DNA from: a virus
DNA length: 61,254 nt
Strand: one strand, 5' to 3'
IMG/VR virus record: IMGVR_UViG_3300032309_001297
Span: 1-61,254 of that record
The translations under genes were made by a program, and so were the position numbers. The notes under the pieces are model-generated. The model saw only the letters and a program-made list of their open reading frames with translations, was not told where the DNA came from and did not search any database. The first letter of the stretch is position 1. Every line of letters begins with the position of its first letter. Below, piece after piece: positions 1 through 61,254 of the stretch.

Positions 1-108
1 GACATACTTGAAGCGATTGAAGCGGCGAAGGCTTGGCTTGACGAAGAGATTGAGAACGCAAAACAAATAGAAGATGCTGGCGTGGAAATGCTTGACCTTC
101 CTGCATAG
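1..108 (+). CDS. C-terminal end of an unidentified small protein (partial)
   Basis: The window opens inside a reading frame that ends at TAG 106-108. The visible 35 residues (starting DILEAIEAAKAW) are acidic and look helical, ending in MLDLPA. No family is recognisable. The last 17 bases overlap the -35 box and spacer of the next promoter, so the end of this protein is constrained by a regulatory site. Confidence 0.6.
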   Translation, partial: DILEAIEAAKAWLDEEIENAKQIEDAGVEMLDLPA

Positions 109-120
109 ATTTGTTATGAT
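92..120 (+). promoter_or_regulatory. Sigma70-like promoter with operator-like spacer (P1)
   Basis: TTGACC (92-97), a 17-bp spacer and TATGAT (115-120). The spacer contains CTTCCTGCA, the reverse complement of the TGCAGGAAG core seen in other promoters of this window. It is followed by the leader AACGACGAAAGGATAAAA and an ATG at 149. Confidence 0.8.
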
Positions 121-148
121 GGTGTTACCAAACGACGAAAGGATAAAA

Positions 149-304
149 ATGAAGAAATACAATGTGATTGTCTCTGCGGAGATAAATACTTCCTTTGAGG
201 CAAATACGGCAGAAGAAGCGATTGCTTTGGCTGATGAGTGGGTTGGCGAGGAATACGGCAACCTGAAGCACAAGGCGAACTACAAGGCGGTCGAAATCAA
301 ATGA
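149..304 (+). CDS. Small protein, 51 aa, unknown function
   Basis: The start is ATG 149, directly after the conserved leader ACGACGAAAGGA and promoter P1; earlier in-frame starts would run through the promoter. The product begins MKKYNVIVSAEINTSFEAN and contains the pattern TAEEAIALADEW. This type of small alpha/beta segment, with an EEA helix after a beta strand, is common in phage early proteins. The stop overlaps the next start (ATGA). No function is assigned. Confidence 0.75.
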   Translation: MKKYNVIVSAEINTSFEANTAEEAIALADEWVGEEYGNLKHKANYKAVEIK

Positions 305-462
305 AGATGGAACGCAAGTATGTAGTGAGACGGCGAGTTGTTTTCTCTATTGCGGTGATTGCTTTGGCTTTTGTTATCGGCTCGGTGTCTACAAACCTTT
401 GGTGGACAGGCAACGGCTATTGCTGGGGCGACGGCTTTGAGTGTATGACGGCAGGTAAGTGA
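301..462 (+). CDS. Small single-pass membrane protein, 53 aa
   Basis: The start ATG 301 overlaps the upstream stop (ATGA), so it is translationally coupled. A basic N-terminus (KMERKYVVRRR) precedes a hydrophobic helix at about residues 13-32 (VVFSIAVIALAFVIGSVS). The short C-terminal segment has two cysteines (GYCWGDGFEC). The topology is probably N-in by the positive-inside rule. Function unknown. Confidence 0.7.
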   Translation: MKMERKYVVRRRVVFSIAVIALAFVIGSVSTNLWWTGNGYCWGDGFECMTAGK

Positions 463-974
463 TGCACACTTGTCAGATACTTTTAGTAGAAGCGGAGAGC
501 CACGAAGAGGCGTTAGACAAGGTTGCTTCAGCGATTACTCATAGCGAAGAACGGTATCCGAATTGGTCAGATTGGCACGACACAAGTCCGTATGCAGGAC
601 GGTGGGATAACTTCTTCGGCAAGGGTAAAAATGTATTGCGTTATACGGAGAACCAAACACTTGCGGAGCAGAAGCTCCAAGAGTGGGTCGGCGGCAGGAA
701 AGCGGAGATGCTGCGTCACTTGGAAGAGGTAAAAACTTTGGACTTGGCGGCGCAAGTAGATGCTTACAACACGGAGAAGAACCAACCTTTTGACGGCGAT
801 GGTATGAAGTTGTATTACCTGAAGAAGTTGGCGAGTCTTTTGCAAGATGATTGGACTTGCGATACGGGCGTGTATGACTTGGAGCAACACACGGGCAACC
901 TGCAATACTTCCGTGAACGGCTCGCCGTTGCACCTGAGATGCAATACCTAGTCCCCGTAGACTTCCACTTTTAG
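462..974 (+). CDS. Unknown phage protein, 170 aa
   Basis: The start is taken as ATG 462, overlapping the upstream TGA; GTG 459 is possible. The N-terminus (HTCQILLVEAESHEEALDKV) has the 'value + EEAL' pattern, followed by an aromatic-rich stretch with WSDWHD and GRWDNFFG. That combination resembles small phage proteins of unknown function, but I cannot name a family. A GGGTAAAAAT site (623-632) lies inside the gene and is read as Gly-Lys-Asn. It is the last gene of the P1 transcription unit. Confidence 0.7.
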   Translation: MHTCQILLVEAESHEEALDKVASAITHSEERYPNWSDWHDTSPYAGRWDNFFGKGKNVLRYTENQTLAEQKLQEWVGGRKAEMLRHLEEVKTLDLAAQVDAYNTEKNQPFDGDGMKLYYLKKLASLLQDDWTCDTGVYDLEQHTGNLQYFRERLAVAPEMQYLVPVDFHF

Positions 975-991
975 ACACGGCTAGAAGATGC

Positions 992-1020
992 TTGACTTGC
1001 CTGCACTTCTGAGTTAGATT
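992..1020 (+). promoter_or_regulatory. Sigma70-like promoter with operator-like spacer (P2)
   Basis: TTGACT (992-997), a 17-bp spacer and TAGATT (1015-1020). The spacer contains GCCTGCACTT, close to the reverse complement of AAGTGCAGGAAG. The leader AACGACGGAAGGATAAAA follows and leads to ATG 1049. Confidence 0.8.
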
Positions 1021-1048
1021 ATAAATAACAAACGACGGAAGGATAAAA

Positions 1049-1207
1049 ATGACTCAGAGATACGACATAAAGCCTGATTATGAAAGCACAGGTTGGTGGG
1101 TTGTTGATACGGCGAACCGCTATTGCCAAATAGAACTTCACCCAACCCGCGAAAGCGCGTTGCGGAAAGCAATTCAGATGGACAGACCCAAGAAGGTAAA
1201 AAGATGA
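1049..1207 (+). CDS. Small protein, 52 aa, unknown function
   Basis: ATG 1049 follows promoter P2 and the leader ACGACGGAAGGA. The product begins MTQRYDIKPDYESTGWWVVD and contains HPTRESALRKAIQMD. That is a beta-hairpin followed by a helix, a pattern common in small phage proteins. The stop TGA 1205-1207 overlaps the next start (ATGA). Function unknown. Confidence 0.7.
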   Translation: MTQRYDIKPDYESTGWWVVDTANRYCQIELHPTRESALRKAIQMDRPKKVKR

Positions 1208-1518
1208 TAAAACCAAATCCACTTCGTGAATATGACGAGTTGCAGTTAGGCGACTTCGTTGGTGATACTCAGCGTATGGTTTTGATGCGAACTAAACTGA
1301 GTGAAAGAGTTGTTGGAGATTGTTATGCCTCTTGGGTAGTTATTGGGGTAAAAATTACCGAGTTGCACTCTTATGTCGTATGGACAGTTATTGCGACCTC
1401 AAAAGGTTTTGTTGCCGAGAGAGGCGATTACTTCTCCGAGTTGGTAGATGCCCGAAAGCGATACCAAGAGCGAGGTGGGGTAGTTACCCACCCTTCAGTT
1501 TTAGGGGGCGTGAAATGA
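1204..1518 (+). CDS. Unknown protein, 104 aa
   Basis: The start ATG 1204 overlaps the preceding TGA; a longer upstream extension would cover the preceding gene and is not preferred. The protein begins MIKPNPLREYDELQLGDFVG and looks beta-rich in the centre (VVIGVKITELHSYVVWTVIA), like a small barrel with a 'LGDFVG' entry. A GGGTAAAAAT site at 1346 encodes Gly-Val-Lys-Ile within it. The end overlaps a 25-codon frame. No family is recognised. Confidence 0.65.
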   Translation: MIKPNPLREYDELQLGDFVGDTQRMVLMRTKLSERVVGDCYASWVVIGVKITELHSYVVWTVIATSKGFVAERGDYFSELVDARKRYQERGGVVTHPSVLGGVK

Positions 1519-1592
1519 CCTCAGGTTGGTGGGATTGGTATGGATACCCTGCCCCCAAAGATGTGACGAAAGACACAAAAGAAAAGTTGTAA
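1515..1592 (+). CDS. Very small ORF, 25 aa
   Basis: ATG 1515 overlaps the TGA of the previous gene (ATGA), which supports coupled translation. The product begins MTSGWWDWYGYPAPKDVTKD, with an unusually high tryptophan/tyrosine content. No homologues can be named, and it could also be untranslated. Confidence 0.4.
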   Translation: MTSGWWDWYGYPAPKDVTKDTKEKL

Positions 1593-1598
1593 ATGGAG

Positions 1599-1627
1599 TT
1601 GCAATTGTCAGGAAGGTCGTGTAATGT
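1599..1627 (+). promoter_or_regulatory. Sigma70-like promoter with operator-like spacer (P2b)
   Basis: TTGCAA (1599-1604), a 17-bp spacer and TAATGT (1622-1627). The spacer TTGTCAGGAAGGTCGTG matches the TTGCAGGAAGGT element of other promoters except at one core base. It would drive the gene at 1711 with a leader of about 80 nt. Confidence 0.6.
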
Positions 1628-1710
1628 AGTTCTTGTTGGTGAGCAAGCCTCTCCAACCACTACCCACAAAGGGTGCGTAGTGCAAAAGACAGAAAGACAG
1701 AGGTTACCAA

Positions 1711-2046
1711 ATGGCAACAGCCAAAGTAATCAGCAAGGTCGTAACTGAGGTTGCGATGGAGCGTCAGGCAGTAACGCTTGACTCAGCCACACAGGCAGTA
1801 ATCACAGAGTTTGTCGCAACACGCGATATGCTCACTTCTTTGGAAAAGACAAAGAAGGCGCTAGAAGCCAAAATCCGTGAGGCACTTGGCGAAGCAGAAG
1901 CAGGCATCGTTGATGGTGTTGTGCGTATTGAGGTCAGCCCTCGCAAGCGAACAGGTGTTGATACAAAGGCACTTGCCGAAGCCTTCCCTGAGGCTTACGA
2001 AGCGACTCAGACCACTACCGAATACTCGGTTCTAGTAGTCAAGTAA
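1711..2046 (+). CDS. Coiled-coil small protein, 111 aa, unknown function
   Basis: ATG 1711 follows a purine-rich stretch (AGAAAGACAGAGG). The middle of the protein (about residues 30-70) is strongly helical and charged (TRDMLTSLEKTKKALEAKIREAL). A short beta-rich end with TTTEYSVLVVK follows. Such helix-plus-RIEVSPRKRT proteins occur in phage replication or accessory regions, but no role is assigned. It is followed immediately by a strong terminator, so it appears to be a single-gene transcription unit. Confidence 0.7.
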   Translation: MATAKVISKVVTEVAMERQAVTLDSATQAVITEFVATRDMLTSLEKTKKALEAKIREALGEAEAGIVDGVVRIEVSPRKRTGVDTKALAEAFPEAYEATQTTTEYSVLVVK

Positions 2047-2061
2047 GACTTCACCGAAAAG

Positions 2062-2090
2062 CCCCTCACCGAAAGGTGGGGGGTTTTTCT
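2062..2090 (+). terminator. Rho-independent terminator
   Basis: Stem CCCCTCACC (2062-2070) with GGTGGGGGG (2075-2083), a GAAA tetraloop and a T-run at 2084-2088. It ends the transcription unit of the 1711 gene. Confidence 0.9.
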
Positions 2091-2197
2091 TTGCCCAAAA
2101 TTATTCCGAAGTTGGCGAAGGTGATCGGAAAAGTGCGGGGGTAAAAATATGAGATACGCGGCGAAAATCCGGGGGACAGCTCCCGGCCCGTCCCGAT

Positions 2198-2214
2198 ACT
2201 TCCAAATAACTTTG
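2198..2214 (+). repeat. ACTTCCNAATAACTT element upstream of promoter P3
   Basis: ACTTCCAAATAACTTTG lies 21 bp before the -35 box of P3. An inverted repeat, CCGGG...CCCGG with an 8-bp centre, lies just upstream at about 2169-2186, and a GGGTAAAAAT site lies at 2139. The same element recurs seven more times in the window's non-coding DNA. Confidence 0.7.
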
Positions 2215-2235
2215 TAAAGATTGTTCGGTAAATGC

Positions 2236-2264
2236 TTGCAAATTGCAGGAAGGTTAGGTATGAT
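2236..2264 (+). promoter_or_regulatory. Sigma70-like promoter with operator-like spacer (P3)
   Basis: TTGCAA (2236-2241), a 17-bp spacer and TATGAT (2259-2264). The spacer carries TTGCAGGAAGGT. The leader ACGACGAAAGGAC (2278-2290) follows, then ATG 2295. Confidence 0.8.
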
Positions 2265-2294
2265 TACTTTGTTCATAACGACGAAAGGACACAA

Positions 2295-2684
2295 ATGGAC
2301 ACGATGGAAAAGCAAGTAGTGGAGTTAGAAAATAACTGCACTTGCACAAATGAAGATGGAAGTTACTCAGCCGATTGTTTCGGTTGCTATGACGATGCAA
2401 AAGACAACCTGAAGTATTTGCTGAAGGGTTGGGCAGATGCCAATAACTTTGATGCGGACAAGCAAGTTGTTCGTATTCACGGCCGGGCGATGACTTGGCT
2501 ACGAAGTGAAGGCTATGCGGTTGTTGAGTTTGACTCAATACTTGATGCCCTCACACTAAATGGCGACTTCCGACTTACCTTCACGCTAGAAGGCTCAGCA
2601 CTTAGCGTGCGGAGAGGCTCACACGATGAGCCTACGGGCGCATACTTCACACTCAGCGTGATGGAGCGTCCTGAAGAAGAGTAG
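2295..2684 (+). CDS. Cysteine-containing unknown protein, 129 aa
   Basis: ATG 2295 lies five bases after the ACGACGAAAGGAC leader; longer versions would read through the promoter. An N-terminal cysteine cluster (NNCTCTNEDGSYSADCFGCYDD, four Cys around residues 14-32) may bind a metal. A helical region and a beta-rich end (FRLTFTLEGSALSVRRG) follow. It is a monocistronic unit flanked by P3 and a terminator. No family is recognised. Confidence 0.7.
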   Translation: MDTMEKQVVELENNCTCTNEDGSYSADCFGCYDDAKDNLKYLLKGWADANNFDADKQVVRIHGRAMTWLRSEGYAVVEFDSILDALTLNGDFRLTFTLEGSALSVRRGSHDEPTGAYFTLSVMERPEEE

Positions 2685-2711
2685 TAACTGCAAGTAATAG
2701 AAGTCGGAGAG

Positions 2712-2746
2712 ACTCCCGTGTCGGAAGATGCGGGAGTTTTTCTTTT
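2712..2746 (+). terminator. Rho-independent terminator
   Basis: Stem ACTCCCG (2712-2718) with CGGGAGT (2731-2737), a 12-nt loop and a T-rich tail (TTTTTCTTTT). It ends the 2295 gene. Confidence 0.85.
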
Positions 2747-3142
2747 GTCCCGATGGCTGCGGCAGCGATGCGGGGTAAAAATTTGGCACTTCGTTGATAT
2801 TCCCAGGGCTGCCGTCGGAAACTTCGCAATAATTTCTCCATATTTTCTCCGAAGGGATACCTCTGAAAGCCTTACTGGAGTTCACAGTGCGAGTAAAGTC
2901 GGCAACTCCCTAATAACTTTTGCACCTGGTGCAGGTATTTGCGCTCGCGGAAGCTGGCTGAAGACTGGCAAAATTTTTACCCCGCTGATCGCTGATCGCC
3001 AGGGCCCTGGTCAAAACTTCCAAATAACTTTCCTTCTTTAATTTTCTGGCTGGAGTTGCTTGTTTTGTGCGGGGCGTTCAGTTTTCACCACGGGGGGGAC
3101 AGAACTTCCCAATAACTTTTACAAGAAATCTCCCTGAGATAC

Positions 3143-3170
3143 TTGACAAAGTGCAGAGAGATGATAGATT
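3143..3170 (+). promoter_or_regulatory. Sigma70-like promoter with operator-like spacer (P4)
   Basis: TTGACA (3143-3148), a 16-bp spacer AAGTGCAGAGAGATGA and TAGATT (3165-3170). The spacer matches AAGTGCAGGAAG with small changes. The leader AAACGACACAGGGAGAAATAA precedes ATG 3204. Confidence 0.8.
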
Positions 3171-3203
3171 ACTACCAAGACAAAACGACACAGGGAGAAA
3201 TAA

Positions 3204-3452
3204 ATGTCTAAGCAAAACCTAGAACTAAGTGAAACAGAACTAGAAGTAAACACACTTGCTACTGCAATGTTTATGAAGTTTATGGAAAGCGAAATAGAGC
3301 GCCATAAAAATCATAAAGATTACTCAATGGATAAGTTGTTTGCCTTTATGGAAATGTATGTTCGTGCAGGAGATATTTGGGTGCGGTTGCAGAAGTTGCA
3401 AGGCGCTACACAAGAAGAGATTGCTCAATACCTATCAGAGCAGGAAGTGTAA
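3204..3452 (+). CDS. Small helical protein, 82 aa, unknown function
   Basis: ATG 3204 follows the GGGAGA ribosome-binding site downstream of P4. The protein is strongly helical and acidic (LSETELEVNTLATAMFMKFM), with a second helix rich in Met, Phe and Arg. No known domain is visible. It is the first gene of a run of closely spaced or overlapping genes from 3204 to 5773 that probably forms one operon. Confidence 0.7.
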   Translation: MSKQNLELSETELEVNTLATAMFMKFMESEIERHKNHKDYSMDKLFAFMEMYVRAGDIWVRLQKLQGATQEEIAQYLSEQEV

Positions 3453-3454
3453 AG

Positions 3455-3862
3455 ATGTTACCGAGATATCTTTACCACGCTACTGCGGTTTGTAATCAGG
3501 AAGGCATTGAGCGAGAGGGATTACTCTCAGCGTTCGGTGAAGTCTATGCAAGTGAAAGTGAAAATGATTGCTTAGCGTTTATGGGCTTCAGGTTGATGTC
3601 GCACTTCCATATGGGTAAAAAAGGCGAAGAGCCAGTATTCGTAAAGCACGACAGATTAGTTGTGTTTCAGATTGACACGAAGGTTACCGATAAATCTAAA
3701 TGGGAAGTGGGAACAGACCACAGTCCAGCTTTTTTTGGTAACGCAACCTCTTGGGTTCATCGCGGTTCCATAGCAAGAGAAGCCCTTGTGCGGGTTATTG
3801 AGTTCGCACCTAAACAAGAATTGTCAGATTGGAAGACTGGATTGGAAGTAAAAATCCAATGA
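3455..3862 (+). CDS. ADP-ribosyltransferase-like / toxin-fold protein, 135 aa (tentative)
   Basis: The start is ATG 3455, two bases after the previous stop; the longer upstream extension overlaps that gene and is rejected. The N-terminus YLYHATAVCNQEGIEREGLL, then GEVYASESENDCLAFM, follows the order H-x-T ... I-x-x-x-G-L ... V-Y-x-S seen in small ADP-ribosyltransferase-fold proteins of the RNA 2'-phosphotransferase/PARP type. The central beta strand VVFQIDT and the C-terminal VIEF would complete the fold. The assignment rests on motif order only. If correct, it could modify a host RNA or protein or detoxify ADP-ribose. Alternative: an unrelated beta-rich phage protein. Confidence 0.45.
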   Translation: MLPRYLYHATAVCNQEGIEREGLLSAFGEVYASESENDCLAFMGFRLMSHFHMGKKGEEPVFVKHDRLVVFQIDTKVTDKSKWEVGTDHSPAFFGNATSWVHRGSIAREALVRVIEFAPKQELSDWKTGLEVKIQ

Positions 3863-4266
3863 AAACTATTATCTTTACAGAGAAGTTCAGTATCTACGTT
3901 GGACTAAATGATGCGGTTGGAATCTTTAGTTTGTATCAAACTTTTCTTTCTGAAGAAGAGTTTCTTCACCTGCGGTTAGAAGCCGTAGAGTTTTTTGTTG
4001 CCGAGTCAAGAAGTATGTCGTATCACGATAAATCATTAGACAACAAAGACTTGCGTATGGAGTTTATAGATGGCGCTATTTATGACTATCTCAATGAAGC
4101 GTTTGATGGTCGTAGAGATATAGAAACACCGATGCTGAAGTCGGCTGCCGATGATATTTTGCTGGCAGATGCTTGGCGAAGTGGGGTAAAAATCGGAAAG
4201 AAACAATGGCAACACCTAAATCAAGACGAAGATAATAGGAGGCTAGACAACTATGCAAGCAGATGA
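3859..4266 (+). CDS. Unknown protein, 135 aa
   Basis: ATG 3859 overlaps the upstream TGA (ATGA). A beta-rich N-terminus (MKTIIFTEKFSIYVGLND) is followed by charged helices. A GGGTAAAAAT motif (4184) near the end is read as Gly-Val-Lys-Ile. The C-terminus is polar (QHLNQDEDNRRLDNYASR) and overlaps the next gene by 14 bases. No family is recognised. Confidence 0.65.
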   Translation: MKTIIFTEKFSIYVGLNDAVGIFSLYQTFLSEEEFLHLRLEAVEFFVAESRSMSYHDKSLDNKDLRMEFIDGAIYDYLNEAFDGRRDIETPMLKSAADDILLADAWRSGVKIGKKQWQHLNQDEDNRRLDNYASR

Positions 4267-4765
4267 AAAAGTAGTTGCGAGATTGCTGGAACTAAAACCA
4301 GACCAAAAGAAAGCGTGGGGTGGTAATAGAGCTGCGGTTGAAGTTTTAGAGTTTGACAGACTGATTGTAGATGAGATTGAGCGAGGAGTTTCGGCAGTAG
4401 AACTTGCTCTTGCTTTAGGTTATCAAAGTAGTCAAGCAATAACTAATCGCTATAAAAGAGTAAAGCAGAGTTACTCTATTGGTTTCACTCAAAAAGGTGA
4501 GGTGAAATCTACACAGAAGTTTAGAGTGGGCAGACCAAAGTCAATAACAGTAGACACTACTGCGGTAAAAATTCTCACCGAGTTGGAAATTATCTCTAAA
4601 CAATATTCCGACCTGAAGAAAAGAAAGCAAGAACTAATAATCCTTGCTATTGACAATAAAATAACTGCCCGTGAAATAGCAGAGGCTACGGGTCACACTA
4701 CTTTCAATATAAAGAACTTTCGCCATAAGAAGAATCAAGGTTTTTTAGGGGGTGATATAAAATGA
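4253..4765 (+). CDS. Helix-turn-helix DNA-binding protein, 170 aa
   Basis: Two HTH-like segments are visible. One lies near residues 48-70 (GVSAVELALALGYQSSQAITNRYKR); the other lies near residues 140-165 (NKITAREIAEATGHTTFNIKNFRHKK). A basic linker (RVGRPKSITVD) lies between them. This two-HTH layout is typical of phage transcription regulators or small DNA-binding proteins. It is one candidate for the protein that reads the repeated operators of the early region. Start ATG 4253 overlaps the upstream gene; its TGA overlaps the next ATG. Confidence 0.65.
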   Translation: MQADEKVVARLLELKPDQKKAWGGNRAAVEVLEFDRLIVDEIERGVSAVELALALGYQSSQAITNRYKRVKQSYSIGFTQKGEVKSTQKFRVGRPKSITVDTTAVKILTELEIISKQYSDLKKRKQELIILAIDNKITAREIAEATGHTTFNIKNFRHKKNQGFLGGDIK

Positions 4766-5085
4766 CAAATCAAAATGACATAGAGATAAATGATGAAGAA
4801 CTAGAAGAAGATAGTGAGTTCATTACGGCTGGCGCACTTGCGGAGTATGTAGACCAAGAGTTTGTTGAAGACGAAATTGTTTCTTACCATATCTATTCTA
4901 AGTCCGATGTTGAGTCAGACCTCGGTGTTGAAATCACAGACGAACAATGGATAAAGTTCCTTAGACTCTGGGAGAACGATGAAGTTCTCAATGAAGTTCG
5001 TGCCGAGACTTGGATGCAAGCAATAGGGACTCTTCGTGAAGAACTCGGAATAGAGGAAGAAGACGATGAAGATGATGAAGGTTAG
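4762..5085 (+). CDS. Very acidic protein, 107 aa
   Basis: Start ATG 4762 overlaps the stop of the HTH gene (ATGA). The protein is extremely rich in Asp and Glu at both ends (INDEELEEDSEF; EEEDDEDDEG). The centre has a VEITDEQWIKFLRLWENDE motif resembling small phage proteins with a 'T-D-E-Q-W' helix. An acidic DNA-mimic or partner of the upstream HTH protein is conceivable, but that is speculation. Confidence 0.65.
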   Translation: MTNQNDIEINDEELEEDSEFITAGALAEYVDQEFVEDEIVSYHIYSKSDVESDLGVEITDEQWIKFLRLWENDEVLNEVRAETWMQAIGTLREELGIEEEDDEDDEG

Positions 5086-5194
5086 AGACCTTGTAAATCA
5101 GTTGCAGATGAACTATCTTCCTGATGACGAAGTTGATGTAAAAGTTGTTGTTGGGTTGATGGAAGAATCAGAGGGTAAAAATGTCGGTAACTGA
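5075..5194 (+). CDS. Small protein, 39 aa
   Basis: ATG 5075 (or the adjacent ATG 5072) overlaps the end of the acidic gene. The product MKVRDLVNQLQMNYLPDDEV, then DVKVVVGLMEES, is a recognisable phage type: a short helix ('V+DLVxxLxxxxPDxEV') followed by a strand. The gene overlaps the start of the next by 14 bases and contains a GGGTAAAAAT site (5173). Confidence 0.6.
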   Translation: MKVRDLVNQLQMNYLPDDEVDVKVVVGLMEESEGKNVGN

Positions 5195-5555
5195 AGAACC
5201 ATTACACGGTTACGAGATGTGCGATGCGTGCGGGACAGCAGTCCCGTGCGTGTCTCAGGAAAAAGTTCCTGATGATGGATTGCACTTTGACTTCCTAAAC
5301 TCAGGTTATTACGGAGGTTTTACAGATAACTATCCACCAAGAGAAGGACTAAACTGGATAATGTGTCACGACTGCGTTGTGAAGTTCTTAGAGACCTTCC
5401 CGATGTTGGCTAACAAAGTCTCAGGTGGGCAACACCCTGCGGATAAAGATGCAAAGCCTTGTTGCAAATGGGCGTGGGCGTTTGATGGAGATGATGTTCT
5501 TTCGGTAGATGCCGATGGCAACTGGGTAAAAGAGAGAAAGCGAGAAGCCGTATGA
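5181..5555 (+). CDS. Cysteine-rich (zinc-binding type) protein, 124 aa
   Basis: ATG 5181 lies inside a GGGTAAAAATG site. Cysteine pairs are CDACGTAVPC (about residues 14-23), MCHDC (about 58-62) and a later PCCKW. This is a plausible treble-clef or zinc-ribbon arrangement. The region between is rich in Gly and Tyr (FLNSGYYGGFTDNYPPREG). Function unknown; the zinc fold suggests nucleic-acid or protein contact. TGA overlaps the next ATG. Confidence 0.65.
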   Translation: MSVTEEPLHGYEMCDACGTAVPCVSQEKVPDDGLHFDFLNSGYYGGFTDNYPPREGLNWIMCHDCVVKFLETFPMLANKVSGGQHPADKDAKPCCKWAWAFDGDDVLSVDADGNWVKERKREAV

Positions 5556-5773
5556 GTGAAGCAGTTGATTTGATACCTCTAACAAAGAGCGTGATGTTTG
5601 TTGGGGACTACTTCTCAATGATTACAACAGTTGTTCTCAACGAGGAGTTGCGTGAAGAAGGCGAAGATGATGAGGATTTCGCTATTAGATTGGCTGGAGT
5701 TCTTATTCAAGAGTTCTACGGCTGGGACGTAGTTGCGGTCTCAAAAGAGATTGGTTTAGTAGAAGAAGAGTAG
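5552..5773 (+). CDS. Small acidic protein, 73 aa
   Basis: ATG 5552 overlaps the upstream TGA. The protein has helical segments (LIPLTKSVMFVGDYFSMITT) and a GEDDEDFAIRLAGVLIQEFYGWDV segment that looks like a helical phage accessory domain. It closes the 3204-5773 gene run. No family is recognised. Confidence 0.65.
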   Translation: MSEAVDLIPLTKSVMFVGDYFSMITTVVLNEELREEGEDDEDFAIRLAGVLIQEFYGWDVVAVSKEIGLVEEE

Positions 5774-6018
5774 AACGTGCGCTGCGGGAGAAATAGGGGT
5801 AAAAATCCTGAGTTATTCTAGAAGCTCCGCGCAGCGCTGAGAATACTCGCGTAGTGCGATGAGGCGGCTCTACCTTCCGCCGCATCTCTCCTCCTACTCC
5901 CTGAGGGGGAGAGGTGTCGGTTGAGGAGCACTTTTAGGCTCGCTCAGCCCCTCTAAAGACGGAAACTGATGCGGTTAGCCTCCTTATAGAACCAAGCAAT
6001 CAGTAGTAAAGTTCTTGT
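5774..6018. other. Gene-free stretch with potential RNA hairpins
   Basis: No supported ORF. It contains GGGTAAAAAT at 5797 and a hairpin near 5858-5885 (GATGAGGCGG pairing with CCGCCGCATC across a 9-nt loop). A second hairpin near 5902-5917 has CTCCC...GGGAG. It could be an untranslated leader or a small structured RNA; no known RNA family is recognised. Confidence 0.45.
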
Positions 6019-6267
6019 ATGTTGATACCCGGAATAGTTGATAAAGAGTTCCATCAGAATGGCTCTGCCGCGCCTTTTGTCGCCGCCATCATTGACGACC
6101 CAAATGACGGAGAAACCAAACTTGTTATTATGTTTGAGGAGTTAGGGCACATTGCGGTGTTGTCGTTAGACAGACTGATTGACTCTGAAGATATTTCGGT
6201 GAAGAACAATTCCCATCACGCTGATCGTCACGAAGACCTTCTTCGAGATCTGCTGTGGGAAGACTAA
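6019..6267 (+). CDS. Unknown protein, 82 aa
   Basis: ATG 6019 is the first start after in-frame stops, but no clear ribosome-binding site precedes it. The protein has alternating strands (FVAAIIDDPNDGETKLVIMF) and ends with His-rich and acidic segments (NSHHADRHEDLLRDLLWED). No family is recognised. A GGGTAAAAAT motif and a palindrome-like GCCTGGTAACCAGGC (about 6282-6296) lie in the gap after it. Confidence 0.55.
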   Translation: MLIPGIVDKEFHQNGSAAPFVAAIIDDPNDGETKLVIMFEELGHIAVLSLDRLIDSEDISVKNNSHHADRHEDLLRDLLWED

Positions 6268-6329
6268 GGGTAAAAATTTTAGCCTGGTAACCAGGCCCAT
6301 CGCTGCGTGAACAAGGGAGATAGAACGCA

Positions 6330-6893
6330 ATGACTACGATTGCTGCGATACAAGGGGAAGGCTGGGCTGTTGTTGCCTATGATTCCCGCGTCTGCGAAGA
6401 CAATCGTTCTTTTATCCTGCCGAAAGATGCTGGGAAAGTTGTTCGTAATGGTCAATACATTTTAGGTGCGGCCGGGGATATGCGTGCCGTGAACCTTTTG
6501 GCGCATTCATTCAAGCCACCTCTACCTGCTGCTACTGATATTGGCATCAAACTGGACAAGTTCATCTCCTCCAAATTCATACCTGCGCTCAAAGCCTGCT
6601 TTGATGAGGCTCAATACGGTGAAAAGGGAGAACAAGACTCAAATGTTCTAGTGATTGTGCACGGAACTATCTATGAGATTGGCTCTGGCTACGATTGGTG
6701 TCACGAAGAAAGAGGCTTTCACGCTCTGGGAACTGGGGCTGACTACGCATTAGGTGCGATGTATCAAGCTTCAGAGGGTAAAAAAAGAACGATGTCCCAC
6801 GCACGCAGCAGCGCAAAGAACGCGGTCGCCATCGCTTGCCGTCTTGACCCCAACTCAGGTGAGCCTGTTTATCTCTTGACCCAGAGTTCCTGA
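6330..6893 (+). CDS. HslV / proteasome beta-type Ntn hydrolase, 187 aa
   Basis: The N-terminus MTTIAAIQGEGWAVVAYDSR matches the start of mature HslV-type proteasome subunits: removal of Met would expose the Thr nucleophile. The expected Asp (position 17 of the mature chain, in AYDS) and Lys (in DAGKV, mature 35; HslV Lys33 with a two-residue insertion) are present. So are the AAGDMRA segment and a GTGADYALGAMYQA segment equivalent to the HslV Gly-Ser-Gly loop. Family knowledge: these are threonine peptidases that form rings, normally with the HslU ATPase. No ATPase partner is visible in the window. RBS AGGGAG and ATG 6330 support the start. It may degrade host or phage proteins, or act as an amidohydrolase. 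Confidence 0.8.
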   Translation: MTTIAAIQGEGWAVVAYDSRVCEDNRSFILPKDAGKVVRNGQYILGAAGDMRAVNLLAHSFKPPLPAATDIGIKLDKFISSKFIPALKACFDEAQYGEKGEQDSNVLVIVHGTIYEIGSGYDWCHEERGFHALGTGADYALGAMYQASEGKKRTMSHARSSAKNAVAIACRLDPNSGEPVYLLTQSS

Positions 6894-6918
6894 GTAGATT
6901 TCCTCCAGGCTGGATAGC

Positions 6919-6935
6919 ACTTCCAAATAACTTTC
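6919..6935 (+). repeat. ACTTCCNAATAACTT element upstream of promoter P5
   Basis: ACTTCCAAATAACTTTC lies 21 bp before the -35 box of P5, the same relative position as the copy before P3. A palindrome TCCAGGCTGGA lies just upstream (about 6904-6914). Confidence 0.7.
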
Positions 6936-6956
6936 CAAAGATTTTCTTGCAAAGAC

Positions 6957-6985
6957 TTGCATCTTCCTGCACTTCCTGTTATAGT
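6957..6985 (+). promoter_or_regulatory. Sigma70-like promoter with inverted operator-like spacer (P5)
   Basis: TTGCAT (6957-6962), a 17-bp spacer and TATAGT (6980-6985). The spacer contains CTTCCTGCACTT, the exact reverse complement of AAGTGCAGGAAG. The leader ACGACGAAAGGAC (6993-7005) precedes ATG 7012. Confidence 0.85.
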
Positions 6986-7011
6986 TGTCCTAACGACGAA
7001 AGGACAGCAAG

Positions 7012-7314
7012 ATGTATGGATTACCAGACAGCGCCATCTATGGCACTTACAAGCGTGCAAGGAGAAGTATGAAGCCTGCAAAGCGTGGAGATAACACCAC
7101 CTACATTTATAACCCAAAGGCACTAGATAAGGCACAAGGTGATGAAGAGTTTTTAGGGTTAGCAATTCTTCTTCCTATGATTGCATTAGGAAAGTTGTTT
7201 GACTTCATTGGTTCATCTGCCGAGCGCATTGGTAATCGTGCCGAGCGTTGGGATAGGAAGATGCGAGCCAAGCGTGCCCGACAAATGCTTGACGCAAAAA
7301 AGAAAGTTTCATAA
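7012..7314 (+). CDS. Small membrane-associated basic protein, 100 aa
   Basis: ATG 7012 follows the conserved ACGACGAAAGGAC leader. A hydrophobic segment (about residues 48-67, LGLAILLPMIALGKLFDFIG) is followed by a highly basic, Arg/Ala-rich amphipathic tail (RAERWDRKMRAKRARQMLD). One membrane-inserted helix with a basic cytoplasmic tail is likely. Function unknown. Confidence 0.65.
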   Translation: MYGLPDSAIYGTYKRARRSMKPAKRGDNTTYIYNPKALDKAQGDEEFLGLAILLPMIALGKLFDFIGSSAERIGNRAERWDRKMRAKRARQMLDAKKKVS

Positions 7315-7319
7315 CCTAC

Positions 7320-7348
7320 TTGCAAAATGCAGGAAGGTCTGATAGACT
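7320..7348 (+). promoter_or_regulatory. Sigma70-like promoter with operator-like spacer (P6)
   Basis: TTGCAA (7320-7325), a 17-bp spacer AATGCAGGAAGGTCTGA and TAGACT (7343-7348). The leader ACGACGAAAGGA (7366-7377) precedes ATG 7384. Confidence 0.85.
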
Positions 7349-7383
7349 TACATCTGTAAGACAAAACGACGAAAGGAAACGAA

Positions 7384-7572
7384 ATGATAAATGCAGTTGA
7401 GAACTGGTTGGGTGTAAGCCTTACTAAGCGAGGACGCTATGTTGTTGGGACAATCTTGTTCCTTCTCTTCCTTGCGGTGTTTGCGCTCGCAGACCACATC
7501 ACGACACCTGAAGCGTGCCGAGTTCCACTAGAAGAGATGAGTTCTTTCTGCAAGAACTTGCTCTACCCATAA
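7384..7572 (+). CDS. Small single-pass membrane protein, 62 aa
   Basis: ATG 7384 is just after the P6 leader. An N-terminal amphipathic part (NAVENWLGVSLTKRGRY) precedes a transmembrane helix at about residues 22-38 (VGTILFLLFLAVFALAD). A short outside segment with two Cys (ACRVPLEEMSSFCKNLL) follows. Function unknown; its size and topology would fit an envelope-associated early protein. Confidence 0.65.
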   Translation: MINAVENWLGVSLTKRGRYVVGTILFLLFLAVFALADHITTPEACRVPLEEMSSFCKNLLYP

Positions 7573-7594
7573 GCGACGAAAGGACAGGGTAAAA

Positions 7595-8101
7595 ATGTCA
7601 AAGCATAAAGGTGGACGAACGCTCCCCCAAAAAGTATGGACGCCGTTTCAAGAAGCAGTCCCATACGCACACGGGAAGGAAGCAAAAGAATCACTACGGG
7701 AACACGAAACCCTTTGGGCTAACTCGTTCTATGTAGTTCATAAGTTTCTGTTTGAGGCAACTGAAGAAGGTGCAATCCACCTGAGCATCAGACATCAAAA
7801 CAGAAAAGCAATAAGAGATTGGCGACACTTCCAACGCATCAAGAACGAACTTGTTGGTGCGGAAAGAGAAGCCATAGAAATCTTCCCACCCGAAAGCCAA
7901 CTTGTTGATACGGCTAATCAGTATCACTTGTTTGTCTTGCCTGTGGGAGCAACCTCTCCGTTCACTTGGAACGCTGGTCGTAGAGTGACTAGCGACCCCG
8001 ACGACGAAGAGACCCGTAATTGGATAGCGTCTTTAGGTGGCGACCCTGACACAATCGGGGGAGCAGTCCAAAGACCCATAGAAGAAGGATACGAAAGGTA
8101 A
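7595..8101 (+). CDS. DUF7694-like phage protein, 168 aa
   Basis: ATG 7595 sits in a GGGTAAAAATG site preceded by GCGACGAAAGGAC. The central segment is characteristic: HLSIRHQNRKAIRDWRHFQRIKNELVG, then AEREAIEIFPPESQLVDTANQYHLFVL. This matches a widespread phage/prophage domain of unknown function that I know as DUF7694. The C-terminal third is polar and may be disordered. Family members occur in early or replication-adjacent regions; no activity is established. Confidence 0.65.
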   Translation: MSKHKGGRTLPQKVWTPFQEAVPYAHGKEAKESLREHETLWANSFYVVHKFLFEATEEGAIHLSIRHQNRKAIRDWRHFQRIKNELVGAEREAIEIFPPESQLVDTANQYHLFVLPVGATSPFTWNAGRRVTSDPDDEETRNWIASLGGDPDTIGGAVQRPIEEGYER

Positions 8102-8103
8102 AA

Positions 8104-8304
8104 ATGAAGAGTGCAAACATCGCACAACAGGCTTCGGAACTTTATGACAAAGGTTTTGCCATAGAAGCCGTAGCAAAAGAACTTGGAGTCGCATACCGAA
8201 CTGCACGCAAGGCGATTTATTCGCAGGGCACAGTCGTTAGAGACCCATCAACTCGTTTGGTTGGAAGAACCCGACCTGACAAGAAAAGGAACACAGATGC
8301 CTAA
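8104..8304 (+). CDS. Small helix-turn-helix protein, 66 aa
   Basis: ATG 8104 lies at an AGGTAAAAATG site, two bases after the previous stop. The protein has one HTH (about residues 12-38: LYDKGFAIEAVAKELGVAYRTARKAI) and a basic tail (RTRPDKKRN). It resembles resolvase-type or Trp-repressor-type HTH domains found in small phage DNA-binding proteins. It is another candidate reader of the repeated operators. The 3' end overlaps the next gene. Confidence 0.65.
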   Translation: MKSANIAQQASELYDKGFAIEAVAKELGVAYRTARKAIYSQGTVVRDPSTRLVGRTRPDKKRNTDA

Positions 8305-8446
8305 GAACATTGTTTGGACTTCAGTAATCGCTGCGCTCGCTTGCGTTGCGTCAGTAATCGCTGCGGTGACTAACACACCTGACTTGGTTATCTCGTTTGG
8401 GTTTATTGCCCTTACATCTGCAATCCTCAGTTCAAGAGAGAAATAA
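8297..8446 (+). CDS. Small two-helix membrane protein, 49 aa
   Basis: ATG 8297 follows AAAAGGA and overlaps the HTH gene by 8 bases. Nearly the entire protein is hydrophobic: two helices (IVWTSVIAALACVASVIAAV and DLVISFGFIALTSAIL) separated by a short turn, with a charged end SSREK. Function unknown. Confidence 0.65.
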   Translation: MPKNIVWTSVIAALACVASVIAAVTNTPDLVISFGFIALTSAILSSREK

Positions 8447-8477
8447 CAACTACTAATGAAAGACGAAAGGACGCCAA

Positions 8478-8891
8478 ATGTGGCTATTTAGTGAAACAGG
8501 TTTTGTATCTGCGGTCGTAGACCTGCAGGACAAAAAGAAAATGATTGTTCGTGGTCGTGACAAAAAGAGTTTAGAAGCTCTGGCGAAGTTCGCTGGGGTA
8601 AAAATTCTAGATACCCCGCAGCGGGACTACCCACATCGTGTGTTTGTCTCGAAGAAGAAGTATGCGGAGTGGGTGTTGAAGACCATCGAGGAGATGCAAT
8701 ACAACAACTACAAGTCTCGTATGTATCAGACTCGTGGTGCAGACTTCACTCACAGCCTCTCCGAGGTGTGGTCAGTTATGCATCAGGTCTCAGAGAACTA
8801 TGTGAAGCCGACCTACTCCTACACGGGGTTTGCGGACGACTCATACTACGAAGATGAGTATCCAAGTCTCTTTCCAAAAAAGTCAGGCTAA
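8478..8891 (+). CDS. Unknown protein, 137 aa
   Basis: ATG 8478 follows AAAGACGAAAGGACGCCAA. The N-terminal part is a compact alpha/beta region (WLFSETGFVSAVVDLQDKKK, then MIVRGRDKKSLEAL). A GGGTAAAAAT site (8596) is read as Gly-Val-Lys-Ile. The region KYAEWVLKTIEEMQYNNYKSR resembles small phage proteins with an 'RVFVSKKKYAEW' helix. The tail is rich in Tyr and acidic residues. No known function. Confidence 0.65.
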   Translation: MWLFSETGFVSAVVDLQDKKKMIVRGRDKKSLEALAKFAGVKILDTPQRDYPHRVFVSKKKYAEWVLKTIEEMQYNNYKSRMYQTRGADFTHSLSEVWSVMHQVSENYVKPTYSYTGFADDSYYEDEYPSLFPKKSG

Positions 8892-8895
8892 TAAC

Positions 8896-8924
8896 TTGAC
8901 TTCCCTGCAAATGTCAGGTAGATT
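8896..8924 (+). promoter_or_regulatory. Sigma70-like promoter with inverted operator-like spacer (P7)
   Basis: TTGACT (8896-8901), a 17-bp spacer TCCCTGCAAATGTCAGG and TAGATT (8919-8924). The spacer carries the CCTGCA form of the operator. It precedes the AGGGAGG ribosome-binding site and ATG 8954. Confidence 0.8.
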
Positions 8925-8953
8925 GGTCTAAAGCCAACAGGGAGGCAAATCAA

Positions 8954-9574
8954 ATGACACAAATGACATCAACATACGCACCAGCATCTGAGAAGCAAAT
9001 CAAGTTTCTAGATGACTTGGTGAAGAGCCGAGAGATTCCATCAGAGATGGTCTCTGCATACCTTGCGGAGAAAGAAACTCTTGACATCAAGAAGGCATCA
9101 AGCCTGATTGACCTTTTCCTGAAGTATCCCAAGATGGTTTTCCAGCCAACCTTGCCATCTCCAGCCTTCGCTGAATTGGTAAAAAAAGCAGAACCTAACC
9201 TCTATGGAGAACTTATTGGGGCACTTCAGGGAGTGCCTAAAAGCAAGTATGCGATACCAGTTTCTGAGTTGATGACTGACCTTCTGAAGGACAAAGTGCA
9301 CGGAGATTTAGTCTTCGTTGAGGTCAAGGAATATATGAAGAAGACCTACATCAAGAAGTTATATGGTTCAGTTGGAGCGTTCACTCGTGTCCGACCAGCC
9401 GTTGAGGACGCCCTTGTGTTTACACGGATAATCAAGACTGACCCATACAAATACACCAAGTTGTTTGCTGAACATTACCAATGCTGTGGCAAATGCGGTG
9501 CTGAACTCACAGACCCTAAGAGTCGTGAGTTGATGCTTGGACCAGAGTGCAGGAAGGCGTTCATACTCCCGTAA
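8954..9574 (+). CDS. Protein with C-terminal zinc-finger, 206 aa
   Basis: ATG 8954 has the strong SD GGGAGG. The N-terminus (ASEKQIKFLDDLVKSREI) matches the 'T-x-K-Q-x-x-F-L-x-x-L' start of a widespread phage/actinobacterial domain. The C-terminus has a four-Cys finger (CCGKCGAELTDPKSRELMLG, then PEC) of the kind often found at the end of such proteins. Function unknown; nucleic-acid binding is likely. It has its own promoter P7. Confidence 0.7.
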   Translation: MTQMTSTYAPASEKQIKFLDDLVKSREIPSEMVSAYLAEKETLDIKKASSLIDLFLKYPKMVFQPTLPSPAFAELVKKAEPNLYGELIGALQGVPKSKYAIPVSELMTDLLKDKVHGDLVFVEVKEYMKKTYIKKLYGSVGAFTRVRPAVEDALVFTRIIKTDPYKYTKLFAEHYQCCGKCGAELTDPKSRELMLGPECRKAFILP

Positions 9575-9588
9575 CCTTTTGTTTGGGT

Positions 9589-9625
9589 AAATCCACCTTT
9601 TGAGGTAGTCTTAGGGGGTGGATTT
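9589..9625 (+). terminator. Inverted repeat, possible terminator
   Basis: AAATCCACC (9589-9597) pairs with GGTGGATTT (9617-9625). The following sequence is CCCTGCAA rather than a T-run, so termination is uncertain. The 3' arm abuts a CCCTGCAA element like that in P7, so it may instead be part of a promoter for the lysis genes. Confidence 0.4.
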
Positions 9626-9747
9626 CCCTGCAACTGTGCTAGGGTTGAGGAGGTAAAGACGTATTAGACAAAATGATGAGGGCTATCTAACGCCCTTCGG
9701 TGCAGTTTCAATAGCACCTGTCCCTATCCCCTAACAAAGGAGCAACA

Positions 9748-10413
9748 ATGCGTATTTCTAAACGCGAAGCAGAAACAGTAGTGTTCGGTTTGTCAATGGC
9801 TTTCGTGCTATTGAGCGCCAGCGCTGCGGTCGCCCAAGCAGTTGGAAAAGACGATAGCCAATCCAATGTAGTAGCAGTATCAGATACAACAACGACATCA
9901 ACGACAGTAAAGAAGAACGTAGTGATCCCTGATCGCGTCGATAGAGGGGTAAAAATCTACTCACTCAAAGCAGCTTCAGTCACTACCCAGCCTCCAGCCC
10001 CATCAGTTCTCGCTAAGTATGCGGAACGTCGAGCACCATTGGAGCCTGAAGAACTCAAAGAACTTCTCCAAGCAGTTGGATTCGAGGGACAAGCCCTCAA
10101 ACTTGCTTGGGGCATTGTGATGCGAGAGTCCCGTGGAGGTCCTACCTCACACAACGGGAACTCCGATACAGGAGATAACTCCTATGGATTATTCCAAATC
10201 AATATGATTGGTGGTCTCGGAGCAGACCGCCGTGAAAAATACGGTCTTACAACCAACGAAGAACTATTCAACCCAGTAGCCAATGCGCGGATTGCCTTCC
10301 TAATGTCAGGTGGAGGAGAAGATTTCGGCGCTTGGGGGGTAGGCAAGAACGCTTATAATGGTGGGAAAGTTGGTGACCTCTATTCGTGGGTTGCTAAGTT
10401 CCCATCAAAGTAG
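9748..10413 (+). CDS. Lysozyme/transglycosylase-like endolysin with export signal, 221 aa
   Basis: RBS AAAGGAG and ATG 9748. An N-terminal hydrophobic helix (about residues 10-31, ending AAVAQAV) looks like a signal peptide or signal-arrest anchor. After a Thr/Ser-rich linker comes a lysozyme-superfamily domain with Glu127 in MRESRGGPTS, then SYGLFQIN and a C-terminal YNGG. This is the E ... GLxQIN pattern of SLT/goose-lysozyme-like murein hydrolases. Family role: cleaving the glycan backbone at host lysis. An alternative is a virion-associated murein hydrolase, but the neighbouring peptidoglycan-binding and holin-like genes favour lysis. Confidence 0.75.
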   Translation: MRISKREAETVVFGLSMAFVLLSASAAVAQAVGKDDSQSNVVAVSDTTTTSTTVKKNVVIPDRVDRGVKIYSLKAASVTTQPPAPSVLAKYAERRAPLEPEELKELLQAVGFEGQALKLAWGIVMRESRGGPTSHNGNSDTGDNSYGLFQINMIGGLGADRREKYGLTTNEELFNPVANARIAFLMSGGGEDFGAWGVGKNAYNGGKVGDLYSWVAKFPSK

Positions 10414-10426
10414 GAAGGAAACCTAT

Positions 10427-10858
10427 ATGTCAGAAGAAATCAAACCAACCGAGCCTGTTGTTCCTACAGTAGATGCGGTTGTTGTTGTTCCAGAACCAGA
10501 AGTTGTTGTGAAGCAAGAAGCTGTAGCTGTAGCTGCAGCAGCTCCTGAAGCTAAGAAGGGTAAAAATTTCGATCAGTCGAACGTAGCTGCCAAAGGTTCT
10601 GGGGTTTATGTCCAGATGGCTGCGCTTGTTTGCTGCGGAAGCGCTCGCAATTCACGCTCTGTCATCTCAGTTCAGAAGCGTCTGATGGAACTTGGTTACT
10701 CCTCTGCAGGAGATGAGAAGAGTGGTTACTTCGGTGAACACACTTGCTCTGCTCTACAAGACTTCCAAAAAGACAAGCGAATAGAATCAAAAGATTGTGC
10801 TGACTTAGCAACGATTGAGGCTTTATTTAGTGGCACGGCAGTAGAAATCCTGCCTTAG
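10427..10858 (+). CDS. Peptidoglycan-binding-domain protein, 143 aa
   Basis: ATG 10427 follows AAGGAAACCTAT, 13 bases after the lysin stop. Residues 1-50 are a Val/Glu/Ala/Pro-rich low-complexity linker. Residues about 75-140 match the peptidoglycan-binding 1 fold: SVISVQKRLMELGYSS ... GYFGEHTCSALQDFQKDK. There is no catalytic domain, so it may target or assist the lysin next to it. A GGGTAAAAAT site (10558) is read as Gly-Lys-Asn in the linker. Confidence 0.75.
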   Translation: MSEEIKPTEPVVPTVDAVVVVPEPEVVVKQEAVAVAAAAPEAKKGKNFDQSNVAAKGSGVYVQMAALVCCGSARNSRSVISVQKRLMELGYSSAGDEKSGYFGEHTCSALQDFQKDKRIESKDCADLATIEALFSGTAVEILP

Positions 10859-10870
10859 TTCTTTCCTATC

Positions 10871-10910
10871 AACGCCCAGTCTCTCATCTATTATTGAGGG
10901 GCTGGGCGTT
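10871..10910 (+). terminator. Hairpin, possible terminator
   Basis: AACGCCCAG (10871-10879) pairs with CTGGGCGTT (10902-10910), with an inner CTCTCA...TGAGG pairing. It is followed by GTTGCG rather than a long T-run, so it may be a partial terminator or a processing hairpin within the lysis cassette. Confidence 0.55.
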
Positions 10911-10962
10911 GTTGCGTCCCGTAGCAACGTCATTAGTGCGGACTATGGAAGGACGGCACAAA

Positions 10963-11238
10963 ATGGCAGCAAATACAGAAAAGACCAAAATGGTTCTATC
11001 AAGAATTATGGCGGTGTTCGCAGCATCTGGGTTATCTGTGATTGGGGCTGGCGCTATCGCTGGCGTAGAACTCACACAAGCAATCTTGATGGCTGGTATA
11101 GGTGGCGTGGCGACCGTAGTTGAGGGGTTGAGTCGCGCTTATCTACAAGATGGGAAACTCACTGCGGCAGAGATAGATGATGTCTTTGCGGCTGTAGATA
11201 AGAAAAGGGCACCTAGCAAGGGTGCAGCATCTAAGTAG
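10963..11238 (+). CDS. Holin-like membrane protein, 91 aa
   Basis: ATG 10963 is chosen because an earlier in-frame start lies inside the hairpin. Two hydrophobic segments are present: about residues 13-35 (IMAVFAASGLSVIGAGAIAG) and about 38-55 (TQAILMAGIGGVATVVEG). They are followed by DGKLTAAEIDDVF and a basic end. Size, topology and position after lysin genes match small actinophage holins. Holins form membrane lesions that release or activate the lysin. Confidence 0.7.
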   Translation: MAANTEKTKMVLSRIMAVFAASGLSVIGAGAIAGVELTQAILMAGIGGVATVVEGLSRAYLQDGKLTAAEIDDVFAAVDKKRAPSKGAASK

Positions 11239-11256
11239 TTAGACCTGTGAACAGGA

Positions 11257-11288
11257 AGACCCAGGGGGAATTTTTACCCCTTGGGTCT
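11257..11288. terminator. Bidirectional terminator between convergent genes
   Basis: AGACCCAGGGGG (11257-11268) pairs with CCCCTTGGGTCT (11277-11288), with an A/T-rich loop. It lies between the stops of the rightward holin gene and the leftward gene at 11296. The loop and 3' arm contain a minus-strand GGGGTAAAAAT. Confidence 0.75.
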
Positions 11289-11295
11289 CCTCTTT

Positions 11296-11550
11296 CTAAA
11301 GTCCTTCTACCGAACAGAGAATTGTTTCCGCATAAATACCTTTAGCGTTCTTCTCGTTTGAGAACCAACCTATGAAGACTCGTCCGTCTCTCTCATCGTC
11401 ATAGTATGCGCCTCGTATATCTAGCCCACACTTATTGCACCTGTCTAGATATTCTTTCGTGTGCGGTTCACTATTGTGACTGTTGTTAGGAATATGTCTC
11501 TTTAGTATTTCTGCTACTTCTGCATCTAGTGGTTCTGTCTTTGTTGTCAT
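11296..11550 (-). CDS. Zinc-finger-like small protein, 84 aa
   Basis: The start is taken as the ATG at 11550 (MTTKTEPLDAEVAEILKRHI), because longer extensions run through another small gene and a promoter. A CNKCGLDIRG cysteine pair and a later ILC suggest weak metal binding. The C-terminal half is beta-rich (GRVFIGWFSNEKNAKGIYAE). The start MTTKT is shared with the 11819 gene. It is the last gene of the leftward cluster, ending at the bidirectional terminator. Confidence 0.65.
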   Translation of the reverse strand: MTTKTEPLDAEVAEILKRHIPNNSHNSEPHTKEYLDRCNKCGLDIRGAYYDDERDGRVFIGWFSNEKNAKGIYAETILCSVEGL

Positions 11551-11552
11551 TG

Positions 11553-11669
11553 TTAGCCCCAGATGAAGCAGGCAATTACTGCAACTGCTACCCCTATGAA
11601 AGCACCAATAGGTGCACCAAAATCTGCGTTCTCGTCTAGCCAATCTTGTAATGCGGTAAATGGGTTCAT
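11553..11669 (-). CDS. Tiny membrane protein, 38 aa
   Basis: ATG at 11669 (minus strand), stop TAA at 11553-11555, two bases before the next start. The sequence begins MNPFTALQDWLDENADFGAP and is followed by one transmembrane helix (IGAFIGVAVAVIACFIWG). The AAAGGA sequence and the promoter upstream support expression. Function unknown. Confidence 0.6.
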   Translation of the reverse strand: MNPFTALQDWLDENADFGAPIGAFIGVAVAVIACFIWG

Positions 11670-11719
11670 AGTCGTCGTTTCTCTTTCTGTCCTTTGCTAC
11701 TCCCTGTAGCAATAAGTGA

Positions 11720-11748
11720 ACTATGCCAACCTTCCTGCACTTTGTCAA
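11720..11748 (-). promoter_or_regulatory. Leftward promoter with operator-like spacer (PL1)
   Basis: On the minus strand: TTGACA (11748-11743), a 17-bp spacer AAGTGCAGGAAGGTTGG and CATAGT (11725-11720). It drives the genes at 11669 and 11550. Confidence 0.85.
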
Positions 11749-11771
11749 GTCCTCTACGGCGTGTCGTAGAA

Positions 11772-11802
11772 AAGAAAAAACCCCCCTGCCTAAGCAAGGG
11801 GG
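11772..11802 (-). terminator. Rho-independent terminator (leftward)
   Basis: On the minus strand: CCCCCTTGC, loop TTAG, GCAGGGGGG, then TTTTTTC. It ends the 11819 gene just before promoter PL1. Confidence 0.9.
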
Positions 11803-11818
11803 CTCTTCTGTCCCGTGA

Positions 11819-12193
11819 CTAGATAAGTGTAATGCTAGGTTCTACGAACTTCTGCACCTTTGCTACGGTCAGTTTCATAATGTCTACCTGCTCCTGTGTG
11901 AGTCCAATAGTCTCACCTTCTGAGTCTGTCCCACCTGTGAGAACTATGTCCCCGACTAGGTAGTCCGTGTGTGCCCCGAATACTTTGTCCCACATATATT
12001 GTGCGTATGGGTTATGCGGTAGCCCTGTCAGTTTGCCTTCTTCGTTGCACCACATTGAGAGGTCTGAGGCTAGGTCTATCGCCTGCACCCACCCACCTAC
12101 TGCGGTCTGTAGTTTGTTGAGGCTGTCCGAGGCTAGGTCTAACTCTGTGACCTCTCCTGTTGTTGTTACCTGTAAGGCTGTCTTTGTTGTCAT
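11819..12193 (-). CDS. DUF3846-like protein, 124 aa
   Basis: ATG at 12193, preceded by AAAGGACACCCA. The pattern VGGWVQAIDL ... MWCNEEGKLTGLPHNPYAQ ... DYLVGDIVLTG ... GETIGLTQEQVD follows the DUF3846 family. That family is common in actinophages and plasmids and has no established function. It has its own promoter and its own terminator, so it is independently regulated. Confidence 0.75.
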   Translation of the reverse strand: MTTKTALQVTTTGEVTELDLASDSLNKLQTAVGGWVQAIDLASDLSMWCNEEGKLTGLPHNPYAQYMWDKVFGAHTDYLVGDIVLTGGTDSEGETIGLTQEQVDIMKLTVAKVQKFVEPSITLI

Positions 12194-12232
12194 TGGGTGT
12201 CCTTTGTTTTGTTGTTACTTGCTTACGGTGTA

Positions 12233-12261
12233 AGTCTATAGACCTCTCTGCACTTTGTCAA
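12233..12261 (-). promoter_or_regulatory. Leftward promoter with operator-like spacer (PL2)
   Basis: On the minus strand: TTGACA (12261-12256), a 17-bp spacer AAGTGCAGAGAGGTCTA and TAGACT (12238-12233). It drives the DUF3846-like gene. Confidence 0.85.
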
Positions 12262-12264
12262 GTC

Positions 12265-12504
12265 TTATCCGTTAGTTAGTTTGTCGTCCTTGTAGCAATC
12301 GTAGGACTCGTGTGTGTCCTCACGCCTTCCACATAGGCAGACCTTTGCGGTGTAGACCTTTGGTCTGCGGTTAGGCAGACTGCCTACTGCTATTACCTCT
12401 ACAACCTCTACCCCTAGTTTCGTGGCTAAAGCTTGTGCGTCTGCCTGTCTTGCGGTGCTGTAGGTGTATTTTTTACCCGACTTAGGGTTAGTTACTTGAT
12501 ACAT
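12265..12504 (-). CDS. Small protein, 79 aa, unknown function
   Basis: ATG at 12504, preceded by AAAGGACACCAAAG on the minus strand. The N-terminal half has a YQVTNPKSGKKYTYSTARQA segment followed by a helix-strand pair (LATKLGVEVVEVIAV). The end has VCLCGRREDTHESYDCYKDD, a Cys/His cluster that could bind zinc. A minus-strand GGGTAAAAAA (12469-12478) lies in the gene. It probably shares the PL3 transcript, unless the hairpin at 12557 terminates it. Confidence 0.6.
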   Translation of the reverse strand: MYQVTNPKSGKKYTYSTARQADAQALATKLGVEVVEVIAVGSLPNRRPKVYTAKVCLCGRREDTHESYDCYKDDKLTNG

Positions 12505-12556
12505 CTTTGGTGTCCTTTGTTTGTTGCGGTGTGTGTGTGTTGCGGTGGCATTGGAA

Positions 12557-12589
12557 AGCCCCTCAGGTCAGGGGGTGACCTAAGGGGCT
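12557..12589 (-). terminator. Long-stem hairpin, probable leftward terminator
   Basis: AGCCCCTCAGGTCA (12557-12570) pairs with TGACCTAAGGGGCT (12576-12589) with one mismatch. On the minus strand it is followed by TTCC only, so it may attenuate rather than fully terminate between the 12604 and 12265 genes. Confidence 0.6.
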
Positions 12590-12603
12590 CTAGTCCTAGT
12601 GGG

Positions 12604-12846
12604 TTAGGCGCTTACTGCCTGCAAGATTTGGACTCGTGCGGTGCGACCCCAGATGATGTCCTGCACTTCTGCCATCTCCATCTTGCGGAGTTGCTTAGGT
12701 CCGTTTCCGTCAATCTCCTCAGTAACGATGAAGCGGGTGATGTCGCAAGAACCTGCGAACAACTCACGAACCTTGTTCAGGTTGTCTAGGTGAAAGTAAT
12801 AAGTAACTCCGCCTGCTGTGATTTCTACTCCATAAGTTGTATACAT
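12604..12846 (-). CDS. Small beta-rich protein, 80 aa, unknown function
   Basis: ATG at 12846 with upstream AGGGAGAAACAA on the minus strand; the longer frame would cross the promoter and is rejected. It contains YGVEITAGGVTYYFHLDNLNKV, a compact beta sheet with a helix, and ends in KMEMAEVQDIIWGRTARVQIL. This resembles small actinophage proteins of unknown function. It is first in the leftward cluster. Confidence 0.65.
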   Translation of the reverse strand: MYTTYGVEITAGGVTYYFHLDNLNKVRELFAGSCDITRFIVTEEIDGNGPKQLRKMEMAEVQDIIWGRTARVQILQAVSA

Positions 12847-12892
12847 TGTTTGTTTCTCCCTGTGTAAGTAAGCCTTATTGCTTACAAGAGAT

Positions 12893-12921
12893 AATCTAGC
12901 AACCTTCCTGCACTTTGTCAA
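12893..12921 (-). promoter_or_regulatory. Leftward promoter with operator-like spacer (PL3)
   Basis: On the minus strand: TTGACA (12921-12916), a 17-bp spacer AAGTGCAGGAAGGTTGC and TAGATT (12898-12893). It has the fullest match to the consensus. It drives the 12604 gene. Confidence 0.9.
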
Positions 12922-13100
12922 GTCTTTCTGCAATATTTTTTAGATTTATTTTTAGCCTCTAGGCAAGCCTCTAGGCATAGCCCAACTAGCCCAGCCAGCC
13001 CAAGACCAGCCCAACACAAGAGACTAAGACCTAGACCCAAGACCTAGACCCAAGAGCCAACCCAGCACCTAGAAAGATTTAGTGTCTAGGTAGACCTAAC

Positions 13101-13172
13101 ACTTCCTAATAACTTGATGACCTTGACCTGGTGACCAGGCTTGACTACTTCCTAACAACTTGATGACCTTGA
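13101..13172 (+). repeat. 26-bp direct repeats containing ACTTCCNAATAACTT
   Basis: Copies at 13101-13126 and 13147-13172 differ at one base (AATAAC versus AACAAC) and extend the shared element with TGATGACCTTGA. Between them lies CCTGGTGACCAGG (13127-13139), a near-perfect palindrome. Confidence 0.8.
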
Positions 13173-13343
13173 TAACAATAAACACACCTTGACCAACAAT
13201 GACCACACATAATGATGATTTGACTACACATAGTGATGACCTTGATGACCTTTGATGACTTTGACAAACATAAAAGCAATCACAAAAGCCAAAACCAAAA
13301 GAAAACAAAAACCAAGCAAAAAAACAAAAAAAGGCCCGGAACG

Positions 13344-13362
13344 ATTTGGCGCAGTGCCAAAT
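13344..13362. repeat. Perfect 7-bp inverted repeat ATTTGGC / GCCAAAT
   Basis: ATTTGGC (13344-13350), GCAGT, GCCAAAT (13356-13362), flanked by GGCCCGG and GCGGGGCC. It could be an operator or a hairpin in the leader of the late transcript. No T-run follows. Confidence 0.55.
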
Positions 13363-13476
13363 ATAAGCGGGGCCAGCTCGCAGCCCAAAGTCAAATAATG
13401 TAAATGTTCATCTTTTCGCCCCTTCCGTACAAAGAGATAGCCCCTCTTTCTCCCGTACGACACTTCAAAACTCCTG

Positions 13477-13489
13477 TACTATAGGTAAA
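13477..13489 (+). promoter_or_regulatory. Possible leaderless late promoter
   Basis: TACTAT (13477-13482) is preceded by TG and lies exactly 6 bases from ATG 13489. There is no Shine-Dalgarno sequence in between. A leaderless mRNA, common in actinobacteria, would fit. The -35 box is poor and the spacer lacks the AAGTGCAGGAAG element. Confidence 0.45.
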
Positions 13490-13986
13490 TGGATCAGACG
13501 CCGCTATTGCCTTCAGATGAAGTGACATTCATCAGCTCTCTGCCGCGTCCAGAGGCAGAATCGCGCCTCCGAGTCCTCTGGGAAGCAGGTTGGTCCCTTC
13601 AGGCGCTGGGTAATTCCCTACAGCCACAAAGACCTAAGACCACAATCCACTTCTGGGTAAAAAGAGCACAAATAGTGGAGCAATTTAGGGATATCCCTGC
13701 TCCACCTCCAAAATCCCTAACTACTTCAGTTCCTACCAAATCTGCACCTCGTCTGAGGTCCATTTCTCCGGGCGTCCCTCCCGATATGAAACCTCGACTA
13801 AAAGAACTTAGTGCTCTAGCCCAAAGGTATAGAGCTAAGACAGCCCCAGACAGTCCTCTGGCTTTAGCTAACGACGAGCTGACGGCTGTAGCAAAGACCC
13901 TGAGAAGCATGGGTGTACCGACTGCGGCTATTGCCGAGGCTGCAGGGGTTTCCTACCGAGCAATGGCGAGAAGGTTGAGTAAGTGA
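13489..13986 (+). CDS. HTH DNA-binding protein, possible small terminase, 165 aa
   Basis: An N-terminal HTH (about residues 22-60: AESRLRVLWEAGWSLQALGN, then IHFWVKRA) and a C-terminal HTH (about 125-162: LTAVAKTLRSMGVPTAAIAEAAGV, then SYRAMARRL) are joined by a Pro/Ser-rich linker. It is the first gene before the portal-containing operon, the usual place of a small terminase, so packaging-site recognition is a reasonable guess. A transcription regulator of the late operon is the alternative. No large terminase follows. The GTGA overlap couples it to the next gene. Confidence 0.55.
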   Translation: MDQTPLLPSDEVTFISSLPRPEAESRLRVLWEAGWSLQALGNSLQPQRPKTTIHFWVKRAQIVEQFRDIPAPPPKSLTTSVPTKSAPRLRSISPGVPPDMKPRLKELSALAQRYRAKTAPDSPLALANDELTAVAKTLRSMGVPTAAIAEAAGVSYRAMARRLSK

Positions 13987-14315
13987 GACAGTACGAAACA
14001 CAGTCTGGTACCTATACAGAAGAAGAATTAGCCGTTGTGGTTTGGATTAATCCAAAAGCAATAAAGTCTCGACAGTCCAGAGCTCTTGAGACGATGACTT
14101 CTGAGAACTCTCGTTTCCCAATGGCGTTCCCAATCCGCAGTCTCACAAAGAACCGCTCTTGGAAAAACGCCCAGTTGGCTAAAACAAAAGAAGATGTCTT
14201 TTCTTTCATACCTTCAAGTGAGCGTTCTAGACCAGTACTTATTCCGTTAGGAGTAGCAAAAGAAGCTTTGGGGTGGAATGACTTCTACATCCCTTCTGAA
14301 TATACGGAGAAGTAG
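13983..14315 (+). CDS. Unknown protein, 110 aa
   Basis: GTG 13983 overlaps the upstream TGA (GTGA). The protein is polar, with IKSRQSRALETMTSENSRFPMAF and a C-terminal region FIPSSERSRPVLIPLGVAKEALGWNDFYIP. No domain is recognised. It lies in a four-gene coupled block (13489-14958) between the HTH gene and the portal. Confidence 0.6.
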   Translation: MRQYETQSGTYTEEELAVVVWINPKAIKSRQSRALETMTSENSRFPMAFPIRSLTKNRSWKNAQLAKTKEDVFSFIPSSERSRPVLIPLGVAKEALGWNDFYIPSEYTEK

Positions 14316-14677
14316 TGAAAAAGATAGTTGACGTATTTCCTGCTGTTATAAAACTCGCTCCTCCGGGCTCCCTTTCCGACATCACCATGTTAAAAACAAC
14401 TGGAGATGCTCCACAAGGGACAAGGAAGTTGGATAGATGTCGGGCTGTTGTACTTCAAAACACTTTATTGATCGCTGAAGACTCCCCCGAAGGGCCTAGA
14501 ATTGTTTTCCGTGAGCAGGTAGAGTTAATGGTGCAAGACAAGAAGCTGACTCACATTTTGACCGTTTCAGGCAAGATTATTGCGTTTATGAAGGACGACA
14601 ACTGCGGTTGTGGGTCTAGATTGCGTAGTTGGAACCCATATGGGGGCTTTATTACTTCAGGAGAGGACCCTAGTTGA
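14315..14677 (+). CDS. Unknown protein, 120 aa
   Basis: GTG 14315 overlaps the last base of the upstream TAG. The protein is beta-rich (FPAVIKLAPPGSLSDITMLK ... CRAVVLQNTLLIAEDS). The C-terminal end has DDNCGCGSRLRSWNPYGGF. Proteins of this type precede the membrane protein and portal in several actinophages; no function is known to me. Its end overlaps the next TTG start. Confidence 0.6.
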   Translation: MKKIVDVFPAVIKLAPPGSLSDITMLKTTGDAPQGTRKLDRCRAVVLQNTLLIAEDSPEGPRIVFREQVELMVQDKKLTHILTVSGKIIAFMKDDNCGCGSRLRSWNPYGGFITSGEDPS

Positions 14678-14958
14678 GTACTTTGGAGTTCATTGTCTTA
14701 GGTCTAGCGACCTACCGAGTGACACGGCTTATCACTAGAGACACGATTCTCAATACACCAAGAAATTGGATATGGAAAAAGTTCCCTCCAGAGACTTCTA
14801 AGTTCGGATATCTCTTCACTTGCGAGTGGTGCACCTCGATTTGGGTAGCATCAGCCTTTGGAATATCTACTATCATTACATCAGTGACTATTGCTGTAGC
14901 CACGGTGTTCGCACTGTCTGCAGTAGCAGGGCTGTTAACTGCGTATGAGGATAAATAA
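14674..14958 (+). CDS. DUF1360-like membrane protein, 94 aa
   Basis: TTG 14674 overlaps the upstream TGA. The pattern LGLATYRVTRLITRDTILNTPR, then YLFTCEWCTSIWVASAF (the C-x-x-C-x-x-x-W motif), and a C-terminal hydrophobic helix matches DUF1360. That is a family of small membrane proteins also present in many actinophages beside head genes. The function is not established. Confidence 0.7.
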   Translation: MSTLEFIVLGLATYRVTRLITRDTILNTPRNWIWKKFPPETSKFGYLFTCEWCTSIWVASAFGISTIITSVTIAVATVFALSAVAGLLTAYEDK

Positions 14959-14997
14959 TCTCATGCTCCGTAACCAAATTGACGAAGGGTATCTCAA

Positions 14998-16752
14998 GTG
15001 AGCGTATTCAAAAAAGTAGAGCCAGTTGAAGAAGTGCCAGCTGAAGCTCCTAAGCGCCCAACCCGTCGTCGCGCATCCACAAAGCGTTCAACACAAGTAG
15101 TACAAATTCCGCAGAGACCTGCTCCATCTTCTTTCGCTAATATTTTTACCAGCGGAACTCCAGCAATGTCTGCTGCATATAACATTCCTCGTTCTCTCAC
15201 TGCTGCTGCTGTTCAAGTAAAGGTAAATGACAAAGCAGAATTCGAGCAATTTAAAACTCGTCGTCACGCATCTTCATCAGCATGGCAAGCAGAAGCTTGG
15301 GAATACTACGACGCTATCGGTGAAATCAAATATGCATTCAACTTAGTTGCATCAGTTGTTTCACGAATTAGAATTTATGCTGCAGCAGTTGATGATCCAT
15401 CACAGGCTCCAGTATCTGTAAACGAATCTCGTGTTGTTGAAGGTAATCTTTCAGCAGCAGCAGAGCGTGCATTAGAAAGGTTGAACTCAGCATATGGTGG
15501 TCAAGCAGGTTTACTCAAAGATGCTGCTCTTAATCTTTCCGTCTCAGGCGAATGTTATTTGGTTCAGATGCCTGCTCGTCCAGGAAGTGGTCTTCCTGAG
15601 TCTTGGGATATTCGTTCTGTTGACGAAGTAGTTACTGACCCTAAGGGTGGCTTTAGTGTTATTGGTCGTAGAGAACAAGCAGCTGGACAAGGTGCAGCGT
15701 TTGGTATTTCTCGACTTGGTAGCAAAGCATTTGTAGGACGCATCTGGCGTTCACATCCACGTTTCTCTGACGAAGCAGATTCATCACTTCGTTCACTTCT
15801 AGACCTATGTGCCGAACTTCTACTTTTGAATAGGACATTCCGTGCTACTGCTCGTTCTCGCCTCAATGCTGGCGCTCTATATCTTCCAGATGGTCTTTCG
15901 GTTGCGGCGCAGGCGGACCCAGACTACCCATACGATTCTGAGGATGGCATCGGCGCAGGCTTTACTGCTGAAGAAGCCGAAGACGAATTCGAAGAACAAT
16001 TAATTGATGCGATGACAACTCCGATTCGCGATGAAGAATCAGCGAGCGCAGTTGTTCCTCTTATCATTCGTGGTCCTGCAGAACTTGGCGACAAGATTAA
16101 GCAGTTCAAGTTTGAGCGTTCATTCGACCCTGCACTTGCAGAGCGTTCTGACCGTGTTCTAGAACGAATCCTTCAGGGACTAGATGTTCCAAAGGATGTT
16201 GTAACAGGACTAGCAAACGTTAAATATTCAAACGCACTTCAAATTGACGAAGCACTTTACAAGGCACACATCGAGCCAATGATGCTTCTTATATGTGATG
16301 CACTCACAGTTGTTTATTTGCGTCCATACCTAATTGCTAATGGATACCCAGAAGCTGAAGTAAACAAAATTGTTGTTTGGTATGACCCATCAGCAGTTTC
16401 AACACGCAATGACCGTGCTGCAGATGCAGATGCTGGTTATGACCGTATGGCTGTCTCTGGTGATACATGGCGTCGTGCTCACGGATTCTCAGATCAAGAT
16501 GCTCCGACTCCAAATGAGTTGGCTCTTCGTATGATGACCGAAAAGGGTGCAATGACCCCAGAACTTACAGAAGCAATGCTTAACACTGTTGCTCCTGAAA
16601 TGATGCAAGCAGTTAAAGCTGCTGCACAAGCGTCATCTGTTGCTCCAATGACTCCAGAGTTACAACAAATTCTTGATGGTGGAGCGCCTGCAGAAACTCC
16701 TGCAGAACCACCAGCCGAAACTCCAGCTCCAACTACAGAGGCAGGGCAGTAA
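14998..16752 (+). CDS. Portal protein, 584 aa
   Basis: GTG 14998. An Arg/Lys/Pro-rich N-terminus precedes a core typical of siphovirus portals: SSAWQAEAWEYYDAIGEIKYAFNLVASVVSRIRIY, SGECYLVQ, RIWRSHPRFSDEADSSLRSLLDL, GLDVPKDVVTGLANVKYSNALQIDEALYKAHIEP. A Pro/Ala/Glu-rich disordered tail ends the protein. Portals form the dodecameric vertex for DNA packaging and tail attachment. The stop overlaps the next ATG. Confidence 0.85.
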   Translation: MSVFKKVEPVEEVPAEAPKRPTRRRASTKRSTQVVQIPQRPAPSSFANIFTSGTPAMSAAYNIPRSLTAAAVQVKVNDKAEFEQFKTRRHASSSAWQAEAWEYYDAIGEIKYAFNLVASVVSRIRIYAAAVDDPSQAPVSVNESRVVEGNLSAAAERALERLNSAYGGQAGLLKDAALNLSVSGECYLVQMPARPGSGLPESWDIRSVDEVVTDPKGGFSVIGRREQAAGQGAAFGISRLGSKAFVGRIWRSHPRFSDEADSSLRSLLDLCAELLLLNRTFRATARSRLNAGALYLPDGLSVAAQADPDYPYDSEDGIGAGFTAEEAEDEFEEQLIDAMTTPIRDEESASAVVPLIIRGPAELGDKIKQFKFERSFDPALAERSDRVLERILQGLDVPKDVVTGLANVKYSNALQIDEALYKAHIEPMMLLICDALTVVYLRPYLIANGYPEAEVNKIVVWYDPSAVSTRNDRAADADAGYDRMAVSGDTWRRAHGFSDQDAPTPNELALRMMTEKGAMTPELTEAMLNTVAPEMMQAVKAAAQASSVAPMTPELQQILDGGAPAETPAEPPAETPAPTTEAGQ

Positions 16753-18089
16753 TGGCTGAAGAAGTTTGCCCTCCAGCAACACAAGACATTGCAATCAATC
16801 TTAAGAATCGCAAGAACGCTATTGATACTGCAATGTATGGACCTCTCAATCCTGCAGAACCAAACGAAGAGTATTGGACTGCACTCGGCTCTGAGTGGGG
16901 CGTAGATGTTGAGACTGCAAAGAAACAACGCTGTGGCAATTGCGCTGTATTTATTCAAACACCAGAGATGCTTTCTTGCATTGAAGGTGGTTTAACAGAA
17001 AACGCAGATGAGTTTGATTCCATTAATGAAGCTGGCGAACTTGGTTATTGCGAAGCATTTGATTTCAAGTGTGCATCTGCTCGTACCTGTCGTGCTTGGG
17101 TTGCTGGCGGTCCAGTAACAGCAGCTGGTAAGAAAACAATTTCTCAAACACCTGCTCCAAAGAAAGACCAGATTAAAGGCTCAGATAAAAACTCTAAGGG
17201 CTCTGCATCTGGTTCAAAGAAAATTAATTTTGACGCAAAAACAGAAACAACACTAAAGAACAAGGTTGCAGAACACAATGAAACTGCACCAAAGGGTCGT
17301 AAAGCGTCTCTGTCAATGCTCAAGGCCGTCTACCGTCGTGGTGCTGGAGCTTTCTCCGTATCGCACCGCCCCGGTATGACTCGCAATCAGTGGGCAATGG
17401 GTCGCGTTAATGCATTCCTTCGTCTTCTTAAGTCTGGAAAGCCTTCTTCTGCTGCATACAAGACAGATAACGATTTACTTCCAGCTTCACACCCACGAAG
17501 CACAAAGAAGTCAGCATCAGCAATGACTGCATCTGGTTTGATTCCAGAAGAGCAAGCTCTTGCAGAGGCACTTGTTTGGGTTACTACCAAGTATGGAAAG
17601 TTTGACCAAGATGGCGATGGAGTATGGGCTGGTTATACACCTGCATACGACAACGAAGTTAAAGATATTGGCGTTAAGTGTTCCAACTGCGTCTTCTTTC
17701 AAGGAACAGAGTGTCAAATCATTTCACTTGAGATTGAAGCAGAAGGTAAGTGCCGCTTTGCAGTAATTCCAGAAGGAGTTGTTGATGGTTCAGCAATCCC
17801 AGTTCGCGATGAAGAGGATATGGAACTTCTACTAGCAACTGCATACGCAGAGGCGCAGCTTCTTACAGAACTTAAAGAAGAATCAGAATACGATTCTCCT
17901 GAAGAAGTTATTTTTTCTATGACAGAATTTTCTGGCTTAGGTTACGACGCAGAGCAAGCCTTTAGAGCTAGCTGGCTTCGTGCAGTTCGTAACAATGACA
18001 ACCCATTTAAAAGAGTTTCATTACTTGCAAGCATGACATATGACAGCCTTGATGCAGACCTTCTTCCAACACGAGAGGTAGTCCAGTAG
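16752..18089 (+). CDS. Virion-associated protein with two Cys-rich modules, 445 aa
   Basis: ATG 16752 overlaps the portal stop (TAATG). Module 1 (about residues 58-120) has CGNCAVF ... SCIEGG ... GYCEAFDFKCASARTCRAWVAGGP, a four-or-more-Cys pattern like small iron-sulfur (HiPIP-like) segments in phage structural proteins. A central domain (about 168-243) reads LSMLKAVYRRGAGAFSVSHR, then RNQWAMGRVNAFLRL and DNDLLPASHP, a widespread phage head-region domain of unknown role. Module 2 (about 309-335) repeats CSNCVFFQGTEC ... GKCRF. It ends with DLLPTREVVQ. A function in the portal neighbourhood, possibly ejected, is inferred only from position. Confidence 0.6.
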   Translation: MAEEVCPPATQDIAINLKNRKNAIDTAMYGPLNPAEPNEEYWTALGSEWGVDVETAKKQRCGNCAVFIQTPEMLSCIEGGLTENADEFDSINEAGELGYCEAFDFKCASARTCRAWVAGGPVTAAGKKTISQTPAPKKDQIKGSDKNSKGSASGSKKINFDAKTETTLKNKVAEHNETAPKGRKASLSMLKAVYRRGAGAFSVSHRPGMTRNQWAMGRVNAFLRLLKSGKPSSAAYKTDNDLLPASHPRSTKKSASAMTASGLIPEEQALAEALVWVTTKYGKFDQDGDGVWAGYTPAYDNEVKDIGVKCSNCVFFQGTECQIISLEIEAEGKCRFAVIPEGVVDGSAIPVRDEEDMELLLATAYAEAQLLTELKEESEYDSPEEVIFSMTEFSGLGYDAEQAFRASWLRAVRNNDNPFKRVSLLASMTYDSLDADLLPTREVVQ

Positions 18090-21000
18090 TGAATATCAAC
18101 TACCCAAAGAAGCCAGCTCTTCGTCTTTCTTCTATTGAAGAACAGACACAGAAGATTAATGCTGCAGCCTTAGAGCTTGTTGAAAAAGCCAATGCTGAGT
18201 TCTCTGGTACTCGTACTGTCACAAAGAAGGCAGCTTTAACAGTTATCTCCCGTTCTCTTGCTAAAAACGAATCAGATGCATTCTCTGTTCGTAAGCACAA
18301 GGCTCTTACAGAACTTTCTCACTACATTACTCTTGCTCAAAGCAACAGAGCTCTTACTGCAAGTGTAGAAAATACAGACCTTCTACCAATTGCACACCCA
18401 CGTTCAACTCGCGACAACGATATGACTCTTGCATCATTAATGCAGCATCGTGCTCGTTGGATTATTGATGACCCAGAAATTCAAGATGATAAGGCTCGTA
18501 CTCTTCTTGCCTCTGCTTTAACTTCCCACCCAGCATCAGTTGAATATGAATATGCAATTACTCATCTTTCAACAATGCCTCAGGGTATGGTTCCTCAGTA
18601 CGCACTTCTTGCAGCTCTTGGTGATGGAAACTCATCTGCAGCTCGTCGTGCTCGTGCAATGCTCCAGCGTCGTGACCGTAAGGGTCGCTTTGCTGAGATG
18701 GGTGGCGGACTTCGTGCACTTATCAAACGTGCAGCAAATGGTTTAGTTCAAAGTCTTACTGGAACAGCAGTATCTCAGGGTATCGATGGCGATACATTCG
18801 ATATGGAACTTCCAGATGGAAAGCTTGTTCGCGTTCCAGCAAGTTCAGCTGAAGCAATTAAAGCAATTCTTCCTTCAATGCAAACAAAGGACGGATACAG
18901 CAAGACTCCAGCAAAGGTTTCTATTGGAGACCCTGTAATCAATGAAGCAGACCTAGAAGTTGTAGATGCTCCAGATGGATTTAAGCTTGACGAAACTTGG
19001 TCTCCTAGCGCAGATGATGTTGATTATTACGGAACAAAGATTGATCTTGGTAAAAAGTTCACAGATGATGCTTACGATGTAATTAAATTTGATGTAGCCA
19101 ATGCTTCTGCAAAAGATAAGTTCGAAGCTGCTCAGCAAAAAGAAGCAGAAGGACAAAATATTGTCACTGTTGGCAAGGGTAAAAATAACTGGGTAGATGA
19201 AACTAAGCCAGTTTATTTTGTAAGCCGTCGTGATGGAAAAGATAAGACATTTGCTGCAGTTCAGTCATGGGCAGATGTTCAAGATTTTATTACGCAAGAT
19301 GAGCCTAAGTACGACAAGGGTGAAGGCGTTGACCCATCTAAGTCTGAAACAAAGAAAGAACTTCTTAAGAAGGTAAAAACTGGAATTGAAAAAGTTGCAG
19401 AGAAAAAAGCAGCTGAAGAGGCAAAAGCAGAAAAGCCAGTTGCCAAACTTCCAGAGAAGCAAGAAGATTTTGATTACCCAGAAGGTTCTTACAAGTTAAA
19501 GCAAGGTGTTGAATACACACCAGAAGGTCCAATTGATGGACAGGTCTCCCCTGACTACACAGATGACCCTGCAGAGCTTGCTCAGAAGTTTGAGACAGAT
19601 GAACTTGTAGAGGCTCTTACTCAATCTGTAACAGGAACTAAGAAATCACCAGCTACTGGTTTTGGCGGACTTCCTTTTGAGGCTGGAGATGAAATTGTCC
19701 CAGCAGAAGCAATCTACAACGCTCTTAAAGAGAAGGGCGAAGACGCTGACTCAATTCTTGGAGATATTTACAGCGGTGGAAAGCAAGCAGAGATTTCTGA
19801 AGCAACACCAGAAGTATCAGATGAAATTAAAGATGCTTTAGGTGATGAAGATGTTCTAGATGCTCCACTTCCTAATGGAGAAGAAGACCCTGCAACTCTT
19901 CCACCACTACTTGAAGGTCTTTCAGAAGACGAAAAAGCTAACTACGCTGAAACTGGAGACTACACAAAGTATCTTCCAAAAAATTCAACTGACGAGGCAC
20001 CTAGTGGCTATACAGAACTCAATGAAGACCCATTTAATAATTCTGAGGCAGTTCTTCCAGAAGATGCTCCAGAAGGATTTTCTTTCAATCCAGTAGATAT
20101 TGCTAACTCTTACAACAAAGAAGATCTTAAGGGCGAACTTCGTCGTGCCCTAGAGCCAGGAAACGAAATGCCTGGTTATGGTTTGATTTCGCAAGAAACA
20201 CCAGAAGGCGAAGATTATGTTGGTTATGTTCCCGGCGAAGCGATTCGCGATGCTCTTCAGCTTCAAGGCGAAGACACAAATGCTCTCATTAACGAAATCT
20301 ACGCAGAAGGCGCAGATAACGAACCTACTTCACAGGAGACCCAAGACGCTCTAGAAGGAGAAGCACCTGAAACTACACAAGGAACCCCCACCGAGCAAGA
20401 AGCGCCTGCCGAAAGCACGGAACAAACTCCGTCGAATGAAGCGGGACCCGAAGCCACCACAGTTAACACAGGAGAACCAACAGGACCTGCAAGATTAAAG
20501 GCTAAGGTTTCAGAACTCAAAGCTGGAGATGTTACAACCAACGATTTCTTCACTATTGAAAATATTTACTCTGACGCTGACTCCGAGTCTGCTAAACCAG
20601 GTTCCGTTTGGGTTGAGGGTTACTATCCAGGTCACGCAACTCAGAAGACCAAGCTTTGGTACCCAGATACAGAGATTGAAGTTTATCGAAACGTAGATGC
20701 TCCACAAAAGGGAGACCTACCAGAACTTAGCAAGCCTTTCGCTAAAGATTATGATCCACAGAAGAAGGTTTACAAAGATGAAGCTCTAGGAATTTTTGTT
20801 CCTAAAGATGCTGCAGCTCGTGAGCAATACCTTGCTGATGTTGAAGAATATAACAAGAATCTAGAAGCAGCTAAAGCAATGTGGTCTGCTCCAGAAGGTC
20901 TTGAAGAATGGCAAACACCAGATGCTGCACCTGTATACACTCCAGAAAATCCAATTGGTATTTCTGAAGTTGCATCAGTTGATGTTAAGCCTGGTGATAT

Positions 21001-24000
21001 TACATTTAAAAAAGAATGGGGTCAGGATTACTACGAGTTCTTTGTTGTTGAGGGAGTCTCAACCGATGAAGAAGGAAACGCGGTTGTTCAGGGCTACTAC
21101 CCAGGTCACGAGTCACAGACTAAGACTTGGAAGGGTACAACCAAGATTACAGTTATTAAGGGTGCAACTCCTCCAGAAGCAGGAACTAAACCTGCACTAG
21201 AGCGTCCAAAGAAGGATGACCCAGACTTTGCAGAAAAGAAGGCAGCATTTGATGCAGCAAAGAAAGAATCTGCTGCAACATGGACTGCTCCTATTGATTT
21301 AGAAGCATCTGCACCACAACCAAAGGCTAAGAAGCCAACTCCTCCTGCATTCCAAGGCGACAAACTAAAGGCAATTGCAGAAGCAGCTGGTGGAGATGCA
21401 AAGAAGTTCAAAGAACTCCTTGCACAAGAAGAAGTTGTACACATTGACTTCGAGTCAACAGGTGGATTTAACAAGCCAAGTCCAATTCAAGTTGCTCTTG
21501 TTAAGACAAAGAATGGCGAAGTAATAGACTCCAAGGTTCTATTTATGAACCCAGAGAAGCCACTTGATTCTTTCTACACAGATAAAGACCCTGCAGAAGT
21601 TCTTAAGGACTCTGAAGGTAATCCAATCTCTGATGCATTCCTTGAGAAGCAAATGTCTCAGGAAGATGCATTCAAGCAGATTATGGAATTTATGGGCGAA
21701 AACCCAATCGTCTCTGCACACAACCTCCCATTTGATGGAGAAATCCTCAAGCGCTACACCGACCAGTTTGGAATGGACTACAAGCCTGCTGGCGAGATTG
21801 ACACATTGTCATTGGCACGCAAGGTTATCAATGGTGGCAACGGAGACCACGTTCTCCAAGCTGTTGCTGCTCGTTACGACCTAGCTGGACCAGATACAGA
21901 TTGGCATGATGCTTCTGTTGACGTTGCAGTATTACCTGGAATTCTTGACAATCTTCTTGATGAAATGGCTATTACAAATAGCGGTATTGATTCTCTTGAC
22001 GTTGATAAAGCTAAAGTTGACTTTGATGCTGCAAACGCACAATACACAGCAAGCAAGTCTAAGAAAGCAAAAGCAGACACAGAACTTGTTATGGCAAAGG
22101 CTTTCGCAGATGGTATGGCTGGGAAGGATGTTCCGACTTCAGAAGAACTTGGAAGCGCTCTTCCAAAGGAGCTACCAACTTCAGACGAACTCAGCCCAGC
22201 AACAACCCCAAAGCCATCAGAAGTTTCAGACAACGACTCACAAATCGAATCTGTTCTTGGTGGACTTGTAAGTAATAACTGGGTATCTGAAAACGAGAAC
22301 ACAACTAACGTTGGAAAGATTGCCGTTGAAGATATGAAGCCTGGTGACTTCATCAGTGCACAGTTCGGTGGATACCACGAAATTATTTCTGTAGAACCAG
22401 ACCCAGATAACGATAAAAAGATGGTTGTTACTCGTCGTCTTCTTGCAAATGGCAAGGAATACAAGTCAAGCTGGATTAAGTATCAAGCATATGAAGTTCG
22501 TCGTCGTAACGAACCTATTGAAATTGCACAGCCTGTAGATTCAACTCCTGAAACACCAGAAGTAGAACAACCAATTCTTGAGACAGATGAAGCTCCAGAG
22601 AAGGAAAGCTCAGCTGGTACATGGAACGGCTACAACATTGCACAAGGCACAGATGGTGTCTATTATGCAGAAAACATCTCTTCTACAGACGTTCAAGCAC
22701 TTCGTAATGGACAACTAACACCACCACAGCTTCCATTCTTTGCACCACTTGGTGGAGGAAACGATCAAGAAACTGGAGAAGGTTACTTCTTCTCAGTCAA
22801 TGGAAAACGTTTCTGGGGCAAGTACGGTGCTGCAGGTGCTCTAGTTCGCCGTAAGAACTCCGATGGAGTCTACGAATACTTCTTAGCAAAGCGTTCTTCT
22901 GGTCTTTCACAAGAAGGTGGCAAGTGGGGATTCCCTGGTGGCGCACATAAAGACCAAACAATTGCTAAGTCAGTTGGTGGAACAGCTAAAGAAGAATTTA
23001 GCGAAGAAGTAGGTGGAGACTTATCATCTCTTGAGCCTAAGTACATCCATCAAAACTTTGTAGGTCCAGAATGGGCATATGACACATATGTATTTGAAGT
23101 TGGACCAAAGCAACTTAGCGATTTAACACCTAAGGATGGAGAAAACTCCGAAATTGGTTGGTTTACAGCAGATCAAATTAATCAAATGGCTGCTGATGGA
23201 AAACTTCACACTAACTTTGCTGATTCAGCACAAGCAATATTTGACTTGTCTGAAGACAACACAAAGGGGCCAGAGAAGCCAACACCTGCTGAATCAAAGT
23301 CAACAGAAGTTAAGGCATTCGACACTACCAATTGGAAGAAGATTGCTGGTCAAGCTGGTTCAAATGAGGGTGCATTCTATGTAGACCCTGATACAGGTGA
23401 GCAGTATTACGTCAAGAAGCCTAAGTCTGATAAGCATGCAGCAAACGAAGCTCTTGCATCTGCATTATACGCAGAAGCTGGGACAAAGATTGGTCGTGTG
23501 TATCTTGGAAAAGACAGCAAAGGCAACATCGTCCTTGTATCTCCACTTGTAGAAAACTCTAATAAAGATTTTGCAGACAAGAAGAACGATGCAAACATTC
23601 TTAAGTCTGCACAAGAAGATTTTGCAGTAGATGCATGGCTTAACAATTATGACTCCGTTGGTCTTGCTTACGACAACATGCTTACAGTTGATGGAGATGT
23701 CTACCGTGTTGATCCAGGTGGCTCTCTACTATTCCGTGCACAAGGAAAAGATAAGTCGAAAGAACTTACAGACGATGTAAAGTCTATCGATACACTCCGT
23801 GACGGAAGTATTAACTCAGAATCAAACGACATCTTTGGTTCTATGACAGACGAGCAAATTGCTGAGTCTGCAAAGAAGGTTCAAGCAATCAGTCCTGAAA
23901 AGATTGACCAACTTGTTGACCAAGCATTCCCAGATGACGCAGAAACAGCTTCATTCCTCAAGGAGAAGCTAAAGGCTCGTCGTGAAGACCTCATTAATCG

Positions 24001-27000
24001 TTTCGGTCTTGAACCACAGGAAGAAGAAGCCTCAGAGCCAGTTCAATCAGTAAGTGATTCTAACCCTGTAATACCTCTTGACCCTTCTGGTGATTTAGCT
24101 CAGCAGCTAAACGATGCTGTTGGAAAGAAAGTTTCATTCCTATATAACGGAAAAGATAGAGTTGCAACAGTTATTCCTTCCAAGGAAGGAACAGCACAGA
24201 TTTGGGAAAATCCAAAGAACGGAAAAACTAATATTCGTCTTTTGGATTCAGATGGTGCTGTAAAGAATTTCACTATCTCAAGTATTGAATCAAATTCTGA
24301 AGGATTTGAAGCTCCTAAGGAAGCATCTAAGCCTTCTACAGAAGCTCCATCAGGTTGGACCAAGGAAGGTAACTACACTTGGAAGAAAGACGGCTGGGTT
24401 GTAACTGAAGATACTGAAGGAAACCTTACTGCAAGTAATCCAAAAGTCTCTGGTTTAATTTTTGGCAATTCTTGGGATGAAGTTCAAACCAAGATTGATG
24501 CAGAAGATGTAACCCCATCAATTCCTCAGGTAGCCACACCAGAAGAAATTAAAGCAATCGCTGAATCTCCAGATGGTGGAATCACTCCATCTGCTAACGA
24601 CAACATCGAGCCTTTAAATCCTGTTGACACTCCTCTAACTGAGACAGAGAAGTCAACCTCTTTGTCAGAAGCAGAGAAGCAAAAGGTTCTTGATGAGGTA
24701 TCAAATCTTGCTGAGAAACTATTTGGTTCTAAGGGTAAGACAAAGGACCTTCTAGAAGCACTTAAGGGACAAGAAGGCGTTGATAGCGACCTTATTGACT
24801 CAATCATCAGCGACATCGATGCTCCAAAGACTGCACCTGATGCAACTCCAGAAGAAAAAATTACAAGTGACCTCACTCAATCTCTCACACCAGAAGATGG
24901 CGATGAAGATGTACCAGCTGAAGTTCTTGAATCAATCACAACAGAAGAGCTTGCTGCAGAAGCAAAGACTCCAATGGATCCAGATCTTATCTGGAAGAAG
25001 GTACAAGAAGAATACTCAAGCACCACACTTCCAAATGGTCACATCGTTGTGTTCTCACAGACCAACGGAACAGATAAGTTTGATGTTGTTGTCAAGCGTA
25101 ACTCGGATAATACATTTAGTGTTTATCACCGCATCACTGGTCCAGACGGAACAAGCAAGGTTAAAAACCTTAAGGGTCGTTGGCATTCATTTACCGCTCT
25201 TAAGAGCCGTATCGAAAGTGAAAAGTGGAAAGCAAAGGTAACACCTTCTAAGGTTAAGGCTAAGGCTAAGACAGAAACTCCTGGAAGTATTCTTCCTGCT
25301 GCAATTCCTACTCAAAAGGGTTCTTATGTTTCAGCAGATGGAGTTAGCATTGTTAAGGTTGGACAGAAAGTTAAGGATGTTAAGACTGGCAAGACTGGTG
25401 TTGTTATCTCTCTCAAAGATGAGCTAATTACAGGTAAGTCTAAGCTCAAGCCAGAAGGCTACACCTACACAGACGTTGCAAAAATTAAGTGGGATGACAC
25501 TGGAAAGAAAAACTGGAAGGTGTCTACATACCTTGAGATTTTAGATGGACCAAGCGGCGGTGGTAGCGGTGGAACAAAGACAACACCAACACCAACACCA
25601 AGCTCACCTTCAACACCTTCTACACCAGAAGTTGATGCAACTCCAGCAGAAATTCCTACATACGATGCTCCATCTCTACAAGGAGCAAAAGCTCTTAAAG
25701 ATGTAGAGGCACTTGCTGCAAAGAAGAATGAAAATGAGCACATGTCATACTTTGGTGCAGACAGCTATTCTGACTATAAAGAGTTCCTAAAGGGTGACTT
25801 TGTTAAAGACCCTGAATCTAAGAACCTTGTTCCAGGAATTATTGTCTCTAACGCTTCAACAAATGCTAACGACCAAGACTTAACAAGTCATGGTGTTATC
25901 ACAAAGACTAACTCAAAAACTGGTGAAGTTGAAGTTACATACTTTGATGGACCTCTTGCTGGTAAGGGTCAAACTCTTAAGTCAGACAAAGTATGGAGCC
26001 GTGAGAAGTTCCTAACAGTTGAGCAGTCTAAAGAGCTAGGTATTGATGTAGACACCACACTTCTTGAGAAGTCCCGTGCTGCATCTAAGGCTAAAGGTGA
26101 AAAGTACGCTAAAGAATTAGCAGAAAAGAAAAAGAAAGCTCAGCAAGAAGCAGAAGCAAAGGCTCTTAAATCTAAGTTTGAAGTTAACGGTCCTGGTTTT
26201 GCACTTCAAACACCTAATGCACCAGCAGATTGGTCTAAATCTCCTGTAGACAATGCACCAAGCCTTGCTGATGCATTAAAGGTGGCAAAAGGTGACAACC
26301 CATTAGAAGCAGCTAAAGGAGCGACAGTTCTTGCAGACTCTGATGCAATTGAGGACCTAGAGCTTCGTGTTCAAAAAGTAACTGCAAAAGGTGGAAAAGA
26401 GTCTATTAGAGTTACATTCACTCTCACAGACTGGGCAGCAAACCCACGAGTCGCTGAAATGATAGACGATGCAAGCATTGATAAGTCTTCTGGTTTAGAT
26501 ATTGATAAATGGGAAAAACAACCAGATGGTTCGTTAAAGTATTCTAAAAAGTGGGACAGTAGCTCTGTTGACCAAAGTGGTACTGGTGTTACTTACAGCG
26601 GAAAAGCTGGAAAAGGAACATTTAAACTTCATCGTGCAAAGAAAGGTGCAGAGAAAGCTAACTTCTTTAATCATGCAAGTAACAGCAGCAACTCTGTTGC
26701 ATTCCATAATAAAGTAGAAATAATTCTCCCAGCAAACGCTACCGAAAAAGACATTGAAGATGCAATTAAGGCAATGGGTGGCGTGGACAGTGTTCGTCCA
26801 GCAACTAAGGAGGACATTAAAGGTCTTGTTGAAAACAAGATGATTTGGCTTTATGGACGAAGCACAGATGGAACAAAGAACTATGCTGGCGAACTTCGCG
26901 ACAAGATTCTTCAACAAATCAAAGATGACTATGGATTTACTGCAGACGATGTAGAGATTGTTGTTGATAAAGAGGGTCGTGGTCGTATTAGCTATCTAGC

Positions 27001-27532
27001 TCCTCAAAGTGTTGCAGACAAGATTGCTAGCGAAACAAAAATTAATTATTTCAACCACACTTGGCAGTCTTCTACTCCAAACGGAACTGATGCTATGGCA
27101 GACTTCTTATTTGAAATATTCCAATCTGGAGGCTTGTATTCAACAACTAATCGTTGGATGGATGGAATTAATATCAACGGTATGTCTTCCAAAGCAGATG
27201 TAAAAGCCAACGGTGGAAACTATATGTTTACTCATCAATCATCCTCCCCCAGCAGCGGTTCAAGCTTAAGCTTCTCGTTTGATGCAAGAAAGCTTCTTCG
27301 TAGAATGGACTTCTACAAGAATGGCGGAGATAAGTATGGACAGCTCGTATCTGACGCAGAAGATGTAATCGAAAAACTTAAGAGTGGCGGCGGCGAGATT
27401 ATGTGGAAGAAGAATCTTTCATGGGCTGATCTCTCAAGCGTAAGTATGTCTGATGCTGTCCGAGCAGCTCTTGTGAAGAAACTTCTTGCTGCTGGATTAC
27501 CTGAATACGCACAGATTGTGAAAGGTAAATAA
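18089..27532 (+). CDS. Giant multidomain virion protein, 3147 aa (DEDDh exonuclease, Nudix-like, kinase-like)
   Basis: GTG 18089 shares one base with the upstream stop. The N-terminal 200 residues contain DLLPIAHPRSTR and RDRKGRFAEMGGGLR. Long acidic linkers and repeated small beta modules follow (KAGD/KPGD ... GYYPGH, twice near residues 810-1060, and a third related one near 1410-1470). A DEDDh exonuclease has D1120/E1122 (HIDFES), HN1212LPFD1216 and H1273-x4-D1278, so all catalytic residues are present. A Nudix-like domain lies near residues 1575-1720 with KWGFPGG and EEFSEEVGG (1635-1643); the first Glu of the Nudix box is not obvious. A kinase-like domain of HipA/PI-kinase type lies near residues 1743-1975, with K1776, NNYD1855, D1862N and D1875PGG. 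The C-terminal 600 residues are unassigned. The position between portal and protease suggests a packaged, possibly injected protein. Confidence 0.8.
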   Translation: MNINYPKKPALRLSSIEEQTQKINAAALELVEKANAEFSGTRTVTKKAALTVISRSLAKNESDAFSVRKHKALTELSHYITLAQSNRALTASVENTDLLPIAHPRSTRDNDMTLASLMQHRARWIIDDPEIQDDKARTLLASALTSHPASVEYEYAITHLSTMPQGMVPQYALLAALGDGNSSAARRARAMLQRRDRKGRFAEMGGGLRALIKRAANGLVQSLTGTAVSQGIDGDTFDMELPDGKLVRVPASSAEAIKAILPSMQTKDGYSKTPAKVSIGDPVINEADLEVVDAPDGFKLDETWSPSADDVDYYGTKIDLGKKFTDDAYDVIKFDVANASAKDKFEAAQQKEAEGQNIVTVGKGKNNWVDETKPVYFVSRRDGKDKTFAAVQSWADVQDFITQDEPKYDKGEGVDPSKSETKKELLKKVKTGIEKVAEKKAAEEAKAEKPVAKLPEKQEDFDYPEGSYKLKQGVEYTPEGPIDGQVSPDYTDDPAELAQKFETDELVEALTQSVTGTKKSPATGFGGLPFEAGDEIVPAEAIYNALKEKGEDADSILGDIYSGGKQAEISEATPEVSDEIKDALGDEDVLDAPLPNGEEDPATLPPLLEGLSEDEKANYAETGDYTKYLPKNSTDEAPSGYTELNEDPFNNSEAVLPEDAPEGFSFNPVDIANSYNKEDLKGELRRALEPGNEMPGYGLISQETPEGEDYVGYVPGEAIRDALQLQGEDTNALINEIYAEGADNEPTSQETQDALEGEAPETTQGTPTEQEAPAESTEQTPSNEAGPEATTVNTGEPTGPARLKAKVSELKAGDVTTNDFFTIENIYSDADSESAKPGSVWVEGYYPGHATQKTKLWYPDTEIEVYRNVDAPQKGDLPELSKPFAKDYDPQKKVYKDEALGIFVPKDAAAREQYLADVEEYNKNLEAAKAMWSAPEGLEEWQTPDAAPVYTPENPIGISEVASVDVKPGDITFKKEWGQDYYEFFVVEGVSTDEEGNAVVQGYYPGHESQTKTWKGTTKITVIKGATPPEAGTKPALERPKKDDPDFAEKKAAFDAAKKESAATWTAPIDLEASAPQPKAKKPTPPAFQGDKLKAIAEAAGGDAKKFKELLAQEEVVHIDFESTGGFNKPSPIQVALVKTKNGEVIDSKVLFMNPEKPLDSFYTDKDPAEVLKDSEGNPISDAFLEKQMSQEDAFKQIMEFMGENPIVSAHNLPFDGEILKRYTDQFGMDYKPAGEIDTLSLARKVINGGNGDHVLQAVAARYDLAGPDTDWHDASVDVAVLPGILDNLLDEMAITNSGIDSLDVDKAKVDFDAANAQYTASKSKKAKADTELVMAKAFADGMAGKDVPTSEELGSALPKELPTSDELSPATTPKPSEVSDNDSQIESVLGGLVSNNWVSENENTTNVGKIAVEDMKPGDFISAQFGGYHEIISVEPDPDNDKKMVVTRRLLANGKEYKSSWIKYQAYEVRRRNEPIEIAQPVDSTPETPEVEQPILETDEAPEKESSAGTWNGYNIAQGTDGVYYAENISSTDVQALRNGQLTPPQLPFFAPLGGGNDQETGEGYFFSVNGKRFWGKYGAAGALVRRKNSDGVYEYFLAKRSSGLSQEGGKWGFPGGAHKDQTIAKSVGGTAKEEFSEEVGGDLSSLEPKYIHQNFVGPEWAYDTYVFEVGPKQLSDLTPKDGENSEIGWFTADQINQMAADGKLHTNFADSAQAIFDLSEDNTKGPEKPTPAESKSTEVKAFDTTNWKKIAGQAGSNEGAFYVDPDTGEQYYVKKPKSDKHAANEALASALYAEAGTKIGRVYLGKDSKGNIVLVSPLVENSNKDFADKKNDANILKSAQEDFAVDAWLNNYDSVGLAYDNMLTVDGDVYRVDPGGSLLFRAQGKDKSKELTDDVKSIDTLRDGSINSESNDIFGSMTDEQIAESAKKVQAISPEKIDQLVDQAFPDDAETASFLKEKLKARREDLINRFGLEPQEEEASEPVQSVSDSNPVIPLDPSGDLAQQLNDAVGKKVSFLYNGKDRVATVIPSKEGTAQIWENPKNGKTNIRLLDSDGAVKNFTISSIESNSEGFEAPKEASKPSTEAPSGWTKEGNYTWKKDGWVVTEDTEGNLTASNPKVSGLIFGNSWDEVQTKIDAEDVTPSIPQVATPEEIKAIAESPDGGITPSANDNIEPLNPVDTPLTETEKSTSLSEAEKQKVLDEVSNLAEKLFGSKGKTKDLLEALKGQEGVDSDLIDSIISDIDAPKTAPDATPEEKITSDLTQSLTPEDGDEDVPAEVLESITTEELAAEAKTPMDPDLIWKKVQEEYSSTTLPNGHIVVFSQTNGTDKFDVVVKRNSDNTFSVYHRITGPDGTSKVKNLKGRWHSFTALKSRIESEKWKAKVTPSKVKAKAKTETPGSILPAAIPTQKGSYVSADGVSIVKVGQKVKDVKTGKTGVVISLKDELITGKSKLKPEGYTYTDVAKIKWDDTGKKNWKVSTYLEILDGPSGGGSGGTKTTPTPTPSSPSTPSTPEVDATPAEIPTYDAPSLQGAKALKDVEALAAKKNENEHMSYFGADSYSDYKEFLKGDFVKDPESKNLVPGIIVSNASTNANDQDLTSHGVITKTNSKTGEVEVTYFDGPLAGKGQTLKSDKVWSREKFLTVEQSKELGIDVDTTLLEKSRAASKAKGEKYAKELAEKKKKAQQEAEAKALKSKFEVNGPGFALQTPNAPADWSKSPVDNAPSLADALKVAKGDNPLEAAKGATVLADSDAIEDLELRVQKVTAKGGKESIRVTFTLTDWAANPRVAEMIDDASIDKSSGLDIDKWEKQPDGSLKYSKKWDSSSVDQSGTGVTYSGKAGKGTFKLHRAKKGAEKANFFNHASNSSNSVAFHNKVEIILPANATEKDIEDAIKAMGGVDSVRPATKEDIKGLVENKMIWLYGRSTDGTKNYAGELRDKILQQIKDDYGFTADDVEIVVDKEGRGRISYLAPQSVADKIASETKINYFNHTWQSSTPNGTDAMADFLFEIFQSGGLYSTTNRWMDGININGMSSKADVKANGGNYMFTHQSSSPSSGSSLSFSFDARKLLRRMDFYKNGGDKYGQLVSDAEDVIEKLKSGGGEIMWKKNLSWADLSSVSMSDAVRAALVKKLLAAGLPEYAQIVKGK

Positions 27533-27849
27533 TGAGTCTCCAAATTGAAAAAGTCATCATAGAAGGACCAGCGGTTCTTGAAAAACTTTCTGGTGAGATG
27601 CCCTACAAGCGCCTTGTTGGAAAAGTAACTTACTTTGGGTATTCACCTGAGGAAGAGGACAATAATCTGACAATTATTGGTGCACATGTTTTTCCTGTTG
27701 ACCTAGAACAGATATCTATAGACGAGGAAAAAGGTACAATTGAGTTTCCATGTTATGACGGAAATTACCTAGTTCGTCCTCTTTTAGAGGAAGACACCGA
27801 GTGGATTGGCGAAGAAAACCTTGAGGAGGCTCGAAATGGCAATTTCTAA
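27532..27849 (+). CDS. Unknown protein, 105 aa
   Basis: ATG 27532 overlaps the stop of the giant gene (TAATG). The protein is beta-rich (AVLEKLSGEMPYKRLVGKVTYFGYSPEEED ... NLTIIGAHVFPVDLEQI) and acidic, ending in EENLEEARNGNF. It overlaps the next gene by 14 bases. Position suggests a small head-region protein; no family is recognised. Confidence 0.65.
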   Translation: MSLQIEKVIIEGPAVLEKLSGEMPYKRLVGKVTYFGYSPEEEDNNLTIIGAHVFPVDLEQISIDEEKGTIEFPCYDGNYLVRPLLEEDTEWIGEENLEEARNGNF

Positions 27850-28132
27850 CGAAGCAACAGTTGATTTAGAACAATCTGTGGAAGCGCTTACAAACCCAGA
27901 TAGCGGTGAATTAGTTGCTGTTGTTTTCACTGTAAATGGTTTGGGAACTTTCGCTCGCTCTAATAGTAAGTGGATTCCGATGAACTCTGAAGAAGCAGAT
28001 AAATATGATGGTTCAAACATCACTGACATTAAAGTAGATATGTGGAAAGACCTCGTAGATAAGTTTGATTCTGGAGAAAAGATGAATGAAACTGATCTTG
28101 AGGCTTATGCAGCCCCAGAAGAGACGGAGTAG
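27836..28132 (+). CDS. Unknown protein, 98 aa
   Basis: ATG 27836 is chosen because GAGGAGG lies at 27824-27830; the longer version lacks an RBS. It contains a small beta sheet (GELVAVVFTVNGLGTFARSNSKW) and an acidic helical tail. It lies four bases before the GTG start of the protease gene, so it is translationally linked. Function unknown. Confidence 0.65.
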   Translation: MAISNEATVDLEQSVEALTNPDSGELVAVVFTVNGLGTFARSNSKWIPMNSEEADKYDGSNITDIKVDMWKDLVDKFDSGEKMNETDLEAYAAPEETE

Positions 28133-28136
28133 AACT

Positions 28137-31100
28137 GTGGAATACGCAGGCAGAAAAGGCAATCTAGTTCTCTTTATTAAAGAGGGCTTTGGTGCAGTTG
28201 TTGACGAAGCAGCAAACTCTGTTGTTCAAGTTGGCAATGAAAAAGCACTTATAGCTTCTATTGACTGGAACTCTTATGGCAAGAAGCCAAAAGACACAGC
28301 TGTAGAGCTTGCTAATGCTGCCATGACGGATTTAGATATCCGTGTTTTTGCTAGTAATGACCGTATGTACACAATTCCAGATGCTGTAGTTGCCGAAGCA
28401 AAGCGTGGTCTTGAGTGGCGCAAGGAGGAGAACCGTGGTGGAACACCAGTTGGTCTTAATACTGCTCGCACACTTGCTCGTGGTGGTCAGATTGGTATTC
28501 GCAAGGTCCGTCATATTGCAAAATACTTCCCACGTCACGAAGTAGATAAAAAAGGCAAGGGATATAAGCCTGGACAAGACAATTACCCATCAAATGGGCG
28601 TATTGCATGGGCTCTTTGGGGTGGAGACGCTGCAGAACGTTGGGCATCAGCAATTGTTGATAGAGAAAACAAGAAGAAGGCAAATACTTCTATTACTGCA
28701 GGTCTTGGAATGCATGACTATGCACCAATGGACCGAGTTGATTACAACTCATTTATGCCATCAGAGATGGAACCAGAATTCTTTATTCGCATCCGTCTAG
28801 ATGGTTCAGGCATTGACCGTCTCTACAAGGTAGAAGATGACGGAACATGCAAGTTCTGGGACGACGGAGCTTGGGATGACTTAGGAAACATTGAGAATGA
28901 TTTCCACACATATGACAAGTCTCTTGATGACCCATATGACAAGGTGCAAAAGATTCACACACCTGTAGACCGAGAGTCTGCAATTAAAATTTCAGCAATG
29001 CTTGATAGCACTCCAATGGAATACATCAATGTTCAAAAAATTGACTTTGACGAAACAGATATGTTTGAACAAGCAATTCCAGAACTTGACTGGAAGTTTA
29101 TTGATCAACTTAGCTCAGATGAAGTTGAAGAAACTGACGACTGGGATATGGATGGTCTTCTAGCTGCAGGAGAAGCACCTTCAACACCAGCAGCGTCTGG
29201 AGATGGCAACTACACACCTGAAGAGCGTTCTGAAAATGCTCAGACTCAAGTACGAGATAAGTTAGGAAAGTTTGCTAAGAACGGCTCTACCGTTGTTATT
29301 GGTGGAGACTACAAATACAAGGGTCAAATCACTGCAATGGACCCTGCAAAGCAGGAAGTAAGTGTTCTTCTTGAAGATGGCAGAACTGTCAATGTTCCTG
29401 CTAATACAACTCAAGAAATCAGTACTTTCCAGCCTGTCTCACAATCAAATTTTCCAGCAAATAACCTAGATTTCTCAGGCATTTTGGGAGAACCTCGTGT
29501 AGCAATTGATGAGCCTCTTGCTCAGTTGCCTGGTCGTCTTCCACCTCTTAGTGCTCCAGATACCAACCTTCTGGTTAGCGACTGGGGAGCTTGGGTTGCA
29601 GGTCAACGCCTCTCACCAGAATACTCTGGCGACCCAATCCCACCAATGGTTTATAAAGAAGAGCCTGATATGAACACTGTTTTAGGTGAGTACTACAAAG
29701 GCTCTTTCAATCCCGATGGAACTACTAAGCCTGGATTTAACCCTGCAACAACACCAAATGCTTATAACGAACCACTTCTTCGTGATTGGTTAGATAAGAA
29801 ATACGCTAATAAAGCTGGTGATGTTGGCTACCACAATCGTGGTTGGTATGTTCCGCCTGCTAGCGACTATGTAAAATTTGATGACAAACTTGATCGTAAA
29901 AAAGTTTATACTAAAGAGAATAAAGCTGCTTGGGATAGACGATTTGATGTATCTAACTCAAACGAAAAAACTCTTATTGCTGCTGCAGCAGAGGAAGCTA
30001 TAACACCAGAGAATTCTGATGTTCCTCCAATGTTCTTAGCTATTGTTGCACCAGATGATCCTCAGGCTGTAATGGAGTTAGTCTCTGTTGTTCCTGCAAA
30101 TAAGAAGAGCAACACACCAACAACATTCAAGCGCAAGCCAGGCAAGTGGGAACGCGATGATCGTATTCTCAATGACCTCAATAGCCCAACACCTCCCCCT
30201 GTTATCGTTTTAGATAACACTAATCTTGCTGAGGTAACAAAGCAGATTGATGGCGGAGTCGTGGTTGCTTCACTTCGATTCCCTGCTGCTCTAGCTCTGT
30301 CAAATAACCCAGTAATTGCTGCTCTTGTAGCTGCAGGAGGTTTAGATAGAAACCGTGGCAACGCGGAGAAACTTCGTCGCTATTGGACAACTGGTAAGGG
30401 CGGTCTCAAGATTCGCTGGAACACTCCAGGAGACTGGACTCGTTGCCATAAGTATCTTGCTAAATACATGGGCCCTCGCGCTAAAGGCTATTGCGCTCTT
30501 CGTCATAAAGAAATGACGGGAATGTGGCCAGGAGATAAGCGCAATCCAGGTATGAAAAAGAAGTCTTTAGTTTCATCTATTGAAGCAGTTAAGACTGAGG
30601 AAACTATTGTCGGAGAATTCACTCTTCATGCTCGTGCAGAAGCTGCTCGCTCACGCATGATTGGTAGAGAAGGCGTTGTAGCTTCCGAGCATGGTTCAAA
30701 ATTCATTATTCCTTTGGTTATTCCAGAGAATATGGAATCAGGTGACGGACGTATCTTTGAGTCTGGCTCTATCAATACAAGAGATTTGCCACTGCCACTT
30801 CTATGGCAGATTAAGACAGGTCAGGGCCATGATGGTTCTGTTGTTGTCGGTCAAATTACTCACATGGAAAGAACAGACCAAGGCATTGGAAATGCTTATG
30901 GTGTATTCGACCTCGGGGAGTATGGCAAAGAAGCTGAACGTCTAGTTCGCAACGGATTTATCCGTGGAGTATCTGCTGATATGGACAAATTTGAAGCAGA
31001 TGAAGAAGAGGCAAAAGAGCCTACTGGCGACGATTCTGAGGATACAAGGAAAATCGAGTCAGGTAGAATAGTTATCAAAAGTGCTCGTGTAATGGCAGTA

Positions 31101-33404
31101 ACCATCGTGCCTAAGCCAGCATTTCAAGAGTGTTATATCCAAATCGTTGATGATGGCAACGATATTCAGGAGGATGAAGTGTTACCAGACGGAGTATATG
31201 TCGAAGGGATGAGTCCACTAGACGCATCTGCGTTGGTCGCTTGTGGAATGGTTGCTGGAGCAATTCCAGTAGAACCTCCTACATCATGGTTTGACAACCC
31301 AAAGCTAACTAAAGCAACCCCACTCACAGTTACAGATGAGGGTCGCGTATTCGGTCACATTGCTGCTTGGCATGTAGACCACATTGGAATGTCTTTTGGA
31401 ACACGACCACCTCGTAGTCGTAGTAAATTTGCTTATTTCCACACAGGAACACTTCGCACTGCTGAAGGTTCAGATATGCCTGTTGGACAACTAACTTTGG
31501 CTGGCGGTCACGCTGGTCTAGAAGCTTCTGCAGAGGAAGCAGTTCGTCACTATGACGACACTGCATCAGCTTTCGCAGATGTGCACGCAGGAGAGGATGC
31601 TTACGGAATTTGGGTTTCTGGCGCTTTACGCCCAGGCACAACCCCCGAGCAAATCCGCGCTGCCCGTGCCTCAGCACCATCGGGAGACTGGCGTCCAATC
31701 AAGGGTCACCTTGAGCTTGTCGCAGTATGTCAAGTAAATGTTCCAGGCTTCCCGATTGCTCGTGCTCGTGTTGCATCAGGTCAGGTAATGGCCCTTGTTG
31801 CAGCTGGTGCCAATGTTTTGGCTCAGCTAAAGCACGACCCTCTAGCAGAACTTAATAAGAAGATTGATGCCCTTGAAGCTAAGCAAAATCAACCACTTGT
31901 TGCTGCTGCTGAAGAAGCAAAGGCTCGTGTAGCAAGCATTCAAATGTCAATGCTTGAAGAGAAAAAAGCAGAACTTGCCGCTCGTGTTAAGAAGGCAAAA
32001 GATGAAGAATCTGACTACATGATTCAGATGATTGATGACAACACTCAAGAACTTGCTGTTGTCCCACGCCGTGTTCGTGAGCGTCTAGCTCGTGAAAAGA
32101 AGGCTATGCCAGATGGCTCATTTCCAATTAGAAATGTAGAAGACCTAAAGAACGCAATTCATGCATATGGTCGCGCTAAGCCAGGAGCAAAAGCTGCTGT
32201 TCGTAAGCACATCACACGTCGTGCTCGTGGTCTTGACCGTCCAGAGCTGATCCCAGAAACATGGAAAGTTGCATCAGCAGAATTTGGTATTGACGATATG
32301 GCGCAAGACCTACGCGAGCGCATTGCGGAAGCAATGACAGCTGCAGGTGGGTTGGACCGTAACCGGGGAAACGCTGAAAGGCTTCGTCGCTACTGGACAA
32401 GAGGTGAAGGAGCCGCAAAGATCCGTTGGGGTGCCCCAGGGGACTGGAAGCGTTGCGTCAAGCATTTAGCTAAATATATGGGTCCTCGTGCGAAGGGCTA
32501 TTGCCAGCTTCGCCATAAGGATGCATTAGGTTTTTACACATCAACTCATGCTAAAAAAGACCGAAAGAACCTTTCAGAGATAGAAACACTAAATCTGGAA
32601 CTTTTCGGAGCACTTTTTTCAAACATTAATTCTTTTGAAACTATGGTCAGTCCAGAGGATATGGCTAAGGACATCGACAGTATTTTGATGGAACAAGATG
32701 ATGATTTTGATGGTAGCTGGGAACCAAAGGAAGAGATTGTCATTCTTTTGATGGAACCAGAAAACCATATGGAAGATTCAGAAGAGGAACCAGCTGAATT
32801 TGCTATTGACCCAGAAATTAAAGACCTCACACCAGAGGAAATTGATGCTCTAAAAGTAGAGAAAATGAACCGTGCAAAAAAGCCTACCGAGACAGGAAAA
32901 TATACTCCTGACACTCAGCCTAGAGATGCACAGGGCAAATTCCGCTTAGTTCTAGCTCGTCTTAAGTCTGACTTAGGCACTGCTGGTCTTTCTCGTGTAG
33001 TTGAAAAGGTTGAAGAGGCTGAAAACCTTGACAACGCTGGAGATTACAAGAAATCAGCTAAGGCTGCAGACGATTTGATGGGAATTATTGACCGATTGGA
33101 CACAAAAGCATTGAATCCTGAAGCTTTAGAGAACATTAGAAACAGTTCCGCCGAGCTTGGAAAGGTTATTGCAAACCTTCCTTTTGCCTTTGGAGAGGCT
33201 GCCACCAAGATTAGATTCTCAGATGTTCCTCCAGCACTTCAAAAGCTCATGGAAGATATGATTAAAAAGGTTGAAGATAAAATTGGTCAGGAAGATGCCG
33301 ATATAGCAACTGAAGAATTGAAGAGTTTTATGTCTGGTGCTGATTATTACAACCAGTCAGAGATTTCCTCACAAATGGCGAAGCTTTTAAGGCTTCTTAC
33401 CTAA
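28137..33404 (+). CDS. Capsid maturation protease within a 1755-aa multidomain protein
   Basis: GTG 28137 is just after the upstream TAG. About residues 101-178 hold a widespread phage domain (GLNTARTLARGGQIGIRKVRHIAKYF ... NGRIAWALWGGDAAERWASAI). Residues about 734-801 and 1402-1465 are two copies of a NRGNAEKLRRYW ... KYMGPRAKGYCALRHKE domain. About residues 824-1004 hold the HK97-type (S78-like) prohead protease, with LPLLWQIKTGQGHDG (candidate His) and NGFIRGVSADM (candidate Ser). About residues 1018-1225 hold the GRVFGHIAAWHVDHIGM ... RPPRS extension often found after actinophage proteases. YTPE/YTPD ... RDxxGKF segments occur twice. It probably matures the scaffold-capsid protein downstream and perhaps the giant protein upstream. 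Confidence 0.8.
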   Translation: MEYAGRKGNLVLFIKEGFGAVVDEAANSVVQVGNEKALIASIDWNSYGKKPKDTAVELANAAMTDLDIRVFASNDRMYTIPDAVVAEAKRGLEWRKEENRGGTPVGLNTARTLARGGQIGIRKVRHIAKYFPRHEVDKKGKGYKPGQDNYPSNGRIAWALWGGDAAERWASAIVDRENKKKANTSITAGLGMHDYAPMDRVDYNSFMPSEMEPEFFIRIRLDGSGIDRLYKVEDDGTCKFWDDGAWDDLGNIENDFHTYDKSLDDPYDKVQKIHTPVDRESAIKISAMLDSTPMEYINVQKIDFDETDMFEQAIPELDWKFIDQLSSDEVEETDDWDMDGLLAAGEAPSTPAASGDGNYTPEERSENAQTQVRDKLGKFAKNGSTVVIGGDYKYKGQITAMDPAKQEVSVLLEDGRTVNVPANTTQEISTFQPVSQSNFPANNLDFSGILGEPRVAIDEPLAQLPGRLPPLSAPDTNLLVSDWGAWVAGQRLSPEYSGDPIPPMVYKEEPDMNTVLGEYYKGSFNPDGTTKPGFNPATTPNAYNEPLLRDWLDKKYANKAGDVGYHNRGWYVPPASDYVKFDDKLDRKKVYTKENKAAWDRRFDVSNSNEKTLIAAAAEEAITPENSDVPPMFLAIVAPDDPQAVMELVSVVPANKKSNTPTTFKRKPGKWERDDRILNDLNSPTPPPVIVLDNTNLAEVTKQIDGGVVVASLRFPAALALSNNPVIAALVAAGGLDRNRGNAEKLRRYWTTGKGGLKIRWNTPGDWTRCHKYLAKYMGPRAKGYCALRHKEMTGMWPGDKRNPGMKKKSLVSSIEAVKTEETIVGEFTLHARAEAARSRMIGREGVVASEHGSKFIIPLVIPENMESGDGRIFESGSINTRDLPLPLLWQIKTGQGHDGSVVVGQITHMERTDQGIGNAYGVFDLGEYGKEAERLVRNGFIRGVSADMDKFEADEEEAKEPTGDDSEDTRKIESGRIVIKSARVMAVTIVPKPAFQECYIQIVDDGNDIQEDEVLPDGVYVEGMSPLDASALVACGMVAGAIPVEPPTSWFDNPKLTKATPLTVTDEGRVFGHIAAWHVDHIGMSFGTRPPRSRSKFAYFHTGTLRTAEGSDMPVGQLTLAGGHAGLEASAEEAVRHYDDTASAFADVHAGEDAYGIWVSGALRPGTTPEQIRAARASAPSGDWRPIKGHLELVAVCQVNVPGFPIARARVASGQVMALVAAGANVLAQLKHDPLAELNKKIDALEAKQNQPLVAAAEEAKARVASIQMSMLEEKKAELAARVKKAKDEESDYMIQMIDDNTQELAVVPRRVRERLAREKKAMPDGSFPIRNVEDLKNAIHAYGRAKPGAKAAVRKHITRRARGLDRPELIPETWKVASAEFGIDDMAQDLRERIAEAMTAAGGLDRNRGNAERLRRYWTRGEGAAKIRWGAPGDWKRCVKHLAKYMGPRAKGYCQLRHKDALGFYTSTHAKKDRKNLSEIETLNLELFGALFSNINSFETMVSPEDMAKDIDSILMEQDDDFDGSWEPKEEIVILLMEPENHMEDSEEEPAEFAIDPEIKDLTPEEIDALKVEKMNRAKKPTETGKYTPDTQPRDAQGKFRLVLARLKSDLGTAGLSRVVEKVEEAENLDNAGDYKKSAKAADDLMGIIDRLDTKALNPEALENIRNSSAELGKVIANLPFAFGEAATKIRFSDVPPALQKLMEDMIKKVEDKIGQEDADIATEELKSFMSGADYYNQSEISSQMAKLLRLLT

Positions 33405-33570
33405 GAACCAGAAGTTGTCTAAAAATCGTACAATCACCTATTTAAATCCGATGTACTATTTAAATCAGGTGGAGTGCCTCCACGCGTTAAGCGTCTCGGA
33501 GTCCCTCGCCTCGACTGATCATAACTCACTAGAGCAACTTTGCTCTAACTAACTGCCCTAAGGAGGGACA
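33405..33570. other. 166-bp leader before the capsid gene
   Basis: No ORF. It contains two CTATTTAAATC copies (about 33438 and 33457), GTGGAGTGCCTCCAC and TAGAGCAACTTTGCTCTA inverted repeats, and a strong AAGGAGGGA ribosome-binding site before GTG 33571. A dedicated capsid promoter or an mRNA processing/stability element is plausible; boxes are not convincing. Confidence 0.5.
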
Positions 33571-35703
33571 GTGGACCGAATCAAAGAGATGATGGATCAG
33601 CTTGCTGAACTCGACGACAAACAAGTCGCTGAGCTCCAGAAGTCGATTATCAGCGAATTCGAAACGGTTGAGGGGGAGGACCCAACTCCACAATCAGTTG
33701 ACGCGATGACGTCGCTTGCCGACATGCTTGACTCCGTTCGTACAGAACTGAAGCAACGTGAGGCCGCAGTCACAGAGCTCGCCCAGCGGGCCGCTGAAGC
33801 TGCGACCCGTGTATACGGGCAAGATGGCGAAACCAAGGAAGATGGTTCTGATTCTTCCGAATCACCAAAAGAGATGCCTGCTGAAGAAGCAAAGCCAATG
33901 CCTGAAGCCGAAGCAGCAATGCCTGCTGAGGATAAGAAGGAAGAAGCTCCTGCTGAAGAAGCAAAAGCAGCTCCAATGGAAGAGGAAATTCCAGTAGCGG
34001 ATGCCCCAATGGCTGAAGCCCCAACACCTGCTGAAGAAGCTCCTAAAGTCGAAATGACTGAAGAAGAGAAAAAAGCAGAGGAAGAGAAGAAGAAGAACAT
34101 GACCGAAGCGTCAACAGAGGTGGAAAAGACCGCCGAGCTCTCAACTGAAATCACAGCCGAGACAGTAACCGAGGCACCAGTTGCCGAAGTTCCAGTTACC
34201 GCATCAGCAGAAGACGAAGCAGCACCAGCTGCCGAAGCAGAAGCAGACGCACCCGCAGAAGCAGCAGAAGTAGCAGAAGATGCAGCAGAAGATTCAGCAG
34301 TAGCTGAAGACGATGCAGCAGCTGACGTTGCAGATGGTGCAGAAGCATCAATCAATGAAACACCAACAACAAGTGAGCCAATGGCTCAGGAAACAATGGA
34401 GGCACCCGTGACCGCCGCTGCAAACAGCAACGACCTCACACCAGAGGTCCCAGCGGACCGCCGTCCTGTTGCTCAGGTATCAGCCGCTCCCGTGGCAATC
34501 ACGGCAGGTGCAGATATTCCTGGGTATACAGCTGGCAGCCCACTGGATGACATGAGCGCCGTAGCAGAAGCTATGGCAAAACGCATTCATACGCTTCGCC
34601 GTGTGAATGGTGGAGATGGAGAACAACACATCGTTGCATCCGTATCCACATCATTCCCAGATTCACGCATCCTTACACAGGACGCAGAATCAAACTGGGC
34701 AAAAGTCCAAGCCGTATCTGGCCCAGAAGCACTTGTTGCTGCTGGTGGACATCAAGCACCATTTGAAGTCAAGTACGACATCTTTGGTCTAGGAACAACA
34801 GCTCGTCCAGTTCGTGACGCGCTTCCTCGTTTCCAGGCTGATCGTGGCGGAATTCGCTTCATCACACCCCCTGTTCTTTCAGACTATGACAACGCTGTTG
34901 GCGTATGGACTGCTGCTAATGATGCAGCTACAACTCCATCACCAGCTGCTAAGGCAAGCTTGACAGTGACAGCTGCATCAGAAGTAACAGTAGCAACAGA
35001 CGCTGTAACACTTCAAATGCAGTTCGGTAACCTTGCAACTCGTGCATACCCTGAATTGATCGCTCGTCACAACGAGCTTGGTCTTATTCAGCACGCACGC
35101 GAAGCAGAGCAGAACCTTCTATCGAAGATTGCAGCTGGTTCAACAGCTGTTACAACCACTTCGCTAATCGGTTTCGGACGTGACTTCCTAGTACAGGTTG
35201 GTCGCGCTTCAACTGCTTACCGTTCACGTCACCGTCTTGAGGCAGACGCTCCACTTCGCGTAATTATCCCAGCATGGGTTAAGGACGCAATGGCAGCTGA
35301 CCTTGCTCTCAACATGCCTGGCGACAACCTGCTTAACGCATACTCAGAAATCGACGGCTACCTAGCTGCTCGTGGAGTAGTTGTAAGTTATGCACTAGAC
35401 CAGAACGTATTCGGCGCTCAGGGTGCAACAGCACTTGTTGAGTTCACCGATTCATTCACTTGGTACCTCTTCGCTGAAGGAACATTCTTGTTCCTTGACG
35501 GTGGAAGCCTTGACCTTGGAATCATCCGTGATTCATCTCTAGTCGGAACTAACGACTACAAGATGTTCATTGAAACATTCGAAGGTGTTGCAAAGGTTGG
35601 TGTCGAAGGTCTTGCAATCACTTCAACCATCTCAGTGAACGGTGTAGCAGCAGCTCTCCGTGACACAACAGGTGGCGCAACAGCTGCAGCAGTCGAATAC
35701 TAA
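33571..35703 (+). CDS. Major capsid protein with fused N-terminal scaffold-like domain, 710 aa
   Basis: GTG 33571 with AAGGAGGGA. Residues 1-80 are a coiled-coil helix (MDRIKEMMDQLAELDDKQVAELQK ...). Residues about 85-270 are extremely Ala/Glu/Pro-rich. From about residue 290 comes an HK97-fold-like body: VRDALPRFQADRGGIRFITPPVLSDYDNAVG ... GFGRDFLVQVGRASTAYRSRHRLEADAPLRVIIPAWVKDAM ... LFAEGTFLFLDGGSLDLGIIRDSSLVGTNDYKMFIETFEGVAKVG. A scaffold fused to a capsid, cleaved by the protease encoded just upstream, explains the length compared with the usual 300-400 aa. Confidence 0.8.
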   Translation: MDRIKEMMDQLAELDDKQVAELQKSIISEFETVEGEDPTPQSVDAMTSLADMLDSVRTELKQREAAVTELAQRAAEAATRVYGQDGETKEDGSDSSESPKEMPAEEAKPMPEAEAAMPAEDKKEEAPAEEAKAAPMEEEIPVADAPMAEAPTPAEEAPKVEMTEEEKKAEEEKKKNMTEASTEVEKTAELSTEITAETVTEAPVAEVPVTASAEDEAAPAAEAEADAPAEAAEVAEDAAEDSAVAEDDAAADVADGAEASINETPTTSEPMAQETMEAPVTAAANSNDLTPEVPADRRPVAQVSAAPVAITAGADIPGYTAGSPLDDMSAVAEAMAKRIHTLRRVNGGDGEQHIVASVSTSFPDSRILTQDAESNWAKVQAVSGPEALVAAGGHQAPFEVKYDIFGLGTTARPVRDALPRFQADRGGIRFITPPVLSDYDNAVGVWTAANDAATTPSPAAKASLTVTAASEVTVATDAVTLQMQFGNLATRAYPELIARHNELGLIQHAREAEQNLLSKIAAGSTAVTTTSLIGFGRDFLVQVGRASTAYRSRHRLEADAPLRVIIPAWVKDAMAADLALNMPGDNLLNAYSEIDGYLAARGVVVSYALDQNVFGAQGATALVEFTDSFTWYLFAEGTFLFLDGGSLDLGIIRDSSLVGTNDYKMFIETFEGVAKVGVEGLAITSTISVNGVAAALRDTTGGATAAAVEY

Positions 35704-35766
35704 GCCGACTAAACCGTAGTTAATTACTGAAGCAACGCTCAAGGTTCTAGGAAAGGAAGAGATAAG

Positions 35767-36654
35767 ATGGCATTCAAAGGAGTTTTTCCAGCGAGTGAGC
35801 TGATCCCTGCCCCCTGTGGAATCTTGAGCGTTGCTGATGTAACTAAGCACACAGCAAGAGAAACTGATGAGCGTTGGATTAGGAAGTTTTCAAAAGAATA
35901 TCAAAGTCTTCCTTCTTACGTTCGTTTGCTTACAGTAAACGATGAAACAGTAACTAACGGAACTCTTACAGATAATCAAACAAGACAAACTTATATTGAT
36001 TATGTTCCTTTTAATATTGAAGTTGAAGATCTTAGTTCTACTTTTGGTCTTTTAGGTCAGGATCGAATTGCAGGCGTTAAAGCTGCATTAGAGGCTGTTA
36101 CATCTAAAGGTTTAGAAAGAGAATTTTGGGAAGGTAAAGCTGCATTAGCTGAGACAGCTGCCAATGGCAATATGTATCTCAGCAAAGCAGGCGCTGCAAC
36201 TATCCCAGTTGATGCAGCAAAGAAGCCAGAAAATGCTTTGATGCTTTTAGAGCAAGCAATTTCTCTCTCACCAACAGGCCAAAACGGTGTCATTCATATG
36301 ACCCGCGATGTGGCTTCTATTTTAGGATCACGCCTTGTCTACAAAAAAGGCGATACAGAGAATTCTGGACGAGCAATGACTCGTCTAGGCACAGACGTCA
36401 TTATTGGCTCTGGTTATACAGGTAACGGTCCAATTGGACATGCGAACGCAACAGCGTCAGCAACCAACAAATGGATCTATGCAACTGGCCCAGTTGAAGT
36501 ACATCTCGGTAAAATCGAGGTTGTAAACGATAACTTGGCTCAAGGAGCAGATGTTACAATTAACAACATGCGTATCAAGGCATTCCGCCCAGCGGCTGTC
36601 TACGCAGACCCAAGCATGCTTTACGGCATGCGAGTGACATTACCTAGCGACTAA
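35767..36654 (+). CDS. Capsid-associated / minor head protein, 295 aa
   Basis: ATG 35767 with AGGAAAGGAAGAG. The N-terminus SELIPAPCGILSVADVTKH and the C-terminal part (IYATGPVEVHLGKIEVV ... NNMRIKAFRPAAVYADP) are typical of a protein family that follows the major capsid gene in many actinophages. That family looks distantly capsid-like. It may be a vertex or decoration protein or a second capsid subunit; this is inferred from position and sequence flavour only. Confidence 0.55.
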   Translation: MAFKGVFPASELIPAPCGILSVADVTKHTARETDERWIRKFSKEYQSLPSYVRLLTVNDETVTNGTLTDNQTRQTYIDYVPFNIEVEDLSSTFGLLGQDRIAGVKAALEAVTSKGLEREFWEGKAALAETAANGNMYLSKAGAATIPVDAAKKPENALMLLEQAISLSPTGQNGVIHMTRDVASILGSRLVYKKGDTENSGRAMTRLGTDVIIGSGYTGNGPIGHANATASATNKWIYATGPVEVHLGKIEVVNDNLAQGADVTINNMRIKAFRPAAVYADPSMLYGMRVTLPSD

Positions 36655-36684
36655 TCCCAAACAAAGAAAAAGGAGAAAACTGGA

Positions 36685-37731
36685 ATGGCTACACAGGACT
36701 ATGCGGCTAGCGTCCAAGGTGTGGCGATCCGAGTCACTAGACTGGACGCCTCAGGAACCTTGCTAAATGGAGCAGGGGATAGTTACACTACCTCGGCGTT
36801 CCTCCGTACATCATTTACACCCGAATATGAAGAGGGTGACGAAATCACAGAGAAGTCAGCTGACGGCACTGTATGCGTATCATACAAAGCCCCTGACACT
36901 CTAAAGCGCATTACTATGGAGATTGCAATTTGCGACCCAGACCCAGAGCTAACAGCTCTTATGTCTGGTGGTTTGCTTCTCCGCAAGAACTTTGGAAGCT
37001 ACGCTTCCCCAGATAACAAGTCAATTGGTTGGGCCGCACCAGCCGTTGGCGACGACCCAGCAGGTAACGGCGTTGCTGTTGAAGTATGGTCATTCGCAGT
37101 TAAGGACGGAAAGCGTGCTTCATCACTTCCTTACTTCTACTGGGTATTCCCATACGTCAAGCTTCGTCAGTCAGGTGACCGTGTAATTGAAAACGGTCTT
37201 CTTGCTAACACCTTTGAAGGCTACGGTCTAGGAAACGTTGAGTTCAATGCTGGTCTCGATGGTCGCTGGGAGTTCCCAGTTGCTGCAGAGCGTCCATATG
37301 CATACTCACGCTCTTCATGGGCACCACAAGGTCTTAAGGGCTTCTACCGCTGGTTTGATGACTCACAGAAGACCGTGAGCAACAAGTCACTTACTTCTAA
37401 CGTTGCAACACTTACAACAGGTGCAGCACACGGATATGAAGTTGGTCAGAGCGTGACTGTAACTGGTGTGGATTCTACTTTCAACGGTACTTTCACAATC
37501 ACAGCTGTTCCAACAACTACAACCTTCCGCTATGCAAAGACTGCAACAGATGTTGCATCTGCAGCAGTTAGCCCAGTAGGAGCAGTTGTTCGTAACAAGG
37601 GTTACCTAGCTGTATCTGATTTCACCTCACAAGGGTCAACATCTACATACAACGTTCCAGGTAGCGATACCTATAACCCAGATAATGCAATTGACTTCAT
37701 CATTGCATCAACTGAGGACCCAACAGCGTAA
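36685..37731 (+). CDS. Major tail tube protein with one C-terminal beta repeat, 348 aa
   Basis: ATG 36685 with AAAAAGGAGAAA. The N-terminal about 215 residues look like a tail-tube fold (YEEGDEITEKSADGTVCVSYKAPDTLKRITMEIAICDPDPELTALMSGG ... PYFYWVFPYVKL). Residues about 240-290 are a single copy of a beta repeat (ATLTTGAAHGYEVGQSVTVTG ... FRYAKT) that recurs in the two baseplate-region proteins downstream. The last part is Gly/Ser/Thr-rich. Position between head and connector genes and the strong terminator afterwards fit an abundant tail protein. Confidence 0.7.
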   Translation: MATQDYAASVQGVAIRVTRLDASGTLLNGAGDSYTTSAFLRTSFTPEYEEGDEITEKSADGTVCVSYKAPDTLKRITMEIAICDPDPELTALMSGGLLLRKNFGSYASPDNKSIGWAAPAVGDDPAGNGVAVEVWSFAVKDGKRASSLPYFYWVFPYVKLRQSGDRVIENGLLANTFEGYGLGNVEFNAGLDGRWEFPVAAERPYAYSRSSWAPQGLKGFYRWFDDSQKTVSNKSLTSNVATLTTGAAHGYEVGQSVTVTGVDSTFNGTFTITAVPTTTTFRYAKTATDVASAAVSPVGAVVRNKGYLAVSDFTSQGSTSTYNVPGSDTYNPDNAIDFIIASTEDPTA

Positions 37732-37746
37732 TCAAGTAGTTAAAGT

Positions 37747-37804
37747 GGGGCGGGCAGTTGCCGAAAGTGTGTATTAACACTCGGTTGTCTGCCCGCCCCT
37801 TTTA
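37747..37804 (+). terminator. Strong Rho-independent terminator
   Basis: GGGGCGGGCAG (37747-37757) pairs with CTGCCCGCCCC (37789-37799) followed by TTTTAC. An inner hairpin (AAGTGT...ACACT) sits in the loop. It separates highly expressed capsid/tail-tube genes from the lower-copy connector and tail genes. Confidence 0.95.
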
Positions 37805-37825
37805 CTTTATGTAAGGAAGGACGGA

Positions 37826-38959
37826 ATGAGTAATCTTTGGACCGATGTCGAAGAGCTTGGCACATATGCTGATTCCGACTATGCCTACGAGGCAGTAAAA
37901 ACAGCTTCCTACATGCTTTGGGCTCTATCAGGGCGCAAATTTAGTGGAGTTACAACAGTTACAGAGCGTTATGTGTCCGCTTATGACCCATACCTTCGCA
38001 CAGGGGCTTCACGCCTAACCCATACACCCGTACTAATCGATGGAAAGGTAGAAAACATCGTTAGTAGCGGCTCGGATTCAAGCCATGATTTTATGGGAGA
38101 TGGAACTTCATCATACTCCCGTGTACGCCTGCGTGGTCGCAAAGTAGTTGAGATTCACTCTCTTCGTGACCAAAGCGGAAACATTATTGACCCTCAGACT
38201 TATTACTTGTCTGACCACTCAACCATCTTTGGGACACCAAATGCAAAGTGGTCTTCATCAAACGTAGAAGTTACTTATACATACGGTTCCCCACCACCAA
38301 CAGCAGGTCGTGCTGCTGCTCGTATCCTTGCACTTGAACTTGTAAAACTCTATGAAGGAGATGACACTTGTGCTCTTCCTCAGAGAGTTACATCTGTTGC
38401 TCGTCAAGGAGTTAGCTACACCGTATTAGATAATCAGTCATTCATTGACGAACTTCGTACTGGTATCTACGCAATTGACCTTTTCTTGAAAACAGCCAAC
38501 CCAGATAGGGCTCGTGCTCGTTCTAGAGTTTTCTCACCAGATACACCTCGTGCTCGCAGAATCATTGGAGCAAGTCCATCATTTGAGCTAAGCGCTTATG
38601 ACCTTTACTTCAATACAGAGGGTGGATCAAATATCTATTATCTCAGTGAGTTTGGTGGAGATTTTCTAGAAGATGATGCAGCATGGACTGTCTATGCAGT
38701 CATATCTAACTTTACAAATACAATCTCAAAAACTCTTACAAATGCAGCAGATTTAGACACTGTAGAGGGTACTATTAGACTTAGCGCTAGCTACGCAGAC
38801 ATTCTTTCTGTTCTAGGTCCTCGTGACCCAGGAACTTTAGATTTGTATGCATCTCGACCAAGCTTAGGTAACCCTGCTGTGAACGAAGTAATCAACCTTT
38901 TGAATAGCAACGTTATCTATCAGCTAGGGAATACTCAAAAGCCAATCGCAATAGTCTAA
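37826..38959 (+). CDS. Head-to-tail connector (adaptor) protein, 377 aa
   Basis: ATG 37826 with AAGGAAGGA. The N-terminal 230 residues (DSDYAYEAVKTASYMLWALSGRKFSGV ... VTYTYGSPPPTAGRAAARILALELVKLYE) are typical of gp6-like head-tail adaptors. The C-terminal about 130 residues are an extra beta-rich domain (SAYDLYFNTEGGSNIYYLSEFGG ...), making it longer than the usual adaptor. Confidence 0.7.
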   Translation: MSNLWTDVEELGTYADSDYAYEAVKTASYMLWALSGRKFSGVTTVTERYVSAYDPYLRTGASRLTHTPVLIDGKVENIVSSGSDSSHDFMGDGTSSYSRVRLRGRKVVEIHSLRDQSGNIIDPQTYYLSDHSTIFGTPNAKWSSSNVEVTYTYGSPPPTAGRAAARILALELVKLYEGDDTCALPQRVTSVARQGVSYTVLDNQSFIDELRTGIYAIDLFLKTANPDRARARSRVFSPDTPRARRIIGASPSFELSAYDLYFNTEGGSNIYYLSEFGGDFLEDDAAWTVYAVISNFTNTISKTLTNAADLDTVEGTIRLSASYADILSVLGPRDPGTLDLYASRPSLGNPAVNEVINLLNSNVIYQLGNTQKPIAIV

Positions 38960-38978
38960 GACGAATGAAGGAAATGAC

Positions 38979-39485
38979 ATGCCAATAGTGAATGTATCTG
39001 CAGTAGATGATGGAGCTAAAAACTTAGCTCTGTTTCTTCAAGAAGTCCTTAACCGAGTTATCACCTGTTACGGATCATTTGATATGCCATTACCTGCTCG
39101 TCGTTACTGGACTTTTGGTACACCAGCAGTTGACTGCGAACAGCTTGTTGTTTCTATGATTCAAATGTATGTAGGAAGTCCAGGAGACGAAGCAACTGAC
39201 CCTCGCAGATGTAATGACCCTCGTAGCGCTACTTTGAATATTTCTGTTTCTCGCGCAGTTCCTGTATCTCAACAAAACGGTAATCCACCGCCTGCAGATG
39301 ACATTCAAGCTGCTGCTGTGGTATCGGCATATGATGCTTGGGTATTAATGGAAAGCATTCAACAGCTAGATGCATGGGGAGATATGGGTGGCTACGGTCT
39401 TGGGGTTATTGCAACCGTAGATGCGGCTGAGCCAGAAGGCGGATTCTCAACTACTCGTATGACTATCACGATGGCGATTCCATAA
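38979..39485 (+). CDS. Head-tail joining / tail terminator-type protein, 168 aa
   Basis: ATG 38979 with GAAGGAAATG. It contains ALFLQEVLNRVITCYGSFDMPLPARRYWTFG and ends YGLGVIATVDAAEPEGGFSTTRMTITMAIP, the typical end of tail-terminator or connector proteins that finish with a beta strand. Its place between adaptor and HK97 gp10-like genes supports a head-tail joining role. The stop overlaps the next ATG. Confidence 0.6.
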   Translation: MPIVNVSAVDDGAKNLALFLQEVLNRVITCYGSFDMPLPARRYWTFGTPAVDCEQLVVSMIQMYVGSPGDEATDPRRCNDPRSATLNISVSRAVPVSQQNGNPPPADDIQAAAVVSAYDAWVLMESIQQLDAWGDMGGYGLGVIATVDAAEPEGGFSTTRMTITMAIP

Positions 39486-39868
39486 TGCCAACTGTAGTCT
39501 TTCGTGAACCAGCATTTAGTAAGTATAAAAACTCTCCTAGTGGGGATGTTGGTAGGTATTTAGCTAAAAAAGGTTTACTAATTACTGCTGCCGCTAAACG
39601 CCAAGTAGGAGTAAATACTGGAGCACTTCGTGCATCAATTCATATGAGGCATTTTGGCGACACACGAGGACAATATGTTCGGATTGGCTCGTCTTTGCCT
39701 TATGCAAGGCTCCATCACGAGGGAACTAGACCTCATTTAATTAGACCTAACACAAAACAAGTTCTGAAATTTGTCACTAGAGGGCAATTGGTCATTACAC
39801 ACTTGGTGAGACACCCTGGTACAAGGCCAAATCGCTACCTAACAGACAATCTCAGGTTGGTAAAATAA
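39485..39868 (+). CDS. HK97 gp10-like head-tail joining protein, 127 aa
   Basis: ATG 39485 overlaps the upstream TAA. The core ITAAAKRQVGVNTGALRASIHM ... YVRIGSSLPYARLHHEGTRPHLI ... HPGTRPNRYLTDNL is diagnostic for the HK97 gp10-like family: V-x-T-G-x-L-x-x-S and Y-A-x-x-x-H-x-G, then H-P-G-x-x-x-x-x-Y. These proteins help complete the neck/tail. Length is normal. Confidence 0.85.
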   Translation: MPTVVFREPAFSKYKNSPSGDVGRYLAKKGLLITAAAKRQVGVNTGALRASIHMRHFGDTRGQYVRIGSSLPYARLHHEGTRPHLIRPNTKQVLKFVTRGQLVITHLVRHPGTRPNRYLTDNLRLVK

Positions 39869-39924
39869 GCAGGAATGATTTATTACAACAGTGATAAATC
39901 AAAGACACAAGATAAGGAAAAAAC

Positions 39925-40275
39925 ATGACAAATAGATTCAAGGACTTTGGGTCGGGTGGAGATGTAAATACCGCCCCCCTCTCGTTCAAAATTCATGGTG
40001 AGGAGTTTCATTGTCGTCCGACAATTCAAGGTAAATCTCTCCTCAACATCGTAGCCAATACCGATATTAATGACGGTATGGGTATGGCTAAAGTAATCAA
40101 TGATTTCTTCGAAGTTTGTTTACTAGAAGAAAGCTTTACGCGTTTTGAGTCCCTTCTAACAAATCCAGACAAAATTGTCTCGGTCGAGACCTTGGGTGAA
40201 ATTACCGCATGGCTCGTAGAGGAGTATTCAAGCCGCCCTACGCCGCAGCCAGAGCCTTCCTTGAGTGGGCAGTAG
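39925..40275 (+). CDS. Tail assembly chaperone, upstream frame, 116 aa
   Basis: ATG 39925 with AAGGAAAAAA. The protein (PLSFKIHGEEFHCRPTIQGKSLLNIVA ... FFEVCLLEESFTRFESLLTNPDK ... WLVEEYSSRPT) is the usual first tail assembly chaperone (G-like) of actinophages, encoded just before the tape measure. It ends in the overlap with a second frame, as expected for chaperone pairs. Chaperones coat the tape measure during tail assembly. Confidence 0.75.
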   Translation: MTNRFKDFGSGGDVNTAPLSFKIHGEEFHCRPTIQGKSLLNIVANTDINDGMGMAKVINDFFEVCLLEESFTRFESLLTNPDKIVSVETLGEITAWLVEEYSSRPTPQPEPSLSGQ

Positions 40276-40676
40276 ATCTCTGGCCTTACGTTAATGGGAA
40301 AGCAATTATGAGTGGACTAAGACTAGCTGAGATGGAGGCTTCAGACATGTGTGATGTTTTGCATTACTTCATGGAAGAAGACCTATCCGCATCTACTGCT
40401 GAACAAGCAGAAGCCAAGTCTGAAGCTCGTTCTGTGATCTATAGAACGTTGTATGGAAAAACTTATAAATATGCAATGAGCAAGTCATCAAGTAGTGGAA
40501 GTTCTTCTTACGCTGCTGATGGAAGTTCGCTCCCAGATGGTGGATTTTATGGTGACTTAGATGTTGAGCCATTTGATCCAACAAGAAACGTACAAAAACC
40601 TTATATCCCGCCAACAGAGTTAGACGAAGACAGTTACCTGCCTTTCGGAAAAACTCTAGACGCACCATTAAATTAA
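40209..40676 (+). CDS. Tail assembly chaperone, downstream (-1) frame, 155 aa
   Basis: This frame is -1 relative to the upstream chaperone and open only from 40200. It starts RRGVFKPPYAAARAFLEWAVDLWPYV and continues with helices and a Ser/Gly-rich stretch. In most siphoviruses this part is made by a programmed frameshift from the upstream gene. Here the 76-base overlap shows no classical slippery heptamer, and an ATG exists at 40209, so separate initiation or an unusual slip are both possible. Confidence 0.7.
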   Translation: MARRGVFKPPYAAARAFLEWAVDLWPYVNGKAIMSGLRLAEMEASDMCDVLHYFMEEDLSASTAEQAEAKSEARSVIYRTLYGKTYKYAMSKSSSSGSSSYAADGSSLPDGGFYGDLDVEPFDPTRNVQKPYIPPTELDEDSYLPFGKTLDAPLN

Positions 40677-40703
40677 CTATAAATACGAAGGAGGTGAGAG
40701 CGC

Positions 40704-42077
40704 ATGGCTGTTGTAGGTGATGCTTATATTGTCGTACGCGCTCTCACCAACCGTATTGATAGTGATATTAGAAATGGTTTTAGAGGCACGGACAGAATTG
40801 GTGAAGAAGAAGGAAAGAAAATTGGTGATTCTTTCAGTAGAGGTTTAAGCTCTGCTGGAGGAAACTCTAGTGTATTCAGTGCAAAATTTCTTAATGAAGC
40901 AGAGCAAGCAAGGCAGGGATTTAATAAGCTAATCCAAACTGGTTATTTCTTAGGACCAGCTCTAGCAAGTGTTGCTGGTGCTGTTGGTTCCTTAGGTGCA
41001 TCTCTTGTCACTCTTGTATCTGTATTAGGAGCTGCTGCTCCTGCAGCAATTGTTTTGGTTGGGGCATTAACTGCTGTAGCCCAAGCTGCAATTGTAGCTA
41101 AAATAGCCTTTGCTGGAGTTGGAAAAGCTATTGGAGCTGGTCTAAAAGCTGCAAAAGGTTCTGCAAAAGATACAGATGCACTAGCAGATGCAATCCGACG
41201 TACTGAAGATGCAAATCGGAGATACTTTAGACTTCTTAATGAAGGTAGACCAGAGCTTTTAATACAACTTACTGAACGTCAAAAAGACGCAGAAGATGCT
41301 CTTGCTAATTCAAAAATCTCAGCTACAAGAGCTGAGCGAACATACAAAGAGTCTCAAGAAAAAACTAAAAAAGCTATTGAGAATCTTAATAAAGCTCGTG
41401 AAGATGCAAAAGAAAAACTCCAACAACTTCGTTTTGAAGTTGAAGGCGGTGCTATCTCTGAGAAGAAAGCTCGCCTTGAGTTTGAAAAAGCCCGTGACTC
41501 ACTCCAGCGTGTTCAAGATCTTCCACCAAACTCTCGCGCTCGTCAAGAAGCAGAGCTTGCTTTTGCTGAAGCTGACCTAAACCTTCGCAAAGCAATTGAC
41601 AAAAACAAAGATCTTAAAGCAGAAGAGAAAAAAGCTACTGCTGCTGGTGTTGAAGGTGCTCAAGCAGTTAAAGATGCAGTGCTTTCACGGCGTGATGCAG
41701 TTAACGCTGAGGCTGACGCATTAATTAATAGCAAACAGGCTAAAAAGGGTGTACTTGATGCAGAAAAAGCTCTTGCTGAAGCGACAGCGGAAGCTGGTAA
41801 TAATCCAAATGTTCAAAGCAAAGCACTACGAGACTTTGACAGACAAGTAGCTGACGCAAAGCGTGCTGTAGAAGATGCAAAAAGAGATGAAGCAAAGGCT
41901 CGAAAAGGCTCGGGAACTGATGCTTATGCAGATGCCTTAGCTGGTTTATCTCCTGAGGCTAAAGCTTTTGTTAAATATATTGTTAGCCTTAAAGGTGCGT
42001 TTGAAAGATTAAAAGCTGCTGCTGGTAAAGATTTATTCCCTAAACTAACAACAGCAATAAAAAATCTTGTTACATAG
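40704..42077 (+). CDS. Tape measure protein, N-terminal part (stops at an in-frame TAG)
   Basis: ATG 40704 has a strong AAGGAGGTGA site. Residues about 75-150 are hydrophobic (GSLGASLVTLVSVLGAAAPAAIVLVGAL ...). A long Lys/Ala/Glu coiled coil fills about 165-420. The frame stops at TAG 42075-42077 after KLTTAIKNLVT, yet the same frame remains open from 42078 to 44417 with tape-measure-like sequence. One gene of 1238 codons (including both stops) is therefore expected. As drawn, the product would be 457 aa and lack the C-terminal membrane and repeat regions. Confidence 0.75.
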   Translation: MAVVGDAYIVVRALTNRIDSDIRNGFRGTDRIGEEEGKKIGDSFSRGLSSAGGNSSVFSAKFLNEAEQARQGFNKLIQTGYFLGPALASVAGAVGSLGASLVTLVSVLGAAAPAAIVLVGALTAVAQAAIVAKIAFAGVGKAIGAGLKAAKGSAKDTDALADAIRRTEDANRRYFRLLNEGRPELLIQLTERQKDAEDALANSKISATRAERTYKESQEKTKKAIENLNKAREDAKEKLQQLRFEVEGGAISEKKARLEFEKARDSLQRVQDLPPNSRARQEAELAFAEADLNLRKAIDKNKDLKAEEKKATAAGVEGAQAVKDAVLSRRDAVNAEADALINSKQAKKGVLDAEKALAEATAEAGNNPNVQSKALRDFDRQVADAKRAVEDAKRDEAKARKGSGTDAYADALAGLSPEAKAFVKYIVSLKGAFERLKAAAGKDLFPKLTTAIKNLVT

Positions 42078-42101
42078 GGCAACTTAAAAGTATTTGATGG
42101 A

Positions 42102-44417
42102 TTGCTTCAGGGAACTGGATCAGCTATTGGTGATGTCGCAATTGAGATTTCAAAGGCTGTAACAGAGACAGAAAACTTTAAAGCTCTTCAAAGTGTTTGG
42201 AAAACTAACGACAGACTTATCAGAAAACTTGGTAAAGCTTCTGGAAACCTTTATGGTGCATTCATCAATCTTCTTGATGCTGCTGGACCTCTCATTGATA
42301 AGTTTGGTGACTGGATTGTAAAAGTCACAGAAACTTGGGAACAGACAGTAAAGGCAAAAAAAGCTACTGGTGAACTTACCGATAACTTTAATAAAGCTGG
42401 AAAAGTTGCAGGTCGAATTGGTGGAATTTTAAAGAATTACTTCAAGGGTTTCCAAGAAATTGGAAAAGCCGTAATGAACGGTGGTGCTGGAGAGCGTCTC
42501 CTTAAGTACTTTGAAGATGCTAGTAAGCGCTTTGCTGACCTTATGAAGCAAATGAATGGAGATGGCTCTCTCGGTAAGTACTTTGATAAGGCTACGGAAA
42601 ATGGTCTAAAAGTACTTGACCTTCTTGTAAACATTGTTGCAGAGCTATTAAAACTTGGTGATGATAAAGGTGTTGGAGGGTTTGTTGACTCATTAAGTAG
42701 AGCTGTAGACACATTTGGAGGAATTGGTGCAACTCTTACTGATGCTGGTCCTTCATTAGGTCTTTTTGTTGAAGAATTTGCCAAGCTTATTAAGAACCTC
42801 ACGGAGAGCGGTTCTATAGATACATTTTTTAAAATCCTAACCAGTGCTCTAAAAATCTTAAATAAAATATTTGGAAACGAACAAGTTCAAGCAGTTATTA
42901 AATTTATAGCTCCAATCTTTGCTATAACACGAGCTTTTGGTCTTATGTTTAAAGTTTCCAAGTTTGTTACTTTAGGCATAGCTGGAAACTTTATGGCACC
43001 GTTCAGAGCAGTCGGTAAGTTTAAAAAAGCTTTAGCTCCAGGCGGTTCTTTTGATGGACTTCGGCTTAAAGCTATGTATGCCATGGACTCCATTAAATCT
43101 GGTTTTGGGAAACTAAAAACTGCTGCTAGTACAGCAAAAACTAATATTGCAAGTGCACTAACAACTGCTGGGCAAGGTATTAAAGCTGGCGCAACAAAAG
43201 GTTTTGACGCTCTTAAATCAGGATTCTCAACATTAGGAAATGCTGCAAAAACCGCTGCTATGGCAGTTGGAAATGCCTTAAAGAAGATAGTGCTTGCTGT
43301 AGGACGAGCTTTGATGGCTATCGGTCGTGCTTTGATGGCTAACCCATGGATTCTTATTATTATTGCAATAGTCGCTCTTGTTATTATCATCGTTAAAAAC
43401 TGGGACAAGATTAAAGAAGTTGTTGGAGCAGCGGTTGAATGGATTGGTGAAAAAGTAGGAGCAGCTTGGGACTGGATTAAAGAGAAAACCTCTGGAGTCC
43501 TTAGTGCAGTTGTTACCTTCTTTACGGAGCTTCCAGGAAAACTATTAACTGCTATTCAAGGTTTAGCTACTACAGTTTTAGAATTCATTGTTAAATATCA
43601 CCCACTTGCTATTCTTTGGAGACTTATATCTGAGAACTGGGAGTCAATCAAAACTTGGTTTGGTAGTTTAGGTGGGAAGATTAAAGACGCTATTGTCGGT
43701 CTATCCACAACAGTTTCTGAATTTATTTACAAGTATCACCCAATTCTTATTCTTTGGAGACTTGTTACCGAAAACTGGGAAAAGATTAAGACTTGGTTTA
43801 CTGGTCTTCCTACAAAAATTAAAGATGCACTTGTTGGGCTTTCCACAACTGTCTCTGAGTTCATTACTAAATACAACCCAATAACTCTTCTAAAGAAAGC
43901 TGTAGAAGGCGTATGGCCTACTGTATCTTCCTTTATTACATCAAAGCTTGACTCTATTGTCACATTTATTAAGGGTCTTCCTGCAAAAATTGCATCTGCT
44001 GCAAGTGGAATGTTTAACGGATTAAAAGATGCCTTTAAGGGTGCAATCAACTTTATTATTGACAAGTGGAACGGTCTATCTTTTACACTCCCAAGCGCTA
44101 CAGTATTTGGTAAGAAAATTGGAGGATTTACACTTTCAACTCCTGACATTCCAAGACTTGCTATGGGTGGAGTTGTTATGCCTAGTGCTGGTGGAACCCT
44201 TGCCACAATTGGTGAAGCAGGTCGTCCAGAGCGTGTAGAGCCTCTTGATCCAGATGGTTTGTCAAAGCGTGACAAAGCAATTATCTCTATGCTTGCTGGT
44301 AATGGTGCAGGTGGAGCAACTATCAATGTCTATCCATCAGCAGGAATGAACGAGCGTGAGCTTGCAAATCTTGTTTCCAAGCAACTTGCCTACCAGATGA
44401 GAAAGGGTGCTGCATAA
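42102..44417 (+). CDS. Tape measure protein, C-terminal part (same frame, after the TAG)
   Basis: The frame is open from 42078; the first possible start is TTG 42102 without a good RBS, so this is most likely the continuation of the upstream gene. It contains TGSAIGDVAIEISKAV, helices, a strong transmembrane-type segment (NPWILIIIAIVALVIIIVKNW) and three copies of a 46-aa unit (GLxTTVxEFIxKYxP ... WRLxxENWExIKTWF) between about 43560 and 43975. The end (GGVVMPSAGGTLATIGEAGRPERVEPL ... QLAYQMRKGAA) is the characteristic C-terminus of actinophage tape measures. Role: sets tail length and may help DNA entry. Confidence 0.75.
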   Translation: MLQGTGSAIGDVAIEISKAVTETENFKALQSVWKTNDRLIRKLGKASGNLYGAFINLLDAAGPLIDKFGDWIVKVTETWEQTVKAKKATGELTDNFNKAGKVAGRIGGILKNYFKGFQEIGKAVMNGGAGERLLKYFEDASKRFADLMKQMNGDGSLGKYFDKATENGLKVLDLLVNIVAELLKLGDDKGVGGFVDSLSRAVDTFGGIGATLTDAGPSLGLFVEEFAKLIKNLTESGSIDTFFKILTSALKILNKIFGNEQVQAVIKFIAPIFAITRAFGLMFKVSKFVTLGIAGNFMAPFRAVGKFKKALAPGGSFDGLRLKAMYAMDSIKSGFGKLKTAASTAKTNIASALTTAGQGIKAGATKGFDALKSGFSTLGNAAKTAAMAVGNALKKIVLAVGRALMAIGRALMANPWILIIIAIVALVIIIVKNWDKIKEVVGAAVEWIGEKVGAAWDWIKEKTSGVLSAVVTFFTELPGKLLTAIQGLATTVLEFIVKYHPLAILWRLISENWESIKTWFGSLGGKIKDAIVGLSTTVSEFIYKYHPILILWRLVTENWEKIKTWFTGLPTKIKDALVGLSTTVSEFITKYNPITLLKKAVEGVWPTVSSFITSKLDSIVTFIKGLPAKIASAASGMFNGLKDAFKGAINFIIDKWNGLSFTLPSATVFGKKIGGFTLSTPDIPRLAMGGVVMPSAGGTLATIGEAGRPERVEPLDPDGLSKRDKAIISMLAGNGAGGATINVYPSAGMNERELANLVSKQLAYQMRKGAA

Positions 44418-44418
44418 A

Positions 44419-46743
44419 ATGGCTAATCAAGCGCAGGAAAATAATTTTGTAGACCGTGGGTTAATTCCGCTTCCACAGCCACACCTAACTGGCATGAAGC
44501 TTCAAGCCAATATCATTCTTGGCGAATTTATTTTTAACACTATCGATGAGTATGGCGTCACTTGGGTCATAACAAATATCGATGGATGGTGGCGTCATCC
44601 ATCACCAGAAATGCCAGATATCCCTCGTGGTTTTGGTGATGGTTCATACGATGTTCAAGGACGCTATAGCGCAAGAAACTTCACTCTTGAAGGAGTATTT
44701 CTCACTCCAAACCCTTCTTTAGTGGAAGCAGCTCGTGACCGTTTAGTTGATGCTACAAACCTTGTATATCGAGGTGTATGGCTAAAGACTGGTAATGACC
44801 CAATTCGTGCTTCTTTTGTTCGTCTCGGTGGGGATGTAAATATTGACACTGTTAACGCAAGAGGACGCACCGAATTCTCTATCTCTCTTCGTGCTGCAGA
44901 CCCAATTAAATACTCTTGGAATGATACAAACGAAGATGGTTATGACACTGTTGACATTCCAGTTAAGAATTTAACTTTAGGTTATACAGGTTCAGGAATT
45001 GTGACAAACGTTGGAAACTACAACGTTCCTTGCTATTTAGAAGTTACTGGTCCTTTTATAGGTCCAGGTCGAATATTTAACAGAACTACAGAACAACTTA
45101 TTCTTCTCACTCAGGGTTTAAAAGGCAGTATTGTTAACTCTATAATTAACAAGCAGTTGATTTTTAATGTAGACACGCTAGAAGATGTAGCAACTTTAAC
45201 TACCACTACTTCTCATAGATTTACAGTAGGAAATAGCATTTTTGTCTCTGGGCTAGGTTCTCCATTTGATGGTGAGCACATCGTCACTTCAATCCCTACA
45301 GACACCACTTTTACTTACGTTGCTGGTGCGGCATCTATTAGGTCTATATCACACAAAGCTCTTAATTCAAGCGTAGCTACAATTGAGACAACAGCTGCTC
45401 ATGGGTTTACAACTGGTCAACAAGTATTGATCAACGGCGTAGATGCATTGTTTGATGGAACATACACAATTGCCTCAACACCAACTTCAAGCAAGTTTAC
45501 TTATGCAAAGACCCGTGTCCCGCCTAGAACAATTACGGCTAAGGTGCTTGTTTCAAACATTGCAACCTTAACTACATCTGACGCTCATCAATTTATTATT
45601 GGCGAGCAGGTAACTGTTGCTGGAGTAGATGTTAACTTCAATGGCACATACGCAGTTGTTGCTACACCATCTGCAACTGAGTTTAGCTATGCAGCCACTC
45701 GTACTAACGCTCGCTCCGTAATTAACAAGTCTATGGCTGCAGATGTTGTCACATTGACAACTACGGTTCCACATGGTTTTGTGCCTAATGAAATAGTCAA
45801 CATTTCTAATATTGACCTATCTCTTAATGGTGGGTATACCATTACAGCAACTCCAGCTTCAACAACTTTTTCATACAAGCGTCCTCGCGGTACTCAAAAA
45901 AATATCTCAGTAAAAGCTATCTCTTCTAATACAGCTACTCTTACAACTTCAGAGCCTCACGGTTTTGTAGTGGGGGAGAAGGTTGTTGTAGAAAACGTAG
46001 ATTCAACATTTAATGGAACCTACACGATTACTAGCCTTCCAAGTAATTCAACATTTACTTATGCAAAAACCGCTACTGACTTAATTGCTACAACAGTCAC
46101 AGATGCAACTGTAAGAGCTGGAAGCCGTCAGATTAAGTCTCGTCAGTTGGTAGGTAACACCGTAACTATTACAACTGTAAGCACCCATGGTGCAATCCTT
46201 GGAGAGCAAGTAACAATTACAGGTGTTGGTTCCCCATTTGATGGAACCTATACAGTTACATCAATTCCAACAAATACCAGCTTTACATATGCAAAAACAG
46301 ATACAAACGTTGCTTTAGCAGATGTTGCAGGTGCTTTTGTAGAAATGCCAGGAACTATTACATCAACTGGTGTATCACCAGATGGTCTTGCCTCCGTTGC
46401 AGGCTCTCTTGTATTCCAAGCAGCTACTGGAACAGCGAGTGTTTCTGACACAATTGCAAGAATTGCAGCTTCTGGAAAAGCAATCAAAACTAACAACGTA
46501 ACCTTCACTCCAGGTATTAGTGGAGCAACAGCAGTTCTTCAAGCAGATATTCTTGAGATTGATACTCAAAACAGAGAAGTTGCTTTTAACGGAGAGCTAG
46601 AAGGTGCAAGAGGTAGAGTTGATGTTCTTGCTGACTTTATCAAACTCGCTCCAGGAAACAACGAAATTGAGTTTGAAGACACTGGTGCTCCAGAAGGAAC
46701 AGCAAGTCTTCGAGTATATTATCGCTCTGGATGGCTTGGATAA
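44419..46743 (+). CDS. Distal tail/baseplate protein with six tandem beta repeats, 774 aa
   Basis: ATG 44419 is two bases after the tape measure stop; a GTG 44407 start is possible. The N-terminal about 200 residues are a siphovirus distal-tail (Dit-like) domain: LGEFIFNTIDEYGVTWVITNIDGWWRHP ... RYSARNFTLEGVFLTPN ... EFSISLRAADPIKYSWND. Residues about 255-640 hold six repeats of about 60 aa with the pattern A-T-L-T-T-x3-H-G-F-x2-G-x3-x-V-x-G-V-x3-F-D/N-G-T-Y-T-I-x4-P-x3-F-T-Y-A-K. The C-terminus is a beta domain. The repeats may act as Ig-like surface-binding arms. Confidence 0.75.
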   Translation: MANQAQENNFVDRGLIPLPQPHLTGMKLQANIILGEFIFNTIDEYGVTWVITNIDGWWRHPSPEMPDIPRGFGDGSYDVQGRYSARNFTLEGVFLTPNPSLVEAARDRLVDATNLVYRGVWLKTGNDPIRASFVRLGGDVNIDTVNARGRTEFSISLRAADPIKYSWNDTNEDGYDTVDIPVKNLTLGYTGSGIVTNVGNYNVPCYLEVTGPFIGPGRIFNRTTEQLILLTQGLKGSIVNSIINKQLIFNVDTLEDVATLTTTTSHRFTVGNSIFVSGLGSPFDGEHIVTSIPTDTTFTYVAGAASIRSISHKALNSSVATIETTAAHGFTTGQQVLINGVDALFDGTYTIASTPTSSKFTYAKTRVPPRTITAKVLVSNIATLTTSDAHQFIIGEQVTVAGVDVNFNGTYAVVATPSATEFSYAATRTNARSVINKSMAADVVTLTTTVPHGFVPNEIVNISNIDLSLNGGYTITATPASTTFSYKRPRGTQKNISVKAISSNTATLTTSEPHGFVVGEKVVVENVDSTFNGTYTITSLPSNSTFTYAKTATDLIATTVTDATVRAGSRQIKSRQLVGNTVTITTVSTHGAILGEQVTITGVGSPFDGTYTVTSIPTNTSFTYAKTDTNVALADVAGAFVEMPGTITSTGVSPDGLASVAGSLVFQAATGTASVSDTIARIAASGKAIKTNNVTFTPGISGATAVLQADILEIDTQNREVAFNGELEGARGRVDVLADFIKLAPGNNEIEFEDTGAPEGTASLRVYYRSGWLG

Positions 46744-46770
46744 TGAAACGACATAGACAGGACGAAAAAT

Positions 46771-48765
46771 ATGGCTCTTCAAACATCTGTTGAATATAGA
46801 TATTTTCTAACAGACCTTCTTACTAACTCTGTTATTTCTGAAATTCCTTTTAAAGGAGTCTCTTATCAGCGTGTAAATCGTCGTGCTGGAGAGTTCTCTG
46901 GGGATATACCTTTCATTGAGGCAACAAAAGGTTTAGATATTTACGAAGCAACAATGCCTGGAAGAACTGGCTTGTATGTTATGCGTAATCAAGTCTGTGT
47001 GTGGGGTGGAATTATTTGGTCACGCTCTTATAGCGTAGAAAGCAAAACTCTCTCTGTAAGCGCTTCAGAATTCACAAGTTATTTTTATCATCGAAACCTT
47101 TGGCAGACTCTTCAGTATGGTTCTGAGTTTATTGGTATTGCTTCTTATGCTGTATCTGGTGGAGTAGGAACTATTACAACAGAAGTTCCTCATGGGTTTG
47201 TTGTTGGTCAAAAGGTAAAAATTACTTTTACCAGCCCTATTGTTGACGGTGTTCAAACAATTACAGCTGTTCCTGCAGCAAATCAATATCGATTTACAAC
47301 AGCTTCTGCTAACGGTTCTGGACCAAGTACAAGTGGAGCTTGTAGAAGCTTGGTTGATACCTATGACTTTGCACGAGATTTGGTTTATAGGGTTGCAACT
47401 GATTTGGGTGGAATTAATTTTGCTAATGAAGTCATTAAGCCAGCTAAAGAACTACAAGGCTCTGTCATCTCAAAGCGTCGCTCAGCTGGTATTGTAACTC
47501 TACGAACAGCATCTGCACACGAGGCAGTGCCAGGTCAAGAAATTGAAGTTGTAGAGGTCGGCTCTGGCTTAGATGGTCTTCACGTTATTACAGAGATCCC
47601 AGACTCCACGACTGTCCGCTATGAATTACCAGGTGCTGACCTTGCTGAAGCTTCTCTTTCAGGGATTCGCTCTCTTAACGTTGTTCAAAAGCAGCTTGTA
47701 GATAATGTAGCAACTATTACTTTAGACCGTGCTCACGGTGCTGCTGTAGGGCAAACTGTTATCTTAGATGGTGTCGATGCTTTCTATACTGGAAGATTAG
47801 ATACAACATTTAATGGTCGGTTTACTATTACAGGAATTCCATCTGCAACAAGTTTTACTTTTGTCTCTGGGGGAATCCTTAACGTAGGCGCAAGTGCAGT
47901 TGCTGGTGGTATCGCAACATTTGGTTCAAAATTTATTTACGGAGACTTTGGAAGCTTTACTTCAAATGCTGATATTGGCATTCTTTTTGAGAACCTAACG
48001 CAAAGCGGTTCCTATCAAGACACTCAAATATTTCGTGGATTTGAACAGAGAAGCGTTGGTGAAGTTCTAGAAACCTACTCAAATACTGTTGAAGGTGGAT
48101 TTGAGTACCGTGTTGACTGTGACTATGACTTTGATACTGCCCAGTTCACTCGTACTTTTAAGATTCTCCCAATTGATCGCTCAGAATCCCCTGCAGGTAC
48201 TGTTTATACAGCAGAAGAACTTGGCGCTGATCAAATTGTTTTTGAATATCCAGGTAATATTTCTACTTTTAGTATTGAAGAAAGTGCCGAAGATGCTGCA
48301 ACTAGATTTTTTGTTGTTGGAAGCATTGAAGATTTAAATGATGCTGCAAGTCAGCCATATGCAGGTGCTTCGGCTAAAGACCTTCTTGATAATAAAACTG
48401 GAAGAAGTTGGCCTATTCTTGATCAAGTAGAAACACTTGATAAAATTGAAGATGAGCTTACCCTTTACAGTTATGCAAAAGATTATCTTTATGAATCAAG
48501 ACCACCTATTGGTAAATACAGCATTACTGTAAACGGCTCTCTTGCTCCAATTATCGGCTCATACTTTCCAGGTGAGTGGTGCTCAATCATTATTGATGAC
48601 GAGTTTGTTCGTCAGCGTTTGGCTAACGACCAAGAACCAAGAGATGACATCTTGATTAGGAAGATTGGGTCCTACACAGTGACTGTTCCTGACAGTCCTA
48701 CATTCCCAGAATCAGTACAATTAGAGCTAGTGACGGATTGGAAGGTCGATCAAAGTGGCAACTAG
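46771..48765 (+). CDS. Baseplate/minor tail protein (Gp37-like type), 664 aa
   Basis: ATG 46771 with AGGACGAAAA. The N-terminus (VEYRYFLTDLLTNSVISEIPFKGVSYQRVNRRAGEFSGDIPF ... WSRSYSVESKTLSVSASEFTSYF) resembles the siphovirus ReqiPepy6 Gp37-like baseplate family. Three degenerate copies of the same beta repeat found in the 44419 gene are inserted at about residues 130-360. The C-terminal part (NISTFSIEESAEDAATRFFVVG ... IGSYTVTVPDSPTFPESVQLELV) is typical of tail hub/lysin-arm proteins. The stop lies inside the next gene. Confidence 0.65.
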   Translation: MALQTSVEYRYFLTDLLTNSVISEIPFKGVSYQRVNRRAGEFSGDIPFIEATKGLDIYEATMPGRTGLYVMRNQVCVWGGIIWSRSYSVESKTLSVSASEFTSYFYHRNLWQTLQYGSEFIGIASYAVSGGVGTITTEVPHGFVVGQKVKITFTSPIVDGVQTITAVPAANQYRFTTASANGSGPSTSGACRSLVDTYDFARDLVYRVATDLGGINFANEVIKPAKELQGSVISKRRSAGIVTLRTASAHEAVPGQEIEVVEVGSGLDGLHVITEIPDSTTVRYELPGADLAEASLSGIRSLNVVQKQLVDNVATITLDRAHGAAVGQTVILDGVDAFYTGRLDTTFNGRFTITGIPSATSFTFVSGGILNVGASAVAGGIATFGSKFIYGDFGSFTSNADIGILFENLTQSGSYQDTQIFRGFEQRSVGEVLETYSNTVEGGFEYRVDCDYDFDTAQFTRTFKILPIDRSESPAGTVYTAEELGADQIVFEYPGNISTFSIEESAEDAATRFFVVGSIEDLNDAASQPYAGASAKDLLDNKTGRSWPILDQVETLDKIEDELTLYSYAKDYLYESRPPIGKYSITVNGSLAPIIGSYFPGEWCSIIIDDEFVRQRLANDQEPRDDILIRKIGSYTVTVPDSPTFPESVQLELVTDWKVDQSGN

Positions 48766-50419
48766 AAGAAGTGCAAGAAGTTCCTCTATTACGGGGTCTA
48801 TTGGCGATGTTATGCGTCGTCTTAAATATCTAGAAGCACGACCTGCTCCGTCAAAACTTGCTAACCAAGTTGTTAGACGAACCAACATTCAGCCACGAGC
48901 TGTAGCAACTGACCAGATTGCTCTTGCTGCAATCACTAATGATCAGATGGCTGAAAATGCAATTAGACAAGCACAGTTAGCTACTAACTCTGTAGGTAAT
49001 GATGAAATTGCTACTGATGCGGTTGATAGCGCTGAGATTAAAGATAATGCTGTAGGAAACTCTGAACTAGCCACAGATTCAGTCAATTTTGATGAAATTG
49101 CATTAGACGCTGTTAGAGGTTCTGAGATTGCAACAGATGCTGTAGATAGTTCAGAGATAAATGCTAATGCTGTAGGTAACTCTGAAATTGGAACAGATGC
49201 TGTTCGCTCAGATGAAATCTTTACAGACGCAGTAGGAAGCTCAGAAATTGCTACCGATGCAGTAAATTCAGCTGAGATAAATTTTGATGCTGTTGGAAAC
49301 TCAGAGATGGGTACTGACTCCGTACGCTCTGATGAAATTTATGTTGATGCTGTAGGGAGTTCTGAGATTGCAACTAATGCTGTAGATAGTTCAGAAATTA
49401 TTTCTAATGCAATTGGAAATGATGAAATGGGCACTGATTCAGTAAGAGCAGATGAAATCTATATTGATGCTGTAGGTAGTTCAGAAATAGCTACTAATGC
49501 TGTAGATAGTGCAGAAATAAATGCTAATGCTGTAGATAGTTCAGAAATTGCTACTGGAGCAGTAGATGCAGATGAAATTGATTTAGATGCTGTAGGTGCA
49601 AGTGAACTTGCCAATAATGCTGTAGATACAAATAGTATTGTAGATGGAGCTGTTACTGATGCTAAAGTAGCTAGTGCTACTCTTGATGGTAATAAACTTA
49701 AAGATTCTACAATTTTTTATACAAAAATTGCCACAAAAACTGTTGGTGGAAGTTTAGATGCTTTTAAAAACAACATTACTGATAACTCAATTGGTCAGTT
49801 AAATATTGGACCTAACGCAGTTGGTTCTGGTGAGATTATTGCTGGTGCAGTAGGTAGTACAGAAATTGCTGCTGGTGCGGTTACAACAGACAAACTTGGA
49901 AACGGTTCTGTTACATTTTCAAAAATATCAAGTGGTTCAATTGGAAATGGCTCTACTCAGGTAGCACAGGGGTCTCACACCCATACTGGATTTGCTGGAT
50001 CAGGTCACACGCACGCAGTAACAATTGAATCCAGTGGTGCTCACGGTCACACACTTCAATCTGGTGCTCACGCTCACACTGGTACAACAGGTGCACCTTC
50101 TTCTCGTAAGTTCAAGACAGATATCTCTGACTACATGCCAGAAGATTTACAAAAAATTCTTCAACTAAATTTTGTAAAATACAAATATCATAAAAAATGG
50201 ACACCGCTTAATAGAGGCCGTGAGTGGAGCTACGGCTACATTGCTGAAGATGTAGAAGAACTGGGTGTAAAAGAAATAATTGAGTATGATGATAAAAAGC
50301 AACCTATTGCTATCAACTACGCTATGTTGTCAACACTCGTGTTAGAAATTGTAAAGGTTCAACAAAGTGAGATAGACTTACTTAAGCAGCAACTAGCAAA
50401 GTTGATGGAGACAAAATGA
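48755..50419 (+). CDS. Tail fibre with decapeptide repeats and a C-terminal S74 chaperone domain, 554 aa
   Basis: GTG 48755 overlaps the upstream stop. Residues about 85-300 are a run of 10-residue units (DAVGSSEIAT, DAVDSAEINF, ...), grouped into 40-residue super-repeats. A trimeric beta-structure or beta-solenoid stalk is likely. Residues about 405-447 are His-rich (HTHTGFAGSGHTHAV ...), a pattern that binds metal in phage needle tips. From about residue 449 SSRKFKTDISDYMPEDL ... YGYIAEDVEELG starts a peptidase S74 intramolecular chaperone domain, whose Ser-Lys dyad cleaves itself off after trimer folding. It ends in a helix rich in Leu/Gln/Lys. Confidence 0.85.
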   Translation: MATRRSARSSSITGSIGDVMRRLKYLEARPAPSKLANQVVRRTNIQPRAVATDQIALAAITNDQMAENAIRQAQLATNSVGNDEIATDAVDSAEIKDNAVGNSELATDSVNFDEIALDAVRGSEIATDAVDSSEINANAVGNSEIGTDAVRSDEIFTDAVGSSEIATDAVNSAEINFDAVGNSEMGTDSVRSDEIYVDAVGSSEIATNAVDSSEIISNAIGNDEMGTDSVRADEIYIDAVGSSEIATNAVDSAEINANAVDSSEIATGAVDADEIDLDAVGASELANNAVDTNSIVDGAVTDAKVASATLDGNKLKDSTIFYTKIATKTVGGSLDAFKNNITDNSIGQLNIGPNAVGSGEIIAGAVGSTEIAAGAVTTDKLGNGSVTFSKISSGSIGNGSTQVAQGSHTHTGFAGSGHTHAVTIESSGAHGHTLQSGAHAHTGTTGAPSSRKFKTDISDYMPEDLQKILQLNFVKYKYHKKWTPLNRGREWSYGYIAEDVEELGVKEIIEYDDKKQPIAINYAMLSTLVLEIVKVQQSEIDLLKQQLAKLMETK

Positions 50420-50874
50420 TAGAATACAAAGCGAAATATGAAGCTGGGCAAGAGCCTCATATCTGCAAACTTATTACTGCATCTAGTGGTGAAGAGTTTT
50501 GTACAGAGATTAACTTAACTAATACATCTGAAGTTGAAAACATCTCTGATGAAACTATTAATGAGCATATAGAACATCTAGGTCAATACCTAGCTCATCT
50601 TGCTGCTGATTTTGCACCATACCCAGAACCAGAAGTATGGACAAAGCCTTGGCCTTTTGTTAATATTAAAGAGATTTATGATGTCCTTGAGAAATCAACT
50701 CAATGGTGGAATCATTTAAATAACAATGGTCATCAAGGTAGAACTCTTACTATGACTGATGAAGAGCACAGTTTATTGCATCAATTTGATGAACCACATG
50801 AGCATGACCCAGAAACGGGTGAGCCAACATACGGATTGGGAGTAAGAGGAGAGTTTGGGTCAACTGATGTATGA
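50416..50874 (+). CDS. Tail-region accessory protein, 152 aa
   Basis: ATG 50416 overlaps the fibre stop (ATGA) with GGAGA before it. It begins MIEYKAKYEAGQEPHICKLI and contains DETINEHIEHLGQYLAHLAADF and a His-rich end (HSLLHQFDEPHEHDPETGEP). It might be a fibre chaperone or a small tail protein; no family is recognised. Confidence 0.55.
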   Translation: MIEYKAKYEAGQEPHICKLITASSGEEFCTEINLTNTSEVENISDETINEHIEHLGQYLAHLAADFAPYPEPEVWTKPWPFVNIKEIYDVLEKSTQWWNHLNNNGHQGRTLTMTDEEHSLLHQFDEPHEHDPETGEPTYGLGVRGEFGSTDV

Positions 50875-51337
50875 GGTAAAAGACGGTTCCCGTACTCTTC
50901 AATTTAATGGTCGTCTATTAGGAGAGTCTTCCTCATGGCGTCGTGGTTCTACTAGATGGATTGAGTTTAAGCTTTACAAGACAGAGAATGGCTCATACAT
51001 TCTTTCTCGTGTAGGTGTATCTCTTATGTTTCATGGTGCTGCATGCCCACTTGTTAAGCGTTACAACCTCACAGAGGCATCCTCAGATGAGCTTAAAAGT
51101 GATGCACTTCCTTGTGAAGAGTGCTTCCCATCTCGCTCACTGCCTGTTGTATTTCCTGAAAAAGACCGAACATGGGCTCAAGTAAGTGAAGACCCAACAC
51201 CAGTTTTAGATGCTCTTTACAAATACGACCAAGGTGGGGCAAGATATCTAACTAATGTTGCTCAAAGATTGCTAGAACTAGCAGCAGATCAAGACGAAAA
51301 AATTGACAGTATCTATAGAGTGGAAATGATTCCATAA
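50867..51337 (+). CDS. Unknown protein, 156 aa
   Basis: ATG 50867 overlaps the upstream gene; TTG 50855 is a weaker choice because the purine-rich GAGGAGAG would then be too close. The N-terminal half is beta-rich (TLQFNGRLLGESSSWRRGSTRWIEFKLYKTENGSYILSRVG). A central PCEECFP cysteine pair may bind metal. The C-terminal half is helical. It sits at the end of the late operon; function unknown. Confidence 0.6.
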   Translation: MYEVKDGSRTLQFNGRLLGESSSWRRGSTRWIEFKLYKTENGSYILSRVGVSLMFHGAACPLVKRYNLTEASSDELKSDALPCEECFPSRSLPVVFPEKDRTWAQVSEDPTPVLDALYKYDQGGARYLTNVAQRLLELAADQDEKIDSIYRVEMIP

Positions 51338-51376
51338 AAGAGATATATTAGTTTTACCTTCAAGACAGAGGAAAAA

Positions 51377-53098
51377 ATGACCCAGCGACGAACGGACCTA
51401 TCAGGTGTACAACTACACCTTGTCAACAATGTACAAGAAGCAGAAAAATTCTTGCATTGGCTTGGTGAGCGACGTCCCCATAACGCTATCGCAATTGACA
51501 CAGAAACTGGTGAGCATCTAGGACGCCCTCGTGCAGATGCGCTATCTCCTTGGCATGGTGATTTGCGTCTTGTTCAAGTAGGCGATGGCATGACTGGTTG
51601 GTCAATTCCTTGGGATGAATGGTCTGGTGTTTTCTACGAAGCAATGGACCGATTTGATGGACCTATTGTGTGCCACAATATTGCATTCGAAGCCCGATGG
51701 TTTGCTATTAAATCGCGTTGGCAGATGCCATGGGAACGTGCACACGACACGATGATTATGGCTCACATTGTTGACCCACTTGGTTCTGGTGCATTGAAGA
51801 GCCTTGCATCCACTCACATTGACCCAATGGCTGCACACTTGCAAAGCAAACTTGATGAAAGCCTTGCAACTAATGGCTGGACTTGGGGCACTGTCCCTAC
51901 ATCATTTGAACCTTATTGGTCTTACGGCGCTCTTGACACAGTTATCACGATGCGTCTGTGGGAGATGTATTGGGAGAAGTGTGGTCCTGAAGGTCCGTAC
52001 CACAAGGCTTATGAACTTGAGATGGCTACACGCAAAATTGTTACTCGTATGGAGATTAACGGTGCTCGCGTAGATGTCGAGTATTCAAAAAAGAAATATG
52101 AAGAGCTTCTTGACTACACCGAAAAGGTAAAGCTTTGGGCTTATAACAAGTACGGAGCTTCAATTACAAGCAACGTTCAACTTGTAAAGATTCTTGAAAA
52201 CCTTGGTGCTGATATTACAGAGTTCACACCATCTGGTCAGAAGTCCGCTGGTGCAGACCAACTTAAGCAATTAGCAATTGCTGGAAACGAAGAAGTTAAA
52301 AACCTTGCAGAGACTGTCTTGCAGCAACGCAAGGCTGACAAACTTGCTAACACTTACTTCCTCAACTTTATGAATAAGCATGTCAATGGCTTTGTACATC
52401 CATCCGTAAAAACTCTTGGTGCTCGCACCTCTCGCATGTCTATTACTGACCCAGCGTTGCAGACTCTTCCTAAAGGCGATGCCACTGTGCGCCGTGCGTT
52501 TATCCCAAAGGATGAGGACCATGTATTGATTACCTCAGACCTTGACCAAGTTGAGTTCCGTATGTTTGCCTCTCTTTCTGCAGATGAGAATTTAATTAAA
52601 CTTTTTCATATTGCAGACCAAACTGGCTCTGATCCATTTACCGAAATCGGTCGTCAGGTTTATCAAGACCCAACGATGCAGAAATCAGATAAGCGACGTA
52701 ACCTCATTAAGGGTGTTGTCTACGGTCGTCTCTACGGTGCTGGAGTGGCTAAGCAAGCGCTTACTGCTGGAGTTCCAGAGCATCAGATGCGTGAAGTATC
52801 AGACTCGTTTGACCTCAACTATCCAGGAATGATGTCATTCCAAAAACAGATTGACAACATTGGTCAACAAAGATTCCGCAACGAAGGTCAAGGATATGTT
52901 TATACATGGACTGGTCGTCGTATCCCTTGCGATGATGACCGCACTTACACACTTGTGAATTATCTGATTCAAGGTGGAGCAGCAGAGATTTTTAAGAGTA
53001 ACTTAGTCAAGCTTGACGCAGCAGATTTAACAGATTATTTAATTGTTCCAGTGCATGACGAAATTGTTTTACAAGCCCCTCGTAAAGAGGCAGAATAA
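51377..53098 (+). CDS. polA: Family A DNA polymerase with 3'-5' exonuclease (truncated by an in-frame TAA)
   Basis: ATG 51377 with AGACAGAGGAAAA. The N-terminal exonuclease has AIDTETGEHLG (about residue 38) and CHNIAFEARWF (about 100). The polymerase has motif A (LITSDLDQVEFRMFA), motif B (KRRNLIKGVVYGRLYGAG) and motif C (IVPVHDEIV, about residue 557). The stop TAA 53096-53098 falls 14 codons after motif C. The same frame continues for 34 residues typical of the family's C-terminus (VRECMTTTEGWAVPLTADV ...). Whether the truncated enzyme would be active is unknown. Role: phage genome replication. Confidence 0.85.
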   Translation: MTQRRTDLSGVQLHLVNNVQEAEKFLHWLGERRPHNAIAIDTETGEHLGRPRADALSPWHGDLRLVQVGDGMTGWSIPWDEWSGVFYEAMDRFDGPIVCHNIAFEARWFAIKSRWQMPWERAHDTMIMAHIVDPLGSGALKSLASTHIDPMAAHLQSKLDESLATNGWTWGTVPTSFEPYWSYGALDTVITMRLWEMYWEKCGPEGPYHKAYELEMATRKIVTRMEINGARVDVEYSKKKYEELLDYTEKVKLWAYNKYGASITSNVQLVKILENLGADITEFTPSGQKSAGADQLKQLAIAGNEEVKNLAETVLQQRKADKLANTYFLNFMNKHVNGFVHPSVKTLGARTSRMSITDPALQTLPKGDATVRRAFIPKDEDHVLITSDLDQVEFRMFASLSADENLIKLFHIADQTGSDPFTEIGRQVYQDPTMQKSDKRRNLIKGVVYGRLYGAGVAKQALTAGVPEHQMREVSDSFDLNYPGMMSFQKQIDNIGQQRFRNEGQGYVYTWTGRRIPCDDDRTYTLVNYLIQGGAAEIFKSNLVKLDAADLTDYLIVPVHDEIVLQAPRKEAE

Positions 53099-53203
53099 AT
53101 TAAAAAGATTGTTCGTGAATGTATGACAACAACAGAAGGATGGGCCGTCCCACTTACAGCAGATGTAGACGGACCACTTGAAAATTGGGGACAGAAATAC
53201 TAG
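53099..53203 (+). pseudogene. Detached C-terminal end of the DNA polymerase frame
   Basis: The 34 codons from ATT 53099 to TAG 53201 are in the same frame as the polymerase and contain the expected PolI ending (IVRECMTTTEGWAVPL ... WGQKY). No start or RBS supports independent translation. Changing TAA 53096 back to a sense codon (GAA would read E-I-K-K) would restore the full-length enzyme of about 608 aa. Confidence 0.75.
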
Positions 53204-53205
53204 AC

Positions 53206-53526
53206 ATGAGTAAATATCTAGATATGGCGCTTGCGCTCGCAAAGACGAGCAAGTGCCGATACAGGCATGGCTGCGTAGTTGTTTCTAACGGAAGGATTAT
53301 CGCCACAGCAACTAATAAAAAGATTGCTGACCCAACAACACATTGGCGTAGGTCGCATGTACATGCGGAAGCAGCGGCAGCACTTGCAGCAGGGACTCGT
53401 GTAAAAGGAGCTCTTGTCTATGTTGCTCGTGCTGCTGCTGACGGCTCTGCTGCATATTCAAAACCTTGTAAGAAATGCGAAAGTTATCTAGAAAGACTTG
53501 GAGTTTCTAAGGTGGTATGGACATGA
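53206..53526 (+). CDS. Zinc-dependent (deoxy)cytidylate deaminase-like protein, 106 aa
   Basis: ATG 53206 follows the polymerase frame by two bases. H53-A-E55 and P87-C88-x2-C91 are the zinc-ligand and catalytic-Glu motifs of the cytidine/dCMP deaminase superfamily. The protein is shorter than classical dCMP deaminases. Deamination of dCMP or cytidine would feed the dUMP/dTMP pool; the exact substrate cannot be told. Position in the replication operon fits nucleotide metabolism. Confidence 0.75.
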   Translation: MSKYLDMALALAKTSKCRYRHGCVVVSNGRIIATATNKKIADPTTHWRRSHVHAEAAAALAAGTRVKGALVYVARAAADGSAAYSKPCKKCESYLERLGVSKVVWT

Positions 53527-54002
53527 GTCATGTAGTTCTTGCAGTAGACCCAGGAAAAGCAACTGGTGTTGCTCTTCTGTCTTGGTCAGGAAATCCTGAC
53601 GAGATACCAGAGCGTCTTTACTCAACTGAGTGTCAACCTGATGCTTTTGCTAACGATGTTCTGACTGGCTTGGCTGATTGGAAAAAATATGATAATTTCA
53701 AAGTTGTATGCGAGCGCTTTGTAATCAACGCTGCAACTGCTAAGAACTCTCAAGCGCCTTATAGCCTTGAGCAGATTGGCGTTCTCAAGCATCTATGTAG
53801 GGAAAACGACTATCCAGTAGACAACATCATATTTCAAGCTCCTGTAGACGCTAAGAATATGTTCCCTAATAAAGCTCTCCAAACCATTGGCGTTTGGCAT
53901 AAGGGGGGAGAAGGTCATGCTAATGATGCAATACGACATGGGCTTCTATCTCTAGTTCGCTCAAGATGGATTCCTCGTGTACTCTTAGACAAAGAAAAAT
54001 AA
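53523..54002 (+). CDS. RuvC-like Holliday junction resolvase, 159 aa
   Basis: ATG 53523 overlaps the upstream TGA and has AAGGTGG before it; ATG 53517 is an alternative. VVLAVDPGKATGVALL (first Asp), VVCERFVI (Glu), and GHANDAIRHGLLSLV (C-terminal Asp and His) match the RuvC/RNase H-like phage resolvase pattern. Role: resolving recombination or replication branches before packaging. Neighbours (polymerase, helicase, nuclease, RecA-fold ATPase) support this. Confidence 0.8.
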   Translation: MSHVVLAVDPGKATGVALLSWSGNPDEIPERLYSTECQPDAFANDVLTGLADWKKYDNFKVVCERFVINAATAKNSQAPYSLEQIGVLKHLCRENDYPVDNIIFQAPVDAKNMFPNKALQTIGVWHKGGEGHANDAIRHGLLSLVRSRWIPRVLLDKEK

Positions 54003-54014
54003 CTAACAGATAGG

Positions 54015-54044
54015 TTGTAGTTTTTCATCAAATCGTGTTAGTAT
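54015..54044 (+). promoter_or_regulatory. Weak promoter candidate before the helicase operon
   Basis: TTGTAG (54015-54020), an 18-bp spacer and TAGTAT (54039-54044). The leader GCGACGAAAGAAGG resembles the conserved leaders of the early genes, but the spacer lacks the AAGTGCAGGAAG element. Confidence 0.45.
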
Positions 54045-54072
54045 GTGACATAGCGACGAAAGAAGGTAGCAA

Positions 54073-55872
54073 GTGCCAGTAATAGTGGACCTCGACAGCG
54101 AGAAATCCCACATTCTCATTACCGCAGAATGGCGATACAAGGAACTATGTAAATCCCTGCCTGGCTCCTCTTGGAATCAAACTGAGCAGGTATGGAGAGT
54201 TCCTCTTAGCTGGTCTAGTTGCCTAGCCCTACGCTCCACTTTCCGCGATGATTTAACTATTGGCTCAGACCTTACAGAGTGGGCTACAAACGAGCTAAAC
54301 AGCCGTGTAAGCCCCGCAATGGCCCTCAGAGAGCTTGAGACAGCAGATGGAGACGAAGACCTATTTCCACATCAAAGAGCTGGCGTAGCCTTCCTAGCGA
54401 CCGCTAAACGAGCCCTTTTGGCAGATGAGCCCGGTCTTGGTAAGACTGCTCAGGCTATCCGCGCCCTTAAGAAATTGCAGGAAAATGGCGAAGATGTCTT
54501 TCCTGCGCTTATTGTTTGCCCTAATACCCTCAAGAAGAACTGGGCTCGTGAATTTAAGACTTGGTGGCCTGAAGTTACTACTCAGGTAATCAAGGGAACT
54601 TCTGCTCAGCGTAAGAAACAATTTGAATCAAACGCAGATGTCTACATCATCAACTGGGAGTCCTTGCGTACACATTCACGACTTGCCCCATACGGATCAG
54701 TTGCCTTAACACGCTGCTCCACATGCGGTGGTCACGATGAAGCAATAAGTGAAAACCGTTGTGAGGTTCACCTTCGTGAACTAAATAAGATTGATTTTAA
54801 AGCTGTTGTTGCAGACGAAATCCACCGCTCTAAGGAACCTAAGTCAAAGCAGACTCGTGCTCTTTGGTCAGCAACTGGAGACGCTCAGATTCGTTTTGCT
54901 CTTACTGGAACACCAATTGCAAATAATGTTGTTGACTTGTGGGCAATTCTTCACTGGTTATCTCCAAAAGACTGGCCTTCAAAGACAAAGTGGATTGACC
55001 GAATGATTGACACGATGCTTAATGCATTTGGTGGGATGCTTGTAATTGGGGTAAAGCCTCACATGCAGGATGAGTTTTATAAAGCAATTAATCCGCATAT
55101 GCGCCGTATGCTTAAGTCCGTTGTGCTTCCATGGCTTCCAGAAATTATTAACGAACGCCGTGATGTTGAGATGTCGACTAAGCAAAAGAAAGCTTACGAG
55201 CAGATGCGTGACACCATGATTGCAGAGCTTGAATCTGGTGATGCACTTACTGCCCCAAGTATCTTGACTCAAACGACAAGACTTGTCCAATTTGCTAGTT
55301 CTTATGCAACTATGGAGGTAAATGAGACCACAGGGGAAATGAAAGCAAGATTGTCAGACCCCTCCTGTAAAGTCGATGCTCTGATGGATGATATTTCTCA
55401 TGGTGACTTTGGTGATGATTCAGTAGCGGTATGTGCTGTATCTCGTCAGTTGATTGAACTTCTTAGCGCCGCTATGACCAAGGCAAAGATTGACCACGGT
55501 CTTATTACTGGTGCTCAAGATGAAGATGAACGACAGAAGGCTATTGATGATTTCCAGTCTGGAAAGATTAAATGGATTCTATTTACAGCACAGGCTGGCG
55601 GTGTGGGTGTGACCTTGACTGCTGCCCGTAGGCTGATTATGCTTCAGAGGCCGTGGTCATTAGTTGACCATAAGCAAGCTTTGGATCGCGTTCATAGAAT
55701 TGGTTCCGAAATTCACGATTCAGTGATTATCACTGATTACGTTACTGAAGGAACTATTGAAGAACGTGTATTGCAAGTGCTAGAAACAAAAGCAGATAAC
55801 TTTGAGCAAATTGTCCGTGACAAAGACCAACTACTCAGGGTTCTAAAAGACGATAAGGCAGGAGTCCTATGA
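54073..55872 (+). CDS. SNF2-family (DEAD-like) helicase, 599 aa
   Basis: GTG 54073 after AAGAAGG. An N-terminal HARP-like segment (about residues 1-90) precedes the helicase: LFPHQRAGVAFLATAKRALLADEPGLGKTAQAIRAL (motif I), VVADEIHRSK (motif II, DEIH), FALTGTPIANN (motif III), and the C-terminal GGVGVTLTAARRLIMLQRPWSLVDHKQALDRVHRIG (motifs V-VI). SNF2-type proteins are DNA translocases. Phage versions belong to the replication/recombination set. Two CxxC pairs (TRCSTCGGHDEAISENRCEVH) form a small zinc insert. Its stop overlaps the next ATG. Confidence 0.85.
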   Translation: MPVIVDLDSEKSHILITAEWRYKELCKSLPGSSWNQTEQVWRVPLSWSSCLALRSTFRDDLTIGSDLTEWATNELNSRVSPAMALRELETADGDEDLFPHQRAGVAFLATAKRALLADEPGLGKTAQAIRALKKLQENGEDVFPALIVCPNTLKKNWAREFKTWWPEVTTQVIKGTSAQRKKQFESNADVYIINWESLRTHSRLAPYGSVALTRCSTCGGHDEAISENRCEVHLRELNKIDFKAVVADEIHRSKEPKSKQTRALWSATGDAQIRFALTGTPIANNVVDLWAILHWLSPKDWPSKTKWIDRMIDTMLNAFGGMLVIGVKPHMQDEFYKAINPHMRRMLKSVVLPWLPEIINERRDVEMSTKQKKAYEQMRDTMIAELESGDALTAPSILTQTTRLVQFASSYATMEVNETTGEMKARLSDPSCKVDALMDDISHGDFGDDSVAVCAVSRQLIELLSAAMTKAKIDHGLITGAQDEDERQKAIDDFQSGKIKWILFTAQAGGVGVTLTAARRLIMLQRPWSLVDHKQALDRVHRIGSEIHDSVIITDYVTEGTIEERVLQVLETKADNFEQIVRDKDQLLRVLKDDKAGVL

Positions 55873-56798
55873 GTGAAGTAGTTAGACTTTCAAACTCTGA
55901 AATTCAAACATTTAAAGATTGTCGCCGTCGTTGGTGGTTTAGTTACTACCGACGCTTGCAACCAAAGCACAGAGACTCTACTGGTGCTCTTGCATTAGGA
56001 ACTCGTATCCACGCAGCACTTGACGATTATTATGCAAATGGAACTAACCTTCTGACTGCACACAATAATCTTGTCAACACCGAGAAAGCTGTTTTGCTTG
56101 AGAAGTTCCTTGATGTATCTGAACTTGAAAAAGAAGCAGAGCTTGGTCACATCATGCTTGAGGGTTATCTTCAGTGGGTTGAAGAGAACGGAATTGACGC
56201 AGAGCTTGAGATGATTTCAACTGAAGAAATTATTACTGCACCGCTCTTCAATGGTGAGGTTGAACTTACTGGAAAGCTTGACATGCGTGTTCGTCGCAAA
56301 GGTGACGGTGTTCGTATGTTCCGCGATTTCAAAACTGTAGGTGGGTCTCTTGGAGACTTTGCAAATCTTGCACCTATGAATGAACAGATTCTTACCTACA
56401 TGCTTCTTGAAGCAACAAAGGTGGATGAGACGGAGCGCTCAGACGGAGGTATCTTCACAATGTTGAAGAAGGTTCGTCGTTCTGCAGCAGCACGACCACC
56501 TTTCTATGACCAGATAGAGGTCAGACACAATATCTTCACCTTGCGTTCCTTCTGGGATCGCATTCATGGGACGATTACGGACTTGATGAGAGTTCGTACT
56601 GCCCTTGATAAGGGGGAGAGCCCTGCATTCCATGCGTATCCGAGCCCGTCTCGTGATTGCAAATGGAAATGCAAGTTTTACTCTGTATGTACTCTCGTCG
56701 ATGATGGAAGTGCATCAGAGCAAGCAATAAGTGAAATGTATGAAGTCGCAGACCCATACGCATATTACGGAATCAACGAAACAAAAGGAAACGAGTGA
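55869..56798 (+). CDS. Cas4/RecB-like PD-(D/E)XK exonuclease with 4-Cys iron-sulfur motif, 309 aa
   Basis: ATG 55869 overlaps the helicase stop (ATGA). Cys18 (in FKDCRRRWWF) and C264, C268, C274 (DCKWKCKFYSVC) form the typical four-cysteine cluster around a nuclease core: LGTRIHAALDDYY, VELTGKLDMRVRR, FRDFKTVGG (D...K of PD-(D/E)XK). Phage versions act in end processing/recombination; this is not a CRISPR gene here, as no array or cas neighbours exist. Confidence 0.85.
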   Translation: MSEVVRLSNSEIQTFKDCRRRWWFSYYRRLQPKHRDSTGALALGTRIHAALDDYYANGTNLLTAHNNLVNTEKAVLLEKFLDVSELEKEAELGHIMLEGYLQWVEENGIDAELEMISTEEIITAPLFNGEVELTGKLDMRVRRKGDGVRMFRDFKTVGGSLGDFANLAPMNEQILTYMLLEATKVDETERSDGGIFTMLKKVRRSAAARPPFYDQIEVRHNIFTLRSFWDRIHGTITDLMRVRTALDKGESPAFHAYPSPSRDCKWKCKFYSVCTLVDDGSASEQAISEMYEVADPYAYYGINETKGNE

Positions 56799-56801
56799 CA
56801 C

Positions 56802-57602
56802 ATGAGTGAGATACAACGGTCATTGACCGTAATGGTTTACGGAGAATCAAAAGTAGGTAAATCCTCTTTTGCCGTAACCGCGCCATATCCACGTCTTATG
56901 CTTGACGTTGAAGGTGGACATAGATTCCTACCTATCGTCGTTAAGTACTGGGACCCATTGAGAGAAGAACCACCTCTTGCAGATGGTACTTGGGACACCT
57001 GTGTTGTCACTGTCCGTGACTACGACACGGTTATCAAGACGTATCAGTGGTTGCAGTTAGGTAAGCACCACTTTAAGAGCTTGATTATTGACTCTATCTC
57101 GGAGTTGCAAGTCAAGTGCATGGACAGCATTGCTGGAAACGAACAAATGAAGATGCAACAGTGGGGCGAACTTCTTCGTCACATGGGTGGTCTACTTCGT
57201 GACCTTCGTGACCTTACGATGCACCCAACTAATCCACTTGAGGCTGTCGTATTAACAGCGATGTCTCGTGTGACGCAGGACGGAAAGCATCGTCCATATT
57301 TGCAAGGACAACTTGCAATTCAAGCACCATATTTTTACGACATTCTTGGTGCTCTAACAATTGAACAGTTTCCCAACCCAGACCCTCTTCAAGCTCCTTA
57401 CAAGGTTCGTCGTATGTATGTCGAACGCACAAATGAGTATGAAGCAGGAGAGCGTGTACAAGGAAGACTTGGCGCAATTGTTGAGCAAGACAAGCTTTCA
57501 ATTGAGACAATGCTCAATGAGATTTTCGGTGCGAAGCAGGTAGCTTCGGCTGAGAAAACAACAACAACAACAAACAAGAAAGAAACAGAGGTACCAGCGT
57601 GA
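56802..57602 (+). CDS. RecA-fold ATPase of the phage Sak4 type, 266 aa
   Basis: ATG 56802 is three bases after the nuclease stop. Walker A GESKVGKSS (about residues 14-22), LMLDVEGG, and a Walker B-like KSLIIDSISEL are present. Phage ATPases of this type next to a nuclease and an SSB-like protein are Sak4-like single-strand annealing partners. The C-terminus is Thr/Lys-rich (TTTTNKKETEVPA). The stop overlaps the next GTG (GTGA). Confidence 0.8.
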   Translation: MSEIQRSLTVMVYGESKVGKSSFAVTAPYPRLMLDVEGGHRFLPIVVKYWDPLREEPPLADGTWDTCVVTVRDYDTVIKTYQWLQLGKHHFKSLIIDSISELQVKCMDSIAGNEQMKMQQWGELLRHMGGLLRDLRDLTMHPTNPLEAVVLTAMSRVTQDGKHRPYLQGQLAIQAPYFYDILGALTIEQFPNPDPLQAPYKVRRMYVERTNEYEAGERVQGRLGAIVEQDKLSIETMLNEIFGAKQVASAEKTTTTTNKKETEVPA

Positions 57603-58126
57603 GTTCGCTAAATTGGTCAGACCTTATTAAAGATGCGGGAGAGACCGCATCATACGAAGCCCTTCCAGACGGAGATTACGATCTCGTTGTACTAGAAGGA
57701 ACTGCAAAAGTAACACAGTCAGGTAAGACAATGTTTGCCCTAAAGGCACAGGTCGAAACTGGCGCACACGCTAAGCGTCTTGTTTGGGATAACCTTGTTG
57801 TTTCCCCAGATAATCCGACAGCACTTGGTATCTTCTTCCGTAAGATGCACTCTCTTGGTCTTGGTAAAGACTTCTTTGACCGTGCACCAAGCAATGCTCA
57901 AATTGAGCAGGCAATGGTTGGTCGTAAGTTTCGTGGACAAATTGGTTCACGAACTTATAACGGTAATAAGAAGAACGAAATCAAGAACTATTACCCAGCA
58001 AGCGGAGCAACAACTGCTGCTCCACAAACGGCTGCAGCAGCACCAGCTCCTGCACCAGCTCCTGCACCAGCTCCAGCGCCTGCGCCAGCCCCAGCCCCAG
58101 CAGCAGCACCTTCATCACCGTTCTAA
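57599..58126 (+). CDS. SSB-like / DUF669-type protein with Ala-Pro tail, 175 aa
   Basis: GTG 57599 overlaps the upstream TGA. The body (LPDGDYDLVVLEGTAKVTQSGKTMFALKAQVETG ... GRKFRGQIGSRTYNGNKKNEIKNYYPA) matches the DUF669/SSB-like proteins that follow phage Sak4-type ATPases. The C-terminal about 35 residues are an Ala-Pro repeat tract ending in SSPF. That ending recalls the acidic/hydrophobic tip of bacterial SSB but without acidic residues. Probable role: single-strand DNA binding and partner recruitment. Confidence 0.75.
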   Translation: MSSLNWSDLIKDAGETASYEALPDGDYDLVVLEGTAKVTQSGKTMFALKAQVETGAHAKRLVWDNLVVSPDNPTALGIFFRKMHSLGLGKDFFDRAPSNAQIEQAMVGRKFRGQIGSRTYNGNKKNEIKNYYPASGATTAAPQTAAAAPAPAPAPAPAPAPAPAPAPAAAPSSPF

Positions 58127-58150
58127 TAAACGTTGTTGAGAAGTTTGGGA

Positions 58151-58180
58151 AACCGTCCAGTCGAAAGGCTGGGCGGTTTT
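58151..58180 (+). terminator. Rho-independent terminator of the replication operon
   Basis: AACCGTCCAG (58151-58160) pairs with CTGGGCGGTT (58169-58178), followed by TTTTC. Confidence 0.9.
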
Positions 58181-58213
58181 CTAATTAATAGAAAGTTTTA
58201 GGAAGGTAACACA

Positions 58214-59242
58214 ATGAAAGTACTTATAACTGGATGTACGGCGCAACAAGCGTCTAGTAAAACAGCATTAAGGACTCCAACATTTTCTACTCTCATTGCT
58301 CAAGCCTTAAAAGATGGTGGAGCTTCTGTATCTATTGCAGAGCCATCTATCTATATGAGTAAAGAGGCTTTACAAGAGTACGACACGGTTTTAGTTGGGG
58401 TAGCACCGCCAACAAGTCTCTCTGCTAACAAGATTTATCCAGCGTTTTCTGTTGCTTCAAAGGCAAGAGAGATTGGGAATCTTGCTCTCTTTTTAGATGC
58501 CCCAGAACAATACAAACTTCAATCGTCTTTAAAGTCATGCTATCTAAACATGTCTGACTTGCAAAAAGAGTTTTACAGCAGAAGAAAAAGTTATTCTGAT
58601 CTTGTAAAAAATGATGAACTAAAGCGTGAAGTTTACGGCTTTATTGAATTTTTATATAATGAAGAATGGCCTACAACTCTTTACCCATCTTTTCCGTGGA
58701 TGAGTCATGCCAAGGTTTCTCAGGCAATCCCAAATACAAACGCAAAGAATCTTGCCCCAATAAGTGTTGATGCATATCTCCTTAGGCAGCCTTACATAGC
58801 TCCTGATTTCTCTATAACAAAAGAGTATTGGACGTGCGATTCAATTAAATCAAGTTGGTCGCGTTCTATCTCCGAGACTCTTCGTTATGAAGTTGTCCCA
58901 ACTAGAACAAACCGTTGGGAGAGTCTTGAAGACACTCAGCAGAGGATTAGAAGGTCTATAGGAACCTTAGTGTCCGTATACCGCTCTAATGAGCCTTGGT
59001 GGTCACCAGCTCTTGCACAGAGCCTTGCAAATGGCGTTCCCGTTGTTACTGACTGGCGTCAAAGCTCTGCATTAGGTCTTGAGTGGACTCATCTAGCAAG
59101 CACAGTAGAAACCTTGACGGATTCAGAGAGATTTAATCTTTCTGCTGCTCAAAAAGAATCATATCTAAAAGCAATACCTACATGGAAAGAAACAGTTGAA
59201 GATCTATTACAAACTATTTCTTTAAAAGAAGTATCCGTCTAA
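58214..59242 (+). CDS. Glycosyltransferase-like (GT-B type) protein, 342 aa
   Basis: ATG 58214 with AGGAAGG. The N-terminus (MKVLITGCTAQQASSKTALR ... EYDTVLVGVAPPTSLSANKI) is a Rossmann-like half. The C-terminal part WWSPALAQSLANGVPVVTDWRQSSALGLEW resembles the donor-binding half of GT-B glycosyltransferases (the E-x-x-x-x-G-x-P-V-V region). Target unknown: phage or host DNA, protein or cell-wall glycan. Assignment is by fold pattern only. Confidence 0.6.
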   Translation: MKVLITGCTAQQASSKTALRTPTFSTLIAQALKDGGASVSIAEPSIYMSKEALQEYDTVLVGVAPPTSLSANKIYPAFSVASKAREIGNLALFLDAPEQYKLQSSLKSCYLNMSDLQKEFYSRRKSYSDLVKNDELKREVYGFIEFLYNEEWPTTLYPSFPWMSHAKVSQAIPNTNAKNLAPISVDAYLLRQPYIAPDFSITKEYWTCDSIKSSWSRSISETLRYEVVPTRTNRWESLEDTQQRIRRSIGTLVSVYRSNEPWWSPALAQSLANGVPVVTDWRQSSALGLEWTHLASTVETLTDSERFNLSAAQKESYLKAIPTWKETVEDLLQTISLKEVSV

Positions 59243-59294
59243 TCTTTACTAAACAACTAAAACACACTAGAATTTATATCGAAAGGAGTCTTTT

Positions 59295-59720
59295 ATGGGA
59301 GAGCTCGACATGAACTGGGTTAAGTCTCAGTTGCAAGCAGCAAAAGTCCGAAAGCCAGTAGGCGATGCAACACTCAAACTTGTTGAACTGTTTGATTCTT
59401 TTGAGAATCTAACTCCAGAGTTCAAAAATACAACAATTGAGATGTTCTCAAAACTAGCTCTTGGTCATATTGTTATCAAAGAAAACAAGAATGAAAGCTG
59501 GAGCCAAGTACGCCCTGGCGATATAAAAGTAGCAGAAGAGGTTCGTGTAAAGGCAGATGCTTTTGATGGCGAACTTGGGATGCTGCATAACGGTCGTCGT
59601 GGTGTAGTAGTTGGTGTTCGTTACGGAGATGTCATTGTAAAGATGACTGACGGAAAAGAACCAGCTCTTGAAGGGGCTCACTATCCCCCTCAGAAACTTG
59701 AAAAACTAATCCTTACATGA
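59295..59720 (+). CDS. Small protein with KOW-like end, 141 aa
   Basis: ATG 59295 with CGAAAGGAG. N-terminal helices (WVKSQLQAAKVRKPVGDATLKLVELFDSF) are followed by an SH3/KOW-like beta region (VRVKADAFDGELGMLHNGRRGVVVGVRYGDVIVKMTDG). The KOW-like end suggests nucleic-acid or ribosome contact; no direct evidence. The TGA overlaps the next ATG. Confidence 0.6.
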   Translation: MGELDMNWVKSQLQAAKVRKPVGDATLKLVELFDSFENLTPEFKNTTIEMFSKLALGHIVIKENKNESWSQVRPGDIKVAEEVRVKADAFDGELGMLHNGRRGVVVGVRYGDVIVKMTDGKEPALEGAHYPPQKLEKLILT

Positions 59721-59968
59721 GAACAACAACTTTAAAATTTGTTGTTTCTGGAGATAGCTACGAAGAGTTGTCTCAGGCTGCTGACGCAGCTATCTCCAAG
59801 TTTTTAGGTGCTCATAGTGATGACGAAGATGACGAAGAGTTTGAACTTGAACCACCTAGTCACTCTATTAACTATGAATTAATTGTCTCAGAGATTACTG
59901 AAATAACAAGTGAATATCAATACACAGCCGAAGTCATAGCGAGGATAAAAGATGTTAGACAACAATAA
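59717..59968 (+). CDS. Small acidic protein, 83 aa
   Basis: ATG 59717 overlaps the upstream TGA. It begins RTTTLKFVVSGDSYEELSQA and has a strongly acidic centre (HSDDEDDEEFELEPP). The second half is a beta strand pattern (YELIVSEITEITSEYQYTAEVIARI). It resembles the small EEL-type phage proteins at the left end. Function unknown. Confidence 0.65.
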   Translation: MRTTTLKFVVSGDSYEELSQAADAAISKFLGAHSDDEDDEEFELEPPSHSINYELIVSEITEITSEYQYTAEVIARIKDVRQQ

Positions 59969-60311
59969 CAAGAGTGAAACATCAAACCCAACAAACGTAA
60001 CAGTTACAGTTAATACTGAAGAGACACCTGCAAGAGTTGAAGCTCTTCGCGAGGCTGCTCGAATTATTAATGGAGACCGTAATAAACAGTACGGTGGTCC
60101 AGAAGAGAACTTTACAAACATTGCAAAGATTTGGGAAGTAATCTTTCAACGTCCATTCACAACAGAAGATGTTGCAATGGCTATGGTTGGCGTAAAGCTA
60201 GCTAGATTTGTTTCTAATTCTGGATTTCAGCCAGATACTTGGATTGACATTGCTGGCTATGCTGGCTGTGGTTACGAGGTTGCAAAGAAGCTATACAACG
60301 AGCCTAAGTAA
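59952..60311 (+). CDS. DUF6378-like protein, 119 aa
   Basis: ATG 59952 with GAGGATAAAAG, overlapping the upstream gene by 17 bases. After a Thr/Asn-rich N-terminus, the core ALREAARIINGDRNKQYGGPEENFTNIAKIW ... TTEDVAMAMVGVKLARFV ... TWIDIAGYAGCGYEV matches the family I know as DUF6378. It is widespread in actinophage and other phage genomes. The ED/AMVGVKLAR segment resembles all-alpha NTP-pyrophosphohydrolase-like helices, but the function is unproven. Confidence 0.75.
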   Translation: MLDNNNKSETSNPTNVTVTVNTEETPARVEALREAARIINGDRNKQYGGPEENFTNIAKIWEVIFQRPFTTEDVAMAMVGVKLARFVSNSGFQPDTWIDIAGYAGCGYEVAKKLYNEPK

Positions 60312-60322
60312 AGAATCTCTAT

Positions 60323-60604
60323 ATGACCTTAAAAGGCCCGTGGGAATTTACAGAACCAGCTTGTGCTCAAGTTGGAACTACATTTTTTTATCTTAAAGAC
60401 TTAGACGACCCAGACCAAGGTATGGAAGAAGGCAATTATTTAATTGCCAAAAAAATTTGTGACACTTGCATTCATAAAATTGAATGTGCTCAGTGGGGTA
60501 TTGCCAATGAGACGCATGGTGTATGGGGCGGTCTAACACCTAAAGAACGTCGCTCTCTTAAACGTGGGAGAAGCGCACATCTTTTAGAATCCCTATCTCA
60601 GTAG
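60323..60604 (+). CDS. WhiB-family transcription factor, 93 aa
   Basis: ATG 60323. Four cysteines, C14, C46, C49 and C55, and the turn motif G66-V-W-G-G70 followed by a basic segment (PKERRSLKRGRS) are the hallmarks of WhiB-like iron-sulfur regulators, which bind the actinobacterial sigma factor. Phage WhiB proteins can modulate host gene expression. This gene is the strongest marker of an actinobacterial host in the window and a candidate regulator of the repeated promoters. Confidence 0.9.
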   Translation: MTLKGPWEFTEPACAQVGTTFFYLKDLDDPDQGMEEGNYLIAKKICDTCIHKIECAQWGIANETHGVWGGLTPKERRSLKRGRSAHLLESLSQ

Positions 60605-60620
60605 GTAGTAAACTAGGTAT

Positions 60621-60923
60621 ATGAGCGGTGAACAACTTCAAGCCCCCATGTCCCTCTGCGAGGTGTGCTGGTTGAAAGACCATGCCAGATGGGAACCAGA
60701 AAGTATGGATAGCAGTGGAGATATCCTTATGCGTCTAACTGGGGTCGATGTTCCAGTGAAGGTGAATACTGGAGCTGTAGAAGTTTGCACTAATTGCGGG
60801 AACATCACGGTGGCTGGCATCTTTGAAATGCAAGATCCAAAAGTTGTTTTCTTCACAACAGATAATCTCCCTACCAGCTCATTAACCTCCCTAAGAGAGA
60901 AAGAAGAGGAAGGTGAGCTATGA
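60621..60923 (+). CDS. Cysteine-pair protein, 100 aa
   Basis: ATG 60621 without a clear RBS. CEVC (near residue 12) and CTNC (near residue 56) pairs suggest a zinc-ribbon fold. The sequence LCEVCWLKDHARWEPESMDSSG ... CTNCGNITVAGIFEM resembles zinc-ribbon proteins of actinophages. The TGA overlaps the next ATG. Confidence 0.6.
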   Translation: MSGEQLQAPMSLCEVCWLKDHARWEPESMDSSGDILMRLTGVDVPVKVNTGAVEVCTNCGNITVAGIFEMQDPKVVFFTTDNLPTSSLTSLREKEEEGEL

Positions 60924-61254
60924 AGGATGTAAGAATTGGTGAGTCTCTATGGCATCAATGGAGCGGCTCTGGCTACTACGAAGTCACCGAAACAGAGCTT
61001 ATTTACTTCACTGAAGACCATGTAGATATGGAAAATGAAATAGTCCGTAGGGCTCTTGCTTCTACGCTACAAAGGGATGGCATCTCTGACTCGTTGTCTG
61101 ATGGGTTCAAACTTATTGTTGATGGCTATGTTGAGTTCGGCTGGGCTGGCACCATAGAAGGTGAAAAAGAATGGAGCGTCTGCGACGAGCATGGCGAAAC
61201 AAACTATGGTGATTTTGTAGAAGATATAATCGCTGTTACTTGGATAGAAATTTA
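60920..61254 (+). CDS. Unknown protein, partial (runs off the end)
   Basis: ATG 60920 overlaps the upstream TGA, and the frame is open to the end of the window (111 codons). It begins MKDVRIGESLWHQWSGSGYY and contains TETELIYFTEDHVDMENEIVRRALA and VDGYVEFGWAGTIEGEKEW. The mix of acidic helices and beta strands matches no family I can name. It is truncated at the window end. Confidence 0.65.
   Translation, partial: MKDVRIGESLWHQWSGSGYYEVTETELIYFTEDHVDMENEIVRRALASTLQRDGISDSLSDGFKLIVDGYVEFGWAGTIEGEKEWSVCDEHGETNYGDFVEDIIAVTWIEI

Follow-up and report, generated by a model that had tools for sequence, protein, structure and literature searches.

Does an in-frame stop codon in the DNA polymerase gene of a phage contig reflect a recoded codon, a broken gene or a fault in the sequence? 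The question is raised by a TAA in the polymerase gene of the window, meaning the whole stretch of DNA analyzed here, a virus contig of 61,254 bases. It extends to a TAG in the tape-measure gene of the same contig (Table 1). The TAA is real in the contig sequence and private to this contig. On balance, we read the polymerase as the ordinary family A replicase of a phage from a freshwater actinophage group, and both stops as isolated G-to-T consensus errors. We infer the technical cause of the stops from comparisons with related contigs. Two stops in two essential phage genes that are private to one contig give no grounds for proposing a new genetic code.

Table 1. Features of the two interrupted genes, in window coordinates.
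Feature	Position	Strand	Remark
Tape-measure protein, N-terminal part	40704..42077	+	Ended by private TAG 42075-42077
Remaining tape-measure frame, open until TAA 44415	42078..44417	+	One frame together with the first part in all aligned relatives
Second G-to-T difference, E465D	42098	+	23 bp from the tape-measure stop
Family A DNA polymerase (DNA polymerase I-like) ORF with 3'-5' exonuclease domain	51377..53098	+	Stops at residue 573
In-frame TAA, private to the contig	53096..53098	+	Glu (GAA/GAG) in 80/80 relatives
Last 34 polymerase codons, conserved, with the usual stop position of the family (TAG)	53099..53203	+	

Gene order and proteins of the window match Actinomycetia phage DSL-LC01 (OQ999401), a 129-kb metagenome-assembled genome from Dishui Lake (PMC10611076). 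Because of this match, the window probably represents about half of a DSL-LC01-sized genome. The contigs most similar to the window are G001/L002 (76 kb, matching from position 32820 onward), L109 (96% identity over 39323-45345), L111 (95-97% over 5.3-26.7 kb), L124 and L107. Several further arrangements are recorded as observations in their own right. Between the portal and protease genes lies a 3147-residue ORF (18089-27532) in which residues 1117-1281 match an RNase_T exonuclease domain. A single ORF of 1772 residues (28086-33404) spans what in DSL-LC01 are three distinct "capsid maturation protease" genes and contains a motif of about 60 residues (GGLDRNRGNAE...KYMGPRAKGYC..RHK) twice; at least its first 1413 residues are also in one open frame in G002 (L097). 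A large terminase gene was not found in the window. DSL-LC01 has one about 3 kb upstream of its portal gene, G001 and G005 have one elsewhere on the minus strand, and the location 11-1369 of L095 was noted alongside these.

The TAA lies in the frame opened at 51377, 11 residues past the HDE of motif C (residues 560-562), and is followed by 34 further sense codons before the TAG at 53201-53203. When an unknown residue is put in place of the stop, the rest of the frame aligns with the polymerases of relatives through the last residue (...ENWGQKY). Both the truncated and the read-through frame match the Pfam domain DNA_pol_A (PF00476) above its curated cut-off of 34.3 bits. The truncated frame covers profile positions 6-347 of 381 (173 bits) and the read-through frame positions 6-380 (197 bits). 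The preliminary description had placed the TAA after motif C and taken the continuation for a family A C-terminus, which the read-through match to position 380 of 381 bears out. Its reading of a polymerase cut 34 codons early needs a small correction: the TAA, its coordinates and the conserved continuation to the TAG at 53201 stand, but the loss amounts to 35 residues, namely the replaced Glu codon and 34 more. Directly after the polymerase gene lies a dCMP/cytidine deaminase gene (PF00383, 53206-53526) with an open frame. G001 has no deaminase there and DSL-LC01 carries its deaminase upstream of the polymerase. A link between the polymerase stop and the downstream deaminase was considered and rejected, as L107 aligns through the deaminase region yet has an open polymerase end.

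The truncation would have structural consequences. When the intact relative L002 is modeled with AlphaFold (mean pLDDT 82), residue 574 falls within a helix (569-582) that is followed by a strand (597-601) and a last short helix. W589, P592, W604, K607 and Y608 are among the residues invariant across 23 relatives. The truncated protein thus departs from a complete family A C-terminus after motif C: its profile match ends at 347 of 381, the helix is cut and the strand is lost. With the last palm strand gone, activity is expected to be abolished or severely reduced. The preliminary description had wanted a check on whether the truncated protein keeps its C-terminal helix; judged by the model of the intact relative, helix 569-582 would be cut.

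The relatives are uniform at the polymerase site. Where the window has the TAA, all 80 IMG/VR polymerases encode Glu, and no internal stop occurs in any of them; Glu 574 remains invariant when DSL-LC01 is added to the comparison. The stop is the sole residue among the 608 of the window polymerase that is absent from every relative. Against G001, the gene differs by 96 synonymous and four non-synonymous codons, the stop being counted among the four. As read from these alignments, the surroundings of the stop are under strong purifying selection. The earlier proposal that the TAA arose from a Glu codon by one G-to-T change agrees with the GAA or GAG found in relatives. L107 and L002, the contigs closest here, carry GAG and are separated from TAA by one additional third-base G-to-A change; other relatives have GAA. 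Searches with exact-context sequence patterns found no other contig with the same stops. Degenerate patterns recovered L107, L108 and L109, with GAG in L107 (polymerase) and L109 (tape measure); L108 is the G001 contig, which has GAG as read from L002. No relative of the window polymerase was found in GTDB host genomes.

The tape-measure TAG is confirmed as well and replaces E458. Glu occupies this position in L109 and G001, and the frame is open in all aligned relatives. L109, the closest tape-measure relative (96% nucleotide identity), has an open frame with GAG at the site, as the suggested origin of the TAG from GAG by a G-to-T change would have it. Over positions 41784-42427, the window differs from L109 at two bases only: each of 42075 and 42098 is a T where L109 has G. 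The two changes are non-synonymous, while other isolated differences are mostly synonymous. Given a G-to-T share of 7/125 among differences in the tape-measure gene, two of two by chance has P ~0.003, a post hoc figure that serves as a guide only. The probability of two G-to-T changes within 23 bp, likewise computed after seeing the data and a guide only, is ~0.07. A stop with a neighboring private G-to-T change in an otherwise identical stretch suggests a local error or lesion.

Compared with G001, 26 of 28 genes are without an internal stop. ORFs of L111, L124, L109 and L107, mapped onto the window beyond its relative-poor first 4 kb, revealed no other broken sense gene. Across genes shared with G001, L111, L124, L109 and L107, no other sense-strand stop or truncation was found in recognized genes, the flagged cases being antisense or overlapping ORFs. 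Among 2906 invariant amino-acid columns in testable genes, the window departs at three, namely two I-to-V replacements and the polymerase stop. Private substitutions were counted in trios of the window with L109 and G001, with L111 and L124, and with L107 and G001. G-to-T or C-to-A changes make up 25 of 528 window-private substitutions (4.7%), compared with 5-11% for relatives in the same comparisons. Open genes, near-clean invariant columns and this low share thus argue against both general decay and a genome-wide oxidation signature. The decaying genome of the preliminary description, which should show several broken genes and relaxed selection, finds no support: the other shared genes are open and the polymerase has no other private residue. 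Of its sequence damage or assembly error, an isolated fault or lesion at each of the two sites survives, whereas genome-wide G-to-T damage does not, since the count it had proposed gave a share no higher than in relatives. Unselected G-to-T errors behind both stops would predict about 11 missense changes across the coding sequence (5.7 per stop). About two of these would be expected within invariant columns and none was observed, which is not decisive.

Private stops evidently do occur in this contig collection. Unique relatives at 60% identity or more show two clear internal stops in 217,720 aligned codons (~1 in 109,000 codons), the remaining listed stops sitting at variable protein ends. 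L046 carries a private GAA-to-TAA change at position 14440 in a PD-(D/E)XK nuclease gene where its twin L047 (99.97% identical) has GAA, and L015 a private TTG-to-TAG change at position 15331 in a RecA-like gene. Given this background, the two stops in 16,896 counted codons of the window exceed the 0.16 expected (P ~0.01, or 0.03 conditional). Consensus errors in turn are rare in the collection, because one-strain contigs assembled from different samples often agree without any difference over 7-22 kb. At 2 in ~218,000 codons, the background rate of the group's IMG/VR contigs is a useful reference where such stops are claimed as recoding.

Isolated error is the reading we favor, if not by far. 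The polymerase TAA would be a G-to-T error, a miscalled or oxidized base fixed in the consensus at a site that was probably thinly covered, and the tape-measure TAG would have arisen likewise. The polymerase gene would presumably be intact across the virus population. Artefacts from 8-oxoG yield G-to-T changes (PMC5521083). The uniform Glu of the relatives and the stop as the sole private polymerase residue argue for error, and the L046 stop is the same kind of change with an intact twin. The lack of a genome-wide G-to-T or C-to-A excess and the rarity of consensus errors in the group speak against it. These same clean substitutions and rare errors lend weight to two real nonsense mutations of very recent origin, carried by the genome or sub-population that was sampled; this could then be a defective genome that depends on intact relatives for replication, or a dead molecule that was sequenced. 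Recent null mutations rank directly behind isolated error and are quite conceivable. Other contigs do carry private stops at the background rate, and the loss of function expected from the model of the intact relative, with its cut helix and removed strand, would suit such a genome. Yet two essential genes struck without any other lesion is improbable at that rate (P ~0.01), and the paired G-to-T changes in the otherwise identical tape-measure stretch better fit a local technical cause.

That the stops are read through by a suppressor tRNA, recoding or programmed readthrough to give full proteins is very unlikely. Both stops do sit at Glu codons with conserved downstream frames, and the window leaves much of the genome uncovered, with room there for a suppressor tRNA. 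Against this, neither stop is present in any relative and the terminators of the 44 annotated genes are TAA (23), TGA (13) and TAG (8). Interruptions affect just two of the 43 genes in correct frame, whereas recoded phages carry dozens of internal stops (PMC10607447; PMC11210395), with dozens of genes affected, for example 41 ORFs in phAss-1 (PMC10607447). Instead of many conserved genes broken by one same stop, the window has two interruptions by two different codons. Recoding of TAA and TAG as Glu was rejected, as both serve as normal terminators and only two genes are affected. Programmed readthrough was also rejected, as RNA folding around both stops was no better than in shuffles. Scans of the window, of G001 and of loci from 13 other relatives found no tRNA genes, and the tRNAs of DSL-LC01 are for Thr, Pro and Arg only. 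The preliminary description was right to discount a recoded codon, with TAA and TAG in normal use and no suppressor tRNA visible in the loci scanned. A narrower variant, with both stops real and read as Glu or another residue through a suppressor outside the window in ambiguous use beside normal termination, is less probable still. An adaptive truncation, with a functional short polymerase and two-piece tape measure, is just as improbable: the exonuclease region and motif C are retained and an in-frame TTG (42102) and ATG (53123) follow the stops, but conserved residues in the last 34 codons are lost, no clear Shine-Dalgarno sequence was seen by eye directly upstream of the possible restarts, and no relative has the arrangement.

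Stop-recoded phages (tables 15 and 4) likewise have in-frame stops within conserved genes; the window differs in having one TAA and one TAG, both also normal terminators, with no suppressor tRNA seen. The Klenow fragment of E. coli DNA polymerase I (8oo6, 1d8y) shares its fold with the model of the intact relative (TM 0.77-0.79), and its sequence can be aligned with the polymerase up to the last residues ENW.Q at ~20-25% identity. Compared with Klenow, the window polymerase ends before the last long helix completes and is without the last strand. DSL-LC01 and the IMG/VR relatives (L002-L081) are 72-99% identical over the window polymerase, with an identical C-terminal sequence. They largely share the order of tape measure, minor tail proteins, polymerase, RuvC, helicase, nuclease and RecA-like genes, and their polymerase frames, free of the stop, reach the normal C-terminus.
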